From the NCBI RefSeq assembly GCF_013374995.1, contig NZ_CP056030.1, forward strand, positions 2,078,501-2,142,500: DNA of 64,000 nt, written 5' to 3'. Both the position numbers and the translations under genes were made by a program. Below, one piece after another: positions 1 through 64,000 of this stretch. Source of the DNA: Pseudomonas eucalypticola. Lineage in GTDB: Bacteria; Pseudomonadota; Gammaproteobacteria; Pseudomonadales; Pseudomonadaceae. The notes beneath the pieces are model-generated. The model saw nothing but the letters and a program-made list of their open reading frames with translations, made no database searches and was not told the DNA's origin. Within the stretch, counting starts at the first letter, position 1. Each line of letters opens with the position of its first letter.

Positions 1-1869
<1,869 letters not shown>

Positions 1870-1934
1870 CGCCGTTGGGGCCGCTGCCGTCACGCGGCAG
1901 CGGCTACCCAGGCGGGCGTGCAAATGTAGCGGCC

Positions 1935-1975
1935 ACACAAAAACGCCCGGCATGCGCCGGGCGTTTTCGTGTGTG
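1935..1975. terminator. bidirectional rho-independent terminator between clpA and infA
   Basis: A GC-rich hairpin (AACGCCCGGC, loop ATGC, GCCGGGCGTT) is flanked by A-rich sequence on the left and T-rich sequence on the right, so it can end transcripts from both convergent genes. The flanks ACACA and TGTGT extend the stem. Confidence 0.85.
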
Positions 1976-1979
1976 CTGC

Positions 1980-2198
1980 TTAACGAGCGCGGTAGGTAAT
2001 GCGCCCTTTGCTCAAGTCATAGGGCGTCAGCTCGACGCGCACCTTGTCACCGGTCAGAATACGAATGTAGTTCTTGCGCATCTTGCCGGAGATATGCGCG
2101 GTTACGACGTGCCCATTTTCCAACTCCACGCGAAACATGGTGTTAGGTAGGGTGTCGACGACAGTGCCTTCCATTTCGAAGCTGTCTTCTTTCGACAT
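1980..2198 (-). CDS. infA: translation initiation factor IF-1
   Basis: 72-residue S1/OB-fold protein that binds the ribosomal A site during initiation. The sequence [20 protein letters not shown] through KGRITYRAR covers the full family length. The frame stays open another 22 codons upstream, but that extension is unrelated to IF-1, so the ATG at 2198 is the start. It is single-gene, convergent with clpA, in the normal Pseudomonas position between clpA and bpt. Confidence 0.97.
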
Positions 2199-2298
2199 GC
2201 AGTAAAGCCCTCGGTGTCCAGTTAATGGCCCGGTGCAACTGCGCCAGGCAAAAGCGGCGTGCATTGTGCCTGAAAAAGGGGCGGAACGCCAAGACCCT

Positions 2299-3006
2299 TC
2301 AGTTTAACGTAACCCAACGCTGGTTGATCAGCAGCTCGATGGGCCGATACTGAGTCTTGTAATTCATTTTTTTACAGTTCTTGATCCAGTAGCCCAGGTA
2401 CACCGCGTCCAGCCCCAGGCGCGAGGCCTCGCCTATCTGCCACAGAATGGCGAAACGGCCCAGGCTGCGGCGCTCTTCAGCCGGTTCGTAAAAGGTGTAG
2501 ACCGCCGACAGCCCATTGGGCAACAGGTCGGTGACTGCCACCGCCAATAGTTGGCCGTCACGGCGGAATTCATAGAAGCGCGAAAATGGCAGATCGCGTA
2601 CCAGGAACGTTGAGAATTGGTCCCGGCTGGGCGGGTACATGTCGCCGTCGGCATGGCGCTGTTCGATATAGCGCTGGTAAAGATCGAAATATTCCTCGCT
2701 GAACGCCGGCTTGCTGGAGGTCACCTGGATATCGGTATTGCGCTTGAGGATGCGTTTCTGCTGGCGGCTGGGGCTGAAGCTGGAAGCAGGAATGCGCGCC
2801 GGCACGCACGCATTGCAGCGCTGGCAATGGGGGCGGTAGAGGTGATCGCCGCTGCGCCGAAAACCCATTTCCGACAGGTCGGCGTAGACGTGCACGTCCA
2901 TCGGCTGGCTGGGGTCGAGGAACAGGGTGGTGGCCTGTTCTTCCGGCAAATAGCTGCACGAATGGGGTTGAGTGGCATAGAACTTCAACCGCGCCAACTC
3001 AGTCAT
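2299..3006 (-). CDS. bpt: aspartate/glutamate leucyltransferase (bacterial protein transferase)
   Basis: Transfers leucine from Leu-tRNA to N-terminal Asp or Glu, creating N-degrons for the ClpS-ClpAP pathway; clpA lies 400 bases away. The 235-residue product has the N-terminal Cys cluster CSYL...[11 protein letters not shown] and the C-terminal [13 protein letters not shown] block of the ATE/Bpt family. Two starts are possible: TTG at 3012 or ATG at 3006. I chose ATG because GAGGG lies six bases before it. Probably cotranscribed with the upstream aat gene (57-base gap). Confidence 0.95.
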
Positions 3007-3063
3007 GATCAACCCTCGGATCGAAACCTTTGGATAAGTGTAAGCCAGCTGTGACCAACTCGC

Positions 3064-3744
3064 CTAACAAACCCAGGTTGCGCTGCTGGGCTGGTCCAGG
3101 TAAGTGCGCAGGTGCCAGGCGAAGTCATCACGGCTGATGGACCGCGCGCCCAGGCTGATCAGGTGGTCGGTGGGCATCTGGCAGTCGATCAATTCGAAGC
3201 CGGCGCCCTGCAGGTGGCGCACCAGGGTAGCGAAGCCGACCTTGGAGGCGTTGTCGGCGTGGCTGAACATCGACTCGCCGAAAAACAGCCGGCCCATGGC
3301 CAGACCGTAAAGGCCGCCTACCAGGGTGTCGCCGTCCCATACCTCTACCGAATGCGCCAGGCCCTGCTCGTGCAACTTGATGTAGGCCGCCTGCATGCTG
3401 TCGGTGATCCAGGTGCCATCGGCGTAGGCGCGGGGGCCAGCGCAGGCCCGGATCACCGCGGGGAAGTCCTGATCGAAGCTGACGCGGTAGCGCTGTTGGC
3501 GAAGCACCTTGGCCAGGCTGCGGGACACATGCAGTTCGGCAGGAAATAGCACCGTGCGCGGGTCGGGGGACCACCACAGGATGGGCTGGCCGTCCTGGTA
3601 CCAGGGGAAGCAGCCATGGCGGTAGGCCTGCACCAGGCGCTCGGCGCTCAGGTCGCCACCGGCGGCCAGCAATCCGTTGGGCTCGCGCAGGGCCTTGTCC
3701 AGCGGGGGGAAGCTCAGGTCGTTCTTCTTTAACCAGGTCAGCAT
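3064..3744 (-). CDS. aat: leucyl/phenylalanyl-tRNA--protein transferase
   Basis: Adds Leu or Phe to N-terminal Arg or Lys of proteins, the second N-end-rule transferase in this block. 226 residues with the family signatures [20 protein letters not shown] near the N terminus, the YRHGCFPWY motif, WWSPDPR, and [19 protein letters not shown] in the core. Length and start fit the family. It precedes bpt in the same direction, so both transferases and ClpA sit together, as is usual in Pseudomonas. Confidence 0.96.
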
Positions 3745-4067
3745 GGGGTCTTTTGCGGTGGGGGAGGGGAGGATGCGTGGCCTGACGGGGCATTGGCAGG
3801 TCCCGAGCCAGGCGCTTTGAGGGCAGTATTGAGGATAAAAACCCCTGCCTGCAACTCCGCGCGCATCTCGCGGTCGTAATCCTTCGCCATCTCGTTTGAA
3901 AAGCCTGCATAAGCCTTTGTCACGAAAGGTAATGCATGCTCCAATTGGCTGGCGCCAGACGCGCTGGGCTATGCTGTGGCGAACCCGTACAATGCGCCAT
4001 TCATTTGCATGATTTTTTTAGTCAATCATCCGTTGTGCGCGCCCAAGGGCGCAGGAAAAGACCTGTT
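3745..4067. other. aat/ftsK divergent intergenic region
   Basis: A 323-base stretch carrying the promoters of divergent aat (minus) and ftsK (plus). A TACAAT hexamer at 3988-3993 could be a -10 box for ftsK, but no convincing -35 is seen. A 68-codon minus-strand frame (3738-3944) fills much of it; its Pro-rich end and lack of any recognisable family make me doubt that it is a gene. Confidence 0.4.
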
Positions 4068-6485
4068 TTGAAGAAATCCACCGCGACACCCAATCCCGTA
4101 GTGCCCCTGTGGCGTCAGCAAATGCACTACCGGCTCAAGGAAGGTGCCCTGATCGCCATGGGCGCCTTGTGCCTGTACCTGTGGATGGCACTGCTCACCT
4201 ACGACCAGGCCGACCCGGGCTGGAGCCACACCAGCACGGCCCATGAGGTGCAGAACGCTGCCGGCCGCGCCGGGGCCTTCGCGGCTGACATCCTGTTCAT
4301 GGTATTGGGCTACTTCGCCTATATATTTCCGTTGCTGCTGGCGGTGAAAACCTGGCAGATCTTCCGTGAACGGCACCAACCCTGGCAGTGGAGCGGCTGG
4401 CTGTTCTCCTGGCGGCTGATCGGCCTGGTGTTCCTGGTGCTGTCCGGTGCCGCGTTGGCGCACATCCATTTCCATTCCACGCCAAACCTCCCGGCCTCGG
4501 CGGGCGGTGCCCTGGGCGAAAGCCTCGGCGACCTGGCCCGCAACGCCCTGAACACCCAGGGCAGCACCTTGCTGTTCATCGCCCTGTTCCTGTTCGGCCT
4601 GACGGTGTTCACCGACCTGTCGTGGTTCAAGGTCATGGACCTGACCGGCAAGATCACCCTCGACCTGCTGGAACTGGTGCAGGGCGCCGCTGGCCGCTGG
4701 TGGGCCGCGCGCAACGAGCGTCGCCGCCTGGAAGCGCAGTTGCGCGAGGTAGACGTGCGCGTGCACGACGTGGTCGCGCCCGTGACACCGGACCGTCGCG
4801 AGCAGGCCAAGGCCAAGGAGCGCATCATCGAACGGGACGTGTCGCTGGCCAAGCACACCAGCGAGCGCGAGAAGCAGGCGCCACCGGTGATCATGCCGGC
4901 CCCGGCCATGGCCAAGGCGCCAGAGCCGAGCAAGCGCGTGCAGAAGGAAAAACAGGTGCCGCTGTTCATCGACAGCGCGGTGGAAGGCACCTTGCCGCCC
5001 ATCTCGATCCTCGACCCGGCGGAAAAGAAGAAGGTCAACTATTCGCCGGAATCCCTGGCGGGCGTGGGCCACCTGCTGGAAATCAAACTCAAGGAATTCG
5101 GCGTCGAGGTGTCGGTGGACTCCATCCACCCGGGCCCGGTCATTACCCGTTACGAGATCCAGCCGGCCGCGGGCGTGAAGGTCAGCCGCATCGCCAACCT
5201 GGCCAAGGACCTGGCGCGGTCCCTGGCCGTGACCAGCGTGCGCGTGGTGGAAGTGATTCCCGGCAAGACCACCGTGGGGATCGAGATTCCCAACGAAGAC
5301 CGGCAGATCGTGCGTTTCTCCGAGGTGCTATCGTCGCCCCAGTACGACGAAGCGAAATCGCCGGTCACCATGGCCCTGGGCCATGACATCGGCGGCAAGC
5401 CGGTCATTACCGACCTTGCCAAGATGCCCCACCTGCTGGTGGCCGGTACCACCGGTTCCGGTAAGTCGGTGGGCGTGAACGCCATGATCCTGTCGATCCT
5501 GTTCAAGTCCAGCCCCGAAGACGCCAAGCTGATCATGATCGACCCGAAAATGCTCGAGTTGTCGATCTACGAAGGCATTCCGCACCTGCTCTGCCCGGTG
5601 GTCACCGACATGAAGGACGCCGCCAACGCACTGCGCTGGAGCGTCGCCGAGATGGAACGGCGCTACAAGTTGATGGCGGCCATGGGCGTGCGTAACCTCG
5701 CCGGCTTCAACCGAAAGGTCAAGGACGCCCAGGAGGAGGGCACGCCGCTCACCGACCCGCTGTACCGTCGCGAGAGCATGGACGACGAGGCGCCACTCTT
5801 GAAAACCCTGCCGACCATCGTGGTCATCGTCGACGAATTCGCCGACATGATGATGATCGTCGGCAAGAAGGTCGAAGAGCTGATTGCCCGTATCGCCCAG
5901 AAGGCCCGTGCCGCCGGTATCCACCTGATCCTGGCCACCCAGCGCCCCTCGGTGGACGTGATCACCGGCCTGATCAAGGCCAACATCCCCACCCGCATGG
6001 CGTTCCAGGTGTCGAGCAAGATCGACTCCCGGACCATCATCGACCAGGGCGGCGCGGAGCAACTGCTGGGCCACGGCGACATGTTGTACATGCCACCCGG
6101 CACCAGCCTGCCGATCCGCGTGCACGGTGCCTTCGTCTCCGACGAGGAAGTGCACCGCGTGGTGGAAGCCTGGAAATTGCGCGGCGTGCCCGATTACAAC
6201 GAAGACATCCTGGCGGGTGTCGAGGAAGCCGGCAGCGGCTTCGAGGGTGGCGGCGGCGGTGGCGGCGACGGTGAAGACAGCGAGTCGGACGCGTTGTATG
6301 ACGAAGCGGTCAACTTCGTGCTGGAAAGCCGCCGGGCGTCTATTTCCGCGGTGCAGCGCAAGCTCAAGATCGGCTACAACCGTGCGGCGCGCATGATCGA
6401 AGCCATGGAAATGGCTGGCGTGGTCACGCCCATGAACACCAACGGTTCGCGAGAAGTGATCGCCCCTGGTCCTGCGCGGGACTGA
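4068..6485 (+). CDS. ftsK: DNA translocase FtsK
   Basis: Septal DNA pump that clears chromosome termini and activates XerCD at dif. The N-terminal portion (about residues 20-190) has the hydrophobic segments of the four-TM anchor, followed by a charged Pro/Lys-rich linker (about 220-310). The RecA-like motor has Walker A GTTGSGKS near residue 460 and Walker [16 protein letters not shown]-terminal winged helix (gamma, KOPS reader) covers [20 protein letters not shown] onward. The 805-residue length is normal. I chose the TTG at 4068 because AGGAAAAG lies eight bases before it and [18 protein letters not shown] matches the Pseudomonas N terminus; longer frames upstream look non-coding. Confidence 0.95.
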
Positions 6486-6494
6486 ATGACCCAA

Positions 6495-6527
6495 CCGGTT
6501 GTCGAATGAACGGCGACCGGTCTTTTT
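6495..6527 (+). terminator. probable ftsK terminator
   Basis: Imperfect stem CCGGTTGTCG / CGGCGACCGG followed by TCTTTTT, between the ftsK stop and lolA. It may only partly separate the two genes. Confidence 0.55.
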
Positions 6528-6546
6528 CTACTGTACGAGGATTCCC

Positions 6547-7170
6547 ATGCGCCTGATTCGCATGCTGTTGGTTTCTGCCCTGGCCTTCTCCACGCTGCCG
6601 GCCCATGCCGCCGACCAGGACGTGTCGAGCCTGACCAAGCTGCTGGAAAATTCCCAGACCCTGTCCGCCCGTTTTTCGCAGTTGACCCTGGACGGCAGCG
6701 GCACCCAGCTGCAGGAAACCGCGGGTGAAATGGTCTTGCAGCGCCCTGGCCTGTTCTACTGGCACACCGACGCGCCGAACGAGCAGACCATGGTCTCCGA
6801 TGGTCAGAAAGTGACCCTGTATGACCCGGACCTCGAGCAGGTGACCATCAAGAAACTCGACCAGCGCCTGACCCAGACCCCAGCGTTGCTGCTGTCCGGT
6901 GACGTGTCGAAGATCAGCCAGAGCTTCGACATCAGCGCCAAGGAATCGGGTGACGTGATCGACTTCATGCTCAAGCCCAAGACCAAAGACACGCTGTTCG
7001 ATTCCCTGCGCCTGTCGTTCCGCAAGGGCCTGATCAATGACATGCAGCTGATCGACAGCGTCGGCCAGCGCACCAACATCCTGTTCACCGCGGTCAAGGC
7101 CAACGCCCCCGTGGACAAGAGCAAGTTCACCTTCGTCGCGCCCAAGGGCACCGACGTGATCCAGGAATAA
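6547..7170 (+). CDS. lolA: outer-membrane lipoprotein carrier protein LolA
   Basis: Periplasmic chaperone that receives lipoproteins from LolCDE and hands them to LolB at the outer membrane. 207 residues with a signal peptide ([21 protein letters not shown], cleaved before ADQD). The mature protein shows the LolA pattern: [17 protein letters not shown], a [16 protein letters not shown] block, and C-terminal [12 protein letters not shown]. The start is set by GAGG six bases before ATG 6547; the frame upstream is not conserved. It lies between ftsK and rarA, the standard order. Confidence 0.96.
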
Positions 7171-7188
7171 GAGGACCCGAGCGCCGTC

Positions 7189-8514
7189 ATGGACCTGTTT
7201 CGCAGCGAGCCCATCGCCCAGCCCCTGGCCGCCCGCCTGCGGGCCCGCAACCTGGACGAATACGTCGGCCAGGAGCACCTGCTGGCGCGCGGCAAGCCGC
7301 TGCGCGAGGCACTGGAGCAGGGCGCCCTGCACTCGATGATCTTCTGGGGGCCGCCCGGGGTGGGCAAGACCACGCTGGCGCGGCTATTGGCGGAAGTCTC
7401 CGATGCCCATTTCGAGACCGTCTCGGCGGTGCTGGCCGGGGTCAAGGAAATTCGCCAGGCCGTGGAAGTGGCCAAGCAGCAGGCAGCCCAGTACGGCCGG
7501 CGTACCATTCTGTTCGTCGACGAAGTGCACCGTTTCAACAAGTCCCAGCAGGATGCCTTCCTGCCTTATGTGGAAGACGGCACGCTGATCTTCATCGGCG
7601 CCACCACCGAAAATCCTTCGTTCGAGCTCAACAACGCGTTGCTATCGCGGGCGCGGGTATACGTGCTGAAAAGTCTCGACGAGCCGGCTTTGCGCCGGTT
7701 GGTTGACCGCGCCTTGAACGAGGAGCGTGGCCTGGGCAAGCGTCAATTACGCCTGGGTGACGAAGCCTTCGCCATGCTGCTGGCGGCCGCCGACGGCGAT
7801 GGCCGGCGCATGCTCAACCTGCTGGAGAATGCGTCGGACCTGGCCGAAGACGGCGAGGAAATCGGCACCGACCTGTTGCAAAGCCTGCTGGGTGATACCC
7901 GCCGGCGCTTCGACAAGGGCGGCGAAGCGTTCTACGACCAGATATCGGCGCTGCACAAATCCGTGCGCGGCTCCAACCCCGACGGCGCGCTGTACTGGTA
8001 CGCCCGCATGATGGACGGTGGTTGCGACCCGCTGTACGTGGCACGGCGCGTGGTGCGCATGGCCAGCGAGGACATCGGCAACGCCGACCCCCGCGCCCTG
8101 AGCCTGTGCCTGGCGGCCTGGGACGTACAGGAGCGCCTTGGCAGCCCCGAGGGCGAGCTGGCCGTGGCCCAGGCCATCGTCTACCTGGCCTGCGCGCCGA
8201 AGAGCAATGCCGTGTACATGGGCTTCAAGCAGGCCATGCGTGAAGCGGCCGAGTTCGGCTCCATGGAAGTGCCGCTGCACCTGCGCAATGCGCCGACCAA
8301 GCTGATGAAGCAATTGGGTTACGGTGAGGAATACCGCTACGCCCACGACGAGCCTGATGCCTACGCCGCCGGTGAAGACTACTTCCCCGACCAGCTGGAA
8401 CCGCGGCCGTACTACCAGCCCGTGCCCCGCGGCCTGGAACTGAAGATCGGCGAGAAGCTCAAGCACCTGGCCCAACTGGACCGCCTGAGCCCGCGTCAGC
8501 GCCGCAAGCCTTGA
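7189..8514 (+). CDS. rarA: replication-associated recombination protein A (RarA/MgsA)
   Basis: Clamp-loader-like AAA+ ATPase that acts at stalled replication forks. 441 residues with Walker A GPPGVGKT near residue 54, Walker [17 protein letters not shown], and sensor [12 protein letters not shown]. The C-terminal tetramerisation region has the [20 protein letters not shown] block. It starts 18 bases after lolA behind GAGGA, so it is likely cotranscribed with it. Confidence 0.96.
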
Positions 8515-8631
8515 GAAACCTGCAACACTCAACTGGAAACAGCCCTTCTATCCCGGTACGCTGGCCGCTAATATGGTCGGCTGCCCGGTGTCCTGCCCGC
8601 AACAAGGGCTGACCAAGACTTAATTTGATAA

Positions 8632-9924
<1,293 letters not shown>

Positions 9925-11319
9925 ATGGAGTTTCTGCCGCTGTTCCACAAGCTCAAGGGCAGCCATGTGCTGGTCGTGGGCGGGGGCGAGATCGCCTTGC
10001 GCAAGTCGCGTCTGCTGGCTGATGCCGGCGCGCTGCTGCGCGTGGTCGCCCCGGCGATCGAAACCCAGCTGGGCGAATTGCTCCAGAGCAGCGGCGGTGA
10101 AGCCGTGCTGCGCGGTTATCAGGAAAGCGACCTGGACGGTTGCCAACTGATCATTGCCGCCACCGATGACGAAGCCCTCAACGCCCAGGTGTCTGCCGAC
10201 GCCAAGGCGCGTTGTGTGCCAGTCAACGTGGTGGACGCGCCAGCCCTGTGCAGCGTGATCTTCCCGGCCATTGTCGACCGTTCACCCCTGGTGGTGGCGG
10301 TGTCCAGTGGCGGTGACGCCCCGGTGCTGGCGCGCTTGATCCGCGCCAAGATGGAGGCCTGGATTCCTGCCGCCTACGGCGAACTGGCCGGCCTCGCGGC
10401 GCGCTTTCGTGCCCAGGTCAAAGGCCTGTACCCGGACGTGCAGCAACGCCGTGCGTTCTGGGAGGAAGTGTTCCAGGGCCCGATCGCCGACCGCCAGCTG
10501 GCGGGGCAGGGCGCCGAAGCGGAAAAGATGCTGGTGGAGAAAATCCACGGCCAGCCACCCCATGCACCGGGTGAAGTCTACCTGGTGGGGGCTGGCCCGG
10601 GTGATCCCGATTTGCTGACCTTCAAGGCCTTGCGCCTGATGCAGCAGGCCGACGTGGTGCTGTACGACCGCCTGGTGGCCCCGGCCATCATCGAGTTGTG
10701 CCGTCGAGATGCCGAGCGCATCTACGTTGGCAAGCGTCGCGCCGACCACGCCGTCCCTCAGGACCAGATCAACCAGCAACTGGTGACCCTGGCCAAGCAA
10801 GGCAAGCGCGTGGTGCGGCTCAAGGGCGGCGACCCGTTCATCTTCGGCCGTGGTGGTGAGGAAATCGAAGAGCTGGCGGCCCATGGCATCCCCTTCCAGG
10901 TGGTGCCGGGCATTACCGCGGCCAGTGGTTGCGCGGCTTACGCCGGCATCCCGCTGACCCACCGCGACCATGCCCAGTCGGTACGCTTCATCACCGGCCA
11001 CCTCAAGGACGGCACCAGCGACCTGCCTTGGGCAGACCTGGTGGCGCCGGCCCAGACCCTGGTGTTCTACATGGGCCTGGTGGGCTTGCCGATCATCTGC
11101 CAACAACTGATTGCCCATGGCCGTGCTGCTGATACGCCGGCAGCACTGGTGCAGCAAGGCACCACGGTCAACCAGCGCGTGTTCACCGGCACCCTGGCCG
11201 ACCTGCCACGGTTGGTCGCGGAGCATGAAGTGCATGCGCCGACGCTGGTCATCGTGGGGGAAGTGGTGCAGTTGCGCGAGAAACTGGCGTGGTTCGAAGG
11301 CGCTCAGCGCACTGTGTAA
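9925..11319 (+). CDS. cysG: sirohaem synthase CysG
   Basis: Trifunctional cytoplasmic enzyme converting uroporphyrinogen III to sirohaem for sulfite and nitrite reductases. The N-terminal NAD-binding domain ([15 protein letters not shown] near residue 12) is the precorrin-2 dehydrogenase/ferrochelatase half. From about residue 216 the SAM-dependent methyltransferase half begins with [17 protein letters not shown] and YDRLV, followed by [15 protein letters not shown] and [16 protein letters not shown]. The length of 464 is normal. ATG directly follows the serS TAA. Confidence 0.97.
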
Positions 11320-11338
11320 GGCCCTGACCCGGTCTGGC

Positions 11339-11373
11339 GGGCGCTGCTACACGGTTTTCCCGTAGCAGCGCCC
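11339..11373. repeat. strong hairpin downstream of cysG
   Basis: GGGCGCTGCTAC and GTAGCAGCGCCC form a 12-bp perfect stem with a ten-base loop. There is no T run, so it could be a REP-type hairpin or a transcript-end structure between the convergent cysG and glutathione transferase genes. Confidence 0.6.
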
Positions 11374-11392
11374 CCCAGGTCGCGTCCCACGC

Positions 11393-12391
11393 TCAACCCG
11401 CAAAAATCCCACGCCCCGCCAACCGCCCGCGGTCGTGCGCTACGGAAAAATCCTGCGCCGGTCCCTTCGGCACAATGCCTGTCGGGTTGATGGTGGCATG
11501 GCTGCCATAGTAATGATGCTTGATGTGCTGGAAATCCACCGTCTGCGCCACGCCTGGCCACTGGTACAGCTCACGCAGCCAGTTCGACAGGTTCGGGTAA
11601 TCGACGATCCGGCGCAAATTGCACTTGAAGTGCCCGTGGTACACCGCGTCAAAGCGAATGATCGTGGTGAACAAGCGCACATCCGCCTCGGTCAGGTACT
11701 CTCCCGCCAGGTAGCGCTTTTGGCCCAGCAGGGCTTCCAACCTATCCAGCTCGGCAAACACTTCATCGAACGCCTGCTCATAGGCCGCCTGCGACGTGGC
11801 AAAGCCTGCGCGATACACGCCGTTGTTCACCGCTGGGTAGATCGCCTCGTTCAGGGCCTCGATTGCCGGCCGCAAGGGTTCCGGGTACAGGTCCAGCGTA
11901 TTGCCAGTCAGCGCGTTGAAGGCGCTGTTGAACATGCGGATGATCTCCGCCGATTCATTGCTGACGATCCGCTTGAGTTGCTTGTCCCACAGCACCGGCA
12001 CGGTCACGCGCCCGGTGTAATCCGGGGTTTCCGAGGTGTAACGCTGGTGCATGAAGGCAAACCCGTCGAGCTTGTCGCCGGTCGAGCCCAGGGAAGTATC
12101 GAAGGTCCAGCCATTCTCGCGCATCAGCCAGCTGACCACAGACACGTCGATCAGGCTTTCAAGCCCCTTGAGCTGACGCACGATCAGCGTGCGGTGCGCC
12201 CACGGGCAGGCCAGCGAAACATACAGGTGGTAACGGCCGGCCTCGGCCTTGAAGCCGCCTTCGCCGCTGGGGCCCGGGCTGCCGTCCGCGGTGACCCAGT
12301 TGCGGCGTTTGGCTGCTTCGCGCTGGAACGCACCGTCTTTGCTGCTTTCATACCACTGGTCATGCCAGCGCCCTTCGATCAGCAAGCCCAT
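11393..12391 (-). CDS. glutathionyl-hydroquinone reductase (YqjG-type glutathione S-transferase)
   Basis: Omega/Xi-class GST that reductively removes glutathione from glutathionyl-hydroquinones. 332 residues; the redox cysteine lies in SLACPWAHRTLI (about residue 60), and the C-terminal alpha domain contains LAGEYLTEADVRLFTTIIRFD and VYHGHFKCNLRRI, which are diagnostic of this family. It stands alone on the minus strand downstream of the trpD2-like gene (94-base gap) and may share its transcript. The cellular substrate cannot be read from the sequence. Confidence 0.93.
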   Translation of the reverse strand: MGLLIEGRWHDQWYESSKDGAFQREAAKRRNWVTADGSPGPSGEGGFKAEAGRYHLYVSLACPWAHRTLIVRQLKGLESLIDVSVVSWLMRENGWTFDTSLGSTGDKLDGFAFMHQRYTSETPDYTGRVTVPVLWDKQLKRIVSNESAEIIRMFNSAFNALTGNTLDLYPEPLRPAIEALNEAIYPAVNNGVYRAGFATSQAAYEQAFDEVFAELDRLEALLGQKRYLAGEYLTEADVRLFTTIIRFDAVYHGHFKCNLRRIVDYPNLSNWLRELYQWPGVAQTVDFQHIKHHYYGSHATINPTGIVPKGPAQDFSVAHDRGRLAGRGIFAG

Positions 12392-12485
12392 ACCCTGTAC
12401 TCCCGGCAGATTTCATAAGCGTTGGAGTCCAGTGTACGGGCCGCAGTTCGAATAAATAGCGCAAAACCCCGGCGGTATCTATCGG

Positions 12486-13487
12486 CTAGATCGATCTATC
12501 GCGGGCGTCCCAGTACTGGCGTGCTGTCGCAAAGGCGTCATCACGGTTTTTGCCCAGGCCGCGCAAGGCCAAGGCCATGGTCGAGATCAGCGCCATCTCG
12601 CCATAGCTGTCCTCGGCGTCGCCCCGCCATACCGCCAGCAGGTGCGTCGGGTCCAAGGTGGCCGGCTTGACGTGGCGCTGGGCCGAGAGCTGCGGCCACT
12701 CTTCGTCCCAGCTCTGGCCGCCGGTGGTGCCATACAGATGACTGGGGCTGTCCGGGTTGACTTCGATCTCGCCGCCATCGCCCTTCACCACGATAGCGTG
12801 GTCGCCCAGCAGGCCGCTGGCATCGCGGTGCACCGCCTGGTAGCCAGGGTGGAAGATGCTCTGCAGGCCACAACGGGCACCCAGCGGGTTGAGAATGCGT
12901 GCCAGGGAGTGGATCGGCGACCGCAGGCCCAACGTATTGCGCAGATCAATCATGCGCTGCAACTGCGGCGCCCAGTCCACCAGCGGCGCGAACGCCAGGC
13001 CATGGCTGTCCAGCGCCCGGCCCACCGCGTCCCAGCCACGGGCCAGGGGAATGCCGACGGTGCCCAGCAATTGTTCGGTATACAGGCGCCCAGCGGTGTG
13101 CGCGCCGCCGCCGTGGATCAGAATGCGCACACCGTTGCCGGCCAGGCACTTGGCCGCCAGCAGGTACCAGGGCAGGTGGCGCTTCTTGCCGGCGTAGGTG
13201 GGCCAGTCGATGTCCACGGTCAGTGGGGGAGGCCTGAGCCGAGCGCGCAAGGCCTCAGTGAAACCGGCCAACTCCTCGGCACTTTCTTCCTTATGGCGCA
13301 GCAGCATCAGGAAGGCGCCCAGTTGCGCTTCCTCGACCTGCTCGTCCAGCAACAGGCCCATGGCCTCACGGGCCTCGTCGCGGGTCAGGTTGCGAGCGCC
13401 GCGCTTGCCCTTGCCCAGGGCGCGAACGAAGGGGGCGAAGGGGTGCTCGGCAGGGGTTTCCAGCAGCAGGGCGGGGTAGTCGGTCAT
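12486..13487 (-). CDS. TrpD2/YbiB-family glycosyltransferase-fold protein
   Basis: Homologue of the anthranilate phosphoribosyltransferase fold (E. coli YbiB type, a nucleic-acid-binding protein rather than a tryptophan enzyme). 333 residues with the family's EAMGLLLDEQVEEAQLGAFLMLLR helical start, the GGGAHTAGR loop that replaces the normal PRPP-site sequence, and FHPGYQAVHRDASGLLGD. The frame stays open far upstream over tusE and tusB, but that part is a shadow. I set the start at ATG 13487, which overlaps the tusE stop by four bases, so it is the last gene of the tus operon. Confidence 0.9.
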   Translation of the reverse strand: MTDYPALLLETPAEHPFAPFVRALGKGKRGARNLTRDEAREAMGLLLDEQVEEAQLGAFLMLLRHKEESAEELAGFTEALRARLRPPPLTVDIDWPTYAGKKRHLPWYLLAAKCLAGNGVRILIHGGGAHTAGRLYTEQLLGTVGIPLARGWDAVGRALDSHGLAFAPLVDWAPQLQRMIDLRNTLGLRSPIHSLARILNPLGARCGLQSIFHPGYQAVHRDASGLLGDHAIVVKGDGGEIEVNPDSPSHLYGTTGGQSWDEEWPQLSAQRHVKPATLDPTHLLAVWRGDAEDSYGEMALISTMALALRGLGKNRDDAFATARQYWDARDRSI

Positions 13488-13819
13488 ATGCAATTGGTCG
13501 GTTTGGGCAGGCCCGCCAGCTTGGCGGCGAGTTTGGCGGGGGTGCCATTGAACAGGCGGTTCAGGTGCGGGCTGTTGCCTTTCTCGGCGCCCAGTTTCAG
13601 CGCCGTGTACTTGATCAGCGGGCGCGTGGCCGGCGACAGCTGAAACTCCTGGTAGAACTGGCGCAACACCTCCAGCACCTCCCAGTGTTCTGGGGTCAGG
13701 GCAATGCTTTCCCGCGCCGCCAAGGCTTCGGCGACAGGTTTGGACCACTCGGTCAGGTCTTCCAGAAAGCCGTTCTGGTCCAGGGCGATCGGGCGGCCAT
13801 CGACAATCAGTTCGCTCAT
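13484..13819 (-). CDS. tusE: sulfur relay protein TusE (DsrC family)
   Basis: Accepts persulfide sulfur from TusBCD and passes it to MnmA for 2-thiolation of tRNA wobble uridine. 111 residues with the DsrC fold signature DQNGFLEDLTEWSKPVAE, LTPEHWEVLEVLRQFYQEF and ATRPLIKY. The active cysteine is the penultimate residue in the KPTNCI tail, as the family requires. It overlaps tusB at its start and the trpD2-like gene at its end by four bases each. Confidence 0.95.
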   Translation of the reverse strand: MSELIVDGRPIALDQNGFLEDLTEWSKPVAEALAARESIALTPEHWEVLEVLRQFYQEFQLSPATRPLIKYTALKLGAEKGNSPHLNRLFNGTPAKLAAKLAGLPKPTNCI

Positions 13820-14088
13820 AGCCAGGTGTTGACCTTGTCGTAATCAATGGAAAGCTGCACGAAGCCTGGGTAATCCACGACCTGCGCCGTGGTGGTGAGC
13901 GCCCGCGCCTTGACATCTTCTTCCAGGGCGTAGAGCCGGCCCGCCAGGTGCGCCAGATCGTCATTCAACAGTGCGTACACCGCGTCACCGGTCAGCAGCA
14001 CGCCATCGCGGGCCCCCAGCACGCGCAGGCAACTGGCCAGGCGCTGATCGCTGAAGGGCGAATGGGACAACACATGCAAGGTAGCCAT
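13816..14088 (-). CDS. tusB: sulfur relay protein TusB
   Basis: Small subunit of the TusBCD heterohexamer in the tRNA 2-thiouridine sulfur relay. 90 residues beginning MATLHVLSHSPFSDQRLASC with the DsrH/TusB pattern GVLLTGDAVYALL and the C-terminal VQLSIDYDKVNTWL. Its start codon overlaps the tusC stop and its stop overlaps the tusE start, indicating translational coupling. Confidence 0.93.
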   Translation of the reverse strand: MATLHVLSHSPFSDQRLASCLRVLGARDGVLLTGDAVYALLNDDLAHLAGRLYALEEDVKARALTTTAQVVDYPGFVQLSIDYDKVNTWL

Positions 14089-14447
14089 CAGAGGGTAATC
14101 ACCTGATCAAAACGGTCGACAAGGGCGGCCAGGGCATCATCTTCCAGCACCTGCGCCTCCAGGCTCAGCGGCACGCTGTCCAGCCCGCGGGCACGCAGGC
14201 TACTGGCAGCCACGAACAGCTCATCCACGCCAAACATCGGCAGGGCCTGCAGGTTGGCGGTCAGGTCTTTCTGTTGCACCTGGCCAGGCGCCTGCCCCGG
14301 CATCAACTGAAAAACCCCGTCATCAAGAAACAGCATGCCCAGCGGCAGGTCGAAGGCGCCGCCGGCCAGGGCAATATCCAGCGCTTCGCGCGGACCTGGG
14401 CCAGACCAGGGGGCCTGACGGCTGATGATCAACAGCGACTTGGCCAT
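14088..14447 (-). CDS. tusC: sulfur relay protein TusC
   Basis: DsrF/TusC subunit of TusBCD. 119 residues with KSLLIISRQAPWSGPGPREALD and the FDLPLGMLFLDDGVFQL core. A start five codons further upstream is possible but would overlap tusD. The ATG at 14447 lies one base after the tusD stop, the usual tight packing in this operon, so I prefer it. Confidence 0.93.
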   Translation of the reverse strand: MAKSLLIISRQAPWSGPGPREALDIALAGGAFDLPLGMLFLDDGVFQLMPGQAPGQVQQKDLTANLQALPMFGVDELFVAASSLRARGLDSVPLSLEAQVLEDDALAALVDRFDQVITL

Positions 14448-14448
14448 C

Positions 14449-14841
14449 TCATTGCCCCCCAAAAGTCACAAGGCGGTCGGCCAACTGCGCGGCCTCATGC
14501 AATTGCCCCAGCCCGGACAATTCCCAGGGCGCGGGCAGGTTGGCGGCCGGACGGTTCCAGCGCCGAGCTTCTTCTTCATTGAGCACGCCACGGCGCAGCG
14601 CTGCGGCGATGCACACCACCGCATCCAGCTGCTGCTCGGTAATAAAGGTACGCCACTGCGCGGCGATGTCCGTTTCATCCTGGGGGGCAACCACGTTGCC
14701 CGAGGCGCTGTGCACCCCGTCCTGGTAGAAGAACAAGCGGACGATCTCATGGCCGCCCGCCAGCGCCGCCTCGGCAAACCGCAGGGCGCGGCGCGAGGAG
14801 GGCGCATGGGCGGGGGAAAATACAGCGATGGCGAACTTCAT
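14449..14841 (-). CDS. tusD: sulfurtransferase subunit TusD
   Basis: Catalytic subunit of TusBCD that takes persulfide from TusA. 130 residues; DsrE fold with HEIVRLFFYQDGVHSASGNV, and the sulfur-carrying cysteine in LDAVVCIAAALRRGV. First gene of the operon tusD-tusC-tusB-tusE-trpD2-like, all packed with overlaps or one-base gaps. The upstream gap separates it from the convergently unrelated permease gene. Confidence 0.94.
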   Translation of the reverse strand: MKFAIAVFSPAHAPSSRRALRFAEAALAGGHEIVRLFFYQDGVHSASGNVVAPQDETDIAAQWRTFITEQQLDAVVCIAAALRRGVLNEEEARRWNRPAANLPAPWELSGLGQLHEAAQLADRLVTFGGQ

Positions 14842-14911
14842 GGCGCGGCTCTGTCAGCAAATCTGCCGGAATGATAAAGCCTGGCCGCCAAAAAAGCCCG
14901 CCGCACGCGCC

Positions 14912-16285
14912 TCAACGGCCGTCGCGTGCCTCGGGCAGGAACCAGTTCAGCACCAGCGCACAGATACCACCGGTGGCCACGCCCGACTCCAGCACGTTGC
15001 GCAGCGCCGACGGCATGTGGGCCAGGAACTCTGGCACCTGGGCCACGCCCAGGCCCAGAGCCAGGGACACCGCGATAATCAGCAACGCACGACGGTCCAG
15101 GTGGATACTCGCCAGGATATTGATGCCCGACGCCGCCACGGCCCCGAACATCACCATGGCCGCGCCACCCAGCACCGGCTCCGGTACAGCCTGGATCACC
15201 CCGGCCACTGTCGGGAACAGCCCCAGAATCACCAGCATGCCCGCGATCCACACACCAATGTGGCGGCTGGCGATACCGGTCAGCTGAATCACGCCGTTGT
15301 TCTGGGCGAAGATGGAACTGGGGAAGGTATTGAAAATGCCGGCCAACAGCGAGTTGGCACCGTTCACCAGCACCCCGCCCTTGATACGCTGCATCCACAC
15401 CGGGCCTTCCACCGGTTGGCGCGACACCTTGCTGGTGGCCGTCACGTCACCGATGGACTCCAGCGACGTCACCAGGTAAATCACCAGCATCGGAATGAAC
15501 AGCGCCCAGGAAAAGCCCAGGCCGAAATGCAACGGCACCGGCACCTGAAACACCGCCGCCTCATGCATGCCGGTGAAATTCAAGCGCCCCATGTAGCCTG
15601 CCAGCGCATAGCCCACCGCCAGCGCGATGACGATGGCGCAGCTGCGCATCCACACGACTGGCAGACGGTTCAGCACCACGATGATCGCCAGCACCACACC
15701 CGACAGCAGCAGGTTGTCGCCGTTGGCGAAGGTGCCGTTGGCCATCGCCGAGAAACCGCCCCCCATGCTGATCAGGCCTACCTTGATCAGTGTCAGGCCG
15801 ATCATCAGCACCACGATGCCAGTCACCAGCGGCGTAATCAGCCGCTTCACGAACGGCAAGATCCGCGAAATACCCATTTCCACGAACGACCCGGCGATCA
15901 CCACGCCGAAAATCGCCGCCATCACGCCTTCCACCGGCGTGCCCTGCTTGACCATCAAGGCCCCGCCGGCAATCAACGGCCCGACGAAGTTGAAACTGGT
16001 GCCCTGCACAATCAGCAAGCCCGCGCCAAATGGCCCGAAGCGCTTGCACTGGACGAAGGTCGCGATCCCGGAGATGACCAGCGACATCGACACGATCAGG
16101 TTGGTGTCATGGGGCGACACCCCCAGAGCCTGACAGATCAGCAACCCGGGCGTCACGATCGGAACAATGATCGCCAGCAAATGCTGCAAGGCCGCCAGCA
16201 GCGCGATCAAGGGGCGGGGCCGGTCTTCCAGGCCCAGCACCAGGTCCTGGTGGTCGGGCGGGGAGGGCTGTTGCTGTACGGTCAT
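14912..16285 (-). CDS. NCS2-family purine (xanthine/urate) permease
   Basis: Proton-coupled nucleobase importer of the inner membrane. 457 residues, hydrophobic throughout with about 14 segments. The signature QNNGVIQLTGIASRHIG matches the XanQ/PbuX/UacT branch better than uracil UraA, and SLESIGDVTATSKVSRQPV is also typical of that branch. I chose ATG 16285 (MTVQQQPSPPDHQDLVLGL) because the 15 codons before it are not conserved in this family. Substrate within the purine group is inferred, not shown. Confidence 0.88.
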   Translation of the reverse strand: MTVQQQPSPPDHQDLVLGLEDRPRPLIALLAALQHLLAIIVPIVTPGLLICQALGVSPHDTNLIVSMSLVISGIATFVQCKRFGPFGAGLLIVQGTSFNFVGPLIAGGALMVKQGTPVEGVMAAIFGVVIAGSFVEMGISRILPFVKRLITPLVTGIVVLMIGLTLIKVGLISMGGGFSAMANGTFANGDNLLLSGVVLAIIVVLNRLPVVWMRSCAIVIALAVGYALAGYMGRLNFTGMHEAAVFQVPVPLHFGLGFSWALFIPMLVIYLVTSLESIGDVTATSKVSRQPVEGPVWMQRIKGGVLVNGANSLLAGIFNTFPSSIFAQNNGVIQLTGIASRHIGVWIAGMLVILGLFPTVAGVIQAVPEPVLGGAAMVMFGAVAASGINILASIHLDRRALLIIAVSLALGLGVAQVPEFLAHMPSALRNVLESGVATGGICALVLNWFLPEARDGR

Positions 16286-16424
16286 GGCAGGTGCCTTGGA
16301 AAAAAAGAGCGCAATTCTACGGACAAGCACGCCACAAGGCCACTACCCACGATAATCGGCAGATTCCCTCCGGTTTTCCTTCATCGGAGCCGGTAGCCGC
16401 CGCGAAAACCCTTATTGCACCCAC

Positions 16425-16452
16425 GAAAAAGCCCGCCGAAGCGGGCTCTTTC
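16425..16452 (-). terminator. terminator of the BI-1 family gene
   Basis: Read on the minus strand: AGCCCGC, loop TTCG, GCGGGCT, followed by TTTTTC. It sits 14 bases after the stop of the upstream minus-strand gene. Confidence 0.85.
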
Positions 16453-16465
16453 TTGCTCTGCTCAA

Positions 16466-17137
16466 TCAGTCATCACGACCCATCAGGCCAAACAACTGCA
16501 GCAAGCTGACAAACAGGTTGTAGATCGATACATACAGGCTGATGGTCGCCATGATGTAGTTGCGCTCGCCACCCTGAATGATCGCGCTGGTCTGGAACAG
16601 GATGCACGCCGACGAGAACAGCACGAACCCCGCGCTGATCGCCAGTTGCAGCCCGCTGATCTGGAAGAACAGCCCCGCCAGCGTCGCACCCAGCAGCACG
16701 AAGAAGCCCGCGGTGATGAAGCCACCCAGGAAGCTCATGTCCTTGCGGGTGATCAGCACGTAGGCCGACAGACCGCCGAACACCAGTGCCGTCATGGCAA
16801 ACGCCGAACTCACCACTTCCGCGCCGCCCTGCATGTGCAGGTAACGGTTCAGGATTGGGCCCAACAGGTAACCCATGAAACCGGTCAAAGCAAAGGTGGA
16901 CACCAGGCCCCACGCCGAATCACGCAGCTTGGTGGTGAGGAAGAACAGCCCGTAGAAGCCGATCAGCACCACGAAAATGTTCGGGTAGCGCACGTTCATC
17001 TGTTGCGCCACATAGGCGGTCACGGCGCTGAAGGCCAGGGTCATGGCCAGCAAACCGTAGGTATTGCGCAGGACCTTGCTGACCTCTAGCTGGTCGGCCT
17101 GCTGCCTGCTATTGACTGCGTAATCCTGTTCGCGCAT
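16466..17137 (-). CDS. Bax inhibitor-1 (YccA/YbhL) family membrane protein
   Basis: Seven-helix inner-membrane protein of the BI-1 superfamily; YccA in E. coli modulates FtsH proteolysis, and others act as pH-gated leak channels. 223 residues with seven hydrophobic stretches, the N-terminal VLRNTYGLLAMTLAFSAVTA and the C-terminal YVSIYNLFVSLLQLFGL typical of the proteobacterial group. The start is ATG 17137, with AAGGAG eight bases upstream; the longer frame begins before this ribosome site. Precise role unknown here. Confidence 0.93.
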   Translation of the reverse strand: MREQDYAVNSRQQADQLEVSKVLRNTYGLLAMTLAFSAVTAYVAQQMNVRYPNIFVVLIGFYGLFFLTTKLRDSAWGLVSTFALTGFMGYLLGPILNRYLHMQGGAEVVSSAFAMTALVFGGLSAYVLITRKDMSFLGGFITAGFFVLLGATLAGLFFQISGLQLAISAGFVLFSSACILFQTSAIIQGGERNYIMATISLYVSIYNLFVSLLQLFGLMGRDD

Positions 17138-17271
17138 GGCGAGACTCCTTTGGGTTGAAACCGGGTTTGAAACGTTCAGATGCAAAGATCATAACAGACC
17201 TGCAGCGCAGGGCCATGAAGAGAGTTTGACAGTGTGTTTCATTCGGGTATTATGCACGCCGCAACACAGCT

Positions 17272-17359
17272 GGAAGCGTGGCCGAGTGGTTTAAGGCAAC
17301 GGTCTTGAAAACCGTCGATGGGCAACTATCCTAGAGTTCGAATCTCTACGCTTCCGCCA
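17272..17359 (+). tRNA. tRNA-Ser (anticodon UGA)
   Basis: 88 bases including an encoded CCA. Acceptor GGAAGCG pairs with CGCTTCC; the D arm is GCCGAGTGGTTTAAGGC; the anticodon loop CTTGAAA carries TGA; a long variable arm (GATGGGCAACTATC) is typical of tRNA-Ser; and the T arm is AGAGTTCGAATCTCT. Accessory DNA starts just after it, and tRNA-Ser genes are common integration targets, but no second copy of the 3' end was found at the far edge of the island. Confidence 0.97.
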
Positions 17360-17370
17360 CATACCTCCTA

Positions 17371-17395
17371 CAAGGCCCGTTTTAGGCGGGTCTTG
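17371..17395 (+). terminator. terminator after tRNA-Ser
   Basis: CAAGGCCCG, loop TTTTAG, CGGGTCTTG hairpin with a T-rich stretch (TCGTTTCTGCTTTTT) after it. Confidence 0.7.
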
Positions 17396-17459
17396 TCGTT
17401 TCTGCTTTTTGCTGGTCCCCCACTCCCCGGTTCTGCTTCTGCGCGATGAGCGTACTTTC

Positions 17460-17473
17460 CAAAACCGCTCTAG
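17460..17473 (+). repeat. left copy of 14-bp direct repeat bounding the accessory island
   Basis: CAAAACCGCTCTAG occurs here, 101 bases after the tRNA, and again at 33254-33267 just before the TonB receptor gene. It brackets all of the accessory genes. By chance several 14-mer repeats are expected in 64 kb, so position is the only argument that it is an attachment-type duplication. Confidence 0.4.
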
Positions 17474-17625
17474 ATTGGCCGTTTTGGCGCCATTTCCGAT
17501 TCGTTAATTCGAATCCTTAACGATCCGCCAATTTTCCCTTTTCGATGATGACGGCTACTTTTCACTTTCCTTGTCATCATTGACTGGGTCCATGACGGCG
17601 GCAGGCTCCCGGGGGAGAAGAAGCA

Positions 17626-17949
17626 ATGAGCGAGATCCAGCTGTTAACGCAATTAGTCGCACGGCTCGACATAAACCAGATGGCGATTCAAGCTGCCATC
17701 AAGGAGGTCGCGCTGTGGATTCGTCAACAAGGCGCACAGGTAGTCGCTGACAACATTTCAGGCACGTTGGAGACTCTGAGCCTGAATGCTGACTTCATCG
17801 CACAAGGAGTGGCCGACCTAACCGTCGCGATCGAGGTGAGGGGATGGCAGAAAAAACCTGAGCAAAGCCAGTCGTCACTGAATGGGGGAAGGACACGGCT
17901 CGACGCGCGCGGCCTGCCTATAACACATCATTGGTGCTCAACTCTTTAA
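17626..17949 (+). CDS. hypothetical protein
   Basis: 107 residues, not recognised. The first 70 residues are predicted mostly helical and moderately acidic (MSEIQLLTQLVARLDINQMA, then alternating hydrophobics), followed by a polar, basic tail. A good ribosome site (GGAGAAG) lies seven bases before the ATG. It is the first gene of the accessory block after tRNA-Ser and is separated by 122 bases from the HNH-like gene, so joint expression is possible. No motif suggests a function. Confidence 0.5.
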   Translation: MSEIQLLTQLVARLDINQMAIQAAIKEVALWIRQQGAQVVADNISGTLETLSLNADFIAQGVADLTVAIEVRGWQKKPEQSQSSLNGGRTRLDARGLPITHHWCSTL

Positions 17950-18071
17950 CGGGGGAGTTCAGTTCTCGAACAGCTTGAGGGCATCGGATTCGCTCAGCAG
18001 TTCCTTGGCCTCCGCGAGGCGGAGTAGCATATTCCGGTTCATATCAAACCAGGTCGCAGAGGGAGCCGCTG

Positions 18072-18896
18072 ATGGGAGCGTACAGTGAGAGCTTGACCGA
18101 AAGGTGCAATCACACGCGGATCAAGGCAGGCTTCTGCCTGATCTGTGGGGGCTACGGCAAATTAAGTTCTGACCATGTTCCACCTCGATGCTGTGTCACG
18201 ATCACCAGAACAGAGCAACGCCACATTACTGAATCCTTAGATCTCGGTGATCGCAGCATCAAAGGCGTGTCGTCCACGAATGGCAGCCGGTTCAAGACCA
18301 TTTGCCAGTGCTGCAACAACCTGCTGGGACGAACGGACGGTGAGGTCGGTCAGGCGTATCGTAATTTGAAGCATCAGGTGGTCCGTTATTTCCAGTCTGG
18401 TGATCAGATTCTTCCTATGGCCAGCGCCGCTATCGACTCCATCAGCTATGCCAGGTCAATGCTTGGACACCTCTTGGCCGCGACGATCGTCAAAGAATGT
18501 GAGACAGAGCCGACCCCGACCGCATACTTTGACCCCCTCAAGCGCTTCGTGTTGGGCGATGACCATGCGCTCGATCAAAGTCATGACATCCATTATTGGT
18601 TCTATCCAAGCAATGTTCACATAAGCGCCAAGCTTGTCGCTTTCAGCAATGAGGGGCATCAATCTTGCCTCAGCTTACTGAGCTTTTTTCCGGTGGCGTT
18701 CATGGTCACGGCGAAGGGCGAGGGCACCTGGCCGGTACAGGCTCGCCAGCTGTCTTTTAGTGATGATCGATTGATTCTGGATTTATCTGTTCACGATATT
18801 CGCTATGTCACGTTCTCTTTCGTCGAATTGAAGGGAAACCAGTTTTTTGCTCTTGCCGGGCAGCAAGCAATCATCAGTTATCCGGTGGGGCAATGA
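18072..18896 (+). CDS. HNH-endonuclease-like zinc protein
   Basis: 274 residues. The N-terminal third has the layout of an HNH/Endo VII-type metal-finger nuclease: CLIC (Cys22, Cys25), SSDHVPPR with Asp34-His35 as the candidate catalytic pair, and a second knuckle CQCC (Cys78-Cys81) followed by NNLLGRTDGEV. The remaining 190 residues are unrecognised, partly beta-rich, and could sense or bind a partner. GAGGGAG lies upstream of the ATG. Its base composition is lower in GC than the neighbouring core genes, consistent with transfer. Nuclease activity is inferred from the motif only. Confidence 0.6.
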   Translation: MGAYSESLTERCNHTRIKAGFCLICGGYGKLSSDHVPPRCCVTITRTEQRHITESLDLGDRSIKGVSSTNGSRFKTICQCCNNLLGRTDGEVGQAYRNLKHQVVRYFQSGDQILPMASAAIDSISYARSMLGHLLAATIVKECETEPTPTAYFDPLKRFVLGDDHALDQSHDIHYWFYPSNVHISAKLVAFSNEGHQSCLSLLSFFPVAFMVTAKGEGTWPVQARQLSFSDDRLILDLSVHDIRYVTFSFVELKGNQFFALAGQQAIISYPVGQ

Positions 18897-18978
18897 TGTT
18901 TCGGGCGGTGGACGCCTAGCGTTAAGAGTGGGGCACACTAGACGATGCCCGTGCAGGCCTGGCTGTGGGTGGAAAAGC

Positions 18979-19848
18979 TCACCCACACGCGTCTACCACG
19001 GCCGATGCACCGCTTTCAGTGACCTCAACCGGTTTGCCGTGAGACTCCCGTTCGAAAGCAGGCGGAGTTAAGTGAAGTTGTGCCTGCAGTTCCCCTGCGC
19101 TGCGCACCCAAAACATGAAGCGAACCAGAAGTCCCAGCATCAGGAGCCCTAATAACTCCAGAGCGACGGCCATTTTCAGTTGTGATGAAATAGCGTCGGA
19201 GACGAAATCGTTTCCGAATCCCACCACTAACTGACAAATGACATCGCTTTCCCAGATGTCCAAATTAGGCTGCGGATGATTGGTGTATCGACAATCGCCT
19301 TGCTGCATTCTCCAGGCGTCGCCACGGAAAGGCTCTGGAAATTCAAAACGAACGCTGTAGGCTTCGTTTTTCCCTGCCCAAAACCAGGTGCCGGTCGCAT
19401 TGATCTTGAGCAAGGCGTAGTCGCTATTTGCCACGAATAGGCCGCTGGTCATGAAGCATCCGGCGAACGCTACGTAGGTTAATTGGGTAAGCCTGCGGCG
19501 CAGCGAGCCCGGCACGTCGAACGTCAGGTCATTAGCCTTAAACAGTCGCCCCGCACGGCGTAATTCTGGGAACTCCAGCTCATGCTCCCGCATCCACTGA
19601 TGCAGGTTCCGTTTTGCCTTGACCGACCTCAGTTGGAAACCTGTTTTCAGGTTGAATTTGTTGAGGTCTAGATAGTCATCGGCAACCTTCTGGTCGTCCT
19701 CGCAAGTGTACTTACCTTCAAGTCCTAGCCATTTCAAAGCCTGATGGAAAACAAAAAATGGGGAGCGTGTCCGCGACCAGACAATGGCTATCACCGCTAT
19801 CCCGCACGCGATGGGCCAAAGCTTGTACAAGATATCTAGCCAGTGCAT
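18979..19848 (-). CDS. DUF6216-like integral membrane protein
   Basis: 289 residues from ATG 19848 (MHWLDILYKLWPIACG). Three hydrophobic segments are visible: residues 6-24, about 120-140 (LTYVAFAGCFMTSGLFVA) and about 236-256 near the C terminus (VALELLGLLMLGLLVRFMFW). They bracket a cytoplasmic region rich in charged residues and a probably periplasmic loop with aromatic and Cys residues. I recall this sequence type as DUF6216, of unknown function. A TTG at 19986 would overlap the upstream exonuclease stop but gives a non-conserved-looking leader. Between the two genes the minus strand has a CACCGG/CCGGTG hairpin followed by a short T run. Likely cotranscribed with the exonuclease gene. Confidence 0.6.
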   Translation of the reverse strand: MHWLDILYKLWPIACGIAVIAIVWSRTRSPFFVFHQALKWLGLEGKYTCEDDQKVADDYLDLNKFNLKTGFQLRSVKAKRNLHQWMREHELEFPELRRAGRLFKANDLTFDVPGSLRRRLTQLTYVAFAGCFMTSGLFVANSDYALLKINATGTWFWAGKNEAYSVRFEFPEPFRGDAWRMQQGDCRYTNHPQPNLDIWESDVICQLVVGFGNDFVSDAISSQLKMAVALELLGLLMLGLLVRFMFWVRSAGELQAQLHLTPPAFERESHGKPVEVTESGASAVVDACG

Positions 19849-19982
19849 CAACGAGGTAAATGTCTGGTCGTTCAAGGTTACTGAGCTCTGAGGTTGTGGG
19901 GTAAAAATCCTACATCCACCGGATGCCACCCGGTGTTTTGGAGGGATAAGCCTGACTCGGTAGAGGCAAGGAGGGCTAGGGT

Positions 19983-20861
19983 TCAAGGCTGATTTCTATC
20001 CGCTTGATCAACTGCCACCATCGCCATGAAATCAGTCTCTCCAACAATTCGAATTTCCTGGCCAGCCTCTATCAAGTCCTCGGCCTTCAAATGCTTGCTG
20101 CTTTTCTCCTTCCCTCCAAGCCGGCTAAGGTCTTGATCACCGACGACGAGAATCGTGGTCTTACGGGTGACGGTGCTGGAGCACGTACATCCAAGAGCCA
20201 TAGCCAATTGTTCGGCTTGAGAACGCCCCATGTGCATTGCTCCGGTGAATACCATGCTCTCGCCAGCAAGTGGGCCTGCAGTGTTGATATCTGAGGTAGG
20301 GGGGCGCTGAATTGGCAGTTTGTTCCTGGTCAGCCAGCCAGAGGGAGAAATCCCTGTGGCCTCACACGCGCTTATGAAGACTTGGCCGGCAGCCCTCGCA
20401 TCTTCTAATGCATTGTGATGTCGTGAAAGAGAAATACCAAGATGCTTACACACGGCCTTCAAGCCCCACCCACTCTCGGCGTATTTGTCGGGCCATGCTC
20501 TTCGCACAATTGGGTGAATGTTCAGCCAAGGGTTAGTTATGGGTGTCAGCTTCCGAAGCCCGCAGGCTTGGCTGAATGCTGACCGATCAAAGTGACCATA
20601 GCTCGTAATCAAACCATCGGATGCCAATGGCCGAATGATCTCAAGCACAGCCTGAAAGGTCGGCTGTCCTATTACCATGGCTGCAGTGATGCCATGAAGC
20701 CGGGTATTGATTGCGTGAAAGTGATCCTCGGGATCGACTAGTGTTTCCCACTCATTCGCGATCTGGCCGTCTACAAACTCAACCACACCAACTTGGCAAA
20801 TTGATCCGAACCAAGAGTTTGCCGTCTCTACATCAATCGAGATGAAACGATTACCTGACAT
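19983..20861 (-). CDS. DnaQ-like 3'-5' exonuclease with C-terminal BRCT domain
   Basis: 292 residues. The DEDDh exonuclease fold starts with FISIDVETA (Asp10, Glu12 metal ligands), continues through ITSYGHFDRSAF (third acidic residue) and ends with RHHNALEDARAAG (catalytic His and final Asp near 147-152). After a linker, LAGESMVFTGAMHMGRSQAE to KTTILVVGD (about 200-285) is a BRCT domain of the kind found in DNA ligase and DnaQ-BRCT proteins. The substrate is probably DNA at repair or phage-related ends. It is followed by the membrane-protein gene on the same strand. Confidence 0.85.
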   Translation of the reverse strand: MSGNRFISIDVETANSWFGSICQVGVVEFVDGQIANEWETLVDPEDHFHAINTRLHGITAAMVIGQPTFQAVLEIIRPLASDGLITSYGHFDRSAFSQACGLRKLTPITNPWLNIHPIVRRAWPDKYAESGWGLKAVCKHLGISLSRHHNALEDARAAGQVFISACEATGISPSGWLTRNKLPIQRPPTSDINTAGPLAGESMVFTGAMHMGRSQAEQLAMALGCTCSSTVTRKTTILVVGDQDLSRLGGKEKSSKHLKAEDLIEAGQEIRIVGETDFMAMVAVDQADRNQP

Positions 20862-20953
20862 AAGCCTTCCCTGGATTGCTGAAGGCTAAACGCTACTACG
20901 ACTCGTGCTTTGTCGCCACTGACGCTTTGACTAGGGGAGCAGTCCCTAGTCCT

Positions 20954-21085
20954 GTAGGCTGCCGCCAGGCTGCGTCCGGGGCCCACGCCAAATCCCAACT
21001 GTACCGCGGCGGGCATGACGCGGCGTGGTGGCCGCTGCTACTGGATTACATTCACCTCAATCCGTAGCCGCTGCCGCAGGCTGCG
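20954..21085. repeat. REP-like repeat pair with a RAYT-like peptide remnant
   Basis: Segment 20954-21043 begins GTAGGCTGCCGCCAGGCTG and ends GCCGCTGCTAC, and matches the reverse complement of 57780-57867 at both ends. A further REP-like unit follows at 21064-21085 (GTAGCCGCTGCCGCAGG). Between them, 21044-21067 encodes DYIHLNP then a stop; YIHLNP is a hallmark of REP-associated tyrosine transposases, which are normally flanked by REPs. The match is short, so the remnant is only suggestive. Confidence 0.5.
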
Positions 21086-21130
21086 CTGGCCATCAGCGGC
21101 GCAGCTTGGTCCAGGTGTATTTTCTTGGGG

Positions 21131-22270
21131 TTACGCAAACCTCTCGTGCGCACGTTGCCACAAACTGAGCGCATCATTGAGCAAACCTACCGCAATAACC
21201 TCCCGGGTTTCCGGGTCGCGAAGCAGCGCGAGATCCTCATTCGATGGGGTGTGCAGATTCACATTGAGCGCTGGATACTTCCAGAAAAGTGCATCCGAAC
21301 CGCGAGCAGCGGGCGCAATCTCCCGGCTCAGCTCCAGCAAACGTTGACGGTCTTCCGGAAACTCTCCTCCGTCACAGTAGTAGCCGCAGTAAAGGCGATG
21401 GTTAAGCTCGATATATACGCCCCCCTTCATGAAGGTGAAGGGGAAATAGGCGCCAATGTACTTACTGTTTTTGGCCCGCTTGTAATAGGCGCAAACTGCC
21501 TCCTTGGTAACGGTAATTTCTGGATTGCCCATCTGTGAGTACTTGCTCGCCTGCTGCGCCGCCATGCGTTCCCAGATATCCAACTGCAAGTCAGCGAGCA
21601 CCGCCCTGAACGCATGATTGAGGTCCGCGATCAGGAAGAGGTTGTCACCCTGCAAAATTTGTTCTTGCAGCTTGTTCATGTATGTCTCGTCCTGGTCGCT
21701 CGATGTCAGTTTCTGAAGCAGCTCGATGTACTGAAACAGGCTTTCCCGAACTCCCGGCTCGCGGGCAACCAGTGGAATACAGTCCTTGAGCCAAGCGATG
21801 ATCTCGGCTTCGTAGCTCACGAGAATGACAGGCAAGCCCTTGCTGCTTTGCTCATCAGGCTCGGAACCGTCGAGTGTGAGGTATGTGGTCCAGACCTCGC
21901 TGCTGCCTTCAGCCTGCATGCGTTGGTGGTAGCGCCAGAGTTGTTCCTCCTGGTCGCCTGCGTAGATCTTGTTCTCGATGATGACGGCTTGCCCGGCACG
22001 GTTGCGGACGAGGATATCGATGTTCTGATATTCGACGTCGACCCTCGCATGCGCCATATCGAAGTTTTGGATGCCCAGGCGCTCCAATAACAGACCAAGC
22101 AGGGCTGAACCTTGATTGTGGGTAGCCTTGGGGTCGAGCAGGAAGGCGAGGAACCGCGAGTGGAGGCGGATTTCGTCGCTGGAGCTGCGTAGCACCGAGA
22201 AGAGGTTGAAGCCGGGTGGGCGCTGATACTTGGCGCGGAGGAGGGCTATGGTTTGGAGAAAGTCGTCCAT
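21131..22270 (-). CDS. PD-(D/E)XK nuclease superfamily protein
   Basis: 379 residues. The nuclease core is NIDILVRNRAGQAVIIENKI, with Asp85 and the Glu99-x-Lys101 pair in the expected order and spacing; it is preceded by HSRFLAFLLDP, as in the PDDEXK_4 family. The C-terminal half (about 220-379) is not recognised and contains aromatic-rich beta segments. I chose the ATG at 22270 with AGGAA upstream; 34 earlier in-frame codons look non-coding. It stands alone on the minus strand between the exonuclease operon and a decayed gene. Such proteins are frequent in defence islands, but the role here is unknown. Confidence 0.8.
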   Translation of the reverse strand: MDDFLQTIALLRAKYQRPPGFNLFSVLRSSSDEIRLHSRFLAFLLDPKATHNQGSALLGLLLERLGIQNFDMAHARVDVEYQNIDILVRNRAGQAVIIENKIYAGDQEEQLWRYHQRMQAEGSSEVWTTYLTLDGSEPDEQSSKGLPVILVSYEAEIIAWLKDCIPLVAREPGVRESLFQYIELLQKLTSSDQDETYMNKLQEQILQGDNLFLIADLNHAFRAVLADLQLDIWERMAAQQASKYSQMGNPEITVTKEAVCAYYKRAKNSKYIGAYFPFTFMKGGVYIELNHRLYCGYYCDGGEFPEDRQRLLELSREIAPAARGSDALFWKYPALNVNLHTPSNEDLALLRDPETREVIAVGLLNDALSLWQRAHERFA

Positions 22271-22410
22271 GAAGGGGCGTTCCTGGTGCGGGCGGGGACA
22301 GGGTTCAGTATCGGCTACATCAGAGTTTGCGATAATGGCCATCTGATGGTGATGGGCCCCAGGGTAGCCCATGATAAGGTTAGCCGATAACGGAATTGAT
22401 AAAAACGTGA

Positions 22411-22951
22411 ATGATCACTGACCATCTGACGCCGCTGCGCTGCGCAATTCATGATCGAAAGATGACCCCGCCTTCCAGCCCGTGGATCGAGGCCGCACGA
22501 TATTGCGTAGCCGGGTTGTTTGACATCGGCTTTCATCGCGACTCAGAGCTGCTTTTGGTGGTGTCGAGTTCAGGGCGTGGCGTATTCGATTGTCTTACGG
22601 GAGCGAAGATCGCGCGGGATTATGCCGACGATGTACTAACCGATGCCTAGCTGGAGTGCGAAGGAATAGGCCCGCTGGCCGGCATGAATATAAGGATGTA
22701 AGGGATCAGCGGGGAGGGCTGCCCGTGGCGTCACCGGATGGGTGGTGTGTTGAGACCGTAACGTTGAGTTGGCCGGAACATCACCTGTTGCTGGTGGAAC
22801 CTGGATCGTGGCTTTATCGCGGACGTTATAACAGCCATGCGCTTTCCATAAATTGGCGGTCGAGCGTGAGTTGAGGGCGTTTGGGTTTTCCTGGTCGGGG
22901 AACAGCTTGGTGATTGCTACGTCCGGGGAGTTGGTGGTTTATCGCCGGTAG
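22411..22951 (+). pseudogene. decayed hypothetical gene (nonsense and frameshifts)
   Basis: Three consecutive pieces of one protein are spread over different frames. Frame one runs MITDHLTPLRCAIHDRKMTP to DVLTDA, then meets TAG where a Trp codon would fit, and continues LECEGIGPLAGMNIR. A second frame gives GLPVASPDGWCVETVTLSWP and HHLLLVEPGSWLYRGRYN. A third gives KLAVERELRAFGFSWSGNSL and VIATSGELVVYRR before TAG 22949-22951. The intact protein would have been about 180 residues with a beta-repeat look (VVSSSGRG, IATSGE). At least one nonsense change and two frameshifts make it a dead gene. Confidence 0.7.
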
Positions 22952-23129
22952 GGCTTGGCCTGCCCCAACCATGCCGGGTGATCTGCTAGAGAACACGCGT
23001 CTGACGACCAAAGGCTGATTACCACCCCACCCAAGAAGCGCTATCATCGCGCCACTAGCCTGAGCGGGGCCTACCAAGATCGGGCGCTCGTCCGCACTCC
23101 CTTGGGCACCATGACAAGGATGGTTGCAC

Positions 23130-26100
23130 ATGGACGACTCCGTTCAGCCTGTTCCGGCACCTGAAGCCCCGCTGCCCAAAGAACTCAAAATCCTCGCCAC
23201 GCTGGTTTCCAAACTTAACCTGGCAGATTTCCAAAACGCTATCCCGGTCATTCGCGAACTGCGGATTCTAAACGAAACGGATAAGCGTTACCTGAATGCA
23301 ACGCTTACCCTGACTTCGTCGCCAGCGGTGTTCAAACCCAAGATCTGGCGCATTGATGAGATCAGTGCAGGAGCATTCCAGATCATTCCCGGCCTAGACC
23401 TGGTGCTCGACGGCGCATTGCTCGGGCGTCTGACAGAAGCAGAAGGCTCAACCTTCACTTTCTTGCTTGAAGCCGACGACCGTGAAGCCGGCGCTGGCCG
23501 CACAGAGGTGCTGCGCACTGAGCATGTGGTTGAACTGTTACCTCGCAACCAGTGGGGTGGTCTGGCACACATACCGGACATGACCGCCGCCTTTGTGCAG
23601 CCGAACGACAGCGCCGTTGAGCGCTTGCTCAAGCAGGCGGCGGATGTGTTGCGCAAAAGCGACAGGCCTTCGGCTTTGGATGGCTATGAAGGTGGCGCCA
23701 AGCGGGCGTGGGAGTTGGCTTCGGCGATCTGGGCTGCCGTGGCGCGCATGAAGCTGGACTACGCGCTACCGCCCGCCAGTTTCGAGCAGTTTGGTCAAAA
23801 GGTCCGCAGCCCTAGCCAAGTAACCGATAGCGGCTTGGCTACGTGCCTGGACCTGGCGCTGTTTTTCTGTGCAGCACTGGAGCAGGCAGGTCTGAACCCG
23901 GTGATGGTCTTTACGCATGGCCATGCTTTCGCCGGCCTGTGGCTCAAGCCCGAGGAGTTCACCACGGCGCTCGTCGACGACGTTACCACTATCCGCAAGC
24001 GGGTAAAGCTAAAAGAGCTGGTGTTGTTCGAGACGACCCTTATTACCCAGCACCCCATTTGTTCATTCTCTTATGCGGCGGAGCGGGGAACCCTTCAGGT
24101 TGCCGAAGACGCGGAAGTGCCATTCCAAATGCTGTTGGATATTCGGCGAGCACGGCTACAGCGCATCAAACCGCTTGCTAGCGCGGAAGCGCAAGGTGCG
24201 CGTCCCGTTGACACTGATGAGACCGGAATATCGAATCTTGGCGTTGAAAGTAATGCGGATTTGCCAGTCGATAACGCTCAGGTAGCAGACGTCGATGTTT
24301 CCAAACTGGACCCGGCAGACCGCCTGGGCCGCTGGCAGCGTAAGCTTCTGGACCTTTCCCTCAAGAATAACCTGCTCAACTTCAAGACCGGCAAGCGCGC
24401 CCTCAAGCTCGAAGCGCCAGACCCGGGTGCGCTCGAGGATCTCCTGGCCAGTGGCCAATCACTTCGCCTGCTGACCCGCCCAGACTTGATGGACGGCGCG
24501 GACCCTCGCGAGCGTGCGCTCTACGAACAGCGTGAGCGGGAAGATGTGCGGCGTCGCCATGCGGAGGATGCGCTGAAGCGGCGAGAAGTCTTCGTCGCGC
24601 TATCCAGTGCGGAGATGGACTCACGGCTCACCGAACTCTACCGCGGTGCCCGAACCGCGTTGCAAGAGGGTGGGGCTAACACGCTATTCCTGGCACTCGG
24701 CTTCCTCAGCTGGACACGCGAGGATCGCGCCGACCAACGCTACCGCGCTCCTCTGGTGTTGATCCCCGTTACGCTTGAACGCAGGAGTGCCCGGTCTGGG
24801 TTCTCCATCGTGTTGCACGATGATGAGCCACGCTTCAACCCTACGCTTATCGAGATGCTGCGCCAGGACTTCGAGCTTGGGCTCGGTTCGCTCGAGCACG
24901 AACTGCCCCACGACGACTCAGGCCTGGACATCGCTGGAATCTGGCGGCATGTCGGTCATGCGATCAAGGACGTACCAGGTTGGGAGCTGAATGAAGACGT
25001 AGTGCTGTCGATGTTCTCGTTCGCCAAATACCTGATGTGGAAGGACCTGGCGGAGAACGAGGGTCACCTGCGGCAAAGTCCGGTGGTTCAGCACCTGCTG
25101 GACACGCCGCGAGACTCGTTCGCTTCTGACCTGACGTTCCCTGAGGCCCGGGCACTGGACCGTGACTTCGGTCCAGCCGACGTGTTCTGCCCACTGCCAT
25201 CCGACTCCTCGCAGCTTTCCGCGGTGATGGCCGCCTCCAAGGGCAAGGATTTCGTGCTGATCGGCCCGCCAGGCACGGGTAAAAGCCAGACCATCGCCAA
25301 CATGATCGCGCAGTCCATCGCCCAGAACCGCCGCGTGCTGTTTGTTTCTGAAAAGATCGCGGCGCTGGATGTGGTGTACCGCCGGCTTCGGGAAATCGGC
25401 CTTGGGGAGTTCTGTTTGGAGGTCCACTCCAGCAAGGCACGGAAAACCGATGTGCTGGCTCAGCTGCAATCCGCGTGGGAAGCCAAGGGGCAGGTCGATA
25501 CCGCCGCGTGGGAAGCCGAAGCGCTACGTTTGAGTGCGCTGCGAGACAGCTTGAACCTGTATGTGGAGCGCCTGCACCGCCGCCACCGTAACGGTTACTC
25601 CATCTATGAAGCCATTGGTGTCGTCACTGGCGGCGTAGACGTGCCGCATGTTTCGTTGGCGTGGCCGACCCCGGAGTTCCACGACCACAAGGCGTTGCTT
25701 GATCTGCGTGAAGTAGGCGACCGGTTGGAGGTCAACGCCCAGGCTGTCGGGTTCGACCAACTTGCAGGCCATGCACTGTCTGTAGTCGGGCAGACAGATT
25801 GGTCACCCCACTGGCAACAGCAATTTGTACAAGCTGCGCGCGACGCTATTCCGGCCGTCGAGGCCGTGCAGCGCGCCGCAGATAAGTTTATCGGGTTGAC
25901 CGGGTTACCTTCAGCAAGTCTCACACCCACCGGCCTGCAAGGCTTGTCAGCCTTGTCCGAGGTTCTGCCAGAAGCCGCAGGCCACGACTGGCGCTTCGCC
26001 CTGAGGCCCGATGCCCGTACCTTGGCCCAGCGGTTGGGGGAGGGCTGCGAACACATCGAACAACATCGTCAACTGAGCGCGGGCCTTTCGGCACCCTGGC

Positions 26101-29100
26101 CGTCAGCGGTCGTCACCCAAGCGAAGCACGCCTTGGACCTACTCCAGCAGCGCCGTGAGACTTTGGAGCAGGTGGGCCCGGTCTGGTCCGAATCAACCCA
26201 GACGGTACTGACCCAGGCGATTGGCTTGTTGGCGCAGATAGCGGCGCTCAGGCAGCAGTTGTCGGTGAATTATGCCGATTCCGTCGAAGCGTTGAATATC
26301 GATCAGCTACAGCAGCAATGGAATGCGGCCAAAGCCACCTTTTGGCCCAAGTCCTGGTTTGCCAAGCGGCAAATCATGGCCGTGCTGGCGGCTACGCAAG
26401 CAGCGCCGGGTGAACTGGATGCGGGCAAGGACCTGGATATCTGGAGCCAGATTCGCGTCGTACGCAAGGCCATCAACGCGCTCGAACCTACCGGCGAAGC
26501 GGCTGCGGTTTGGAAGGGCGCCGAGTCGGATGCATTGCATTTGGAAGTCAGCCTTCGATTGCAGCAGGCGATCAGCGCGCAGAAGGGCAACAACACTTGG
26601 ACGGATGAAGGATTGGAAGCGGTAGACCAAGGCCATCTGGGCGAAGCGCTAAAAGCAGAGCTCAGCCGACTACGAAAAATAGTGCGGCTCGATGGTGAAA
26701 TGGTCGAACTGGGTTCCCTCGACGAGCAAGTACACGGCTTGTGGAAAGGGCTGGATACTTACGTCGATGGGCTCTGTGCGGCGCTTAAATTCCAGGCCGA
26801 CAAGCGTGAAATCGTCGAGCGCGGCAAGCTGTCAGACGAGCACTCACTGGTTGAGGCCGGTACTTGCGGTGCCCTGCTGAAGGCTGACTTCGAGCTGCTT
26901 CGCCAGCGGTCAGGGGTCGAACGACAGCTGGCTGATCTGGTGGATTTAAAAGAGTCGATTCCGTTGTGGCGCGACCTTAAAACCAAGCTTGAGCACGCCC
27001 GTCAAGCCATTGTATTTCAGTCACGGCTTGCCGCTGCCCTCGCCAAGCTGGCGCTGAACCCAGAGCAGATATCAGCCTACAAAGCGCCATTGAGCACGTT
27101 GCTCGGCGATGGCAATGCACTTCTTGAACCTGAGGGCTCCATTGTCCTGGCCGGGGTAGCCTTGCGCGATAGGCTCGCGCAATTGGCGGAGCGCACCGAC
27201 CAGTTCGTCACGGTAGGGCATTTCACCGGGCCGGGAGCGGCGGCCGTCGTCGAGCAGACCCTGGACTCGTTCAAACAAAGTTGCCATACCGTCATCCTGT
27301 CCGAGCCGCGTCTGAAATCCTGGTGCGCCTGGCGCAAGGTTCGGGATGAAGCCTATATGCTGGGCTTGGGCACCTTGGTGGAATCCATGGAAGTCGGCAG
27401 CACCGGCGTCGCCAGTGTCCGCCGCCACCTCGAAGTGAACTACGCCCGTTGGTGGTTGAACGCGACGGTCGACAACGAAGCCGTGATTCGTACCTTCGTC
27501 AGCGTTGAACACGAACAGCGCATTCGCGATTTTCGCGTGTTGGATGACCGCTTTACCGCGTTGACTCGTGATTGGCTACGGGCACGGCTGTGCGCGGACC
27601 TGCCCAGCCAGGACAGCGTCAGCCGATCTTCGGAATGGGGGCTGCTGCGCCACGAGATGGGCAAGAAAACCCGGCACATCCCTCTGCGTGAGCTGATGAG
27701 TCGGGCTCCCGAGGCGTTGACCAAGCTGACGCCTTGCCTGTTGATGAGCCCGCTATCGATTGCCCAATACCTGCCGCCTGGTACTGCACCCTTCGATCTG
27801 GTGATTTTCGATGAGGCCTCACAGATCCCCGTGTGGGACGCTATCGGCGCCATGGCGCGCGGGCGCCAGGTGGTGATGGTCGGAGACCCGAAGCAGCTGC
27901 CGCCGACCTCGTTCTTTGATCGCGCTGAATCCACGGCTGAAGATGAAGATGTTGAAGCTGATCTGGAAAGTATTCTCGATGAATGCATCAGCGCCAACCT
28001 GCCCACTCGCAACCTCAACTGGCACTATCGCAGCCGCCACGAGAGCCTGATCGCGTTCTCCAACCAGCGTTACTACAACTCGAAACTGGTCACGTTCCCA
28101 TCCCCCCATACGGCTGACAAAGCGGTCAAGCTGTGTCCGGTGGCGGGCGTGTACGAGAAAGGCGGGTCTCGCACCAACCCCGTTGAAGCATGGGCGCTAG
28201 TTGCGCATCTGGTCGCCAGGTTGAAATCTCCCGAATTCCGGGCGTCTGGCCAAACCGTGGGCGTAGTGACCTTCAACGGCGAGCAGCAGAAACTCATCCA
28301 CGACCTGCTGGATGATGCCTGCCGCAAAGACCCTTCGCTGGAGCCGTATTTTGCCGAGTCCGAACTTGAGCCGGTGTTCGTCAAGAACCTGGAAAGCGTG
28401 CAGGGTGATGAGCGTGACATCATCTACTTCTCGATCACCTACGCCAAGGATGCAGCGGGCGTCATGTCGATGAACTTCGGCCCCCTGAACCGCCAAGGTG
28501 GCGAGCGCCGGCTTAACGTGGCCGTTACCCGGGCTCGGCATGAACTGTTGGTGTTCTCCAGCTTGCGTCCCGAATATATCGACCTGGCTCGCACACAAGC
28601 CGTCGGCGTCAAAGACCTCAAGCACTTCCTGGAATTCGCCGAGCGTGGCGCAGCCGCGTTGGTCGAGGCCAACTCTGGCAGCGTGGGCGGCTTCGACAGC
28701 CCGTTCGAAGAAGCAGTTGCCGCGGTGCTGGTGAAAAAAGGCTGGCAGGTTCACACCCAGATAGGGGTGTCGTCCTTCCGCATCGACCTGGGGATAGTCG
28801 ACCCCGACGCGCCTGGCCGCTATCTGGCAGGCGTGGAATGCGATGGCGCCACTTACCACCGCAGTGCCACGGCTCGTGACCGCGACAAACTGCGTGAACA
28901 CGTGCTGCGCGGCCTGGGCTGGGATATCGTGCGCATCTGGTCGACGGACTGGTGGGTGGACGCGGCCGGTACAGCGGAAAAAGTGCATCAGAGCCTTTCG
29001 GCGCTGCTGGCGAACGCTCGCGCTAAACAGGCACAGATAGATGCCACTCAAGAAGCCGCCCGGCAGCAGGTGGACGCTGCGGTGGCCGAGGCTATCGCCA

Positions 29101-29774
29101 TTGCCGATGAGGTGGGGCAAGTACTGGCGCCAGACGTGCAGGCGCCGGGTGCCAATGATCCGGACGGCGCATTGCCACAGCTGCTTTATGCAGGCGCCGC
29201 GGCGCCTGCACCTGCATCTGCGGCGGCTCTCGCGCCAGCGTTGCACGCGCTCACGGTTGCCCGGCCGGTTTACCGCGAAGTAGACCCGGCTCAGGCAGTG
29301 GACAGCGTGGACCCGGATCGGTTCTTCGATGCGGGATACACCCCGGTTCTTGAGCAGATGATCACCTATGTAATCGATCAAGAAGGCCCCGTGCTCGACA
29401 CGGTGCTGGCGCGCCGCATCGCACGGGCCCATGGCTGGGTGCGTACAGGGTCGCGGATTCGGGATCGTGTCGACCAATTGGCGAAAGGACGTTTCCGCTC
29501 TCATGAGGAAGAACAGGTCGGCGTGTTTTATTGGCCGGCAGCGCTGGAGCACGATGGCTTGGCTGTTTTCCGGGGGGCGGATGAAGAAGATGCGATTCGG
29601 AGTTTGATGGAAATTTGCTTGCCTGAGCTCGGAGCGCTGGTAGAGGAAATGGTGGCGCGTGGGTTATCGGGGGAGGCGTTGGTATATGCGGTGTCGCGCG
29701 AGGCGGGGGTGCAGAAGCTGACGCATGCGGGGCGGGCGCGGATTGAGCGGGCGGTTCGGCGGCTAGGGGACTAG
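23130..29774 (+). CDS. giant SF1 helicase-nuclease (DUF4011 / Vsr-like / DUF3320)
   Basis: 2214 residues. In order: a region around 230-290 with a transglutaminase-like Cys239, His265, Asp283/284 pattern (TCLDLALFF, THGHAFAG, LVDD); DUF4011 from about 391 (RLGRWQRKLLDLSLKNNLLN); SF1 helicase Walker A GPPGTGKS at 712-719, a long charged helical insertion (about 780-1500), Walker B VIFDEAS with Asp1561-Glu1562, and motif VI NVAVTRARHE near 1796; a Vsr/MTES_1575-type endonuclease near 1870-1955 (FRIDLGIVD, GVECDG); and DUF3320 near 2050-2135. I chose ATG 23130 with AAGGA upstream rather than TTG 23124. This COG1112-type architecture is associated with phage-defence islands. The target and trigger are unknown. 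Confidence 0.88.
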   Translation: MDDSVQPVPAPEAPLPKELKILATLVSKLNLADFQNAIPVIRELRILNETDKRYLNATLTLTSSPAVFKPKIWRIDEISAGAFQIIPGLDLVLDGALLGRLTEAEGSTFTFLLEADDREAGAGRTEVLRTEHVVELLPRNQWGGLAHIPDMTAAFVQPNDSAVERLLKQAADVLRKSDRPSALDGYEGGAKRAWELASAIWAAVARMKLDYALPPASFEQFGQKVRSPSQVTDSGLATCLDLALFFCAALEQAGLNPVMVFTHGHAFAGLWLKPEEFTTALVDDVTTIRKRVKLKELVLFETTLITQHPICSFSYAAERGTLQVAEDAEVPFQMLLDIRRARLQRIKPLASAEAQGARPVDTDETGISNLGVESNADLPVDNAQVADVDVSKLDPADRLGRWQRKLLDLSLKNNLLNFKTGKRALKLEAPDPGALEDLLASGQSLRLLTRPDLMDGADPRERALYEQREREDVRRRHAEDALKRREVFVALSSAEMDSRLTELYRGARTALQEGGANTLFLALGFLSWTREDRADQRYRAPLVLIPVTLERRSARSGFSIVLHDDEPRFNPTLIEMLRQDFELGLGSLEHELPHDDSGLDIAGIWRHVGHAIKDVPGWELNEDVVLSMFSFAKYLMWKDLAENEGHLRQSPVVQHLLDTPRDSFASDLTFPEARALDRDFGPADVFCPLPSDSSQLSAVMAASKGKDFVLIGPPGTGKSQTIANMIAQSIAQNRRVLFVSEKIAALDVVYRRLREIGLGEFCLEVHSSKARKTDVLAQLQSAWEAKGQVDTAAWEAEALRLSALRDSLNLYVERLHRRHRNGYSIYEAIGVVTGGVDVPHVSLAWPTPEFHDHKALLDLREVGDRLEVNAQAVGFDQLAGHALSVVGQTDWSPHWQQQFVQAARDAIPAVEAVQRAADKFIGLTGLPSASLTPTGLQGLSALSEVLPEAAGHDWRFALRPDARTLAQRLGEGCEHIEQHRQLSAGLSAPWPSAVVTQAKHALDLLQQRRETLEQVGPVWSESTQTVLTQAIGLLAQIAALRQQLSVNYADSVEALNIDQLQQQWNAAKATFWPKSWFAKRQIMAVLAATQAAPGELDAGKDLDIWSQIRVVRKAINALEPTGEAAAVWKGAESDALHLEVSLRLQQAISAQKGNNTWTDEGLEAVDQGHLGEALKAELSRLRKIVRLDGEMVELGSLDEQVHGLWKGLDTYVDGLCAALKFQADKREIVERGKLSDEHSLVEAGTCGALLKADFELLRQRSGVERQLADLVDLKESIPLWRDLKTKLEHARQAIVFQSRLAAALAKLALNPEQISAYKAPLSTLLGDGNALLEPEGSIVLAGVALRDRLAQLAERTDQFVTVGHFTGPGAAAVVEQTLDSFKQSCHTVILSEPRLKSWCAWRKVRDEAYMLGLGTLVESMEVGSTGVASVRRHLEVNYARWWLNATVDNEAVIRTFVSVEHEQRIRDFRVLDDRFTALTRDWLRARLCADLPSQDSVSRSSEWGLLRHEMGKKTRHIPLRELMSRAPEALTKLTPCLLMSPLSIAQYLPPGTAPFDLVIFDEASQIPVWDAIGAMARGRQVVMVGDPKQLPPTSFFDRAESTAEDEDVEADLESILDECISANLPTRNLNWHYRSRHESLIAFSNQRYYNSKLVTFPSPHTADKAVKLCPVAGVYEKGGSRTNPVEAWALVAHLVARLKSPEFRASGQTVGVVTFNGEQQKLIHDLLDDACRKDPSLEPYFAESELEPVFVKNLESVQGDERDIIYFSITYAKDAAGVMSMNFGPLNRQGGERRLNVAVTRARHELLVFSSLRPEYIDLARTQAVGVKDLKHFLEFAERGAAALVEANSGSVGGFDSPFEEAVAAVLVKKGWQVHTQIGVSSFRIDLGIVDPDAPGRYLAGVECDGATYHRSATARDRDKLREHVLRGLGWDIVRIWSTDWWVDAAGTAEKVHQSLSALLANARAKQAQIDATQEAARQQVDAAVAEAIAIADEVGQVLAPDVQAPGANDPDGALPQLLYAGAAAPAPASAAALAPALHALTVARPVYREVDPAQAVDSVDPDRFFDAGYTPVLEQMITYVIDQEGPVLDTVLARRIARAHGWVRTGSRIRDRVDQLAKGRFRSHEEEQVGVFYWPAALEHDGLAVFRGADEEDAIRSLMEICLPELGALVEEMVARGLSGEALVYAVSREAGVQKLTHAGRARIERAVRRLGD

Positions 29775-29776
29775 GC

Positions 29777-30290
29777 TCTGTACGAAATCCCGAGAAACCC
29801 AATCAGTGTCCCTTGCAACCGGAAATTTTGTAGAGTTTCCGGCCATCTACGGAAAGGAATCCTGTGATGGCAAAGCGTTACGAACTCTCGGATGAGGCTT
29901 GGACTGTGGTTGCCGATCTCTTCACCGAAACCCATGGCCGGGGGCGGCCCCGCCTGAACGACCGCCTGATGCTCGATGGCGTTGCCTGGGTGCTCTGCTC
30001 GGGTGCTGCATGGCGAGATATGCCGGAACACTTCGGCCCGTGGTCAACGGTGTATCAACGGTTTCGGGGCTGGCGAAACCAGGGCATATTCGATCAGATG
30101 CTCAAACGCTCGCACCTGAGATTGAATGAGCAAGGCTTGATTGATGTGCAAACCTGGATGATCGACTCAACCGCAGTACGTTCAACCCGAGCCTATTCTG
30201 GCGCCGGGAAAAAAGGGGGGCTGACGAGCCTGCCGATCACGCTTTAGGCCGCAGTCGCGGTGGCCTGGCAACCAAAATCCACATGCTGCC
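29777..30290 (+). mobile_element. truncated IS5-family (IS427-type) insertion sequence
   Basis: The left end, GGCTCTGTACGAAATCCC, looks like an IS terminus and begins three bases after the helicase stop. Transposase homology runs to about 30290 (GRSRGGLATKIHML in the shifted frame) and then stops abruptly; the DDE half and the right terminus are absent. The element is therefore immobile, left behind by a deletion or recombination between the helicase and GGCT genes. Confidence 0.75.
29867..30247 (+). pseudogene. IS5-family transposase, N-terminal fragment
   Basis: MAKRYELSDEAWTVVADLF, then GRGRPRLNDRLMLDGVAWVL and AAWRDMPEHFGPW are typical of IS5/IS427 transposase ORFs. The frame ends after GAGKKGGLTSLPITL. 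A slippery stretch AAAAAAGGGGGG at about 30208-30220 marks where this IS group normally shifts frame to continue; the shifted frame gives GRSRGGLATKIH and is then cut off. The first ATG of the frame (29864) gives MMAK; the second is used here. Confidence 0.8.
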
Positions 30291-30404
30291 GACACATCGT
30301 GCGACTGATATAAGGCTGCTTCTGCCACGCTGGTGGGCGCCGGGTTGAGCGTCCTAACCAAGCGGACGTTTTGCCTTTGTGATGGATAACCGAAAGGAAG
30401 GAAT

Positions 30405-30758
30405 ATGACGCTGCATCAGGACTTTAAAATTTTGCTATTTTCTTATGGCACCTTGCAGGACAAGGCCGTTCAGGTCGCCAACTTTGGCCGAGAGCTAACC
30501 GGGCAGCCGGATCACATGGCCGGTTACAAAGAGTCCTACGTTGAAATTACTGACCCGGAGGTGATTGCCACCAGCGGGAAAACGCACCATCCAATAGTCA
30601 TCCCTAGTGCAAACCCTGAAGAGACTGTTCCAGGCATGGTCTTCCAGATAACCCCAGAAGAGCTACGTGCAGCGGACGCCTACGAGGTTTCCGACTACAA
30701 GCGTGTTGCAGTGGGGCTCGTCTCCGGGTTGACGGCATGGGTGTATGTAAAGGCCTAA
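30405..30758 (+). CDS. gamma-glutamylcyclotransferase (AIG2-like) family protein
   Basis: 117-residue GGCT/AIG2 fold protein. The phosphate-loop-like start LLFSYGTLQDKAVQ and the YEV-containing ELRAADAYEVSDYKRV segment fit the AIG2-like domain, whose members release 5-oxoproline from gamma-glutamyl amines or act on related amides. A strong ribosome site (AAAGGAAGG) precedes the ATG. It sits between two IS-damaged regions, 150 bases before the broken acetyltransferase gene. The actual substrate is not deducible. Confidence 0.8.
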   Translation: MTLHQDFKILLFSYGTLQDKAVQVANFGRELTGQPDHMAGYKESYVEITDPEVIATSGKTHHPIVIPSANPEETVPGMVFQITPEELRAADAYEVSDYKRVAVGLVSGLTAWVYVKA

Positions 30759-31369
30759 CAACCTCAAGAAATTCATTGGCGCATAGTGAGCCCAGCATTC
30801 CGGGTAAAGTCGACCTTCTGAGTGGTCGGCACTGGCCACCTGAATGCTGGGATTTGCCATGTGTGTTCTCGGAACACTTACCTAATATCTACCCATCCAA
30901 GGAGCGATGTATGCGTATGCGTCCAGCGATAATGGGTGACTGTGTGGGCATGAGTAGAATCGCGAGGGCTACCTTTTCATTGGCGTGCCCAGCTGACACT
31001 CCAGCAGAAGAACTGGAGCGCTACATCAGCGAAAATCTGACCGCGCGTTGTTTTCAGATCGCACTGGATTCGTCAAGCCAAGAGGTGCGAGTGTTGGAGA
31101 AAGCTGGAGATATTGTGGGCTTCAGTTTGGTTGACTACAAACCAGATCGATTAAACATCCCATTGGCGGATGGCATCCCTGAGTTGAAGCGATGCTATGT
31201 CGATTCAAAACACCATGGAACCGGTGCCGCACAACTCCTCTTAGCTGCAACGCTTACTGGTATTTCAGATCGTATCCGGCTTACGGTTAATGATCAGAAT
31301 ACCCGCGCAATATGCTTCTACCAACGTAATGGATATCTGACAGTTGGAGAAACCAGTTTTCAATGCGGC

Positions 31370-32748
31370 GATCGTGTCCCAGGAAGTGGTGTAACTCATC
31401 GCGGTTCTGGCCACAGAGCTTGCCGTTTAGTTGATCACGGCCGACAGCTTGGCCTGTGGATTATCGCTGACTGCCTCAAAGGCCTCCAACTGCATATAAC
31501 GCCGTTGCAGGCACCACTCGTCGTTCTGCTCCAACAGCATCGCGCCTACCAGCCGTGTGATCGCCGGATCGTTGGGAAAGATACCCACGACATCGGTGCG
31601 GCGCTTGATCTCGGCATTGAGCCGCTCCAGTGGATTGGTGCTGTGCAACTGCTGCCGGTGCGCCTTGGGAAACGCCATGTGCGCCAGCACTTCATCCTCG
31701 CAGCCGTCCATGAGCGTTGCGATCTTGGGGTACTTTTCGCGCAGTTGATCGGCGACCAGGCGCCACTGCTGATGGCATTCGGTACGGCTGTCTTGGGCGA
31801 AAACCGTACGCAGGAGCGCCGCCACCATGGTGCGTTGCCCCTTGCCGACATGGGCCATGGCGTTGCGCATGAAGTGCACGCGGCAACGCTGCCAAGTCGC
31901 GTTGAAGACCTTGGAAACAGCGGCCTTGAGCCCTTCGTGGGCGTCAGAGATGACCAGCTTTACGCCACGCAGGCCACGCCGCATAAGGCTTCGCAGGAAG
32001 TCTGTCCAGAACGGCTCGGCTTCCGAAGGGCCAACCCGCATGCCCAGGACTTCGCGGCCACCATCGGTGTTCACGGCCACGGCGATTATGACGGCGACCG
32101 AGACGATGCGCCCGGCCTCCCGCACCTTGACGTAAGTAGCATCGATCCAGAGATAGGGCCAGTCGCCTTCAAGTGGGCGATCAAGGAAGGCGTGGACCCG
32201 CTCATCAATCTCGCCAGCCAGCCGTGACACCTGGCTCTTGGAGATGCCGGTCATGCCCATGGCTTTGACCAGCTCGTCCACTGAACGCGTTGAAACACCC
32301 TGGATATAGGCCTCCTGGATCACCGCCGCCATAGCCTTCTCGGCAGTACGGCGTGGCTCTAGAAAGCCGGGGAAATAGCTACCCTGACGCAGTTTCGGGA
32401 TCTTTAGGTCGACATCGCCAGCGCGGGTTTGCCAGAGGCGATCACGGTAGCCGTTGCGGCTGTTCGTCCGGTCTGGGCTTTTGACATCGAAGCCGGCGCC
32501 GCACAGGCCTTCGACGTCGAACTCCATCATGCGCTGGGCAACGAACTGGATCATTTGCTTGAGCAGATCAGCATCTGCCCCTTTCTCAACCAACTCGGTC
32601 AATGCGATAGTGGGCTTGGTCATCGTGGTTTCTCTGGTGAAGGTTAAGTCCGCAAACTCAACGTTAGCCAAAAACCACGATGACCAACCTCTTTCGCCCG
32701 CAGGGCGCCTTCGATTGGTTTAGTTACACCACTTCCTGGGACACGATC
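31370..32748 (-). mobile_element. complete IS256-family insertion sequence
   Basis: 1379 bases with perfect 26-bp inverted repeats at 31370-31395 (GATCGTGTCCCAGGAAGT...) and 32723-32748. An 8-bp target duplication, AATGCGGC, lies at 31362-31369 and 32749-32756 (10 bp if the outer palindromic bases are counted as target). One intact transposase gene is inside. Perfect ends, clean duplication and an intact ORF indicate a recent insertion. Confidence 0.95.
31427..32623 (-). CDS. IS256-family transposase
   Basis: 398 residues from ATG 32623 ([20 protein letters not shown]). The DDE catalytic residues are visible in [30 protein letters not shown] and [18 protein letters not shown]. The helix-rich N terminus contains the family's RNGYRDR and [17 protein letters not shown]. 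The frame also opens 16 codons upstream toward the inverted repeat. It appears intact and lies within complete inverted repeats. Confidence 0.96.
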
Positions 32749-32792
32749 AATGCGGCGATGATGTCCACCGAGACTTGGTGATGGTACGTTAA

Positions 32793-33302
32793 CTGTAGGG
32801 TTGCGGTATTCGCGTAAGCGTTCCGGGAAAACAGATTACGAGACTCCTGCGTTCGGGCGATCGGCGCCGATTACCTAGGTCAGGTCGCCGGACGCTCACA
32901 ATGAAAGGTCAAATCGAATGCAAACGCGCAGTCGACTGGAGTGCAATCTTGCGACAGGTAGGCACCTGTCTAACTAGGCAAGGTGTGTTGAGCGGACGCT
33001 TACGTGGCACGGACAGAATCAAGCGGCACTCCAAGCATTTCCCAAAACTGCAGGAGGCATTTCCTTTGATGGGCAAGGTGGGGACATTTCACTCAACACC
33101 GGGCGACGGATCAACCGTCGTCCGGCCTGAAGCGTACATCGTGTAAACAACGGCCTTGGCGTAAGCGGCATCGACATTGCCGTGGCGAGTGGGAAACGGG
33201 GCTTCTGGCCTGCAACGGCCTGTTTTCAGCTACCGCGTCGCTCGCCTTGCTTGCAAAACCGCTCTAGCACCTGCAGGGCGCTGGTGCCGAAGAGGGCCCC
33301 AC
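32793..33302. other. non-coding stretch at the right end of the accessory island
   Basis: About 510 bases with no supported gene. Short frames (for example 32901-33146) lack family resemblance. CGTAAGCG at 32813-32820 recurs inverted near 32998-33005, which may mark old mobile-element debris. The 14-bp island-edge repeat lies at 33254-33267. Confidence 0.5.
33254..33267 (+). repeat. right copy of the 14-bp direct repeat
   Basis: CAAAACCGCTCTAG, identical to 17460-17473 and in the same orientation, 36 bases before the stop codon of the TonB receptor gene. Confidence 0.4.
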
Positions 33303-35747
33303 TCAATATTGATAGCGTAAGGTCACCGCGAAATTTCTCGGCTCGCCATAGAACAAACCGCCAAAGTTGTTCGAGGTCGGTAAGGTCTGGTAATAGGTCC
33401 GGTCCAGCGCGTTATTGAGGTTGTACTGCACGTTGAAGTGCTCGTCGATCTGGTAGTTGAGGTGCAGATTGACCAGCGCATAGCCGCCTTGTTCGATGTC
33501 GTAAGTACTGGCCTGTGAGTAGGTGCGGCTTTGCGCGAACACCTCGCCACCCGCGCGCCACTGATTGAGGCTGCCCGGCAAGCGATAGTCGGTGGACAGT
33601 TTCAGCAGTCGGCGTGGGATACGCGTGTAGTAGTCGGTGCCCTTGTTCTTGCCCGCTACGTACTCCGGGTCGCTGTAGGTGAACCCGGCGCCCAGGTTCC
33701 AGCCTTCGGCGGGCTGGCCATTGATCTCGATTTCAAAGCCGTTGTTGCGAACCTTGCCGCCTTCCTCGTAACAACTGCTGGTGCCGGTGACGCCGCAGGT
33801 ACTGGCGCCAGCGATGGCTTCCGGCATGTGGGTAAGGTTGGTCTGGAACAGCGCCAAGGAGGTGTTGAGGCGGCCGCCGAAGTACTCGCCCTTGATGCCT
33901 GCTTCGTAGTTTTCGCCTTCGATGGGCGCCAGCAGCTTGTTGCCCACGCCGAAGTAGCTCTGGGTCTTGTAGATCTCGGTGTAGCTGGCATATAGCGTGT
34001 GGTGGGTGTCCAGGTCGAACACCAGCCCGGCATAGGGCACCACGTGACGGTTTTCCTTGTAACTGTCTACGGTGGAGGGGCTGTCGATGGCGTAATCGGA
34101 CCAGCTCACGCGGCTGCCCAGTATCAGGCTCAGCGAATCGGTGAGGCTCAGCCGGGTTGCGCCGTACACGCCTTTTTCCTTGCGCACGTAGTTGTAGTCG
34201 GCGCGGCTGGCCGGGTTGACGATGGGCGTGGCGATGCTGTCCCAGTCAAATGAGGTGATGTCGATGGACGGCGTGTTGGTGGCCTTGTAGATGGCAGCGT
34301 CGAAATCATCGCGGCGCAGGTTGGCCCCGAACACCAACTGATGCTCACGCCCCAGCGCGCTGAAGGGGCCGGTAGCGTAGAGGTCGAAGCCGTACTGCCG
34401 GTCGTCGTAACCCACCTTGGAAATGGGCAGGGTGTACTGGTTGCCGCTGGTGTTGCTGGTGACCCGCGCCGGGTACGAGGAAAGAAACTGCGCGTCGGAG
34501 CTGATGGCGTTCACCGCCAGGGTCAGTTTCCAGTCGTTGTCGAACTGGTGGGTGAGGTCGCTGAAGACGGTGTAATTGGTCTTGTCCAGGTACGCCCACT
34601 TGCCGGCCAACGAGGCTGAACGCGACAGCGGGTAGAACGAACCGTCGACACGGGTGTTGAGCCCGCCCCAGTCATAACCGTTGTTGCGGTCCTGCTGCAG
34701 GGTGGCACCCACGGTCAGGGTGGTGGCGTCATCAAGGTCGGCTTCGCCCACCAGATACAGCAACTGGTTGTCCTTGCCTGCACCGTCGCGAAAGCTGTTA
34801 GCCGTGTTGTAGTAGGCCACGGCGCGCCCGCGCACGCGCCCGTCGTCGGTGAGCGGGCCGGAGACGTCGACCTGACTGCGGTAGTTGTCCCAGGAGCCCG
34901 TACCCAGCTCCGCGCTGAGGCGAAAGTCCCGGGTCGGCCGTTTGCGCACCAGGTTGATGGCCGCCGACGGGTTGCCGGTGCCCTGCATCAAGCCGTTGGC
35001 CCCGCGCACGATCTCCACCCGGTCGTAGATGGCCATGTTGGCGGTGGACATGACGTCCATCGAGTAGTTTTCCGAGACATTGGTGGGAATGCCGTCGAAT
35101 TGCAGGTCGTTGATTTCGAAGCCGCGGGCGTAATAGGTAGAGCGCTCGGTACCGATCTTGGTGTAGGTGATACCGGGCGTGGTCCTGGCGACGTCGTCCA
35201 GCGATTGCACGTTCTCGTCATCCATCCGCTGACGGGTGATGACTGTCACCGACTGCGGTGTTTCGCGCAGGCTCATGGCCATTTTCGTCGCGGTGGCGGT
35301 GGAGCCGGTCGTGTAGGAACCGGTTCCTTCGGTGGTCGCGCCCAGCGCGCTGGCCACCACTGAGGAGGGCGCCAGCTCCAGGCTGCCATCGCGCTGGGGC
35401 ACGGCCTCCACAGACCAGGTATCGCCGTGCTGCACGCTGCGCAGACCGCTGCCGGCCAACAGTCGCGCGAGCGCATCCACCACGCCGTGGCGCCCCTGCA
35501 GGCCGCCGGTGCGCTTGCCTGCGGTAAGGCTGCCGTCAATCGACAGCAGAATGCCCGACGCCTGCGCGAACTGGTTCAGCGCAGGGTCCAGGTCGCCGGC
35601 CGCGATGCTGTAGTCACGGTTGGTTTCCTGCTGCGTGGTAGCCGCCTGTAGCGGCGGGCAGGGCAGCCAGGCGCTGGCCAGCAGCGAGCTGAGCAGCAGC
35701 GGGCGCAATGTCGAGCGCTGCTGGGGGCGGGGATATGAGATCGGCAT
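33303..35747 (-). CDS. TonB-dependent siderophore receptor with STN signalling domain
   Basis: 814 residues, outer membrane. Signal peptide about 1-36; an STN domain (DYSIAAGDLDPALNQFAQAS to about residue 110) that signals to the FecR-type anti-sigma; a plug with SVTVITRQRMDDENVQSLDD and VRGANGLMQGTGNPSAAINL; and a 22-strand barrel ending NFAVTLRYQY with a terminal aromatic. The start is ATG 35747 with AAGGA ten bases upstream; the longer frame has no signal sequence at its start. The ligand is probably a ferric siderophore, given the Fur-like box and the sigma/anti-sigma pair; which siderophore cannot be told. Confidence 0.93.
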   Translation of the reverse strand: MPISYPRPQQRSTLRPLLLSSLLASAWLPCPPLQAATTQQETNRDYSIAAGDLDPALNQFAQASGILLSIDGSLTAGKRTGGLQGRHGVVDALARLLAGSGLRSVQHGDTWSVEAVPQRDGSLELAPSSVVASALGATTEGTGSYTTGSTATATKMAMSLRETPQSVTVITRQRMDDENVQSLDDVARTTPGITYTKIGTERSTYYARGFEINDLQFDGIPTNVSENYSMDVMSTANMAIYDRVEIVRGANGLMQGTGNPSAAINLVRKRPTRDFRLSAELGTGSWDNYRSQVDVSGPLTDDGRVRGRAVAYYNTANSFRDGAGKDNQLLYLVGEADLDDATTLTVGATLQQDRNNGYDWGGLNTRVDGSFYPLSRSASLAGKWAYLDKTNYTVFSDLTHQFDNDWKLTLAVNAISSDAQFLSSYPARVTSNTSGNQYTLPISKVGYDDRQYGFDLYATGPFSALGREHQLVFGANLRRDDFDAAIYKATNTPSIDITSFDWDSIATPIVNPASRADYNYVRKEKGVYGATRLSLTDSLSLILGSRVSWSDYAIDSPSTVDSYKENRHVVPYAGLVFDLDTHHTLYASYTEIYKTQSYFGVGNKLLAPIEGENYEAGIKGEYFGGRLNTSLALFQTNLTHMPEAIAGASTCGVTGTSSCYEEGGKVRNNGFEIEINGQPAEGWNLGAGFTYSDPEYVAGKNKGTDYYTRIPRRLLKLSTDYRLPGSLNQWRAGGEVFAQSRTYSQASTYDIEQGGYALVNLHLNYQIDEHFNVQYNLNNALDRTYYQTLPTSNNFGGLFYGEPRNFAVTLRYQY

Positions 35748-35837
35748 GCCGTGGGAGTCCTTCTTGAAATGACGAATGGGGTTCAAGAGGTATCCCGGAC
35801 GAGTTGGCAAAATCTCTAATCCACTGCGCAAAAAAAA

Positions 35838-36803
35838 TCAGCCAAGCGCTTCAACACTCACCCAGAAGCGCGTCACCCGGCGCACGCGCACTGCCAGCGT
35901 CTGCTCCAGCGCCGCAAGAATACGGTCGGTATCGGTCAGCGGAAACACCCCGGTCAAGCGCAGGTTGGCTACTGCCGGGCTCCAGCGCAGGAAGCCGGGC
36001 CGGTAGCGCGCCACGTCCTGCAGAAAAACGCCCAATGGAGTCTGGTTGGCAACCAGTTGGCCGCGGCTCCAGGAAATGGCGTTGGCATCGGCAAAGCCCG
36101 CAGGCCTGCTGGTACTGGCGTTGAACCACAGCGCCTGGCCGGCACTCACTTGCACTGCTGCCGCGTGTTGCGGCCGCACCTGCAGGGCGCCTTCGTACAG
36201 GCACACCAGGCAACCGTCGGCCATCTGGCGCACGCTGAAGCGTGTGCCCAGTGCCTGTACTTCACCTACGGAGGTATCAACGATCAGCGGCGCGTGGGTG
36301 TAGGCCGTGTCGTGGCCGCTGGCAAGCAATAGCTCACCGCTGATCAGCCGCACTCGGCGCGCCTGGGCGCTGAACCGCACGTTTACCGCTGTAGAGGTGT
36401 TGAGCCACAGTTGGCTGCCATCGGCCAACTGCTGCTGCAGGGTTTCACCGGTGCCGGTCCGCAGGTCCGCCATTGCTTCGCGCCAGGGCAGCTGCCGCTC
36501 GGCCAGCCAACCGCTGCCGCCCGCCGCCAACAGCCCGGTCAACAACTTCAGCGCATCACGGCGCCGCAGCTGCGGTTGCTGGCGCAACACCGCCAGCGAC
36601 TGCGCCTTGGGCAGCCGGGTAAACGCCTGCTGCATCTGCTGCAACCGCGCCCACGCCCGCTGGTGTTCCGGATCGGCGCCATGCCAGGCCGCGAACGCAG
36701 CCTGCTGCGGTTCTGCCAGCGGCCCTTGCCAGTGCAGCATCAGCCAATGGCTGGCCTCGGCCACCACTGCGGGGGCCACGGGGGTATCCGCCAGGGGCTT
36801 CAT
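35838..36803 (-). CDS. FecR-family anti-sigma/sigma regulator
   Basis: 321 residues. The N-terminal cytoplasmic DUF4880-like region (ASHWLMLHWQGPLAEPQQAA, AFAAWHGADPEHQRAWARLQ) binds the sigma factor. A short hydrophobic segment near 86-100 (LKLLTGLLAAGGSGWLA) crosses the membrane. The periplasmic FecR domain follows (TGTGETLQQQLADGSQLWLN, GTRFSVRQMADG). It overlaps the sigma gene by four bases (ATGA), so levels are coupled. It contacts the STN domain of the receptor encoded just downstream. Confidence 0.93.
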   Translation of the reverse strand: MKPLADTPVAPAVVAEASHWLMLHWQGPLAEPQQAAFAAWHGADPEHQRAWARLQQMQQAFTRLPKAQSLAVLRQQPQLRRRDALKLLTGLLAAGGSGWLAERQLPWREAMADLRTGTGETLQQQLADGSQLWLNTSTAVNVRFSAQARRVRLISGELLLASGHDTAYTHAPLIVDTSVGEVQALGTRFSVRQMADGCLVCLYEGALQVRPQHAAAVQVSAGQALWFNASTSRPAGFADANAISWSRGQLVANQTPLGVFLQDVARYRPGFLRWSPAVANLRLTGVFPLTDTDRILAALEQTLAVRVRRVTRFWVSVEALG

Positions 36804-37330
36804 TCGCTGTACATCACTTCGTAGCAGGCCTGGATAGCCCGGGTCATGTACTTCTGCACCGACCCCAGGCTCACCCCCAGGCGCGTGGCAATCTCGCTGT
36901 AGCCCAACCCCTCGAACTGCGACAGCAACAGCGCCTCGCGCACCTTGGCGGGTAGCGCGTCGAGCATGCGGTCGATACGCAGCAGGGTTTCGACGATGAC
37001 CGCGCGTTCCTCCAGCGAAATGGACAGCTGTTCATCGGCGCTGGCCAGTGCTTGCAGGTACGCCTGCTCAATGCGCTGGCGCCGCCACAGATCGATGACC
37101 AGGTTGCGGGCTATCTGCAAAAGATAGCCACGACCTTGTTCCGGCTGTGGCAGCCGACGGCTCACCAGCAGGCGCAAGAACGTGTCGTGGGCGAGGTCCG
37201 CGGCCTGGTGCTGGTCGCCCAAGCGCCGGCGCAACCAGCTCTGCAGCCAGCCATGGTGGTCGGTGTACAGCATGTGGACCAGCACAGGAGGGGTGGGCTC
37301 GGGGGGGATAGGGGTCACAAGGCGTTCCAT
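36800..37330 (-). CDS. FecI-like ECF RNA polymerase sigma factor
   Basis: 176 residues with sigma region 2 (HHGWLQSWLRRRLGDQHQAA, DLAHDTFLRLL, YLLQIARNLVIDLWRR) and region 4 (LDALPAKVREALLLSQFEGL, YSEIATRLGVSLGSVQKYM). It directs transcription of the receptor gene once the receptor, FecR and TonB signal ligand binding. A Fur-like box lies 17 bases upstream of its start. Gene order sigma, anti-sigma, receptor is the classical cell-surface signalling unit. Confidence 0.95.
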   Translation of the reverse strand: MERLVTPIPPEPTPPVLVHMLYTDHHGWLQSWLRRRLGDQHQAADLAHDTFLRLLVSRRLPQPEQGRGYLLQIARNLVIDLWRRQRIEQAYLQALASADEQLSISLEERAVIVETLLRIDRMLDALPAKVREALLLSQFEGLGYSEIATRLGVSLGSVQKYMTRAIQACYEVMYSE

Positions 37331-37346
37331 CGCGCACAGGTCATGC

Positions 37347-37365
37347 TAATGAGAATTACTCTTAA
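37347..37365 (-). promoter_or_regulatory. Fur-like box upstream of the ECF sigma gene
   Basis: CTAATGAGAATTACTCTTA resembles the AT-rich Fur consensus built of NAT(A/T)AT hexamers and lies just upstream of the sigma-factor start. It implies iron repression of the whole unit. Match by eye only. Confidence 0.65.
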
Positions 37366-37421
37366 GTGTACCGGCGACGCGTCTCCTTGGGTACTGATCT
37401 GGAAGAAAAATATGGCCGAGA

Positions 37422-37589
37422 GGAAAGCACTGCCTGGGCACCGAACCCCGTCAATCGCTGACCGAGCTGGCCGAGCGGGTTGGGCTGAGCCTGTCGCCAT
37501 GTCACAGTCGTGGTCGGGCGCAGGAGGATGCCGGTGTGATTCATGGGTACCGGGCTCAAATGTCGGAGCCCGCAGTGGGGCTGAATTCT
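37422..37589 (+). pseudogene. remnant of an Lrp/AsnC-family regulator
   Basis: Reading frame starting at 37428 gives HCLGTEPRQSLTELAERVGL, then SLSPCHSRGRAQEDAGVIHG and YRAQMSEPAVGLN. This is the winged-helix N terminus of Lrp-type regulators (compare TELAERVGLSLSPCHRRVRRLEDAGVI). No start codon fits, the recognition-helix residues are altered (SRGRAQE in place of RRVRRLE), and the ligand-binding domain is missing. It is a decayed fragment upstream of the MFS/ThDP-enzyme pair, which it may once have regulated. Confidence 0.7.
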
Positions 37590-37893
37590 GGGCCAGGAAG
37601 AGGTGCTTCATTCCAAGACAGAACGTATACGTGATGCACTGTGTGCAACAGTCGTAGCGCTGGATAATCCCTTTTATAGCCTTGCCGACGCACTGCGAGC
37701 GGGGTTGAAGGCTGTCCCACATGGCTGAGAGGAACTGGCGGGGGCCAGGTCTTCGAGTACCGCATGCCAGGTTTGGCTGGTATGCGCGCACACTGCGCAA
37801 ATCAGCTATGCACGCTTCGCTATTAATCGCACCGTCATCGTTTCGCATACTCCAGCTTCCAACAAAAACAGCGCAGAGCGCGATGGAGGTCAC

Positions 37894-39135
37894 ATGCGGT
37901 CCTGGTATAGCAGCATGGCGCCGCAACAGCGCCGTACCTTCTGGGCGTGTTTCACGGGCTGGGCGCTGGATGCGATGGACGTGCAACTGTTCGCGTTCGT
38001 GATCCCTACCTTGCTTACGGCATGGGGCATGACCAAGGGACAGGCGGGCATGATCGGTACCTCGGCGTTGATAGCCTCCGCGCTGGGCGGGGTGATCGCC
38101 GGCGTGCTGGCCGATCGCATCGGCCGGGTCAAGGTGCTGAAGCTGGCGATCCTGTGGTTTTCGCTGTTCACCGGCCTGTCGGCATTGACCGACTCGTTTC
38201 ACACCTTATTGCTGACACGCAGCCTGCAAGGCCTGGGGTTTGGCGGAGAGTGGGCAGCAGGGGCGGTGCTGATTGGCGAGGTGGTGGACAAGCGTATTCG
38301 TGGGCGCGCCGTGGGCTCGGTGCAGGCCGGCTGGCCGGTGGGCTATGCCATGGCGGCGCTGGCCTACTGGGTGACCTTCAGCCTGCTGCCGGAACACAGC
38401 GCCTGGCGCGTGCTGTTTTTGATAGGGGTGTTGCCCGGCCTGCTGGTGCTGTGGATGCGCCGAAATGTGGCAGAGTCCGGCGCATTCCACGCGTCAGCCG
38501 CACACCGCGAAAACACGTCGGTCACCTCGACCTTTTTGTTGATTTTCTCCCCGCGGGTGTTGCCCCTGACGGCCATGGCGTCATTGATGGCCGCCGGTGC
38601 CCTGGGTGGCAATTACACCATCCTGACCTGGCTGGTGACTTACCTGCGTGAAACCCAGGGGCTGAACGTGAACATGACCACCCTGTACCTGGCGGTGAAT
38701 ATCGTCGGCTCCTTCTGCGGTTACCTGTGCATGGCGCACATGAGCGATTCGCTGGGGCGGCGCAAGACCTTCGCCTTGTCGGCGGCAGGCGCGACCCTGA
38801 CAGTACTGATCTACACCCAACTGCAGCTGCCCATGTGGAGCCTGTTGCTGCTGGGCTTGCCGTTGGGTTTCTTCCAGTCCGGGATTGTCTCGGGCATGGG
38901 GGCCTGTTTTACCGAACTCTTCCCAGCGCAGATCCGTGGCAGCGCGGGGGGCTTTTCCTACAATTTCGGCCGAGGCGTCGGCGCCTTGGTGCCGGCTGGC
39001 GTAGGTCTGAGCAGCGGGGCCTTCGGCCTGGCTGCATCCATTGGTGTGTGGGCGGCTTGTGCGTACCTGCTGGTGTTCGTGGTAGCGCTGGTCTTGCCGG
39101 AAACCCGTAACAAGGAACTGGAAGTCTATGTCTGA
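37894..39135 (+). CDS. MFS transporter (aromatic/organic acid:H+ symporter type)
   Basis: 413 residues with 12 hydrophobic segments. The loop 2-3 motif is GVLADRIGRVKVLK, and FTGWALDAMDVQLFAFVIPT near the N terminus carries the D-x-x-D type signature of the sialate/aromatic-acid symporter group. GLGFGGEWAAGAVLIGE in segment 4 also fits that group. GGAGG precedes the ATG. It overlaps the ThDP enzyme gene by eight bases, so transporter and enzyme are coupled and probably share a carboxylate substrate. Substrate unknown. Confidence 0.85.
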   Translation: MRSWYSSMAPQQRRTFWACFTGWALDAMDVQLFAFVIPTLLTAWGMTKGQAGMIGTSALIASALGGVIAGVLADRIGRVKVLKLAILWFSLFTGLSALTDSFHTLLLTRSLQGLGFGGEWAAGAVLIGEVVDKRIRGRAVGSVQAGWPVGYAMAALAYWVTFSLLPEHSAWRVLFLIGVLPGLLVLWMRRNVAESGAFHASAAHRENTSVTSTFLLIFSPRVLPLTAMASLMAAGALGGNYTILTWLVTYLRETQGLNVNMTTLYLAVNIVGSFCGYLCMAHMSDSLGRRKTFALSAAGATLTVLIYTQLQLPMWSLLLLGLPLGFFQSGIVSGMGACFTELFPAQIRGSAGGFSYNFGRGVGALVPAGVGLSSGAFGLAASIGVWAACAYLLVFVVALVLPETRNKELEVYV

Positions 39136-40786
39136 TCTCAAGCAAACCCGCAATGGCGGCCAGATCCTGGTCGAAGCCCTGCGTCGCAACGGGGTCGATA
39201 CCCTGTACTGCGTGCCCGGCGAAAGCTACCTGCCGGTGCTCGACGCGCTGTGTGATGTGCCGTCGATTCGCACCATCGTCACCCGCCACGAAGGGGCGGC
39301 GTCGAACATGGCCGACGCTTATGGCAAGCTTACCGGCCGCCCCGGCATCTGCTTCGTGACCCGCGGCCCTGGCGCCACCCACGCCAGCAATGGCGTGCAT
39401 ACGGCGCGCCAGGACTCCACGCCAATGATTTTGTTCGTCGGGCAGATAGAGGGCGGTTTCAAGGGGCGCGAAGCCTTTCAGGAAGTCGACTACGGCCAGA
39501 TGTTTGGCGGCCTGGCCAAGTGGGTGGCCGAGATCGACCGCATCGAGCGGATTCCCGAGTTTGTCAGCAAGGCATTCAGCATGGCGCAGTCGGGGCGGCC
39601 CGGGCCGGTGGTGATCGCCTTGCCCGAAGAAGTGCTGTTCGGCTTGGCGAGCGTGGCCGACGCGCCGCCGGTGCGTGTTGCCCGCGCGGCGCCTGAACCG
39701 TCAGCAGTGGCGACGCTGCGCGAACGCCTGGCCACGGCGCAGCGGCCACTGGTAGTCGTTGGTGGCACGGGATGGGATCCGCAGGGCAGCGAAGCACTGC
39801 GCCGCTTCGTACACGCCAACCAATTACCGGTCGCGGCCTCTTTTCGGCGCCAGGACCTGTTCGACAACCGTGACCCGCACTACATTGGGCAGTTGGGCCT
39901 GGGCACCTCGCCCGCGCTGCTGGCGCGGGTCAAGAACGCCGACCTGCTGCTGGTGATCGGCTCGCGGCTGAGCGAAACCGTGTCCCAGGGCTACAGCCTG
40001 ATCGATAGCCCAGTGCCCCAGCAGGTGCTGGTTCACGTGCACCCGGATTCGCAGGAGTTGAACCGTGTCTACTGCGCCCAGCTGCCGATTCTGTCTTGCG
40101 TGGCGACCTTTGCCAGCGCCGCGGCGGCATTGGCGCCGGTGGAGAGCCATGCCTGGGCCGCCTGGACCCTGGCCGCCCGCGCCGATTACGTTGAACATTC
40201 CACGCCGCCTGCCGCCCACCCGCAACTGGCCGGCGTGGACATGGGCGCGGTCATGGGGCATCTGGACGAGGTACTGCCTGACGACGCGATCATCAGCAAC
40301 GGTGCGGGCAACTACACCGTGTGGGTGCACCGGTTCTACCGCTACCGTCAGCCGGCCACTGAGCTTGCACCCACCAACGGTGCCATGGGCTATGGGCTGC
40401 CGGCGGCCATTGCCGCCAAGTTGCATGCCCCCGCGCGTACCGTGGTGTGCTTCGCCGGCGACGGCTGCTTCATGATGTACCCGCAGGAACTGGCTACCGC
40501 CCTGCAATTCAACGCTGCGGTGGTGGTGATTGTCGTGAATAACGGCATGCTGGCGACCATTCGCATGCATCAGGAGCGTGAGTACCCCGGCCGGGTGTCG
40601 GCTACGGAGCTGGTCAATCCGGACTTCATCAGCCTGGCGCGATCCTTCGGCGCCTACGCCGAGCGGGTCGAGCGCACCGAAGACTTCGCCGGTGCGTTTG
40701 CCCGTGCGCGGCAGGCCGGGGTAGCCGCGTTGATCGAACTGCGCGTGGACCCTCGTCAGATCACCCCCCAGGCCCGGCTTCAGTAA
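39128..40786 (+). CDS. thiamine-diphosphate-binding enzyme (acetolactate synthase large subunit-like)
   Basis: 552 residues with the three ThDP-enzyme domains: PYR domain with the catalytic Glu in TIVTRHEGAASNMADAYG (about residue 56), a central FAD/ADP-like domain (about 190-330), and the PP domain with GDG...NN (GDGCFMMYPQELATALQ to VVNNGMLATIRMHQ). It resembles acetolactate synthase-like paralogues and 2-oxoacid decarboxylases; no ilvN-type small subunit is adjacent, so a catabolic lyase or decarboxylase role is more likely than branched-chain synthesis. Cotranscribed with the MFS gene. Confidence 0.85.
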   Translation: MSDLKQTRNGGQILVEALRRNGVDTLYCVPGESYLPVLDALCDVPSIRTIVTRHEGAASNMADAYGKLTGRPGICFVTRGPGATHASNGVHTARQDSTPMILFVGQIEGGFKGREAFQEVDYGQMFGGLAKWVAEIDRIERIPEFVSKAFSMAQSGRPGPVVIALPEEVLFGLASVADAPPVRVARAAPEPSAVATLRERLATAQRPLVVVGGTGWDPQGSEALRRFVHANQLPVAASFRRQDLFDNRDPHYIGQLGLGTSPALLARVKNADLLLVIGSRLSETVSQGYSLIDSPVPQQVLVHVHPDSQELNRVYCAQLPILSCVATFASAAAALAPVESHAWAAWTLAARADYVEHSTPPAAHPQLAGVDMGAVMGHLDEVLPDDAIISNGAGNYTVWVHRFYRYRQPATELAPTNGAMGYGLPAAIAAKLHAPARTVVCFAGDGCFMMYPQELATALQFNAAVVVIVVNNGMLATIRMHQEREYPGRVSATELVNPDFISLARSFGAYAERVERTEDFAGAFARARQAGVAALIELRVDPRQITPQARLQ

Positions 40787-40818
40787 CGGGGCGCGGCCCT
40801 CGGTGGTCGAGGGCGATG

Positions 40819-41763
40819 TCAAAAATCGGCTAGGGGCTGGAGCAACGTCGCCCCTGGCCAGAGGCCTTGCTCAAGCAGTTGGGTGGTTTCGTGGCGGATG
40901 ATCTGCGTCACCGCCCACAGACCATCGGCAATTACCCGGTTTTTCGGCCAGGCCATGGCGATGGTGCGGCTGACGTCGGGGTTGGTCAGTGCGTAGCTTT
41001 TCAACCGTCCCGCCTGGACTTCCTCCACCACGGCCGCCTCGGGCAGCACTGTGCAGCCGCAACGTTCCAGCACCAGGCGCTTGGTGATCGAGATCGAGCC
41101 GTCGCACTCCAACGCAATGCGCGGGGTGAAACCGCTGCGCATGGCCAGCGATTCCACCAGCAGGCGCAGGCCATGGTGAGTGCTGGGCAGGATCAGCGGG
41201 ATATCTGCTAATGACTTCACCTCGACGCAGTCGCCGCCCAGGGGGTAATCGGCGGGCGTGATCAGGCGCACACCTTCGCGCAGCAAGGGGTCGTGCTGCA
41301 GTGGTCCGGGATGCTCGGGTAAGTAGACCAGGGCCAGGTCCACCACGCCTTCGCTCAGGCGCGCCAGGACATCGGCGGCCAGACCTTCGACAAAATGCAC
41401 TTGCGTATGGGGGTAGCGTGCTTTCAAGGCATGCCCCAGGCGCCCGAACAGGAGGCGGGCGATGGTGGGCTGCGCCGCGATGCACAGCTTCGCCGGGCCA
41501 TTTTCGGCGCTGTCGCGCATGGCGCGCTCGGCCGCCTGCAACGTGTCCGCCAGGCTGCTGGCATAGCCCAGCAACTGCTGCCCGCGCTCGGTCAGGGTCA
41601 CGCCGCGGCCGCTGCGATGGAACAGTCGGGTGCCCAGCTCGGTTTCCAGCAGGCTTACCCGGCGGCTGATGGTCGACTGGTCCGCCCCCAAGGCCATGGC
41701 AGTGCGGGAAATACTGGCGTGCCTGGCCACCTGGGCAAACAGCGCAAGGTCATCTGAATTCAT
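40819..41763 (-). CDS. LysR-family transcriptional regulator
   Basis: 314 residues. N-terminal winged HTH: LALFAQVARHASISRTAMAL and GADQSTISRRVSLLETELGT, followed by GTRLFHRSGRGVTLTERGQQLL. The effector-binding domain occupies 90-300. It is divergent from the alpha/beta hydrolase at 41906 (142-base gap), its most likely target; it also ends 32 bases after the convergent ThDP-enzyme gene. Effector unknown. Confidence 0.93.
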   Translation of the reverse strand: MNSDDLALFAQVARHASISRTAMALGADQSTISRRVSLLETELGTRLFHRSGRGVTLTERGQQLLGYASSLADTLQAAERAMRDSAENGPAKLCIAAQPTIARLLFGRLGHALKARYPHTQVHFVEGLAADVLARLSEGVVDLALVYLPEHPGPLQHDPLLREGVRLITPADYPLGGDCVEVKSLADIPLILPSTHHGLRLLVESLAMRSGFTPRIALECDGSISITKRLVLERCGCTVLPEAAVVEEVQAGRLKSYALTNPDVSRTIAMAWPKNRVIADGLWAVTQIIRHETTQLLEQGLWPGATLLQPLADF

Positions 41764-41905
41764 TGCAGGCTCCAGCAGCGCAAGGGGGCGGATTCTGGCG
41801 CAATGCCTAGGGTGTCGGGTGCATAGCAGGTTTGCGCAACAGGCACGGGCAGTTAACCCTCACGTAATGGTGCAATGCAAGCTTTGGTTTCTTTGAGGAA
41901 ACGTT

Positions 41906-42910
41906 ATGTCCCCTGTCTTCCGAACACGGCTGTTGCTGGCTGGGTCCCTGTCGGCGCTGGCCTTTTGCGCCACGGCCGCTACGTCTTATGGTCCGCAATT
42001 GCAGGGCTTCAGTTACCCGTATCCTGTGCACCATTACCGCTTCAACTCCCAAGGCCAAGCGCTGGACATGGGCTACATGGATGTGGCGCCCACAGTCGCA
42101 GGCAATGGCCGCACGGTAGTGCTGCTGCATGGCAAGAACTTCTGCGGCGCTACCTGGGACGACAGCATCAAGGCCCTGAGCGGGGCCGGGTATCGGGTGG
42201 TGGTGCCCGACCAGATCGGCTTCTGCACCTCCAGCAAACCGGATCATTACCAATACAGTTTCCAGCAACTGGCCGCCAATACCCATGACCTGTTGGCCAG
42301 CCTCGGCGTCAGCCAGGCGACCCTCGTGGGTCACTCCACCGGCGGCATGCTGGCGGCGCGGTATGCATTGGTCTACCCCCAGGCCACCCGGCAACTGGTG
42401 ATGGTCAACCCCATTGGCCTGGAGGACTGGAAAGCGTTGGGCGTGCCGTGGCGCAGCGTGGATCAGTGGTACCAGCGCGAGCTCAAACTCAATGCCGACG
42501 GCATTCGCAATTACGAGAAGAATACCTATTACGTGGGGCGCTGGAAGCCTGAGTACGACCGCTGGGTGGACATGCTCGCTGGGCTGAATCAGGGGCCTGG
42601 GCACCTTAAAGTCGCCTGGAACTCGGCGCTGATCTACGACATGATCTTTACCCAGCCGGTGTACTACGAACTGCCGCAACTCAAGGTGCCGACGCTGCTG
42701 ATGATCGGTGACGCCGACACCACCGCCATCGGCAGTGACATCGCGCCGCCCGAGGTCAAGGCCAGAGTGGGGCACTACGCAGTGCTGGGCAAACAGACTG
42801 CCCAGCGCATCCCCGGGTCACGCCTGATCGAGTTTCCCGGCAAGGGGCATGCCCCACAGATGGAAGACCCTGCAGGGTTCAACCAGGCGCTGGTCAAGGC
42901 GCTGGATTGA
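41906..42910 (+). CDS. exported alpha/beta hydrolase
   Basis: 334 residues with a signal peptide (TRLLLAGSLSALAFCATAA). Hydrolase fold: oxyanion region VVLLHGKNFCGATWDD, nucleophile elbow VGHSTGGML (Ser within GHSTG), acid in MIGDADTTAIG, and catalytic His in GKGHAPQMEDP. The GAGGAAACG ribosome site precedes the ATG. Divergent from a LysR gene that probably controls it. Likely a periplasmic esterase or lactonase; substrate unknown. Confidence 0.88.
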   Translation: MSPVFRTRLLLAGSLSALAFCATAATSYGPQLQGFSYPYPVHHYRFNSQGQALDMGYMDVAPTVAGNGRTVVLLHGKNFCGATWDDSIKALSGAGYRVVVPDQIGFCTSSKPDHYQYSFQQLAANTHDLLASLGVSQATLVGHSTGGMLAARYALVYPQATRQLVMVNPIGLEDWKALGVPWRSVDQWYQRELKLNADGIRNYEKNTYYVGRWKPEYDRWVDMLAGLNQGPGHLKVAWNSALIYDMIFTQPVYYELPQLKVPTLLMIGDADTTAIGSDIAPPEVKARVGHYAVLGKQTAQRIPGSRLIEFPGKGHAPQMEDPAGFNQALVKALD

Positions 42911-42944
42911 CCCCATGCCTGCGGCGGCAACCACGCCAGGTTCG

Positions 42945-43748
42945 TTAGGGTGCCACCGAGGCGCCGTTGATGTGATTGCGCGCCAGCGCCTGGGCAACGA
43001 AGCCTGACGACTTCATCGCCTCCACGAATGCCGCCAGGTACGCGGCCGCCTCGGGTCCCTTGGCCTTGGGCGTGGCCATGGCTTGGCGGATGATCATGAA
43101 GTGCGGCTCCACAATCCTCATTCCGCCCACCCGAGCGATGTCCTTTTCCAGCTGCTGGCGGATACCGGCCGCCACGCTCAGCTTCTGCTCGATGAAACCC
43201 TGGACGATGGCCAGGGAAGTAGGCAGGCGTACGAGCGTGGCGTGGTGCAGGGTACGGCTCAGGAACAGGTCATAGGCACTGCCCTTGCTGACCGCCACGG
43301 TGGTGCCGGGCTGGTCGACCTCGGCAGCGGTGGTGACAGGGGAGTCACTGCGTACCGCGTACACACCCTCGATTTCCACATAGGCCTTGGTGAACTCGAT
43401 CGCCTGCCCGCGGGTGGGGTCGATGGCGAAAAAACCGACATCGGCGCGGCCTTGCTCCACGTTGTCCACGGCGGCCCCCGCCGAGGTGACGGTGACCAGC
43501 TGCAGGGGGACCCCCAGCCTGCGTGCCAGCTCGTTCGCCAGGTCGACCGATACGCCTGCCGGCTGACCGGTGGCGGGATCCAGGTGCGCCAGAATCGGGT
43601 TACCGGTGTTGATCGAGGCGCGCAGCGTGCCGGTGGGGGCGAAGGCGGCTATTACGGGTTGTTCTGCCATCTGAGCGGCTCCAGCAGGGGGGGTGGCAAG
43701 CATCAGTACGCAGGCCAAAGCGCACAGCCACGTGGTGGCGGCCCTCAT
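42945..43748 (-). CDS. periplasmic solute-binding protein (amino-acid ABC transporter type)
   Basis: 267 residues with a signal peptide (MRAATTWLCALACVLMLATP) and the SBP_bac_3 fold: GTLRASINTGNPILAHLDPA, PAGVSVDLANELARRLGVPL, DVGFFAIDPTRGQAIEFTKA. No permease or ATPase gene is adjacent, so it is an orphan binding protein that must share another ABC system or act as a sensor. Its ATG immediately follows the stop of the monooxygenase gene, so the two are cotranscribed. Confidence 0.88.
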   Translation of the reverse strand: MRAATTWLCALACVLMLATPPAGAAQMAEQPVIAAFAPTGTLRASINTGNPILAHLDPATGQPAGVSVDLANELARRLGVPLQLVTVTSAGAAVDNVEQGRADVGFFAIDPTRGQAIEFTKAYVEIEGVYAVRSDSPVTTAAEVDQPGTTVAVSKGSAYDLFLSRTLHHATLVRLPTSLAIVQGFIEQKLSVAAGIRQQLEKDIARVGGMRIVEPHFMIIRQAMATPKAKGPEAAAYLAAFVEAMKSSGFVAQALARNHINGASVAP

Positions 43749-44114
43749 TCAGGCACCGCTCGGGACTTGGGCGTGCAGGCGTTCGTCGAACGGACTGCCC
43801 AGCAGCGGTTGCAGTTGGGTGCGCAGGGTCTTGACGTAGGTGTGCTGCACGAAGCGATCGTAGGCGGCGGGGGAGCGCAACACTTCCACCAGGGTGAAAT
43901 GGTTTCTGGCATCGGTTTGTTCGAGCACGTCCAGGCGTACCACGTCCGGGTCCTGGCGTGCCTGTTCGGCGAAACGGTGCAGCAGCGTGAGGGCGGCCTT
44001 GACCTGGGGTGGCTCGATGTCGACGTGGGCGACGGCATAGACCGATTCATCGGCGGCAGCGTGGGCGCTGAAGAGCACGAAAACGGCGAAGGCCGAAAAT
44101 TTCAAGCATGGCAT
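43749..44114 (-). CDS. exported ABM-type quinol monooxygenase-like protein
   Basis: 121 residues from ATG 44114 with a signal peptide (MPCLKFSAFAVFVLFSAHAA) and one antibiotic-biosynthesis-monooxygenase (YgiN-like) dimeric alpha/beta barrel: AVAHVDIEPPQVKAALTLLH, VVRLDVLEQTDARNHFTLVE, SPAAYDRFVQHTYVKTL. A longer frame begins 22 codons upstream but would bury the signal peptide. Export is unusual for this fold, which is mostly cytoplasmic. Its stop abuts the start of the solute-binding protein gene. Confidence 0.8.
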   Translation of the reverse strand: MPCLKFSAFAVFVLFSAHAAADESVYAVAHVDIEPPQVKAALTLLHRFAEQARQDPDVVRLDVLEQTDARNHFTLVEVLRSPAAYDRFVQHTYVKTLRTQLQPLLGSPFDERLHAQVPSGA

Positions 44115-44192
44115 GGGTGGAAACCTTGTAGAGGGAGAGCAGCGCCTAGTATGCGGCTTGTGCCTTGGCCGGTAGCGCATATCAGGTTTGCA

Positions 44193-45221
44193 TCATTCCT
44201 GAAGCTCCCTGCGCACAATAGCCGCGCCAGCGCTCAACGCATTCAACTTGCCTCTCGCCACCCGACGCGGCAACGGCGCCATGCCACAGTTGGTGCATGG
44301 ATAGAGTTTGTCGGCGTCTACAAATTGAAGTGCCTTGCGCAGGGTGTCGGCGACTTCCTCAGGCGTTTCGATGGCATGGGTTGCCACGTCAATGGCGCCT
44401 ACCATCACTTTCTTGCCCCGAATGAGTTCAATGAGCTCCATCGGCACACGCGAGTTGTGACACTCCAGCGAGACCATATCGATATTGGACTTCTGCAGTT
44501 TGGGGAAAGCTTCTTCATACTGGCGCCACGCTGAGCCCAGCGTTTTCTTCCAATCGGTATTGGCCTTGATGCCGTAGCCGTAGCAGATATGCACAGCGGT
44601 TTCGCATTCAAGGCCTTCTATTGCCCGCTCGAGGGTGGCCACGCCCCAATCGTTCACCTCGTCGAAGAAGACGTTGAAGGCAGGCTCGTCAAACTGGATG
44701 ATGTCGACACCCGCCGCCTGCAGTTCCCTGGCTTCCTCGTTGAGAATCCTGGCGAATTCCCAGGCCAATTTTTCACGGCTTTTATAGTGGTTGTTGTAAA
44801 GCGTATCAATCATCGTCATGGGGCCAGGCAGTGCCCATTTGATGGGTTGCCGGGTGTGTTGACGCAGGAAGGTGGCGTCTTCCACGAACACGGGTTTGCG
44901 GCGCGCCACGGCGCCTACCACCGTGGGTACGCTTGCGTCGTAGCGATCACGAATCCTGACGGTCTCGCGTTTCTCGAAATCGACGCCGCTCAGGTGTTCG
45001 ATGAACGTGGTGACAAAGTGTTGGCGTGTCTGTTCACCGTCGCTGACGATGTCGATCCCTGCATGCCGCTGCTCTTGCAGCGACAGCCGCAGCGCATCGT
45101 GTTTGCCTTCGGTCAATTCATCGCCCTGCAGTTTCCACGGTGACCACAGTGTCTCTGGCTGCGCCAGCCAGGCGGGTTTGGGCAGGCTGCCGGCCGTTGA
45201 AGTAGGTAGCAGTTTTTTCAT
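44193..45221 (-). CDS. mesD: core methionine synthase MesD (MetE C-terminal domain only)
   Basis: 342 residues, about half of MetE: only the catalytic C-terminal barrel, without the folate-binding N-terminal half. Zinc/substrate residues are recognisable in ETAVHICYGYG (His), VSLECHNSRVP (Glu) and LYPCTNCGMAPLPR (Cys). The adjacent DUF1852 gene identifies it as MesD, one of the folate-independent core methionine synthases; family knowledge is that MesD works with MesX and needs oxygen. Its start overlaps the mesX stop (ATGA). Confidence 0.92.
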   Translation of the reverse strand: MKKLLPTSTAGSLPKPAWLAQPETLWSPWKLQGDELTEGKHDALRLSLQEQRHAGIDIVSDGEQTRQHFVTTFIEHLSGVDFEKRETVRIRDRYDASVPTVVGAVARRKPVFVEDATFLRQHTRQPIKWALPGPMTMIDTLYNNHYKSREKLAWEFARILNEEARELQAAGVDIIQFDEPAFNVFFDEVNDWGVATLERAIEGLECETAVHICYGYGIKANTDWKKTLGSAWRQYEEAFPKLQKSNIDMVSLECHNSRVPMELIELIRGKKVMVGAIDVATHAIETPEEVADTLRKALQFVDADKLYPCTNCGMAPLPRRVARGKLNALSAGAAIVRRELQE

Positions 45222-46216
45222 GATGCATGGCCTTGTGTATGCGGTTGACCAAAGAGCGCCGTCAGGTGCGCCTGGTATGGCTTGATGAAATGTTCCTCGG
45301 CGAACGCCCCTTGCTCGATGGCCAGGCGGCTGCGCTCTGCTCGGTCGTAGACGATGCGAGTCAGCGAATAATCCTGATGCTGCAAGCTTGGCTGGAAGGA
45401 TTTTCCGGCGGCTGAATTCGCGTTGTAGATTTCAGGCCGGTAGATCTTCTGGAACGTGTCCATCGTGCTGATGGTGCTGATGAGTTCCAGGTCGGTGTAG
45501 TCCCCGAGCAAATCGCCGGTAAAATAAAAAGCCAGGGGCGCAACACTGTTCGGCGGCATGAAGTAACGAACCTTCAGGCCCATTTTCCGGAAGTATTCAT
45601 CCGTCAGCGAGTATTCGTCTTGCTGGTACTCGGCGCCCAGCACCGGATGCTGGTTTCCCGTTTGATGGTAGACCTTGCTGCTGGAAACACTCAGGCAGAT
45701 AACGGGCGGTTTGCGGAAGTGACACGTGTAGGCGCTCGACGCCACGAAGGACTGGAACAGCTGGCCATGGAGGTCGCCGAACCCCTTCGGGGTACTGAAT
45801 TCGGACCGGCCGTCGTTATGGCCTGGCAAGAGTACGCTGAAGTCATAATCCCGGACGTAAGAGGAGAAATTGTTGCCGACGATGCCGTCAATGCGTGCGT
45901 TGGCTTGTTGGTCGATCACCGTTGTTTTCAATAGCTCGATCAGCGGCAGTGCAGTGCCGCTGCCGTCAAGATCAATATTCATTTCGACGGAGATGACATC
46001 AAGCTCAACGGTATAACGATCGCCTGTCGGGTTGTCCCAATGCGCCAGCGCATTGAATCGATTATCGATCATCGCCAACGTATTGCGTAAGTTCTCCTGG
46101 CGATTGCAGCCTCTGGCGAGGTTGGCGAAGTTGGTGGTGATGCGTGTAGTGTCCGAGGGGGTGTAATGCTCATCGAAGCGAATGCTTCGGAGGGTGAAAT
46201 CGACGTCATGGCTCAT
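45218..46216 (-). CDS. mesX: MesX (DUF1852), partner of core methionine synthase
   Basis: 332 residues of the DUF1852 family: FTLRSIRFDEHYTPSDTTRI at the N terminus, VELDVISVEMNIDLDGSG, LPGHNDGRSEFSTPKGFGDL, and the C-terminal HFIKPYQAHLTALFGQP. MesX is required for MesD-dependent methionine synthesis in bacteria that carry the pair; the methyl donor and the chemistry were not settled when last known to me. First gene of the two-gene operon, with a MetR-type site 128 bases upstream. Confidence 0.92.
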   Translation of the reverse strand: MSHDVDFTLRSIRFDEHYTPSDTTRITTNFANLARGCNRQENLRNTLAMIDNRFNALAHWDNPTGDRYTVELDVISVEMNIDLDGSGTALPLIELLKTTVIDQQANARIDGIVGNNFSSYVRDYDFSVLLPGHNDGRSEFSTPKGFGDLHGQLFQSFVASSAYTCHFRKPPVICLSVSSSKVYHQTGNQHPVLGAEYQQDEYSLTDEYFRKMGLKVRYFMPPNSVAPLAFYFTGDLLGDYTDLELISTISTMDTFQKIYRPEIYNANSAAGKSFQPSLQHQDYSLTRIVYDRAERSRLAIEQGAFAEEHFIKPYQAHLTALFGQPHTQGHAS

Positions 46217-46343
46217 GGTGGTCGAGGGCTCTCATCGTTCAATGTTTTCAGTGCGCTCTATTACCCTTTTTCAGGTTTGGGTCGGTGAGTGTCTGCACAG
46301 TTATCGTGGGGCATGTTATGGGCGCCCATTGAACGAGAACCAG

Positions 46344-46356
46344 TGAATTGATTTCA
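46344..46356. promoter_or_regulatory. candidate MetR-binding site upstream of mesXD
   Basis: TGAATTGATTTCA; on the minus strand TGAAATCAATTCA fits the MetR consensus TGAA-N2-(T/C)-N2-TTCA. It is the right distance from the mesX start for activation by MetR with homocysteine. Confidence 0.55.
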
Positions 46357-46429
46357 CAGAACCTTTAGTCATATTCATGCGCGCTTGCGCCGACAGTGCG
46401 GTACCCAGTGGGTGGGGTCGGCAGACTCC

Positions 46430-46458
46430 GGGCCATGCCCTTGCGCAAGGCATGGCCC
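46430..46458 (-). terminator. hairpin at the end of the glycoside operon
   Basis: GGGCCATGCC and GGCATGGCCC form a 10-bp perfect stem 12 bases past the GH106 stop codon. No T run follows, so it may instead stabilise the transcript end. Confidence 0.5.
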
Positions 46459-46469
46459 AGCGCGGGACG

Positions 46470-49196
46470 TCAGTGACCGAGTTGCACGGTCACTGCGCTG
46501 TGCAGGCCATAGGGCTGGAACGGCAGCGGCGCATAGATCGCCGCTTCCTCTTGCTTCATGCGATTGTTCAGTGTCGAGGCCATGGTCAGTTCCACGGTAT
46601 TGCGCCCGGCATGGGCGTACTGGCTGACGACCACCTCGCGCAGGTGTGGGTCGGCCGCCACGACATGGCCGTTCACCTTCAGTTGCCAGAGACCGTCGCC
46701 AGCCGGTATCCCCAGGCGCACGGCGGTGGTGCCTGCGGTCAGCAGGAAGGCGCCCCGGTAGCTGGCGCGGCCGGACAGGTTGCGCAGGCCGTCGACCTCA
46801 GACCACGGGCCCTGGGGGGCCGCGCCCACGGCGTGATGCTGGATACGGGTGGTGTAGCCATCCGCGGCCGGGCCCCAGTCGTCGAGTTGCAACGTGGCGT
46901 TGCTCAACGCCACCGGCACTTGCCAGCGCACGGCGGGCGCGGCAGTGGCGGTGAAGTGTTGCCCCAGGGCGAACGCAATCGCCTGGCCAGGTTGCAGCTC
47001 GACTTCAGTGCCCAAGCTGTCCGGCGCCTGAGGGGTGAACGCCACGGGCACGACCTTGCCGCTCCAGGCGTCCAGTTGCACCAGCTTGCCTTGGCCGCGC
47101 AGAGCGATCTGCGCCTTGTAGACCTGCTGGCCGGTATTGACCAGCCAGTAGTAGTCGTTACCTGCGTCGCGACGATGCACGCTGTAGACCCCGGCCACGC
47201 CCGGTACGAAGCCTGGCTGCACATGCAGCGTTTGCAGCGCGCTCAGGGCCTGCGAGTAGTCGGCGACTCGCGTAGCCCCCTCAAGCGCCAGGTCGCCGCC
47301 CACCACCAGCACCGGTGCGCCCTGGGCGCTCACGGCGCGCAGGCGCTGGCGCACGTCGACAGCCAGTGGCCGCCGGCCGTCCACCAGCAGCGCCTGCCAT
47401 TGCCCATGCCCCATAACCAGGCGGTGGTCGTGCCAGGCGAGGCCATGGCTAAGGACCTGCTGGCTGCTGATGAACCCGTAGTGGTAGCCGGCCTGGGCCA
47501 ACGATGAATCCGCCAGCAGCGGCCCGTCGTGATCCAGTTCGTCGTTGAGCACCACCAGTTCGGTCTGGGCCGTGCCATGGCGCAGCAGCGCCTGGGTGCG
47601 TGCCAGGTAACCGGTGATCTGCGGCATATCCGGCCAGGACGGCTGACGCGGCCCCCAGGCTTCGGAGAAACCATTGTCGATAGTCGGCGAAAACAGGCTG
47701 GGCCCAAACGGCTCGAACGGTGACCAACCCGGCCAGCGTGCCGTTGGCACCTTGCCCGAGTACGGGTAGCCGTGCACGGTGATCTGGTTGACGCCACCGG
47801 CGTAGTGCAGTTGCAGCACAGTGAGCATGTCGGCCCAGCTTTGCCGGTAGCTGCCGCCGATCACCGAACAGCATTCGGTGGAGAACTCCCCGCGGCCTTG
47901 AATCTGGCCGGCGGTGCCCAGCAGGCGGAACAGGTCCAGCTCGTTGTTCAGGGTCAGGTTCTCGCCTTCGGGGGTGTCGGCCTGTTCGGCCGCGGCGCCC
48001 ATGTCCATGGGCTGGCCGTAGGTCTGCACGCGGTAGCCCAGGCCCAGGCTGTGGGCCCATTTGGCCAGCGGTTGCAGGTGGTGTTCGCGGTACAGGTCGC
48101 TGAGGGTGCGTTCGTAATCGCGGTACACCTCGCTTGAGTGGGCCGTGGCACTGGCCAGTTCGAAGGTGGGCACGCGGGTGCGCGGGGCGCCGAAGTGGCG
48201 CTGGTTGTCGACGATGATCAGCGGCAGCAGCGGTTCCATGCGGTAGCCACGGCGCTGGGCGAAGGCGTCGGGCAAGCCGGGTGTCCAGTTCAGGTGCGCG
48301 TCCAGTTCCAGGGAGTCTTCGAACAGGTCGCGGCCGTGCTGGCGAATCAGGCCCTTGAGCGTCGGGTTCAGGAGATTGGCTTCCCAGTAGCCGGTGACGG
48401 CCTGGCTGCCAGCGTCGGCGAAGTGGTCAGGCACGTAGGCCTGGGGGGCGCTGGCGGCGGGGTTTTGCTTCATGACGGCCAGGGCCGAGGTCTGCCCGGT
48501 ACCGCGCTGCCAGTAGGCGATGATGATCCAGTGGCCGCCTGGGGGCGCCTGCCAGTGCAAGGTGTCGTCGGTGTTGAGTTCGATCAGCGAGTCGGTTTTC
48601 AGGCGGATAGGCTGTTCAGCGCATTGGTCGGCACATTGCCAGGCCTGCGCGGCCACCAGGTGCTGCTGGTTGATGGGCGGGGCTTGGCTTCTGGCGGGTT
48701 GGGGCAGTGGCGCCGAATAGGTGTCCTGACCGGCCAGCACTGTCCAGCCGGCCACCAGCTCCTTGGCGGCTTGCGCGCCGTTGGGGTCCAACCCCGGCAC
48801 CACCACGGGCCACGCCGGGCCCAGGGTGAGCGATACACGCAGACCGTTGTTCGCGGCGGCGCGCAGGGTGGCTTCCAGCACCGTGCGCCACGCCGGCGTG
48901 CCCCAGCCGTAGCGCGCCGGGTCCACGGGGCCGGCGTTTTGCGGCAGGTCGGCGACCTCGACACTGCCGAAGCCGGCCTGGGCAATAGTGTGCATGTCCT
49001 GGGCAATCACGGCGCTGTCGGCCTGGGCACCCGGTAGCCAGTAACGGATGCTGGGCTTGAAGGGCTGGGTGGGGGCCTCGAACAGCGGGCGCAGGCGGTT
49101 GAAGTCGTCGGCGGCGTGGGCAACCGCGGGCAGGCCGGTGACCAGGCAGGTGCAGGCCAAAGCCCTGGCGAGCAGGGAGGGCAGGGTGGTGGGCAC
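46470..49196 (-). CDS. exported GH106 alpha-L-rhamnosidase
   Basis: 908 residues with a Sec signal peptide (MPTTLPSLLARALACTCLVT to AHA). GH106 signature after the signal: FKPSIRYWLPGAQADSAVIA and AQAGFGSVEVADL, then WGTPAWRTVLEATLRAA. The middle contains the (beta/alpha)8-type catalytic region (GRDLFEDSLELDAHLNWTPG, GRGEFSTECCSVIGGSYRQS, GGVNQITVHGYPYSG), and a jelly-roll near the C terminus ends with HLREVVVSQYAHAGRNTVEL. GH106 enzymes remove terminal L-rhamnose. Last gene of the eight-gene operon, 36 bases after the membrane-protein gene. Periplasmic location is inferred from the signal peptide. Confidence 0.85.
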   Translation of the reverse strand: MPTTLPSLLARALACTCLVTGLPAVAHAADDFNRLRPLFEAPTQPFKPSIRYWLPGAQADSAVIAQDMHTIAQAGFGSVEVADLPQNAGPVDPARYGWGTPAWRTVLEATLRAAANNGLRVSLTLGPAWPVVVPGLDPNGAQAAKELVAGWTVLAGQDTYSAPLPQPARSQAPPINQQHLVAAQAWQCADQCAEQPIRLKTDSLIELNTDDTLHWQAPPGGHWIIIAYWQRGTGQTSALAVMKQNPAASAPQAYVPDHFADAGSQAVTGYWEANLLNPTLKGLIRQHGRDLFEDSLELDAHLNWTPGLPDAFAQRRGYRMEPLLPLIIVDNQRHFGAPRTRVPTFELASATAHSSEVYRDYERTLSDLYREHHLQPLAKWAHSLGLGYRVQTYGQPMDMGAAAEQADTPEGENLTLNNELDLFRLLGTAGQIQGRGEFSTECCSVIGGSYRQSWADMLTVLQLHYAGGVNQITVHGYPYSGKVPTARWPGWSPFEPFGPSLFSPTIDNGFSEAWGPRQPSWPDMPQITGYLARTQALLRHGTAQTELVVLNDELDHDGPLLADSSLAQAGYHYGFISSQQVLSHGLAWHDHRLVMGHGQWQALLVDGRRPLAVDVRQRLRAVSAQGAPVLVVGGDLALEGATRVADYSQALSALQTLHVQPGFVPGVAGVYSVHRRDAGNDYYWLVNTGQQVYKAQIALRGQGKLVQLDAWSGKVVPVAFTPQAPDSLGTEVELQPGQAIAFALGQHFTATAAPAVRWQVPVALSNATLQLDDWGPAADGYTTRIQHHAVGAAPQGPWSEVDGLRNLSGRASYRGAFLLTAGTTAVRLGIPAGDGLWQLKVNGHVVAADPHLREVVVSQYAHAGRNTVELTMASTLNNRMKQEEAAIYAPLPFQPYGLHSAVTVQLGH

Positions 49197-49232
49197 GGGG
49201 GCAGTTCCTTTGTCGAATCGAGTCCGAGGGGC

Positions 49233-49739
49233 TCAGGTGGGCGACCGTTCGCTGGCGGTCAGCGCGGCTTTCAGAATCCATGGCGCGGAGACCGCGCCGA
49301 CCAGGGCGGCGTAGACCATCTTGAACGCCACGAATGGCCAGAAGGCCAGGGTGTCCACCGCCAGGGTCATCAGCGCCAGGCAGGTCGCTGGCACCAGAAC
49401 GACGGTCATCAGCACGGCGACGATGAGGGTGCGGGCGGCCAGCGGCAATGAGGCCAGCGCGACAATCCACGAGGATGGGCGGGCCTGGGGCGCGGCGATG
49501 CGGCCCAGGCGCACGCGCTGGCGGGTGAGCAGCGAGATGGCCAGGCTGCCGAACAGGGTGAGCATGAACACCGTGGGTATCAGGTCGATGGCGATGCCTT
49601 TCGTGCCCCATAACGGAATGATGGCGGCGTCGTGAAACAGCAGGGCGGCGAAAAACAGGGCGATGGCGGCGTTGATCGCGCAGCCCAGCAGGGTTTCGCG
49701 CTGGATGTAGTGCGGGGCAGGGACGGGGGCGTGGTTCAT
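49233..49739 (-). CDS. four-helix membrane protein of unknown function
   Basis: 168 residues with four hydrophobic segments (about 18-36, 48-68, 90-120, 125-155) that look like a duplicated two-helix unit: AINAAIALFFAALLFHD and FPFVAFKMVYAALVGAV-like halves. No transporter or enzyme motif. It lies between the carboxylesterase and GH106 genes in the same operon (84 and 36 bases), so it may assist uptake or envelope handling of the substrate. No family recognised with confidence. Confidence 0.65.
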   Translation of the reverse strand: MNHAPVPAPHYIQRETLLGCAINAAIALFFAALLFHDAAIIPLWGTKGIAIDLIPTVFMLTLFGSLAISLLTRQRVRLGRIAAPQARPSSWIVALASLPLAARTLIVAVLMTVVLVPATCLALMTLAVDTLAFWPFVAFKMVYAALVGAVSAPWILKAALTASERSPT

Positions 49740-49823
49740 GCGGTTACACCTGATTTATTGTTCGTGTCCAGGGTAGGTACAGACCGGTGATTCGATGAGG
49801 CCAGCCAGGCTGGCCACAAGGTT

Positions 49824-50720
49824 TCAGGTAACGCGAGTGACGGCTTCCAGGAAAGTGAGCAGCGGCGTGCTGAGCGAAGTGTCGGCGGTGCCGATGCTGA
49901 AGCCCTGGGAGAAATGGTTGTGGTTGGGCAGTACCAGCAGTTCGGGGCTGAAACCGTGCTGGCTGACCAGCCGTGCGAACAGCTCACCGGCCTGCACCTG
50001 CATTTGCACCAGGTCCAGTTGGGTAAAGCCGATGAGCAGCGGGAAGGGCGCGCTCGACACGTGGTCGACGGTGCTGGCGCTATCCCACATCGCCGGGTCG
50101 CTGCCGAAATAGGCTTCGTTGCGCGGGTCGGGCGTGTCGATGCCGAACTGTTTCCGCGCCTTGCCTTCCAGGCGGGCGTTGTAGGGGCCCGACAGCAGCA
50201 CGGCGCCGCGGATGTTCCAGCCAGGCGGTTGAAACGCTGCGCGCAGTGCCGTGGCGGCCACATGGGCCGCGCCCGCCGATTCCCCCATCAGCACGACGCG
50301 GGTGCCGTTCACACCGAATTCAGCACCGTTGTCCTGCAGCCACTGCCACACCTGGGCGACGTCCTGTGGCCCGCACGGCCATTGGCTCTGCGGGGCCAGC
50401 CGGTAGTTGGCCAACACCACGGCATAACCGTGGCGGGTCAGGAAGTGACCGATGTTCTGCCGGTGCGCCTTGCTGCCACGAATGAACCCACCGCCGTGGA
50501 AGAACGCCAGCACTGGCCAGCCGCCGGCCGGTGCCACGCCAGTGGGCGTGAACAGGTCCAGGCGGTGGCGTTCGTGGGGGCCATAGCTCAGGTCCACGTG
50601 CACATTGACCGAGCCGGCGGCGGGCGCTGACTGGGCGTTGGCGTACAGGGCGGCGACGGCAGGCAAGTCATTGCCCACCTCGCGGATGCGCGCCGCCAGT
50701 GCCTCGCTCATGCCGCTCAT
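49824..50720 (-). CDS. alpha/beta hydrolase of the HSL/carboxylesterase family
   Basis: 298 residues, no signal peptide, so cytoplasmic. HSL-family oxyanion motif FFHGGGFIRG (HGGG), nucleophile in LMGESAGAAHVAA (GESAG), acid in IGFTQLDLVQ, and His in LPNHNHFSQGF. The start is the ATG at 50720, which overlaps the amidohydrolase TGA; another Met lies three codons later. In the operon it could hydrolyse an ester or lactone made by the ring-cleavage steps, or cleave acylated substrates. Confidence 0.85.
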   Translation of the reverse strand: MSGMSEALAARIREVGNDLPAVAALYANAQSAPAAGSVNVHVDLSYGPHERHRLDLFTPTGVAPAGGWPVLAFFHGGGFIRGSKAHRQNIGHFLTRHGYAVVLANYRLAPQSQWPCGPQDVAQVWQWLQDNGAEFGVNGTRVVLMGESAGAAHVAATALRAAFQPPGWNIRGAVLLSGPYNARLEGKARKQFGIDTPDPRNEAYFGSDPAMWDSASTVDHVSSAPFPLLIGFTQLDLVQMQVQAGELFARLVSQHGFSPELLVLPNHNHFSQGFSIGTADTSLSTPLLTFLEAVTRVT

Positions 50721-51949
50721 GGCCGTGCTTCCGGGGTTTTGTACAGCTGGCCGTCCTTCATGATCAAGCTGATGTTGTGCTTGTCCTGTAGCACGGTGAC
50801 GTCCTCGGTGGGGTCGCCCTTGATCATCAGCAGGTCGGCCAGGTAGCCGGGCTTGATCAGGCCCAGCTCGTCGCCCATGCCCATGATCTGCCCACCCAGT
50901 TCGGTGGCGGCCTGAAGCACCTCCAGCGGGGTGTAGCCGAAGTGGCGCACCCACAGCTCCAGGTCGCGGGCGTTGCGGCCGTTGGGGTTGAACGGGAAGC
51001 CGTAGTCACCGCCCGGCAACAGGCGGATGCCCCGAGCGCGCAGTTTGGGCACCAGGGCTTTCTGGTGTTCCAGCACGATGGCGGCATCGGCCTTCATGTG
51101 GCTCATGTCGAAATGCGGCGGCGGGTTGGCGTCCAGGGTTGCCTGGATGATGCCGATGGTGGGCGCGACGAAGAGCTCGTGCTTGCGCGATTCCAGCAGA
51201 TCCAGGCCTTCATCGTCGGCATAGGTGCAGTGGTACAGCACGCGAAAACCACTGCGCACGCCGATCTTCACGGCTTCGGCGCCGTGGGCATGGCCGGTCA
51301 GCCAGACGTTGGACTCGCGCGCCTGTTCGCCCGCAGCCATGAGTTCTTCAGCGTCGTACAGCAGTTCGTGCGAGGCGCCGGGCTTGAGTGCGCTTTCACC
51401 GGAGATCAGGAACTTGACAGCCTTGGCGCCCAGCTCGGCGCACGCTTTGACGAAGCTGCGCATGCCGTCGGGACCGCGCTGGTTGCCTTCGACCTTGCCC
51501 GGGTCCAGGTCGGTTTCGTTCGGCGGTTCGCGCTCCACCGACGAGGGAATCAGGCGCGGCCCGGGCATTCCGCCGGAGACGATATGGGCGTTGAGGCTGA
51601 TCTCCAGGGACTTGCTCAGGGCGCCCGCGGAGTAGGCGCTGGTGAAGCCGTGGTCCAGCAGGATGCGGGCATTGCGCGCCGCGGTCAGGGCCAGTTCCTC
51701 CGGTGGCAGGTACATGCCCGGCACGAACTTCTCCACCGACGTCGGCCAGGTGATGTGCGCGTGGGGTTCCACCAGGCCAGGCATCACCACGTGATGGGTG
51801 CAGTCGAAGACGCGCGCATCATGGCTGGACACGGTGTGCGGCGCACGGGCCACCTCGGTGATGCGGTTGCCTTCGACGCGGATCTCGCCGGCGAAGGCAG
51901 CAGCACCGCTGCCGTCGAAAATGCGGGCATTGCGGAATACGACGTTCAT
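50717..51949 (-). CDS. metal-dependent amidohydrolase (imidazolonepropionase-like)
   Basis: 410 residues. Amidohydrolase superfamily: HxH ligand pair in VEPHAHITWPTSVE (about 65), the metal-bridging Lys in KAVKFLISGE, His in LTGHAHGAEA and VLYHCTYADDEG, and the final Asp in LLPGGDYGFPFN. The C-terminal beta sandwich GYLADLLMIKGDPTEDVTVL is the imidazolonepropionase/prolidase-like type. The start ATG 51949 has AAGGAA eight bases upstream. It sits between the flavin hydroxylase and esterase genes; the bond it cleaves in this pathway is unknown. Confidence 0.85.
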   Translation of the reverse strand: MNVVFRNARIFDGSGAAAFAGEIRVEGNRITEVARAPHTVSSHDARVFDCTHHVVMPGLVEPHAHITWPTSVEKFVPGMYLPPEELALTAARNARILLDHGFTSAYSAGALSKSLEISLNAHIVSGGMPGPRLIPSSVEREPPNETDLDPGKVEGNQRGPDGMRSFVKACAELGAKAVKFLISGESALKPGASHELLYDAEELMAAGEQARESNVWLTGHAHGAEAVKIGVRSGFRVLYHCTYADDEGLDLLESRKHELFVAPTIGIIQATLDANPPPHFDMSHMKADAAIVLEHQKALVPKLRARGIRLLPGGDYGFPFNPNGRNARDLELWVRHFGYTPLEVLQAATELGGQIMGMGDELGLIKPGYLADLLMIKGDPTEDVTVLQDKHNISLIMKDGQLYKTPEARP

Positions 51950-51992
51950 GGACTGTTCCTTGTAGTTGTAAGCAGTCACGGCTGAATGAGGT

Positions 51993-53531
51993 TCAAGCGG
52001 TCAAGCGGTGCAGCAGCTCGCGTTGCAAGGTGACCAAGGGGCCGACGCCCGCAGCGGTGGCATACACATAGTGGTCCGGGCGCACGATGGCGGCGGTCAC
52101 GTTGTGGCGGGCGAACCAGGCGGCCAGCAAGCCGTCGGCCTCGGTCAGCATCGGGCTGCCGAGCACCACGCGCTGCATGCCGGTGATGGCCTGCAAGTGC
52201 GCATCCAGGCCCAGGTCGGGGTCGGTCACCACCAGTCGCCAACCACCGCCGAGCACGTCATCCATGCGCTGGCGGGTGCCCTCCTTGAGCAGCCACGGCT
52301 GCGGGAACAGGCTGCCGGCGGCGGGGCTGTCTGCCAACAGGCCGGTGGTCAGGCGCGGCAGGATGTCCTGGCGCGGGGTAGGGCGCACGCTGCCGCCCTG
52401 TTCGTCGAGCAGACGGGTATCGCGGGCGCGCGCCTTGGCCAGGTCACGCTCGCAGATCACTGCGCCCACCGACTTGATGGTCGTGGTCAGCTGGCGCACG
52501 TGTTCCTTGCGCTCGGTGCTGTAGCTGTCCAGCAGGGCTTCGGCTGCCTGGCCCCGCACGCGGCCGTCGAGCACCGCCTGCAGTTTCCAGATCAGGTTGC
52601 TGACGTCGCGCACGCCCTGGCACATGCCCTGGCCCAGGAACGGCGGTTGCTGGTGCGCGGCGTCGCCGGCGATGAATACCCGGCCGACGCGCCAGTGCTC
52701 GGCCACCAGGGCGTGGAAGCGGTAGCTGGCCTGGCGCCACAGTTGCGCGTCCGCGGGGCCGATCCAGCGCTCCAGCAAGCGCCAGGCGCCTTCCGGGGTG
52801 GCGGCCTGCACCGGGTCTTCATCCGGCTTGAGCGAGATTTCCCAGCGGCGGTGGTTACCCGGGCCCATCACGAAGGAGCAGGGGCGCTCGGGTTCACAGT
52901 ATTGCACGCTGGTGGTGGGCAGCTTGGCCAGACCCTGTTCGTTGGCCACCACGTCGACCACCAGCCACGGCTCGTCGAAGTCCAGGTCTTGCAGGGTAAG
53001 GCCGACCTGTTCGCGCACGGTGCTGGAGGCACCGTCGCAGCCGATCAGGTAGCGCGCCGTGACGGTCTTGTGCGTGCCGTTCTCGGCCTTGAGCGTCAGG
53101 GTCACGTCGTCGCTGCCTTGCTGCAACGCCTCAAGCTTCAGGCCGGTGTCGACGGTAACGCTGGGCAGTGCGGCGATCCTGCGGCGCAGCACCGCTTCCA
53201 CCGGCGGCTGGGTGAACACCACCGATGGCTGATGGGCCTGAGGGTAGGGCTCGGGCACCACGGTCATGCGGCGGATCATCTGCCCGTCCAGGCCAAAGTA
53301 GCAGGAGTCGGTGAACGGCTCGCAGTACTGAGCCACTTCCTCGCCAATGCCCAGGTGCTGGAAGACTCGCAGGATCTCGTGGTCCAGCGCGATGGCGCGC
53401 GGCTTGTCGTACACGTCATGGGCGCGGTCGCACACGTAGACGTTGACGCCTGCCTGGCCCAACAGCGCGGCGGCGATGGCCCCCGAGGGGCCGAAGCCGA
53501 CGATGGCTACATCGTAGTTATCGGCCGCCAT
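51993..53531 (-). CDS. FAD-dependent aromatic hydroxylase (MhpA/FdeE-like)
   Basis: 512 residues of the class A flavoprotein monooxygenase family: FAD dinucleotide fold VAIVGFGPSGAIAAALLGQA at the N terminus, DG motif LIGCDGASSTVREQVG, and second FAD motif VFIAGDAAHQQPPFLGQGMC with GVRDVSNLIWKL. A thioredoxin-like C-terminal tail follows (about 400-512), as in phenol hydroxylase and MhpA relatives. It would hydroxylate the aromatic ring of the aglycone before ring cleavage. Three bases separate it from the upstream FAH gene. NAD(P)H preference cannot be told. Confidence 0.9.
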   Translation of the reverse strand: MAADNYDVAIVGFGPSGAIAAALLGQAGVNVYVCDRAHDVYDKPRAIALDHEILRVFQHLGIGEEVAQYCEPFTDSCYFGLDGQMIRRMTVVPEPYPQAHQPSVVFTQPPVEAVLRRRIAALPSVTVDTGLKLEALQQGSDDVTLTLKAENGTHKTVTARYLIGCDGASSTVREQVGLTLQDLDFDEPWLVVDVVANEQGLAKLPTTSVQYCEPERPCSFVMGPGNHRRWEISLKPDEDPVQAATPEGAWRLLERWIGPADAQLWRQASYRFHALVAEHWRVGRVFIAGDAAHQQPPFLGQGMCQGVRDVSNLIWKLQAVLDGRVRGQAAEALLDSYSTERKEHVRQLTTTIKSVGAVICERDLAKARARDTRLLDEQGGSVRPTPRQDILPRLTTGLLADSPAAGSLFPQPWLLKEGTRQRMDDVLGGGWRLVVTDPDLGLDAHLQAITGMQRVVLGSPMLTEADGLLAAWFARHNVTAAIVRPDHYVYATAAGVGPLVTLQRELLHRLTA

Positions 53532-53534
53532 GGC

Positions 53535-54401
53535 TCAGGCTCCTTCGGCCAGGATCGGGTTGCGCAGCAGGCCGACGTTTTCGATTTCGACTTCCACCAC
53601 GTCACCGGCTTTCATCCACAGTTGCGGGGTGCGGGCCTGGCCAACGCCGGCCGGGGTGCCCATGGCGATGACGTCACCCGGCTCCAGGGTCAGGCACTCC
53701 GACAGCAGCGAGATGGTTTCGGCGACCGACCAGATCATGTCGCGGGTGGTAGCGTCCTGCATGATTTCGCCGTTCAGTCGGCACTGGATGCGCAGTCCGC
53801 TGGCGCCGGCAGGCAGCTCATCAGCGGTGACCACGACCGGGCCCAGGGCGCCGGTGGCGTCGAAGTTCTTGCCGATGGTCCACTGTGGGGTGCGCTTCTG
53901 GTAGTCGCGCACCGACATGTCGTTGAAGCAGGTGTAGCCAAACACGTAGTCCAGCGCATCGGCCTGGCTCACATGGCGCGGCACCCTGGCGCCGATGACC
54001 ACGGCAAGTTCGGCCTCGAAGTCGAAGCGCTCGGAGACCTTGGGCACGCGCCCGGCCACTTCATGGGCCATCAGTGACGTCTTGCCACGGTAGAAGAACC
54101 ACGGGTATTCAGGCTTGCCGCGGCCGCTTTCGCTGGCGTGGTCGAAGTAGTTCAGGCCCAGGCAGATGGTCTTGCCGGGCTCGGGCACCAGCGGCGCCAG
54201 TTGCAGGTCATTGAGCGGCAGGCGCGGGGCCTGGCTGTCGGCGGCGGCCCGGGCCGCTTCGTTCAGGTCGATGCCTTGTTCCAGTGCCTGGCGCAGGTCG
54301 GCCGGTACGTGGGGCACGGCGGCGTTGAGGTCGATGACCTGGTCGCCTTCGATCAGGCCCAGGCGCGGGGAACCGTTATGCAGAAAGGTGGTGAATCGCA
54401 T
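53535..54401 (-). CDS. fumarylacetoacetate hydrolase family protein
   Basis: 288 residues. FAH C-terminal fold: ICLGLNYFDHASESGR, metal ligands in FDFEAELAVVIG and YVFGYTCFNDMSVRDYQ, and SECLTLEPGDVIAMGTPAGV near the end. The family hydrolyses or decarboxylates 2,4-diketo acids and ring-cleavage products. The start is ATG 54401; the frame remains open upstream over the dioxygenase gene, but that is a shadow. It lies directly after the ring-cleaving dioxygenase gene (two-base gap) and before the hydroxylase, a typical meta-cleavage arrangement. Confidence 0.92.
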   Translation of the reverse strand: MRFTTFLHNGSPRLGLIEGDQVIDLNAAVPHVPADLRQALEQGIDLNEAARAAADSQAPRLPLNDLQLAPLVPEPGKTICLGLNYFDHASESGRGKPEYPWFFYRGKTSLMAHEVAGRVPKVSERFDFEAELAVVIGARVPRHVSQADALDYVFGYTCFNDMSVRDYQKRTPQWTIGKNFDATGALGPVVVTADELPAGASGLRIQCRLNGEIMQDATTRDMIWSVAETISLLSECLTLEPGDVIAMGTPAGVGQARTPQLWMKAGDVVEVEIENVGLLRNPILAEGA

Positions 54402-54403
54402 TG

Positions 54404-55312
54404 TTATTGTCCTTGCTCTGGGGAGGTAAAGAAGACGTTGCGCTGGGCGGCCTTGAGGGCCGGTGACGGTGGCTGTGAAATGCCCCACTGGTCCACGCGG
54501 CCCTCGGGCCAGGTCCAGTCGTCTGGCGCGCCGGCCTGGTAGCTGTCGTCGATCTGCTCGACGTCGGCGGTGTATTCGATGACTTCGCCGAAGGGGCCGA
54601 TGAAGTAGTTGAAAGCGTTGTTGCCCGGGCCGTGACGGCCGGGGCCCCACTCGATGGGGTGCTGGGCGTCGCGCATGCGGCCGCCGCCGCGCATCACCGA
54701 TTCCAGGTCCGGCATCAGGAAGGCGATGTGGTTGAGCGCGTCGTTGTCGGTCACGCCCAGGGCGATGGAGTGGTGGTCGTGGTCGCAGTTGAGGAAGGCC
54801 ATGATCTTGGTGCGGTCGGACAGGCGGAAGTCCAGCACGCGCTCGAAGAACGCCTGGGACTGCGCCACGTCGTGGCTATTGAGCACGGCGTGGGCCAGGC
54901 GGATGGGGCGGTCCACGGCCTCGAACGGCGCGGTGTTGCGCGCATCGCCATGCACGATGCGCAGGATCCGGCCATGGGGGTCGCGCAGGGTCAGGGCCAC
55001 GCCGCCGCCCGGCTCGGTCACGTTGACCTGGTCTTCGATGATCTGCCCGCCGTTGGCCAGCGCGGCTTCGCGGATCTGCCCCAGGGCGTCGGCGTCCCTG
55101 GCGCGCAGGGTGACGTTGCGGATCGCCAGGTGGGCGGCCTGGTGCAGGGCCAGCAGGTGGTGATCGGCACCCGTGCCTTTGAGGTAGATGGCCGTGTCGG
55201 TGCGCGCGGCGATCTCCAGGTGCCAGACGCGGGTGTAGAAGTCCTCGGCGAGCGCCAGGTCGGGTACGTCGAGCGCGACGCTGCGCAATGCCTGAATCCA
55301 TTTGGAAGCCAT
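54404..55312 (-). CDS. two-domain VOC extradiol-type ring-cleavage dioxygenase
   Basis: 302 residues with two glyoxalase/bleomycin-resistance (VOC) modules, about 7-120 and 135-265, as in type I extradiol dioxygenases (BphC/catechol 2,3-dioxygenase). Iron ligands appear in the second module: His in RLAHAVLNSHD, His in DALNHIAFLM, and Glu in GEVIEYTADVEQ. It probably opens a catecholic or trihydroxylated ring produced by the flavin hydroxylase. Second gene of the operon, three bases after the first gene. Confidence 0.88.
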   Translation of the reverse strand: MASKWIQALRSVALDVPDLALAEDFYTRVWHLEIAARTDTAIYLKGTGADHHLLALHQAAHLAIRNVTLRARDADALGQIREAALANGGQIIEDQVNVTEPGGGVALTLRDPHGRILRIVHGDARNTAPFEAVDRPIRLAHAVLNSHDVAQSQAFFERVLDFRLSDRTKIMAFLNCDHDHHSIALGVTDNDALNHIAFLMPDLESVMRGGGRMRDAQHPIEWGPGRHGPGNNAFNYFIGPFGEVIEYTADVEQIDDSYQAGAPDDWTWPEGRVDQWGISQPPSPALKAAQRNVFFTSPEQGQ

Positions 55313-55315
55313 AGG

Positions 55316-56362
55316 TCAACCCCTGCCTGTGTAAGTCGAGCATGCAAGAAAACGTTGGGCGTTGCCGTGCAGCAGAGCCTGAATGCCGGCGTCGTCCAGG
55401 CCACATTCGTGCAACCGTGCCACGGGTTTGCGTTCGTGAAAATTGAAGGGGTAGTCGCTGCCCAGCAGCAGTTGGCTGGCGCCGAATGTATCGATCAGGT
55501 GGCGCAGGGTCGGGGCATCGAAGACCAGGGTGTCGAAGTACAACTGGCGCGCCTGTTCGCTGGGTGAAATGGCCATGCTGTCGCGCAGGGTGGGAAAGGT
55601 TTTCCAGCCTTGCTCCAGGCGTGGCAGCAGCGAGGCGAACGTGCCGCCGCCGTGGCTGAACGCCAGGCGCAGGCCGGGGCAATCGCGCAGCAGGTTGCCG
55701 GTGATCACGCTGGCAGCGGCCAGGCCCACGTCGCTGGGGTAGGCCAGCACTTGCTGCAACTGCGCAGGCCCGCTGAGGCGGTCCATGCCGCAGGGCTTGA
55801 GGGCGTGGACGAACACGGGCACATCCAATGCCACACAGGCCTGGAAGAAAGGCCGCAGGCTGGGGTCGGCCAAGGTCACACCGTTGATGTTGCTGCCCAG
55901 CTCGACCGCTACCAGGCCCAAGGTGCCTGTGGCGTATTCCAGCTCGGCGATGGCCAGGTCCACATCCTGCAATGGCACCGCGGCCATGCCCAGCAAGGCA
56001 CCGCCACTTTCGTCGCACAGTTGCGCCATGGATTCGTTGATATAACGCAGCAGCGGCTGCGCGTGCTGCGCCGCCAGCCAGTAGCTGAGCAGCTCGGGCA
56101 TCGGCGAGATGACCTGGTGCGCCAGACCCATGCCCGGCAGATCGGCCAGGCGCCGCGGCAGGCTCCAGCATTGGTCGGACACGGTTCGGTAATGCTTGCC
56201 GTCGATCATCACGTGGCAGTGGCAATGGCCATCGTGTGAGGGTATCTGCATCAAGGAGGGCCAGCCGGCGGGCACATGCCTATCGGCCCAGGTGGGGAAG
56301 CGGTCCGGTACGAAATGGGCGTGGATATCGGTGCCCAGGTCTTTGGAGAGCTGGATGGTCAT
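55316..56362 (-). CDS. ACMSD-like amidohydrolase (decarboxylase/hydratase family)
   Basis: 348 residues of the amidohydrolase_2 (COG2159) family that includes aminocarboxymuconate-semialdehyde and 2,3-dihydroxybenzoate decarboxylases. Metal ligands: HxH in TDIHAHFVPDRF (residues 14-16), His in VFVHALKPCG, His in LAFSHGGGTF, and Asp in LLGSDYPFNFHE. First gene of the operon; a sigma70-like promoter and candidate operator lie 33-76 bases upstream. In ring-degradation clusters such enzymes decarboxylate or hydrolyse C-C bonds of cleavage products. Confidence 0.88.
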   Translation of the reverse strand: MTIQLSKDLGTDIHAHFVPDRFPTWADRHVPAGWPSLMQIPSHDGHCHCHVMIDGKHYRTVSDQCWSLPRRLADLPGMGLAHQVISPMPELLSYWLAAQHAQPLLRYINESMAQLCDESGGALLGMAAVPLQDVDLAIAELEYATGTLGLVAVELGSNINGVTLADPSLRPFFQACVALDVPVFVHALKPCGMDRLSGPAQLQQVLAYPSDVGLAAASVITGNLLRDCPGLRLAFSHGGGTFASLLPRLEQGWKTFPTLRDSMAISPSEQARQLYFDTLVFDAPTLRHLIDTFGASQLLLGSDYPFNFHERKPVARLHECGLDDAGIQALLHGNAQRFLACSTYTGRG

Positions 56363-56394
56363 GGTCGTGGCTGTTTTTATGATTGTGTCGGCAA

Positions 56395-56438
56395 ATCCTA
56401 TATAAAATGATTTTTGGTGGCAATATAAAATATTAAAA
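56395..56438 (-). promoter_or_regulatory. promoter and operator of the aromatic/glycoside operon (site A)
   Basis: Minus strand: -35 TTGCCA (56418-56423), 17-base spacer, -10 TAGGAT (56395-56400), with an upstream AT-rich block GCAATATAAAATATTAAAA (plus-strand reading, 56420-56438) containing the inverted repeat AATAT-N3-ATATT. Nearly the same block with identical spacing occurs at 60934-60977. The probable ligand is the adjacent GntR/FCD regulator. Confidence 0.7.
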
Positions 56439-56509
56439 ATTGCGGTATCAGCTTGCTTACAACGGTCGAGGCCTCGCTCAGTGCCTGGCGGAGGCCCCGC
56501 GGAAGGTCA

Positions 56510-56935
56510 CTAGCGCGCGGTCAGGCCCGCTGTCTCGATGCCAGCCGTGACGACCCGTTCGTCTTCGTCGCCGGTTCCGCCAGAGGCACCCACCGCCCCC
56601 AGCACGTTGCCCGCAGCGTCTAGCACCAGCATTGCGCCGGTGTGCGGAATGAAGGGTTGGCCGCTGGTGGTGGCGATCGCGCCGAAGAAAGCTGGCATTT
56701 CACTGGCTTTCTTTGCTAATAATCGCGTATTCGCCCCCATGCCGACGGCAGCGCAGGCTTTGCCCGTGGCGATGGAGAGGCGCAGCGCGGTGGCGCCATC
56801 CTCGCGCGAACAGGTGATCACCGCACCTGCGGTGTCGACCACCGCGATCGCCATGGGCTGGAATTGATGATCGCGTGCGGCTTGCAAAGCGCCGTGCAGA
56901 GCGGCTTGGGCCAGATCGAGGGTGAGTGTGGGCAT
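56510..56935 (-). CDS. GlcG/HbpS-family (DUF336) protein
   Basis: 141 residues. GlcG/HbpS fold: LDLAQAALHGALQAARDH at the N terminus, MAIAVVDTAGAVITCSREDG, and the C-terminal GAMLVLDAAGNVLGAVGASG. The family is named for a haem-binding member but is common as a small accessory protein in aromatic and glycolate catabolic clusters with no settled role. It is divergent from the GntR gene, with an AT-rich operator-like block in between. Confidence 0.88.
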   Translation of the reverse strand: MPTLTLDLAQAALHGALQAARDHQFQPMAIAVVDTAGAVITCSREDGATALRLSIATGKACAAVGMGANTRLLAKKASEMPAFFGAIATTSGQPFIPHTGAMLVLDAAGNVLGAVGASGGTGDEDERVVTAGIETAGLTAR

Positions 56936-56944
56936 GACGGCTCC

Positions 56945-56960
56945 TTTTTATATATTAAAT
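56945..56960. promoter_or_regulatory. operator-like AT block between the HbpS-like and GntR genes (site C)
   Basis: TTTTTATATATTAAAT resembles the core of sites A and B (TATAAAATATTAAAA). Position between the regulator and a divergent gene suits autoregulation. Weaker match than A and B. Confidence 0.4.
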
Positions 56961-57043
56961 GAACGGTGCAGGCGTATCTGATATGATTGGCTGCGCAATC
57001 GCAACCCCGACTGCTTGTTTTTCATTCTCTGGTGCATTTACCC

Positions 57044-57751
57044 ATGGCTCGAACCCCTGCTGTCAGCATCGATAACCGCCCCTCTACCCGCGCCACTGAC
57101 CTTTATGATCAGCTGCGCGCGGACCTGATCAACGGTCAATTGGAGCCTGGCAGCAAGCTGGTGATCGATGCCTTGGCGGGCCGCTATGCCACCAGCGCGA
57201 CGCCGTTGCGCGAGGCGCTGAACCGGCTGATTTCCGATGGCCTGGTGGAAAAGCGCGAACTGCGTGGCTTCGTTGTTGCGGAGGTCAGCGAGCAGGACCT
57301 GGTGGAAATCACCAAGACCCGCTGCTGGCTGGAGGAAATTGCCCTGCGCGAGTCCATTGCCCGCCGCGATCGGGCGTGGGAAGAAGAGGTGGTCATTGCC
57401 CACCATCGCCTGGCGCGCACGCCGCGGTCGCTGTCCCAGGAGCATTTCGAGGACAACCCGGACTGGGAGCCGGCGCACCGCGCGTTTCACCGGGCGTTGA
57501 TCAGTGGGTGCGGGTCGCGGTGGTTGTTGGCGTTCTGTGATCAACTGGCCGATCAGCACCATCGCTATCGCACCCTCTCGGCGCCGCAGGCGTTCACGGC
57601 CAAGCGTGATGTGAAGTCCGAGCACCAGCAGATCATGGAAGCGGCGGTGGAAGGCCGGGCGGATGAGGCCGTGGGGTTGTTGCGCGGGCACATCGAGCGC
57701 ACGGCGAGCATCGTGCGCGCGGACTCGCCGTTGTTCATTCAGGGGCGTTGA
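57044..57751 (+). CDS. GntR-family (FCD subgroup) transcriptional regulator
   Basis: 235 residues. N-terminal winged HTH: ATDLYDQLRADLINGQLEPG, then TSATPLREALNRLISDGLVE and LRGFVVAEVSEQD. The FCD effector domain (about 85-225) has metal-site residues in EPAHRAFHRALISG and SEHQQIMEAAVEG. I chose ATG 57044 (MARTPAVSIDNRPS); the frame also opens 19 codons upstream in AT-rich promoter DNA. It lies between two catabolic operons that share a candidate operator and is the obvious repressor candidate, with an aromatic or organic acid as inducer. Confidence 0.92.
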   Translation: MARTPAVSIDNRPSTRATDLYDQLRADLINGQLEPGSKLVIDALAGRYATSATPLREALNRLISDGLVEKRELRGFVVAEVSEQDLVEITKTRCWLEEIALRESIARRDRAWEEEVVIAHHRLARTPRSLSQEHFEDNPDWEPAHRAFHRALISGCGSRWLLAFCDQLADQHHRYRTLSAPQAFTAKRDVKSEHQQIMEAAVEGRADEAVGLLRGHIERTASIVRADSPLFIQGR

Positions 57752-57779
57752 GCAGATACCCCGCTCCCCCGCCATCTGT

Positions 57780-57867
57780 GTAGCAGCGGCCATGGCCGCG
57801 TCGGCGGTGCACACGGCCTGTCGAGTGGGACGCGGCGCCCGTGACGCAGCCTGGCGGCCACTGCTAA
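57780..57867. repeat. REP/BIME-like repeat between convergent genes
   Basis: GTAGCAGCGGCCATGGCCGC at one end and GCAGCCTGGCGGCCACTGCT at the other form the ends of an imperfect inverted structure. Its reverse complement aligns at both ends with 20954-21043. It occupies the gap between the GntR gene and the convergent GH1 gene. Confidence 0.6.
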
Positions 57868-57877
57868 ACCGTGGGTG

Positions 57878-59215
57878 TCATGCCAGCCCGTTGCGCTGGG
57901 CAATCGCCCCCAGCACCCGGGCGCTGCCCTTCATCTCGCGCTTGAACGTCGCACGGTCCACGGCCACCAGGCCAAACTTGGGCTTGTAGCCAAACAGCCA
58001 CTCGAAGTTGTCCAGCAAGCTCCAGTGCACATACCCCAACACCGGCACCCCGTCGTGCATGGCCCGCTGCAGCCCGGCCAATGCCTCGGGAATGTACGCC
58101 TGGCGCCGCGAGTCGTTGGCCGTGTTGATGCCATTTTCGGTGACGATCACCGGTTTGCCCGTGGCCTGGTGCGCATAGCGAACGGCGCCTTCCAGGGATG
58201 CCGGGTAATATTCCTCGCCACTATCGGTCAATTCCGCACCCTTGGGCGGTAGCATGGCGCCCTGGGCATTCACCTGCTGCCGGCCATAGTTCTGCACGCC
58301 AATGAAATCCGCCGAGGTCTTGGCCGCTTCCATCCACGGCCCGTAGACGCTTTCGCGCTTGGCGTCGCGCTGGCTGTCCGGGCCCACGGCCTGGTCGTCG
58401 GTGATGGACAGGCTGACGCCCACCCACGCCTGCGGCGCCGCCGATTTGATCGCTTGATAACCTTTGCGGTGGCCTTCCAGCATCCGCTTCAGCTTGGGCT
58501 GGTACTGGCCGAAGTTGGCCACCGAATAGTTGGCGCTGCCGGTTGCCCTGGCTGCCGCTTGCAGCATTTGCGCTTCCACGGCCTTGAACGCTGGCGGGAA
58601 GGGCAGCGGCAGCCAGTCCAGGATCGCCAGGATGTTGGGTTCGTTGAGGGTGGTGGCGTAGCTCAAATGGCTGCCCAGGTGGGTGGCCGCACGCTCGCAG
58701 AAGCGGGCGAAAAGGTCCGGGGCCCCGTCCGCCTCCCAGCCACCGCGTGCGGCGAACCAGCGCGGCGTGGTGAAGTGGTTGAACGTGACCATGGGCGTGA
58801 TGCCGCGCTCAAGGCAGCTACCCATCATGCGTTTGTACAGATCCAGCATCGCCACGGAAAACTGGCCCTCGGTGGGCTCGATGCGTGCCCATTCCAACGA
58901 GAACCGGTAGGTGTTCAGGCCCATGCCTTTCACCAGGTCCACGTCTTCGTTCCAGCGGAACAGGCTGTCACAGGCATCGCCGGAGCGCTCGGCGAACACC
59001 GTGGGGGTCACCTGTTCCAGTAGCCAGACATCGGCGTCGCTGTTGTTGCCTTCTATCTGGTGCCCGGCGGACGCGGCCCCCCACAGGAAGCCTGCGGGAA
59101 AGGCCGAGGTCTTGCCGGCGCCGTAGCCCAGGCCCGGCAGGCTGGCGGCCAGCGCCAGGGTGGCGCCACCGACCAACACGTCACGGCGGCTGAGTGGGGC
59201 AGAGGTATTTTTCAC
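57878..59215 (-). CDS. Tat-exported GH1 beta-glucosidase
   Basis: 445 residues from GTG 59215, preceded by GGAAA eight bases upstream. Twin-arginine signal LSRRDVLVGGATLALAASLP is at residues 8-27. GH1 features: FPAGFLWGAASAGHQIEGNN, acid/base Glu in YATTLNEPNIL (about 195), nucleophile Glu in VIVTENGINTANDSR (about 360), and LLDNFEWLFGYKPKFGLVAV. Exported GH1 enzymes are unusual, as most are cytoplasmic. With the GH106 enzyme it could strip a rhamnosyl-glucose disaccharide in the periplasm. Cotranscribed with the porin gene (31-base gap). Confidence 0.9.
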   Translation of the reverse strand: MKNTSAPLSRRDVLVGGATLALAASLPGLGYGAGKTSAFPAGFLWGAASAGHQIEGNNSDADVWLLEQVTPTVFAERSGDACDSLFRWNEDVDLVKGMGLNTYRFSLEWARIEPTEGQFSVAMLDLYKRMMGSCLERGITPMVTFNHFTTPRWFAARGGWEADGAPDLFARFCERAATHLGSHLSYATTLNEPNILAILDWLPLPFPPAFKAVEAQMLQAAARATGSANYSVANFGQYQPKLKRMLEGHRKGYQAIKSAAPQAWVGVSLSITDDQAVGPDSQRDAKRESVYGPWMEAAKTSADFIGVQNYGRQQVNAQGAMLPPKGAELTDSGEEYYPASLEGAVRYAHQATGKPVIVTENGINTANDSRRQAYIPEALAGLQRAMHDGVPVLGYVHWSLLDNFEWLFGYKPKFGLVAVDRATFKREMKGSARVLGAIAQRNGLA

Positions 59216-59246
59216 GATCTCGATTTCCTTTTTACCAGTGTGTTCT

Positions 59247-60683
59247 TCAGCGATGCATGCCCGAGTCAAGCCCCAGGAAACTTTCCAGCTGGACATGGAA
59301 CAGGAAGCCCGCCGACACGCCGGCCTTGGGGGCAATGCCATCGAACGGGTTGACGGTGTTGATCGGGTCCCAGGTGTACATCACATAGGGGCTGACCACG
59401 ACCCCGCGGGTCAGGATCAGGTTGGCGTCCAGCTCCAGTGCGTATTCGCCACCGGGGCTTGTGTAGTCCTGGCCCACCGAGCGGTAGGCGGCGTTGATGT
59501 ACTTCTGTTCATGGTCGCTGAGTTGCACCCAATGGGCGCTCAGCGAGTAGGTGTCATAGGGGCGTGACTTGAATGGCGCGGACAGGATCAAGCCGGTGCT
59601 GACCTGGTTGGGAATGCCGTTGGGCACATCCTCTTCGAACACGTGGCTGCCGGCGAAGTAGGCGCTCAGGGCCGTGGGCGTCATGTCCTTGGACTGGCCG
59701 CCATCGGCGCGCCAGAAGGTTTTCTTCAGGCCCAGGTAAAAGCCGTTGAGGCCGTTGGTGGTGGCGGGCGCATGGGCCGAATCGCTGAGCTGCGCGGTGC
59801 CAGCCGTGGTGTAGTACGGGTCGTTGCCGTCGCGGGTGTTGTGGAAACCCACCAGTTCATAGGATTGCGGATACGCCGTGGTGGAAAAGTCGGTGCGGTA
59901 GGCCACGTTGGCCAGGTAGGTGGTGGACATGTTGCCGCCCGAGGAGCCAGCGCCACGTTCCCAGCCATTGGCGAAGGGATAGGCGTCGTTGACCCGCCAG
60001 GTGCCCACCTGAGCGCTCAAGGCCGGGGTGAACTGGTAGTTGAGCCGTGCGCCCCAGTTGGCATAAGGCGATGGGTTGGCGCCCGCGGCGTCCGGTAGCG
60101 TGGTGCAGCCCAGGCCGACGTTGCACAGTGGCAGGGCAAAGTAGTTGCCGGCATTGCTGATACCGCCTTCCACCGTCAGTTGGTCCTGCAGCAGCTTCTG
60201 TTCCAGTGTGAACAGGGTCAGGTGGCTGACGCGGGGAATGTACGGGCTCGACTTGCTCGACAGCACGTCACCGGCTTGCGCGCCGAAATCCAGGTTGTTG
60301 CGGTACGGCACGTACAGCTCATTGAAGTGCAGGCGGGTGCCGTGCCAGCCCAGGATTTTCTCCAGATCGACGTCCACGCCCACATCGAACAGTGTCAACG
60401 ACTCGTGGTTGCCGGTGTCGGTGCCCACGCCCGGGTTGGCCAGGTAGAACTGGGTCAGCCCCAGGTGCGGGCTGACGCCGTGGTCGTCCAGCCATTTGCC
60501 TTGTTTTTCCAGCGGGGGCGGGGTCATCACCGGAATGAAGGAGTCCGGGATGGCAACGCTGGGGCCAATCGGCTCGCCCGGGTATTCCAGGCTGGCCAGT
60601 TCAAGCTGCGCCAGGTCGGCAAAGCTGGGCGTTGCACACAACAGCGAGACAGCGAACAGCGAATACGGGGCGTATTTGTTCAT
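59247..60683 (-). CDS. OprB-family carbohydrate-selective porin
   Basis: 478 residues with a signal peptide (NKYAPYSLFAVSLLCATPSF). Outer-membrane barrel of the OprB family: WLDDHGVSPHLGLTQFYLAN, FDVGVDVDLEKILGWHGTRL, HFNELYVPY, the C-terminal YALELDANLILTRGVVVSPY, and GVSAGFLFHVQLESFLGL. It probably admits the glycoside or released sugars. First gene of the operon with the GH1 glucosidase. Its candidate promoter (site B) lies about 240 bases upstream, leaving a long leader. Confidence 0.9.
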   Translation of the reverse strand: MNKYAPYSLFAVSLLCATPSFADLAQLELASLEYPGEPIGPSVAIPDSFIPVMTPPPLEKQGKWLDDHGVSPHLGLTQFYLANPGVGTDTGNHESLTLFDVGVDVDLEKILGWHGTRLHFNELYVPYRNNLDFGAQAGDVLSSKSSPYIPRVSHLTLFTLEQKLLQDQLTVEGGISNAGNYFALPLCNVGLGCTTLPDAAGANPSPYANWGARLNYQFTPALSAQVGTWRVNDAYPFANGWERGAGSSGGNMSTTYLANVAYRTDFSTTAYPQSYELVGFHNTRDGNDPYYTTAGTAQLSDSAHAPATTNGLNGFYLGLKKTFWRADGGQSKDMTPTALSAYFAGSHVFEEDVPNGIPNQVSTGLILSAPFKSRPYDTYSLSAHWVQLSDHEQKYINAAYRSVGQDYTSPGGEYALELDANLILTRGVVVSPYVMYTWDPINTVNPFDGIAPKAGVSAGFLFHVQLESFLGLDSGMHR

Positions 60684-60784
60684 GGAGACCTTCTTTTTTT
60701 ATTGTTGTGGCTCTGTTCACAAGGCGCACGAGTCCCTGGCCGGCGCAGGCGGCACGTTCGGCAATGCTTGCGGTGGATCAGGTA

Positions 60785-60910
60785 TCAGGGATGCGGGTGG
60801 TCGGATGGCCAGGGCGGGTTAGCCACGCAGGGAGTGTCGAGGGCGCACGGCATGCTGCGGGGAGCAGCGTCTACCGCTGCCTGGAGCTGGGTAGTGGTCA
60901 TGGCGGTCAT
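60785..60910 (-). other. 41-codon leader frame downstream of site B
   Basis: ATG 60910 (or 60901) opens MTAMTTTQLQAAVDAAPRSM and stops at 60785. Its start is placed exactly as the first gene start is placed in site A, and the surrounding bases (CCATGACCA...CCAGCTC) match that gene's start. It may be the stub of a gene lost between promoter and porin, or only leader sequence carried with a duplicated promoter. Confidence 0.35.
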
Positions 60911-60933
60911 TTTTATGATTGTTGGTGCTCAGA

Positions 60934-60977
60934 ATCCTATACAGAAGTAAATACGCACGCAATATAAAATATTAAAA
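60934..60977 (-). promoter_or_regulatory. promoter and operator of the porin/GH1 operon (site B)
   Basis: Minus strand: -35 TTGCGT (60957-60962), 17-base spacer, -10 TAGGAT (60934-60939), upstream block GCAATATAAAATATTAAAA at 60959-60977. The block, hexamer spacing and downstream ACAATCATAAAAA are shared with site A. Confidence 0.7.
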
Positions 60978-61274
60978 TTTATGTATCCTCATTCCGTACA
61001 ATATCTCAGGCGTGGTCGCCGGTGGGAGTGGGCGAGGTCCGAGGCAATCTGAGGACTAGGGGCATATACGCTTCGAGTCGATTTTTCAGCAGGCGCAGTC
61101 CCGCCGTCCGAAAAGGCAACCTATTGAAAATGATGAAGAATCTTTAACGGTTGCGTAGAACTTTCCTACGCAAGATGGTCTACTTGAGGAGATTTTTGTC
61201 GAAACTGACACAGTCGGCGCCGCGGCCGCGAGGTCGATTCAGATTCAACGGTTTACCAGAGACCTACCTGACTT
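60978..61274. other. intergenic stretch upstream of the small secreted protein gene
   Basis: No gene seen. It contains a perfect 8-bp stem TTGCGTAG / CTACGCAA at 61151-61173 with a seven-base loop and no T run, and a Purine-rich GAGGAG at about 61187. The promoter of 61275 should lie here. Confidence 0.4.
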
Positions 61275-61610
61275 ATGAAATTCTACCGCCCCTCCATCGT
61301 GCTCGCCGCGGTGCTCTCCCTGGCGACGGCCGGCATGGCCTGCGCGACGCAAACCCAGGCGCCGCTGGCCCCGTCGCTCGTCCAAGGCCCTGCGGCGAAT
61401 CCCCGAGGCGCATCCAACCCGTGGCCAGATGTGCTGAGCATGGGCAGCCAGCCTTCGAGCGAGTTGGCTTACGACGACCACTACCGGCGCGATGGCCACT
61501 GGCAGTCCCGCCAGGAGCAGATTCGCCGGGAACGCTGGCGCCGTGAGCAGGCGCGCCGCGAGGCGCAGCGTCGTCACGAGTGGGAACGCCGGCATCACCA
61601 CTACCGCTAG
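61275..61610 (+). CDS. small secreted Arg/His-rich protein
   Basis: 111 residues. Signal peptide MKFYRPSIVLAAVLSLATAG with cleavage near CAT-QTQ. The mature protein is Pro/Ser-rich to residue 70, then strongly charged (RRERWRREQARREAQRRHEW, ending HHHYR), probably one helix. Such tails bind anions or membranes. No family recognised. It sits convergent to the flippase gene with a hairpin between. Confidence 0.65.
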   Translation: MKFYRPSIVLAAVLSLATAGMACATQTQAPLAPSLVQGPAANPRGASNPWPDVLSMGSQPSSELAYDDHYRRDGHWQSRQEQIRRERWRREQARREAQRRHEWERRHHHYR

Positions 61611-61629
61611 GCCCGCCCACGCCTGCGGC

Positions 61630-61660
61630 GCCAGGGGCTGCTACGGGTAGCGCCCCTGGC
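61630..61660. terminator. hairpin between convergent genes
   Basis: GCCAGGGGC and GCCCCTGGC form a 9-bp perfect stem (61630-61638, 61652-61660) between the small secreted protein gene and the flippase gene. No T run. Confidence 0.55.
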
Positions 61661-63070
61661 TCATCCCCGCGCCCACGGCCGCAGCCATACGCCCAGCCCC
61701 ACCAGCAATACCACCCCGCACACGCAACTGACGCCCAGTTGCACCCACAGGCCAGGTAACGGGTGCACCACCAGCCCCGCCAGCAACATCGCCACCGCGC
61801 CCAGCAACCAATGGCTGCGCCACGGCAATTGCCCCAGCAGCTGTTGGCGGCGCATCAGCAATACGCCGGTCAACAGCACACCACACAAGGCCGCCATGGC
61901 GATGCCGATCAGGCCGAACACCCAGGGCAGCAGGCCCAGCAGCACGGCGTTGAGCAGGCTGCCTGCCAGTTCGCAGTTGAGCGGCATGCGGGTGTCGCCC
62001 GCCGCGTAGGCGTAGCGCGCCAGCAGAGCGTTCCAGGCACCAAACATCAGCGGCGCACAGAACCAGGCCAGCAGTTGCGGCAAGGGGCCGTCGGCCGACT
62101 GGTTGGGCAGCAGCAGGGTGACCAGCGCCGCCGAAGCGCCGATCAGCCCGGTCACGGCTGGCACGGTCAGCAAGGTTGCACTGCTCAACCCCTTGCGCAG
62201 CAAGGTCAGGCGCTGCTCGCCGGCGCTGCCGCTCATCAAGCCGAGCAACACCTGGTTCAGGCTCATGAGGGCAATCAGCGGCAGGTTGATCAGTTTGCGC
62301 GCCAGGTTGATCCAGGTTACCGCGCCTTCACCCAGCAGCGACGCGACCATGCGCTCCAGCAGCGCCAAGCCCTGGCTGGCCAGGTTGCTGCTCAGCAACG
62401 GGCCGATGCGGTGCAACAGCTCACGCACCGCGCCTGGTGCCTGCTCGCGTTGCCACGGGCGCCAGCCGGCACGCAGCAGGGAAGGGGCCAACACGGCGGG
62501 CATCAGCCAGCTGCCCAGCACGCAGGCACACGCCAGGCCCGTGGTGGTGGCGTCGTGGCGCAACACCGCCAGGTACAGCACTGGCGGCAGGTTGAAGAGC
62601 AACGAGCCCAGCCCCGCCAGCACGAACCGCGAGCGCGCCTGCAAGGGGACGCAGAACAGCGCATGCAGCACGAACCCCGGCGCGCACCAGGCCAGCCAGT
62701 GCAGGGAACTGGCGGCCCGTACATAGCCGTCGCTGTCCAGGCCGGGGCCGATGGCGCGTACCAGCAAGGGGGCGGCCAGGCTCAGAAACAGGGCTAGCCC
62801 CAGGCCCAGCACGAACAGGCGGGGCACCAGGGCGCCCAGCCAGGCGCGCTGGCCCTGGGCGTCACGTTGCTGGAACAGCGGCAATGCCGCGGCGCTCAAC
62901 AGCCCGGCGGCCAGCGCCATGCGCAGGGCTTCGGGCAGGAACAGCGACACCAGAAAGGCGTCGCTCTGCGCGCCGGCGCCCCACGAGGCCACCAGCAGCC
63001 ATTCCCGGGCAAAGCCGGCTGCCAGGCCCGTGAGGGTGGCCAGGGTCAACCACAACGTCGAGCCAAACAT
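61661..63070 (-). CDS. MurJ/MviN-like lipid-linked saccharide flippase
   Basis: 469 residues with about 14 hydrophobic segments; MviN/MurJ pattern includes FAREWLLVASWGAGAQSDAF, VTWINLARKLINLPLIA, and GDTRMPLNCELAGSLLNAVL. It is shorter and less conserved than a housekeeping MurJ (about 510 residues) and stands next to a sugar acyltransferase, so it more likely flips an exopolysaccharide precursor, like PslK-type proteins. Eight bases separate it from the acyltransferase gene. Confidence 0.82.
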   Translation of the reverse strand: MFGSTLWLTLATLTGLAAGFAREWLLVASWGAGAQSDAFLVSLFLPEALRMALAAGLLSAAALPLFQQRDAQGQRAWLGALVPRLFVLGLGLALFLSLAAPLLVRAIGPGLDSDGYVRAASSLHWLAWCAPGFVLHALFCVPLQARSRFVLAGLGSLLFNLPPVLYLAVLRHDATTTGLACACVLGSWLMPAVLAPSLLRAGWRPWQREQAPGAVRELLHRIGPLLSSNLASQGLALLERMVASLLGEGAVTWINLARKLINLPLIALMSLNQVLLGLMSGSAGEQRLTLLRKGLSSATLLTVPAVTGLIGASAALVTLLLPNQSADGPLPQLLAWFCAPLMFGAWNALLARYAYAAGDTRMPLNCELAGSLLNAVLLGLLPWVFGLIGIAMAALCGVLLTGVLLMRRQQLLGQLPWRSHWLLGAVAMLLAGLVVHPLPGLWVQLGVSCVCGVVLLVGLGVWLRPWARG

Positions 63071-63078
63071 GACAGGCC

Positions 63079-63900
63079 TCAGTGGAACAGGGTGAACAGG
63101 CCTTTGCCGCCCACCTTGTAGTTGAGGTTGCGGCAGCGTTCACCTTTGACCTCGGCATTTGGCCCACCGACGATGGCGTACGGCGCCACCGGCTTGCTGA
63201 CCACGCTGTTGCCGCCGACGATGGCGCCTTCGCCGATGTGGGCGCCGAAGGACAGCAGCGCACGGCTGGCGATCCAGGCGTAGTCCTCGATGTAGATCGG
63301 CCCGCCCACGGCCCAGAACTCCGGGGCCTGGGTGTCATGGCCGCCGGCGATCAACAGCACGTGGGAGGCGATGGTCACATGGTTGCCGATGATCAGCCCG
63401 CCGCGGGCGTCCAGCTGGCAGTGCCAGCCCACCACGGTGTCGTCGCCAATGCGCAGGCCGTCGACGCCCAGCACTTCGGTGTTGCGCCACACGGTGGACC
63501 CTTTGCCGATTTTCGCGCCCCCCAGCCGCAACCAGGCCAGGCGAAGGGTATGGCTGGGGATCTTGCAGATCAGGATGTTGTAGGCCTGCTCCCAGGTGCG
63601 CAGCATGCGGTCGCGCAGGGTTGCCCAGTTCTTGCCGTACAGCGGGATCAAGGCGCCCTTGAGCTCGCGGCCCAGCAGCGCGTAGAAGCGCCGGGCCAGC
63701 GGGTGTTCGATGCGCGGCTCAATGTTCACATAACTGATGAAACACAGGATATCGCCCTTGAGCGGTTGTTCGAACGCCACTTCGTTGGCCAGCATCCAGT
63801 CGTAGGCCGCTGCCAGTTCTTCGTGGCTCACTCCCATCTTCAGGGCATATTCAGGCAAGGCCTGGCGCAGGTTTCGCGAATGATAAAGCCGATGTCTCAT
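63079..63900 (-). CDS. hexapeptide-repeat (LbH) acyltransferase
   Basis: 273 residues. The C-terminal half has left-handed beta-helix repeats: GGAKIGKGSTVWRNTEVLGV, LRIGDDTVVGWHCQLDARGG, LIIGNHVTIASHVLLIAGGH, AHIGEGAIVGGNSVVSKPV. These are typical of WcaF/VatD-type O-acetyltransferases. The N-terminal 130 residues are a helical extension of unknown role. It probably acetylates an exopolysaccharide sugar. Overlaps the upstream gene by four bases (ATGA). Confidence 0.88.
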   Translation of the reverse strand: MRHRLYHSRNLRQALPEYALKMGVSHEELAAAYDWMLANEVAFEQPLKGDILCFISYVNIEPRIEHPLARRFYALLGRELKGALIPLYGKNWATLRDRMLRTWEQAYNILICKIPSHTLRLAWLRLGGAKIGKGSTVWRNTEVLGVDGLRIGDDTVVGWHCQLDARGGLIIGNHVTIASHVLLIAGGHDTQAPEFWAVGGPIYIEDYAWIASRALLSFGAHIGEGAIVGGNSVVSKPVAPYAIVGGPNAEVKGERCRNLNYKVGGKGLFTLFH

Positions 63901-64000
63901 GGGCGGTTTCCTGGTAGTGCAAGAGAAGTGGCAGCGGTGGCGCGCAGGCGCTTGGCTTCTTGAAGGTTCAAGCCCAGCAGCAGCCAGAACAGAGCGACGA
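63897..64000 (-). CDS. C-terminal fragment of an upstream gene (probable membrane protein)
   Basis: The last 33 codons read VALFWLLLGLNLQEAKRLRA then TAATSLALPGNRP and stop. The hydrophobic start followed by a basic stretch suggests a final transmembrane helix and cytoplasmic tail, for example of a polysaccharide polymerase or ligase. It overlaps the acyltransferase start, so it belongs to the same operon. Identity cannot be set from this piece. Confidence 0.7.
   Translation of the reverse strand, partial: VALFWLLLGLNLQEAKRLRATAATSLALPGNRP

Follow-up and report, generated by a model that had tools for sequence, protein, structure and literature searches.

A putative two-operon regulon for a plant rhamnosyl-glucosylated polyphenol in Pseudomonas eucalypticola

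The naringenin cluster fde of Herbaspirillum and the isoflavone cluster ifc of Variovorax serve flavonoid catabolism and each encode both a flavin hydroxylase and a VOC-type dioxygenase, ifc carrying in addition two paralogous cupins, IfcD1 and IfcD2 (PMC11069340). The closest characterised cluster that could be placed beside the present locus was hcdABC (7-hydroxycoumarin) of Pseudomonas mandelii 7HK4, where hcdABC/hcdDEFG unites a class A hydroxylase, a type I extradiol dioxygenase and an FAH protein in one operon. The same combination was found in the window analysed here, a stretch of 64,000 nucleotides from P. eucalypticola, where it lies next to glycosidase genes. Titles and abstract openings of open-licence PMC articles yielded no report of this gene set.

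Gene content of the two operons

All families named in the original prediction were found where it had placed them, profile searches and motifs being in agreement (window ORFs were scanned from 42 to 64 kb). The features are as follows.

46470..49196, minus strand: GH106 alpha-L-rhamnosidase, 908 aa, Sec-type signal peptide by reading (PF17132, 110 bits, cut-off 29)
49233..49739, minus: 168-aa membrane protein with about four hydrophobic stretches (hydropathy)
49824..50720 (probable extent), minus: alpha/beta hydrolase (esterase) of Abhydrolase_3/BD-FAE type, GESAG motif, without signal peptide by reading; ATGA overlap with AH1
50717..51979, minus: AH1, Amidohydro_1 metal hydrolase (profile match and solved relatives)
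51993..53531, minus: class A flavin hydroxylase of MhpA/HcdA type, FAD_binding_3 (NF004829, 499.5 bits, cut-off 390)
53535..54401 (probable extent), minus: FAH-family hydrolase/isomerase, FAA_hydrolase (PF01557, 225 bits)
54404..55312, minus: two-domain type I extradiol dioxygenase (VOC), 302 aa (PF00903; HpaD-like below cut-off)
55316..56362, minus: AH2, Amidohydro_2, ACMSD-like (PF04909; ACMSD structures, 148.6 bits)
56395..56437, minus: putative promoter block TTTAATATTTTATATTGC-N17-TATAGGAT, ahead of the operon from AH2 to GH106 (pattern search)
56510..56935, minus: HbpS-like protein, member of the core (PF03928)
56987..57751, plus: divergent GntR/FCD regulator (PF00392 and PF07729)
57878..59215, minus: GH1 beta-glucosidase, 445 aa, Tat motif, probable GTG start (PF00232, 212 bits)
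59247..60683, minus: OprB-family carbohydrate porin (PF04966, 127.5 bits)
60934..60976, minus: second copy of the putative promoter block, ahead of the OprB-GH1 operon (pattern search)

The HbpS-like gene and the GntR/FCD regulator lie inside the interval of the original prediction, whose text did not mention them; by reading, the true start of the regulator may be an ATG at about 57044. The end of that interval (60977) agrees with the second promoter block.

The motifs expected for these families were present. The Glyoxalase profile matched two stretches of the dioxygenase, which displays His141 and an EVIEY motif, and the GH1 protein carries TLNEP (NEP), VTENG (TENG) and the Tat motif SRRDVL, in keeping with its family. 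The GH106 protein gave a weak yet continuous alignment with BT_0986 (5mqm), with DSxE and the position of E593 conserved; its DSLE and FSTE occur where the acid and base regions of that enzyme align, with residue numbers taken from PMC6828813. Solved relatives of AH1 include Xaa-Pro dipeptidase, arginine carboxypeptidase and ochratoxinase.

Neither operon contains an aromatic transporter gene, as had been stated originally. The one exception then proposed, the 168-residue membrane protein, is not supported as an aglycone transporter: only 11 proteins matched at E <= 0.001, itself among them, and it looks small for an ordinary transporter. A weak 38-bit match in Croceibacterium was given no weight.

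Shared putative promoter block and recurrence of the gene set

The block (18 bp, N17, 8 bp) is identical before both operons and occurs exactly twice in the 6.4 Mb genome, both times at these operons; the reversed-pattern control gave no match, and window shuffles contained none. Compared without gaps over 30 bases, the two promoters scored 23, and the highest of 60 shuffles reached 20; this evidence is weaker than that of the pattern search. Among the 20 Pseudomonas tested, two sister species (G386 and G051) carry two copies each and the other 18 none. These observations support the earlier proposal of one regulon, and both operons are probably switched on as a single unit, by a regulator that we infer. 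Binding of the GntR protein to the block is not claimed, since with up to five mismatches allowed the block was absent from 14 of the 16 loci examined outside the window (only L003 and L004 carry it), including loci with a GntR about 70% identical.

The core was defined as HbpS, Amidohydro_2, VOC dioxygenase, FAH and flavin hydroxylase, and 80 loci were compared. These were the best 80 among 257 that hydroxylase patterns taken from the window had retrieved (20 of them shorter than 19 kb; genes were our own ORF picks, some labelled by reading). Gene sets of this kind are rare in Pseudomonas, where GH106 was found in four of 396 genomes, three of these being the cluster carriers, and they occur in several further bacterial groups from soil and plants. 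The aromatic core is common in Burkholderiales without glycosidases, and the HbpS-like gene occurred in 47 of the 80 loci. GH106 also adjoins the core in Pelomonas, Duganella, Pseudoduganella, one further genome (G584) and sphingomonad plasmids. The coupling of a rhamnosidase and a beta-glucosidase to such a ring-cleavage core, originally proposed from this locus, recurs in several lineages. The GH106 types of Pseudomonas, of Pelomonas and of an Oxalobacteraceae/sphingomonad group that includes Novosphingobium sp. PP1Y are mutually distant (<=27% identity).

An association with AH1 was apparent. Within the best 80 of 257 loci, GH106 occurred in 6/11 AH1-positive and 0/69 AH1-negative ones. The naive Fisher p of 1.5e-6 takes no account of kinship, which is close between L003 and L004 and between L062 and L081. 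This rule is limited to the 80 loci because Croceibacterium possesses GH106 in the absence of AH1. Conversely, GH106 was not seen in 5/11 AH1-positive loci, in 4/9 examined sphingomonad AH1 regions or in 2/4 closest Oxalobacteraceae loci. A class-wide search for AH1 (E 1e-120) returned the window's own genome alone among 274. Two Oxalobacteraceae loci (L157 and L158, hydroxylases 26-33%) may be fde-like.

A bicupin quercetinase adjoins the core on three alphaproteobacterial plasmids, from Croceibacterium, Alloyangia and Rhizobium rhizoryzae (3/9 plasmid records with a quercetinase match, all alphaproteobacterial, 6 of the 9 examined). The hydroxylases concerned are split over two branches in quick protein trees with long branches. 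The link to the window cluster is indirect, because quercetinase was absent from all 80 core loci and gave no match in the window's genome (searched with a single query of the bicupin type, without positive control). These quercetinase-bearing sister clusters suggest that the core acts on a released A-ring fragment and not on the intact flavonoid.

Proposed pathway

Our preferred reading, to which we give about an even chance, is that the two operons form a regulon for using a plant polyphenol, most probably a flavonoid, that is decorated with rhamnose and glucose and contains a phloroglucinol-type ring. For this substrate we infer the following order of steps. The glycoside would enter via OprB, and periplasmic GH106 and Tat-exported GH1, whose export is predicted from signal motifs, would take off the rhamnose and the glucose. 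The aglycone would be split hydrolytically in the cytoplasm by AH1 together with the esterase, its A-ring half being set free as phloroglucinol or the corresponding carboxylate, and AH2 may decarboxylate this carboxylate or a later acid. The flavin hydroxylase would introduce a hydroxyl group, the VOC dioxygenase would then open the ring and the FAH protein would cleave the dioxo acid, e.g. malonylpyruvate into pyruvate and malonate. A narrower version is tentative: the core may be an aerobic route for phloroglucinol or 2,4,6-trihydroxybenzoate (the flavonoid A-ring half) and, jointly, AH1 a new type of amidohydrolase-superfamily enzyme that hydrolyses a carbon-carbon bond and frees that half from flavanone- or dihydrochalcone-type aglycones, in the place held by quercetinase in the flavonol version.

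Several observations were counted in favour of a flavonoid regulon: the promoter block, the AH1-GH106 association, GH106 in multiple lineages, the scarcity of GH106 among Pseudomonas outside the cluster carriers, the PP1Y locus (L090), the quercetinase neighbours and, elsewhere in the genome, malonate decarboxylase and hydroxycinnamoyl-CoA hydratase-lyase, both above cut-off. Counted against it were the solved relatives of AH1, which cut amide or peptide bonds (carbon-carbon hydrolysis by AH1 is putative), the lack of an aromatic transporter in the operons, the absence from the two sister loci of the TctC-like protein that other carriers have, the indirectness of the quercetinase link, the AH1-bearing loci in which GH106 was not seen, and the distance between the GH106 of the window and that of PP1Y (about 21-25% identity). 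The latter enzyme is reported as active on flavonoid glycosides in PMC10653915, which also reports a Sphingobium GH106 active on steroidal saponins, a further point against. A complete rhamnose pathway could not be established in the same genome (best match 428 bits, cut-off 500). An LRA6-like gene at C1:2362 kb was rejected as part of it, being below the curated cut-off and having a presumed lactonase neighbour that matches fatty acid desaturase.

If the preferred reading is true, a single bacterial regulon would both deglycosylate a plant polyphenol and cleave its ring, and its genes would be candidates for breaking down the A-ring half of flavonoids. As equal functional sets occur with distant glycosidases across lineages, the substrate is testable through cluster comparison.

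Comparison with described and related clusters

The original prediction likened the locus to fde. The pairing of flavin hydroxylase and VOC-type dioxygenase is indeed common to fde, ifc and the window (compared by description, not by sequence), and it would fit hydroxylation of an intact flavonoid A ring at C8, opening of that ring by the VOC enzyme and dismantling of the rest by the hydrolases. Yet we regard this as unlikely. No cupin like those of ifc turned up in the ORF scan of the window, glycosidases are not named for fde or ifc in the accessible text of PMC11069340, and the core is found beside quercetinase. Moreover, a TctC-type binding protein occurs in 61 of the 80 core loci (66 by tblastn) and GH106 was not seen in 74, a pattern that fits a small acid as substrate.

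The fde likeness is further weakened by hcdABC, at least as good a match, which shares all three activities. Pseudomonas loci with hcd gene content have a GntR-type regulator nearby, as in the window, and are 42-47% identical to it in the hydroxylase, about 40-45% in FAH and about 37-42% in GntR. An hcd-like ipso-hydroxylation of a phenylpropionate, such as 3-(2,4-dihydroxyphenyl)propionate arising from the glycoside of a coumarin, a dihydrochalcone or the like, is nonetheless less probable again: the dioxygenase of these loci has one domain and about 185 aa instead of two domains, the ORF scan of the window showed none of their hcdDEFG-type ADH, FMN-reductase, cupin and AA_synth genes, and AH1, AH2 and glycosidases, all present in the window, were not seen in them. 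A third alternative, in which the glycosidases act on a different substrate such as a saponin or a pectin side chain and have only promoter and location in common with the core, is very improbable. In its favour are the saponin activity cited above and the sole NCBIfam match of the window GH106, at 143.5 bits (cut-off 1300) to the model of BT4145, a rhamnogalacturonan enzyme (PMC6828813). Against it, the promoter block is identical at both operons, and several lineages combine GH106 with the aromatic core.

Close counterparts of the putative regulon are seen in PP1Y (L090) and in tomato-root Sphingobium TomTYG64/65. There, as in the window, a single region holds AH1, hydroxylase, HbpS, VOC dioxygenase, FAH, esterase, GH1 and GH106. 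They differ from it by a TonB receptor in place of OprB, a distant GH106 type, an additional acetyl-esterase-like gene and, in the annotated TomTYG64/65 records, a LysR regulator. The quercetinase-type plasmids likewise share the hydroxylase-VOC-FAH core and alpha/beta hydrolases with the window, in Rhizobium also AH2, HbpS and GntR, but they possess the bicupin quercetinase, and AH1 was not found in them.

Operon layout and promoter block

The genes under study lie in a 6.4-Mb genome whose nearest named relatives are Pseudomonas T1-3-2 (L004) and 'Pseudomonas silvicola' (P0001). They are organized as follows:

60683-57878, minus strand: operon 1, OprB porin and GH1 beta-glucosidase
56987-57751, plus strand: divergent GntR/FCD regulator, between both operons
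56510-56935: HbpS-like gene, between both operons
56395-56437: promoter block ahead of operon 2
56362-46470, minus strand: operon 2, ACMSD-like amidohydrolase (AH2), VOC dioxygenase, FAH, flavin hydroxylase, Amidohydro_1 metal hydrolase (AH1), esterase, 168-aa membrane protein and GH106 alpha-L-rhamnosidase

The motifs expected of these protein families were found in the sequence. The observation, made in the original prediction, of glycosidase and ring-cleavage genes side by side holds. Probable start codons were assigned for GH1, the esterase and FAH. A separate pair flanks the cluster (44193-46216), where MesX adjoins a Meth_synt_2 gene of the MetE C-terminal type.

The regions upstream of AH2 and OprB displayed a common block composed of TTTAATATTTTATATTGC, 17 bases, TATAGGAT and then ACAATCATAAAAA. 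The same block occurred in the sister loci, on the AH2 side in L003 and on both sides in L004. With up to three mismatches allowed, the own genome contained it only twice, at the AH2 and OprB operons, both copies being perfect; the reversed pattern in the whole genome and shuffles of the window gave no match. These matches support the proposal of one regulon made of two operons. Among 20 other genomes of the genus, two copies each were recorded in G386 (sister species L18) and G051, the other cluster carriers, and none in the remaining 18. The copies of G386 lie 14 kb apart, the second preceding OprB, because an additional gene block is located between GntR and GH1-OprB. This block (L195 2110-11398) codes for an AMP-ligase (acyl-CoA ligase), two enoyl-CoA hydratases, a thiolase, an SDR, an MFS protein and an Amidohydro_2 protein, and its products may process that half of the aglycone which carries the side chain.

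Distribution of the core and its accessory genes

Hydroxylases at least 90% identical were encountered in 3 of 398 Pseudomonas genomes, own included, and more distant ones in one (56%) and 22 (42-47%) others (E 1e-100). GH106 occurred in 4 of 396, three of them cluster carriers, and the gene set is therefore rare in the genus. The fourth match (G214 C1:3099814-3100567) consisted of two short separate frames and is possibly a decayed gene of a different GH106 type. L004 displayed a tandem partial duplication (12810-18515) in which the esterase end, the 168-aa membrane protein and the GH106 start each appear twice.

The best 80 of 257 loci retrieved with the window hydroxylase, mostly from Burkholderiales, contained VOC (75/80), FAH (71/80), AH2 (60/80) and HbpS (47/80). 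Accessory genes were scarcer in this sample, with 11 loci carrying AH1, 12 the esterase, six GH106 and three GH1. All 11 AH1-positive loci carried the esterase, and all six GH106 loci fell among them (naive Fisher P = 1.5e-6, which ignores kinship). A TctC-family binding protein, absent from L003 and L004, was assigned to 61 of these loci when proteins were clustered and to 66 when tblastn was used, a frequency suggesting that the core alone serves a small aromatic acid.

Glycosidases and quercetinases beside the core

GH106 adjoined the core in Pelomonas KK5 (L015; GH1 39%), Pseudoduganella (L069; GH1 50%), genome G584 (L162; GH1 48%) and Duganella (L062 and L081; GH1 absent from the fetched stretch). 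Among the four closest matches from 245 Oxalobacteraceae genomes, it was present in G398 and G584, and none was seen in L160 and L161. Likewise, GH106 and GH1 occurred together in five of nine opened AH1-hydroxylase-VOC-FAH regions of sphingomonad plasmids (L087, L090, L091, L093, L094); neither was seen in L085 or L095, nor in L096, for which the annotation was consulted, nor in L097, which the record start truncates. The GH106 proteins of sphingomonads, L069 and L162 were 51-84% alike, those of Duganella 38-39% identical to that group and the window enzyme 21-25%; the Pelomonas protein was about 26% identical to both group and window. Such distant types may have been recruited separately to the core. 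The L090 gene, next to which lie genes for an FGGY sugar kinase and, scoring narrowly below the cut-off, a xylose-isomerase-like protein, as expected for sugar use, probably corresponds to RHA-P, whose source is PP1Y and which was reported active on flavonoid glycosides (part of PMC10653915).

A bicupin protein of Croceibacterium, which among solved structures is most closely related to quercetin 2,3-dioxygenases, matched nine plasmid records. The hydroxylase-VOC-FAH core lay within about 10 kb of the quercetinase in three of the six opened, accompanied by GH106 and GH1 in Croceibacterium, two alpha/beta hydrolases in Alloyangia, and AH2, HbpS and GntR (52% identical) in Rhizobium rhizoryzae. 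AH1 was searched for in these three clusters and not found; the core was not seen in the opened stretch of the Thioclava, Salipiger and Klebsiella records. Such a quercetinase occurred in none of the best 80 of 257 loci, and a single bicupin query, run with no positive control, gave no match in the own genome. Quercetinase and an esterase yield protocatechuate and 2,4,6-trihydroxybenzoate, and breakdown of the latter would call for hydroxylase, extradiol dioxygenase and acylpyruvase activities. On a banana-derived Klebsiella variicola plasmid (L171 8666-15123), annotated GH1, quercetin 2,3-dioxygenase and alpha-L-rhamnosidase genes lie close together, perhaps as a rutin-use cassette without the core.

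Putative pathway and related systems

Alongside the observed gene families, motifs, promoter block and recurrence of the set, a route can be proposed. The glycoside would enter through the porin and lose rhamnose and glucose in the periplasm; AH1 and the esterase would then split the aglycone hydrolytically, and the further steps would comprise decarboxylation by AH2, hydroxylation, extradiol cleavage and a cut by FAH. Malonate decarboxylase and hydroxycinnamoyl-CoA hydratase-lyase, both encoded in the own genome, fit the products of this pathway and are not specific to it. The substrate class originally put forward, a plant rhamnosyl-glucoside of flavonoid type, is strengthened.

The fde-like ring cleavage predicted at the same time is not the best supported mechanism, fde and ifc being considered here from published descriptions, not sequences (PMC11069340; parts of PMC11303751 and PMC4440368). 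Among the 22 genomes whose hydroxylase is 42-47% identical, nine were opened (L134, L135, L137-L141, L143, L145). All nine loci contained hydroxylase, FAH and GntR; a VOC frame some 185-222 aa long, along with an alcohol-dehydrogenase-like gene, was recognised by reading. Profiles confirmed single-domain Glyoxalase, FAA_hydrolase, ADH, Cupin_2 and FMN_red in L139 and L140, and AA_synth in L139, a composition matching that published for hcdABC and hcdDEFG (parts of PMC6222606 and PMC7913881). L136 (G279, 56% hydroxylase), also opened, differed from these nine. Identified by composition, not by accession, the nine-locus type is putatively hcd and the closest characterised relative that could be placed. 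What sets the window cluster apart from hcd is that its dioxygenase has two domains and that it contains AH1, AH2 and the glycosidases.
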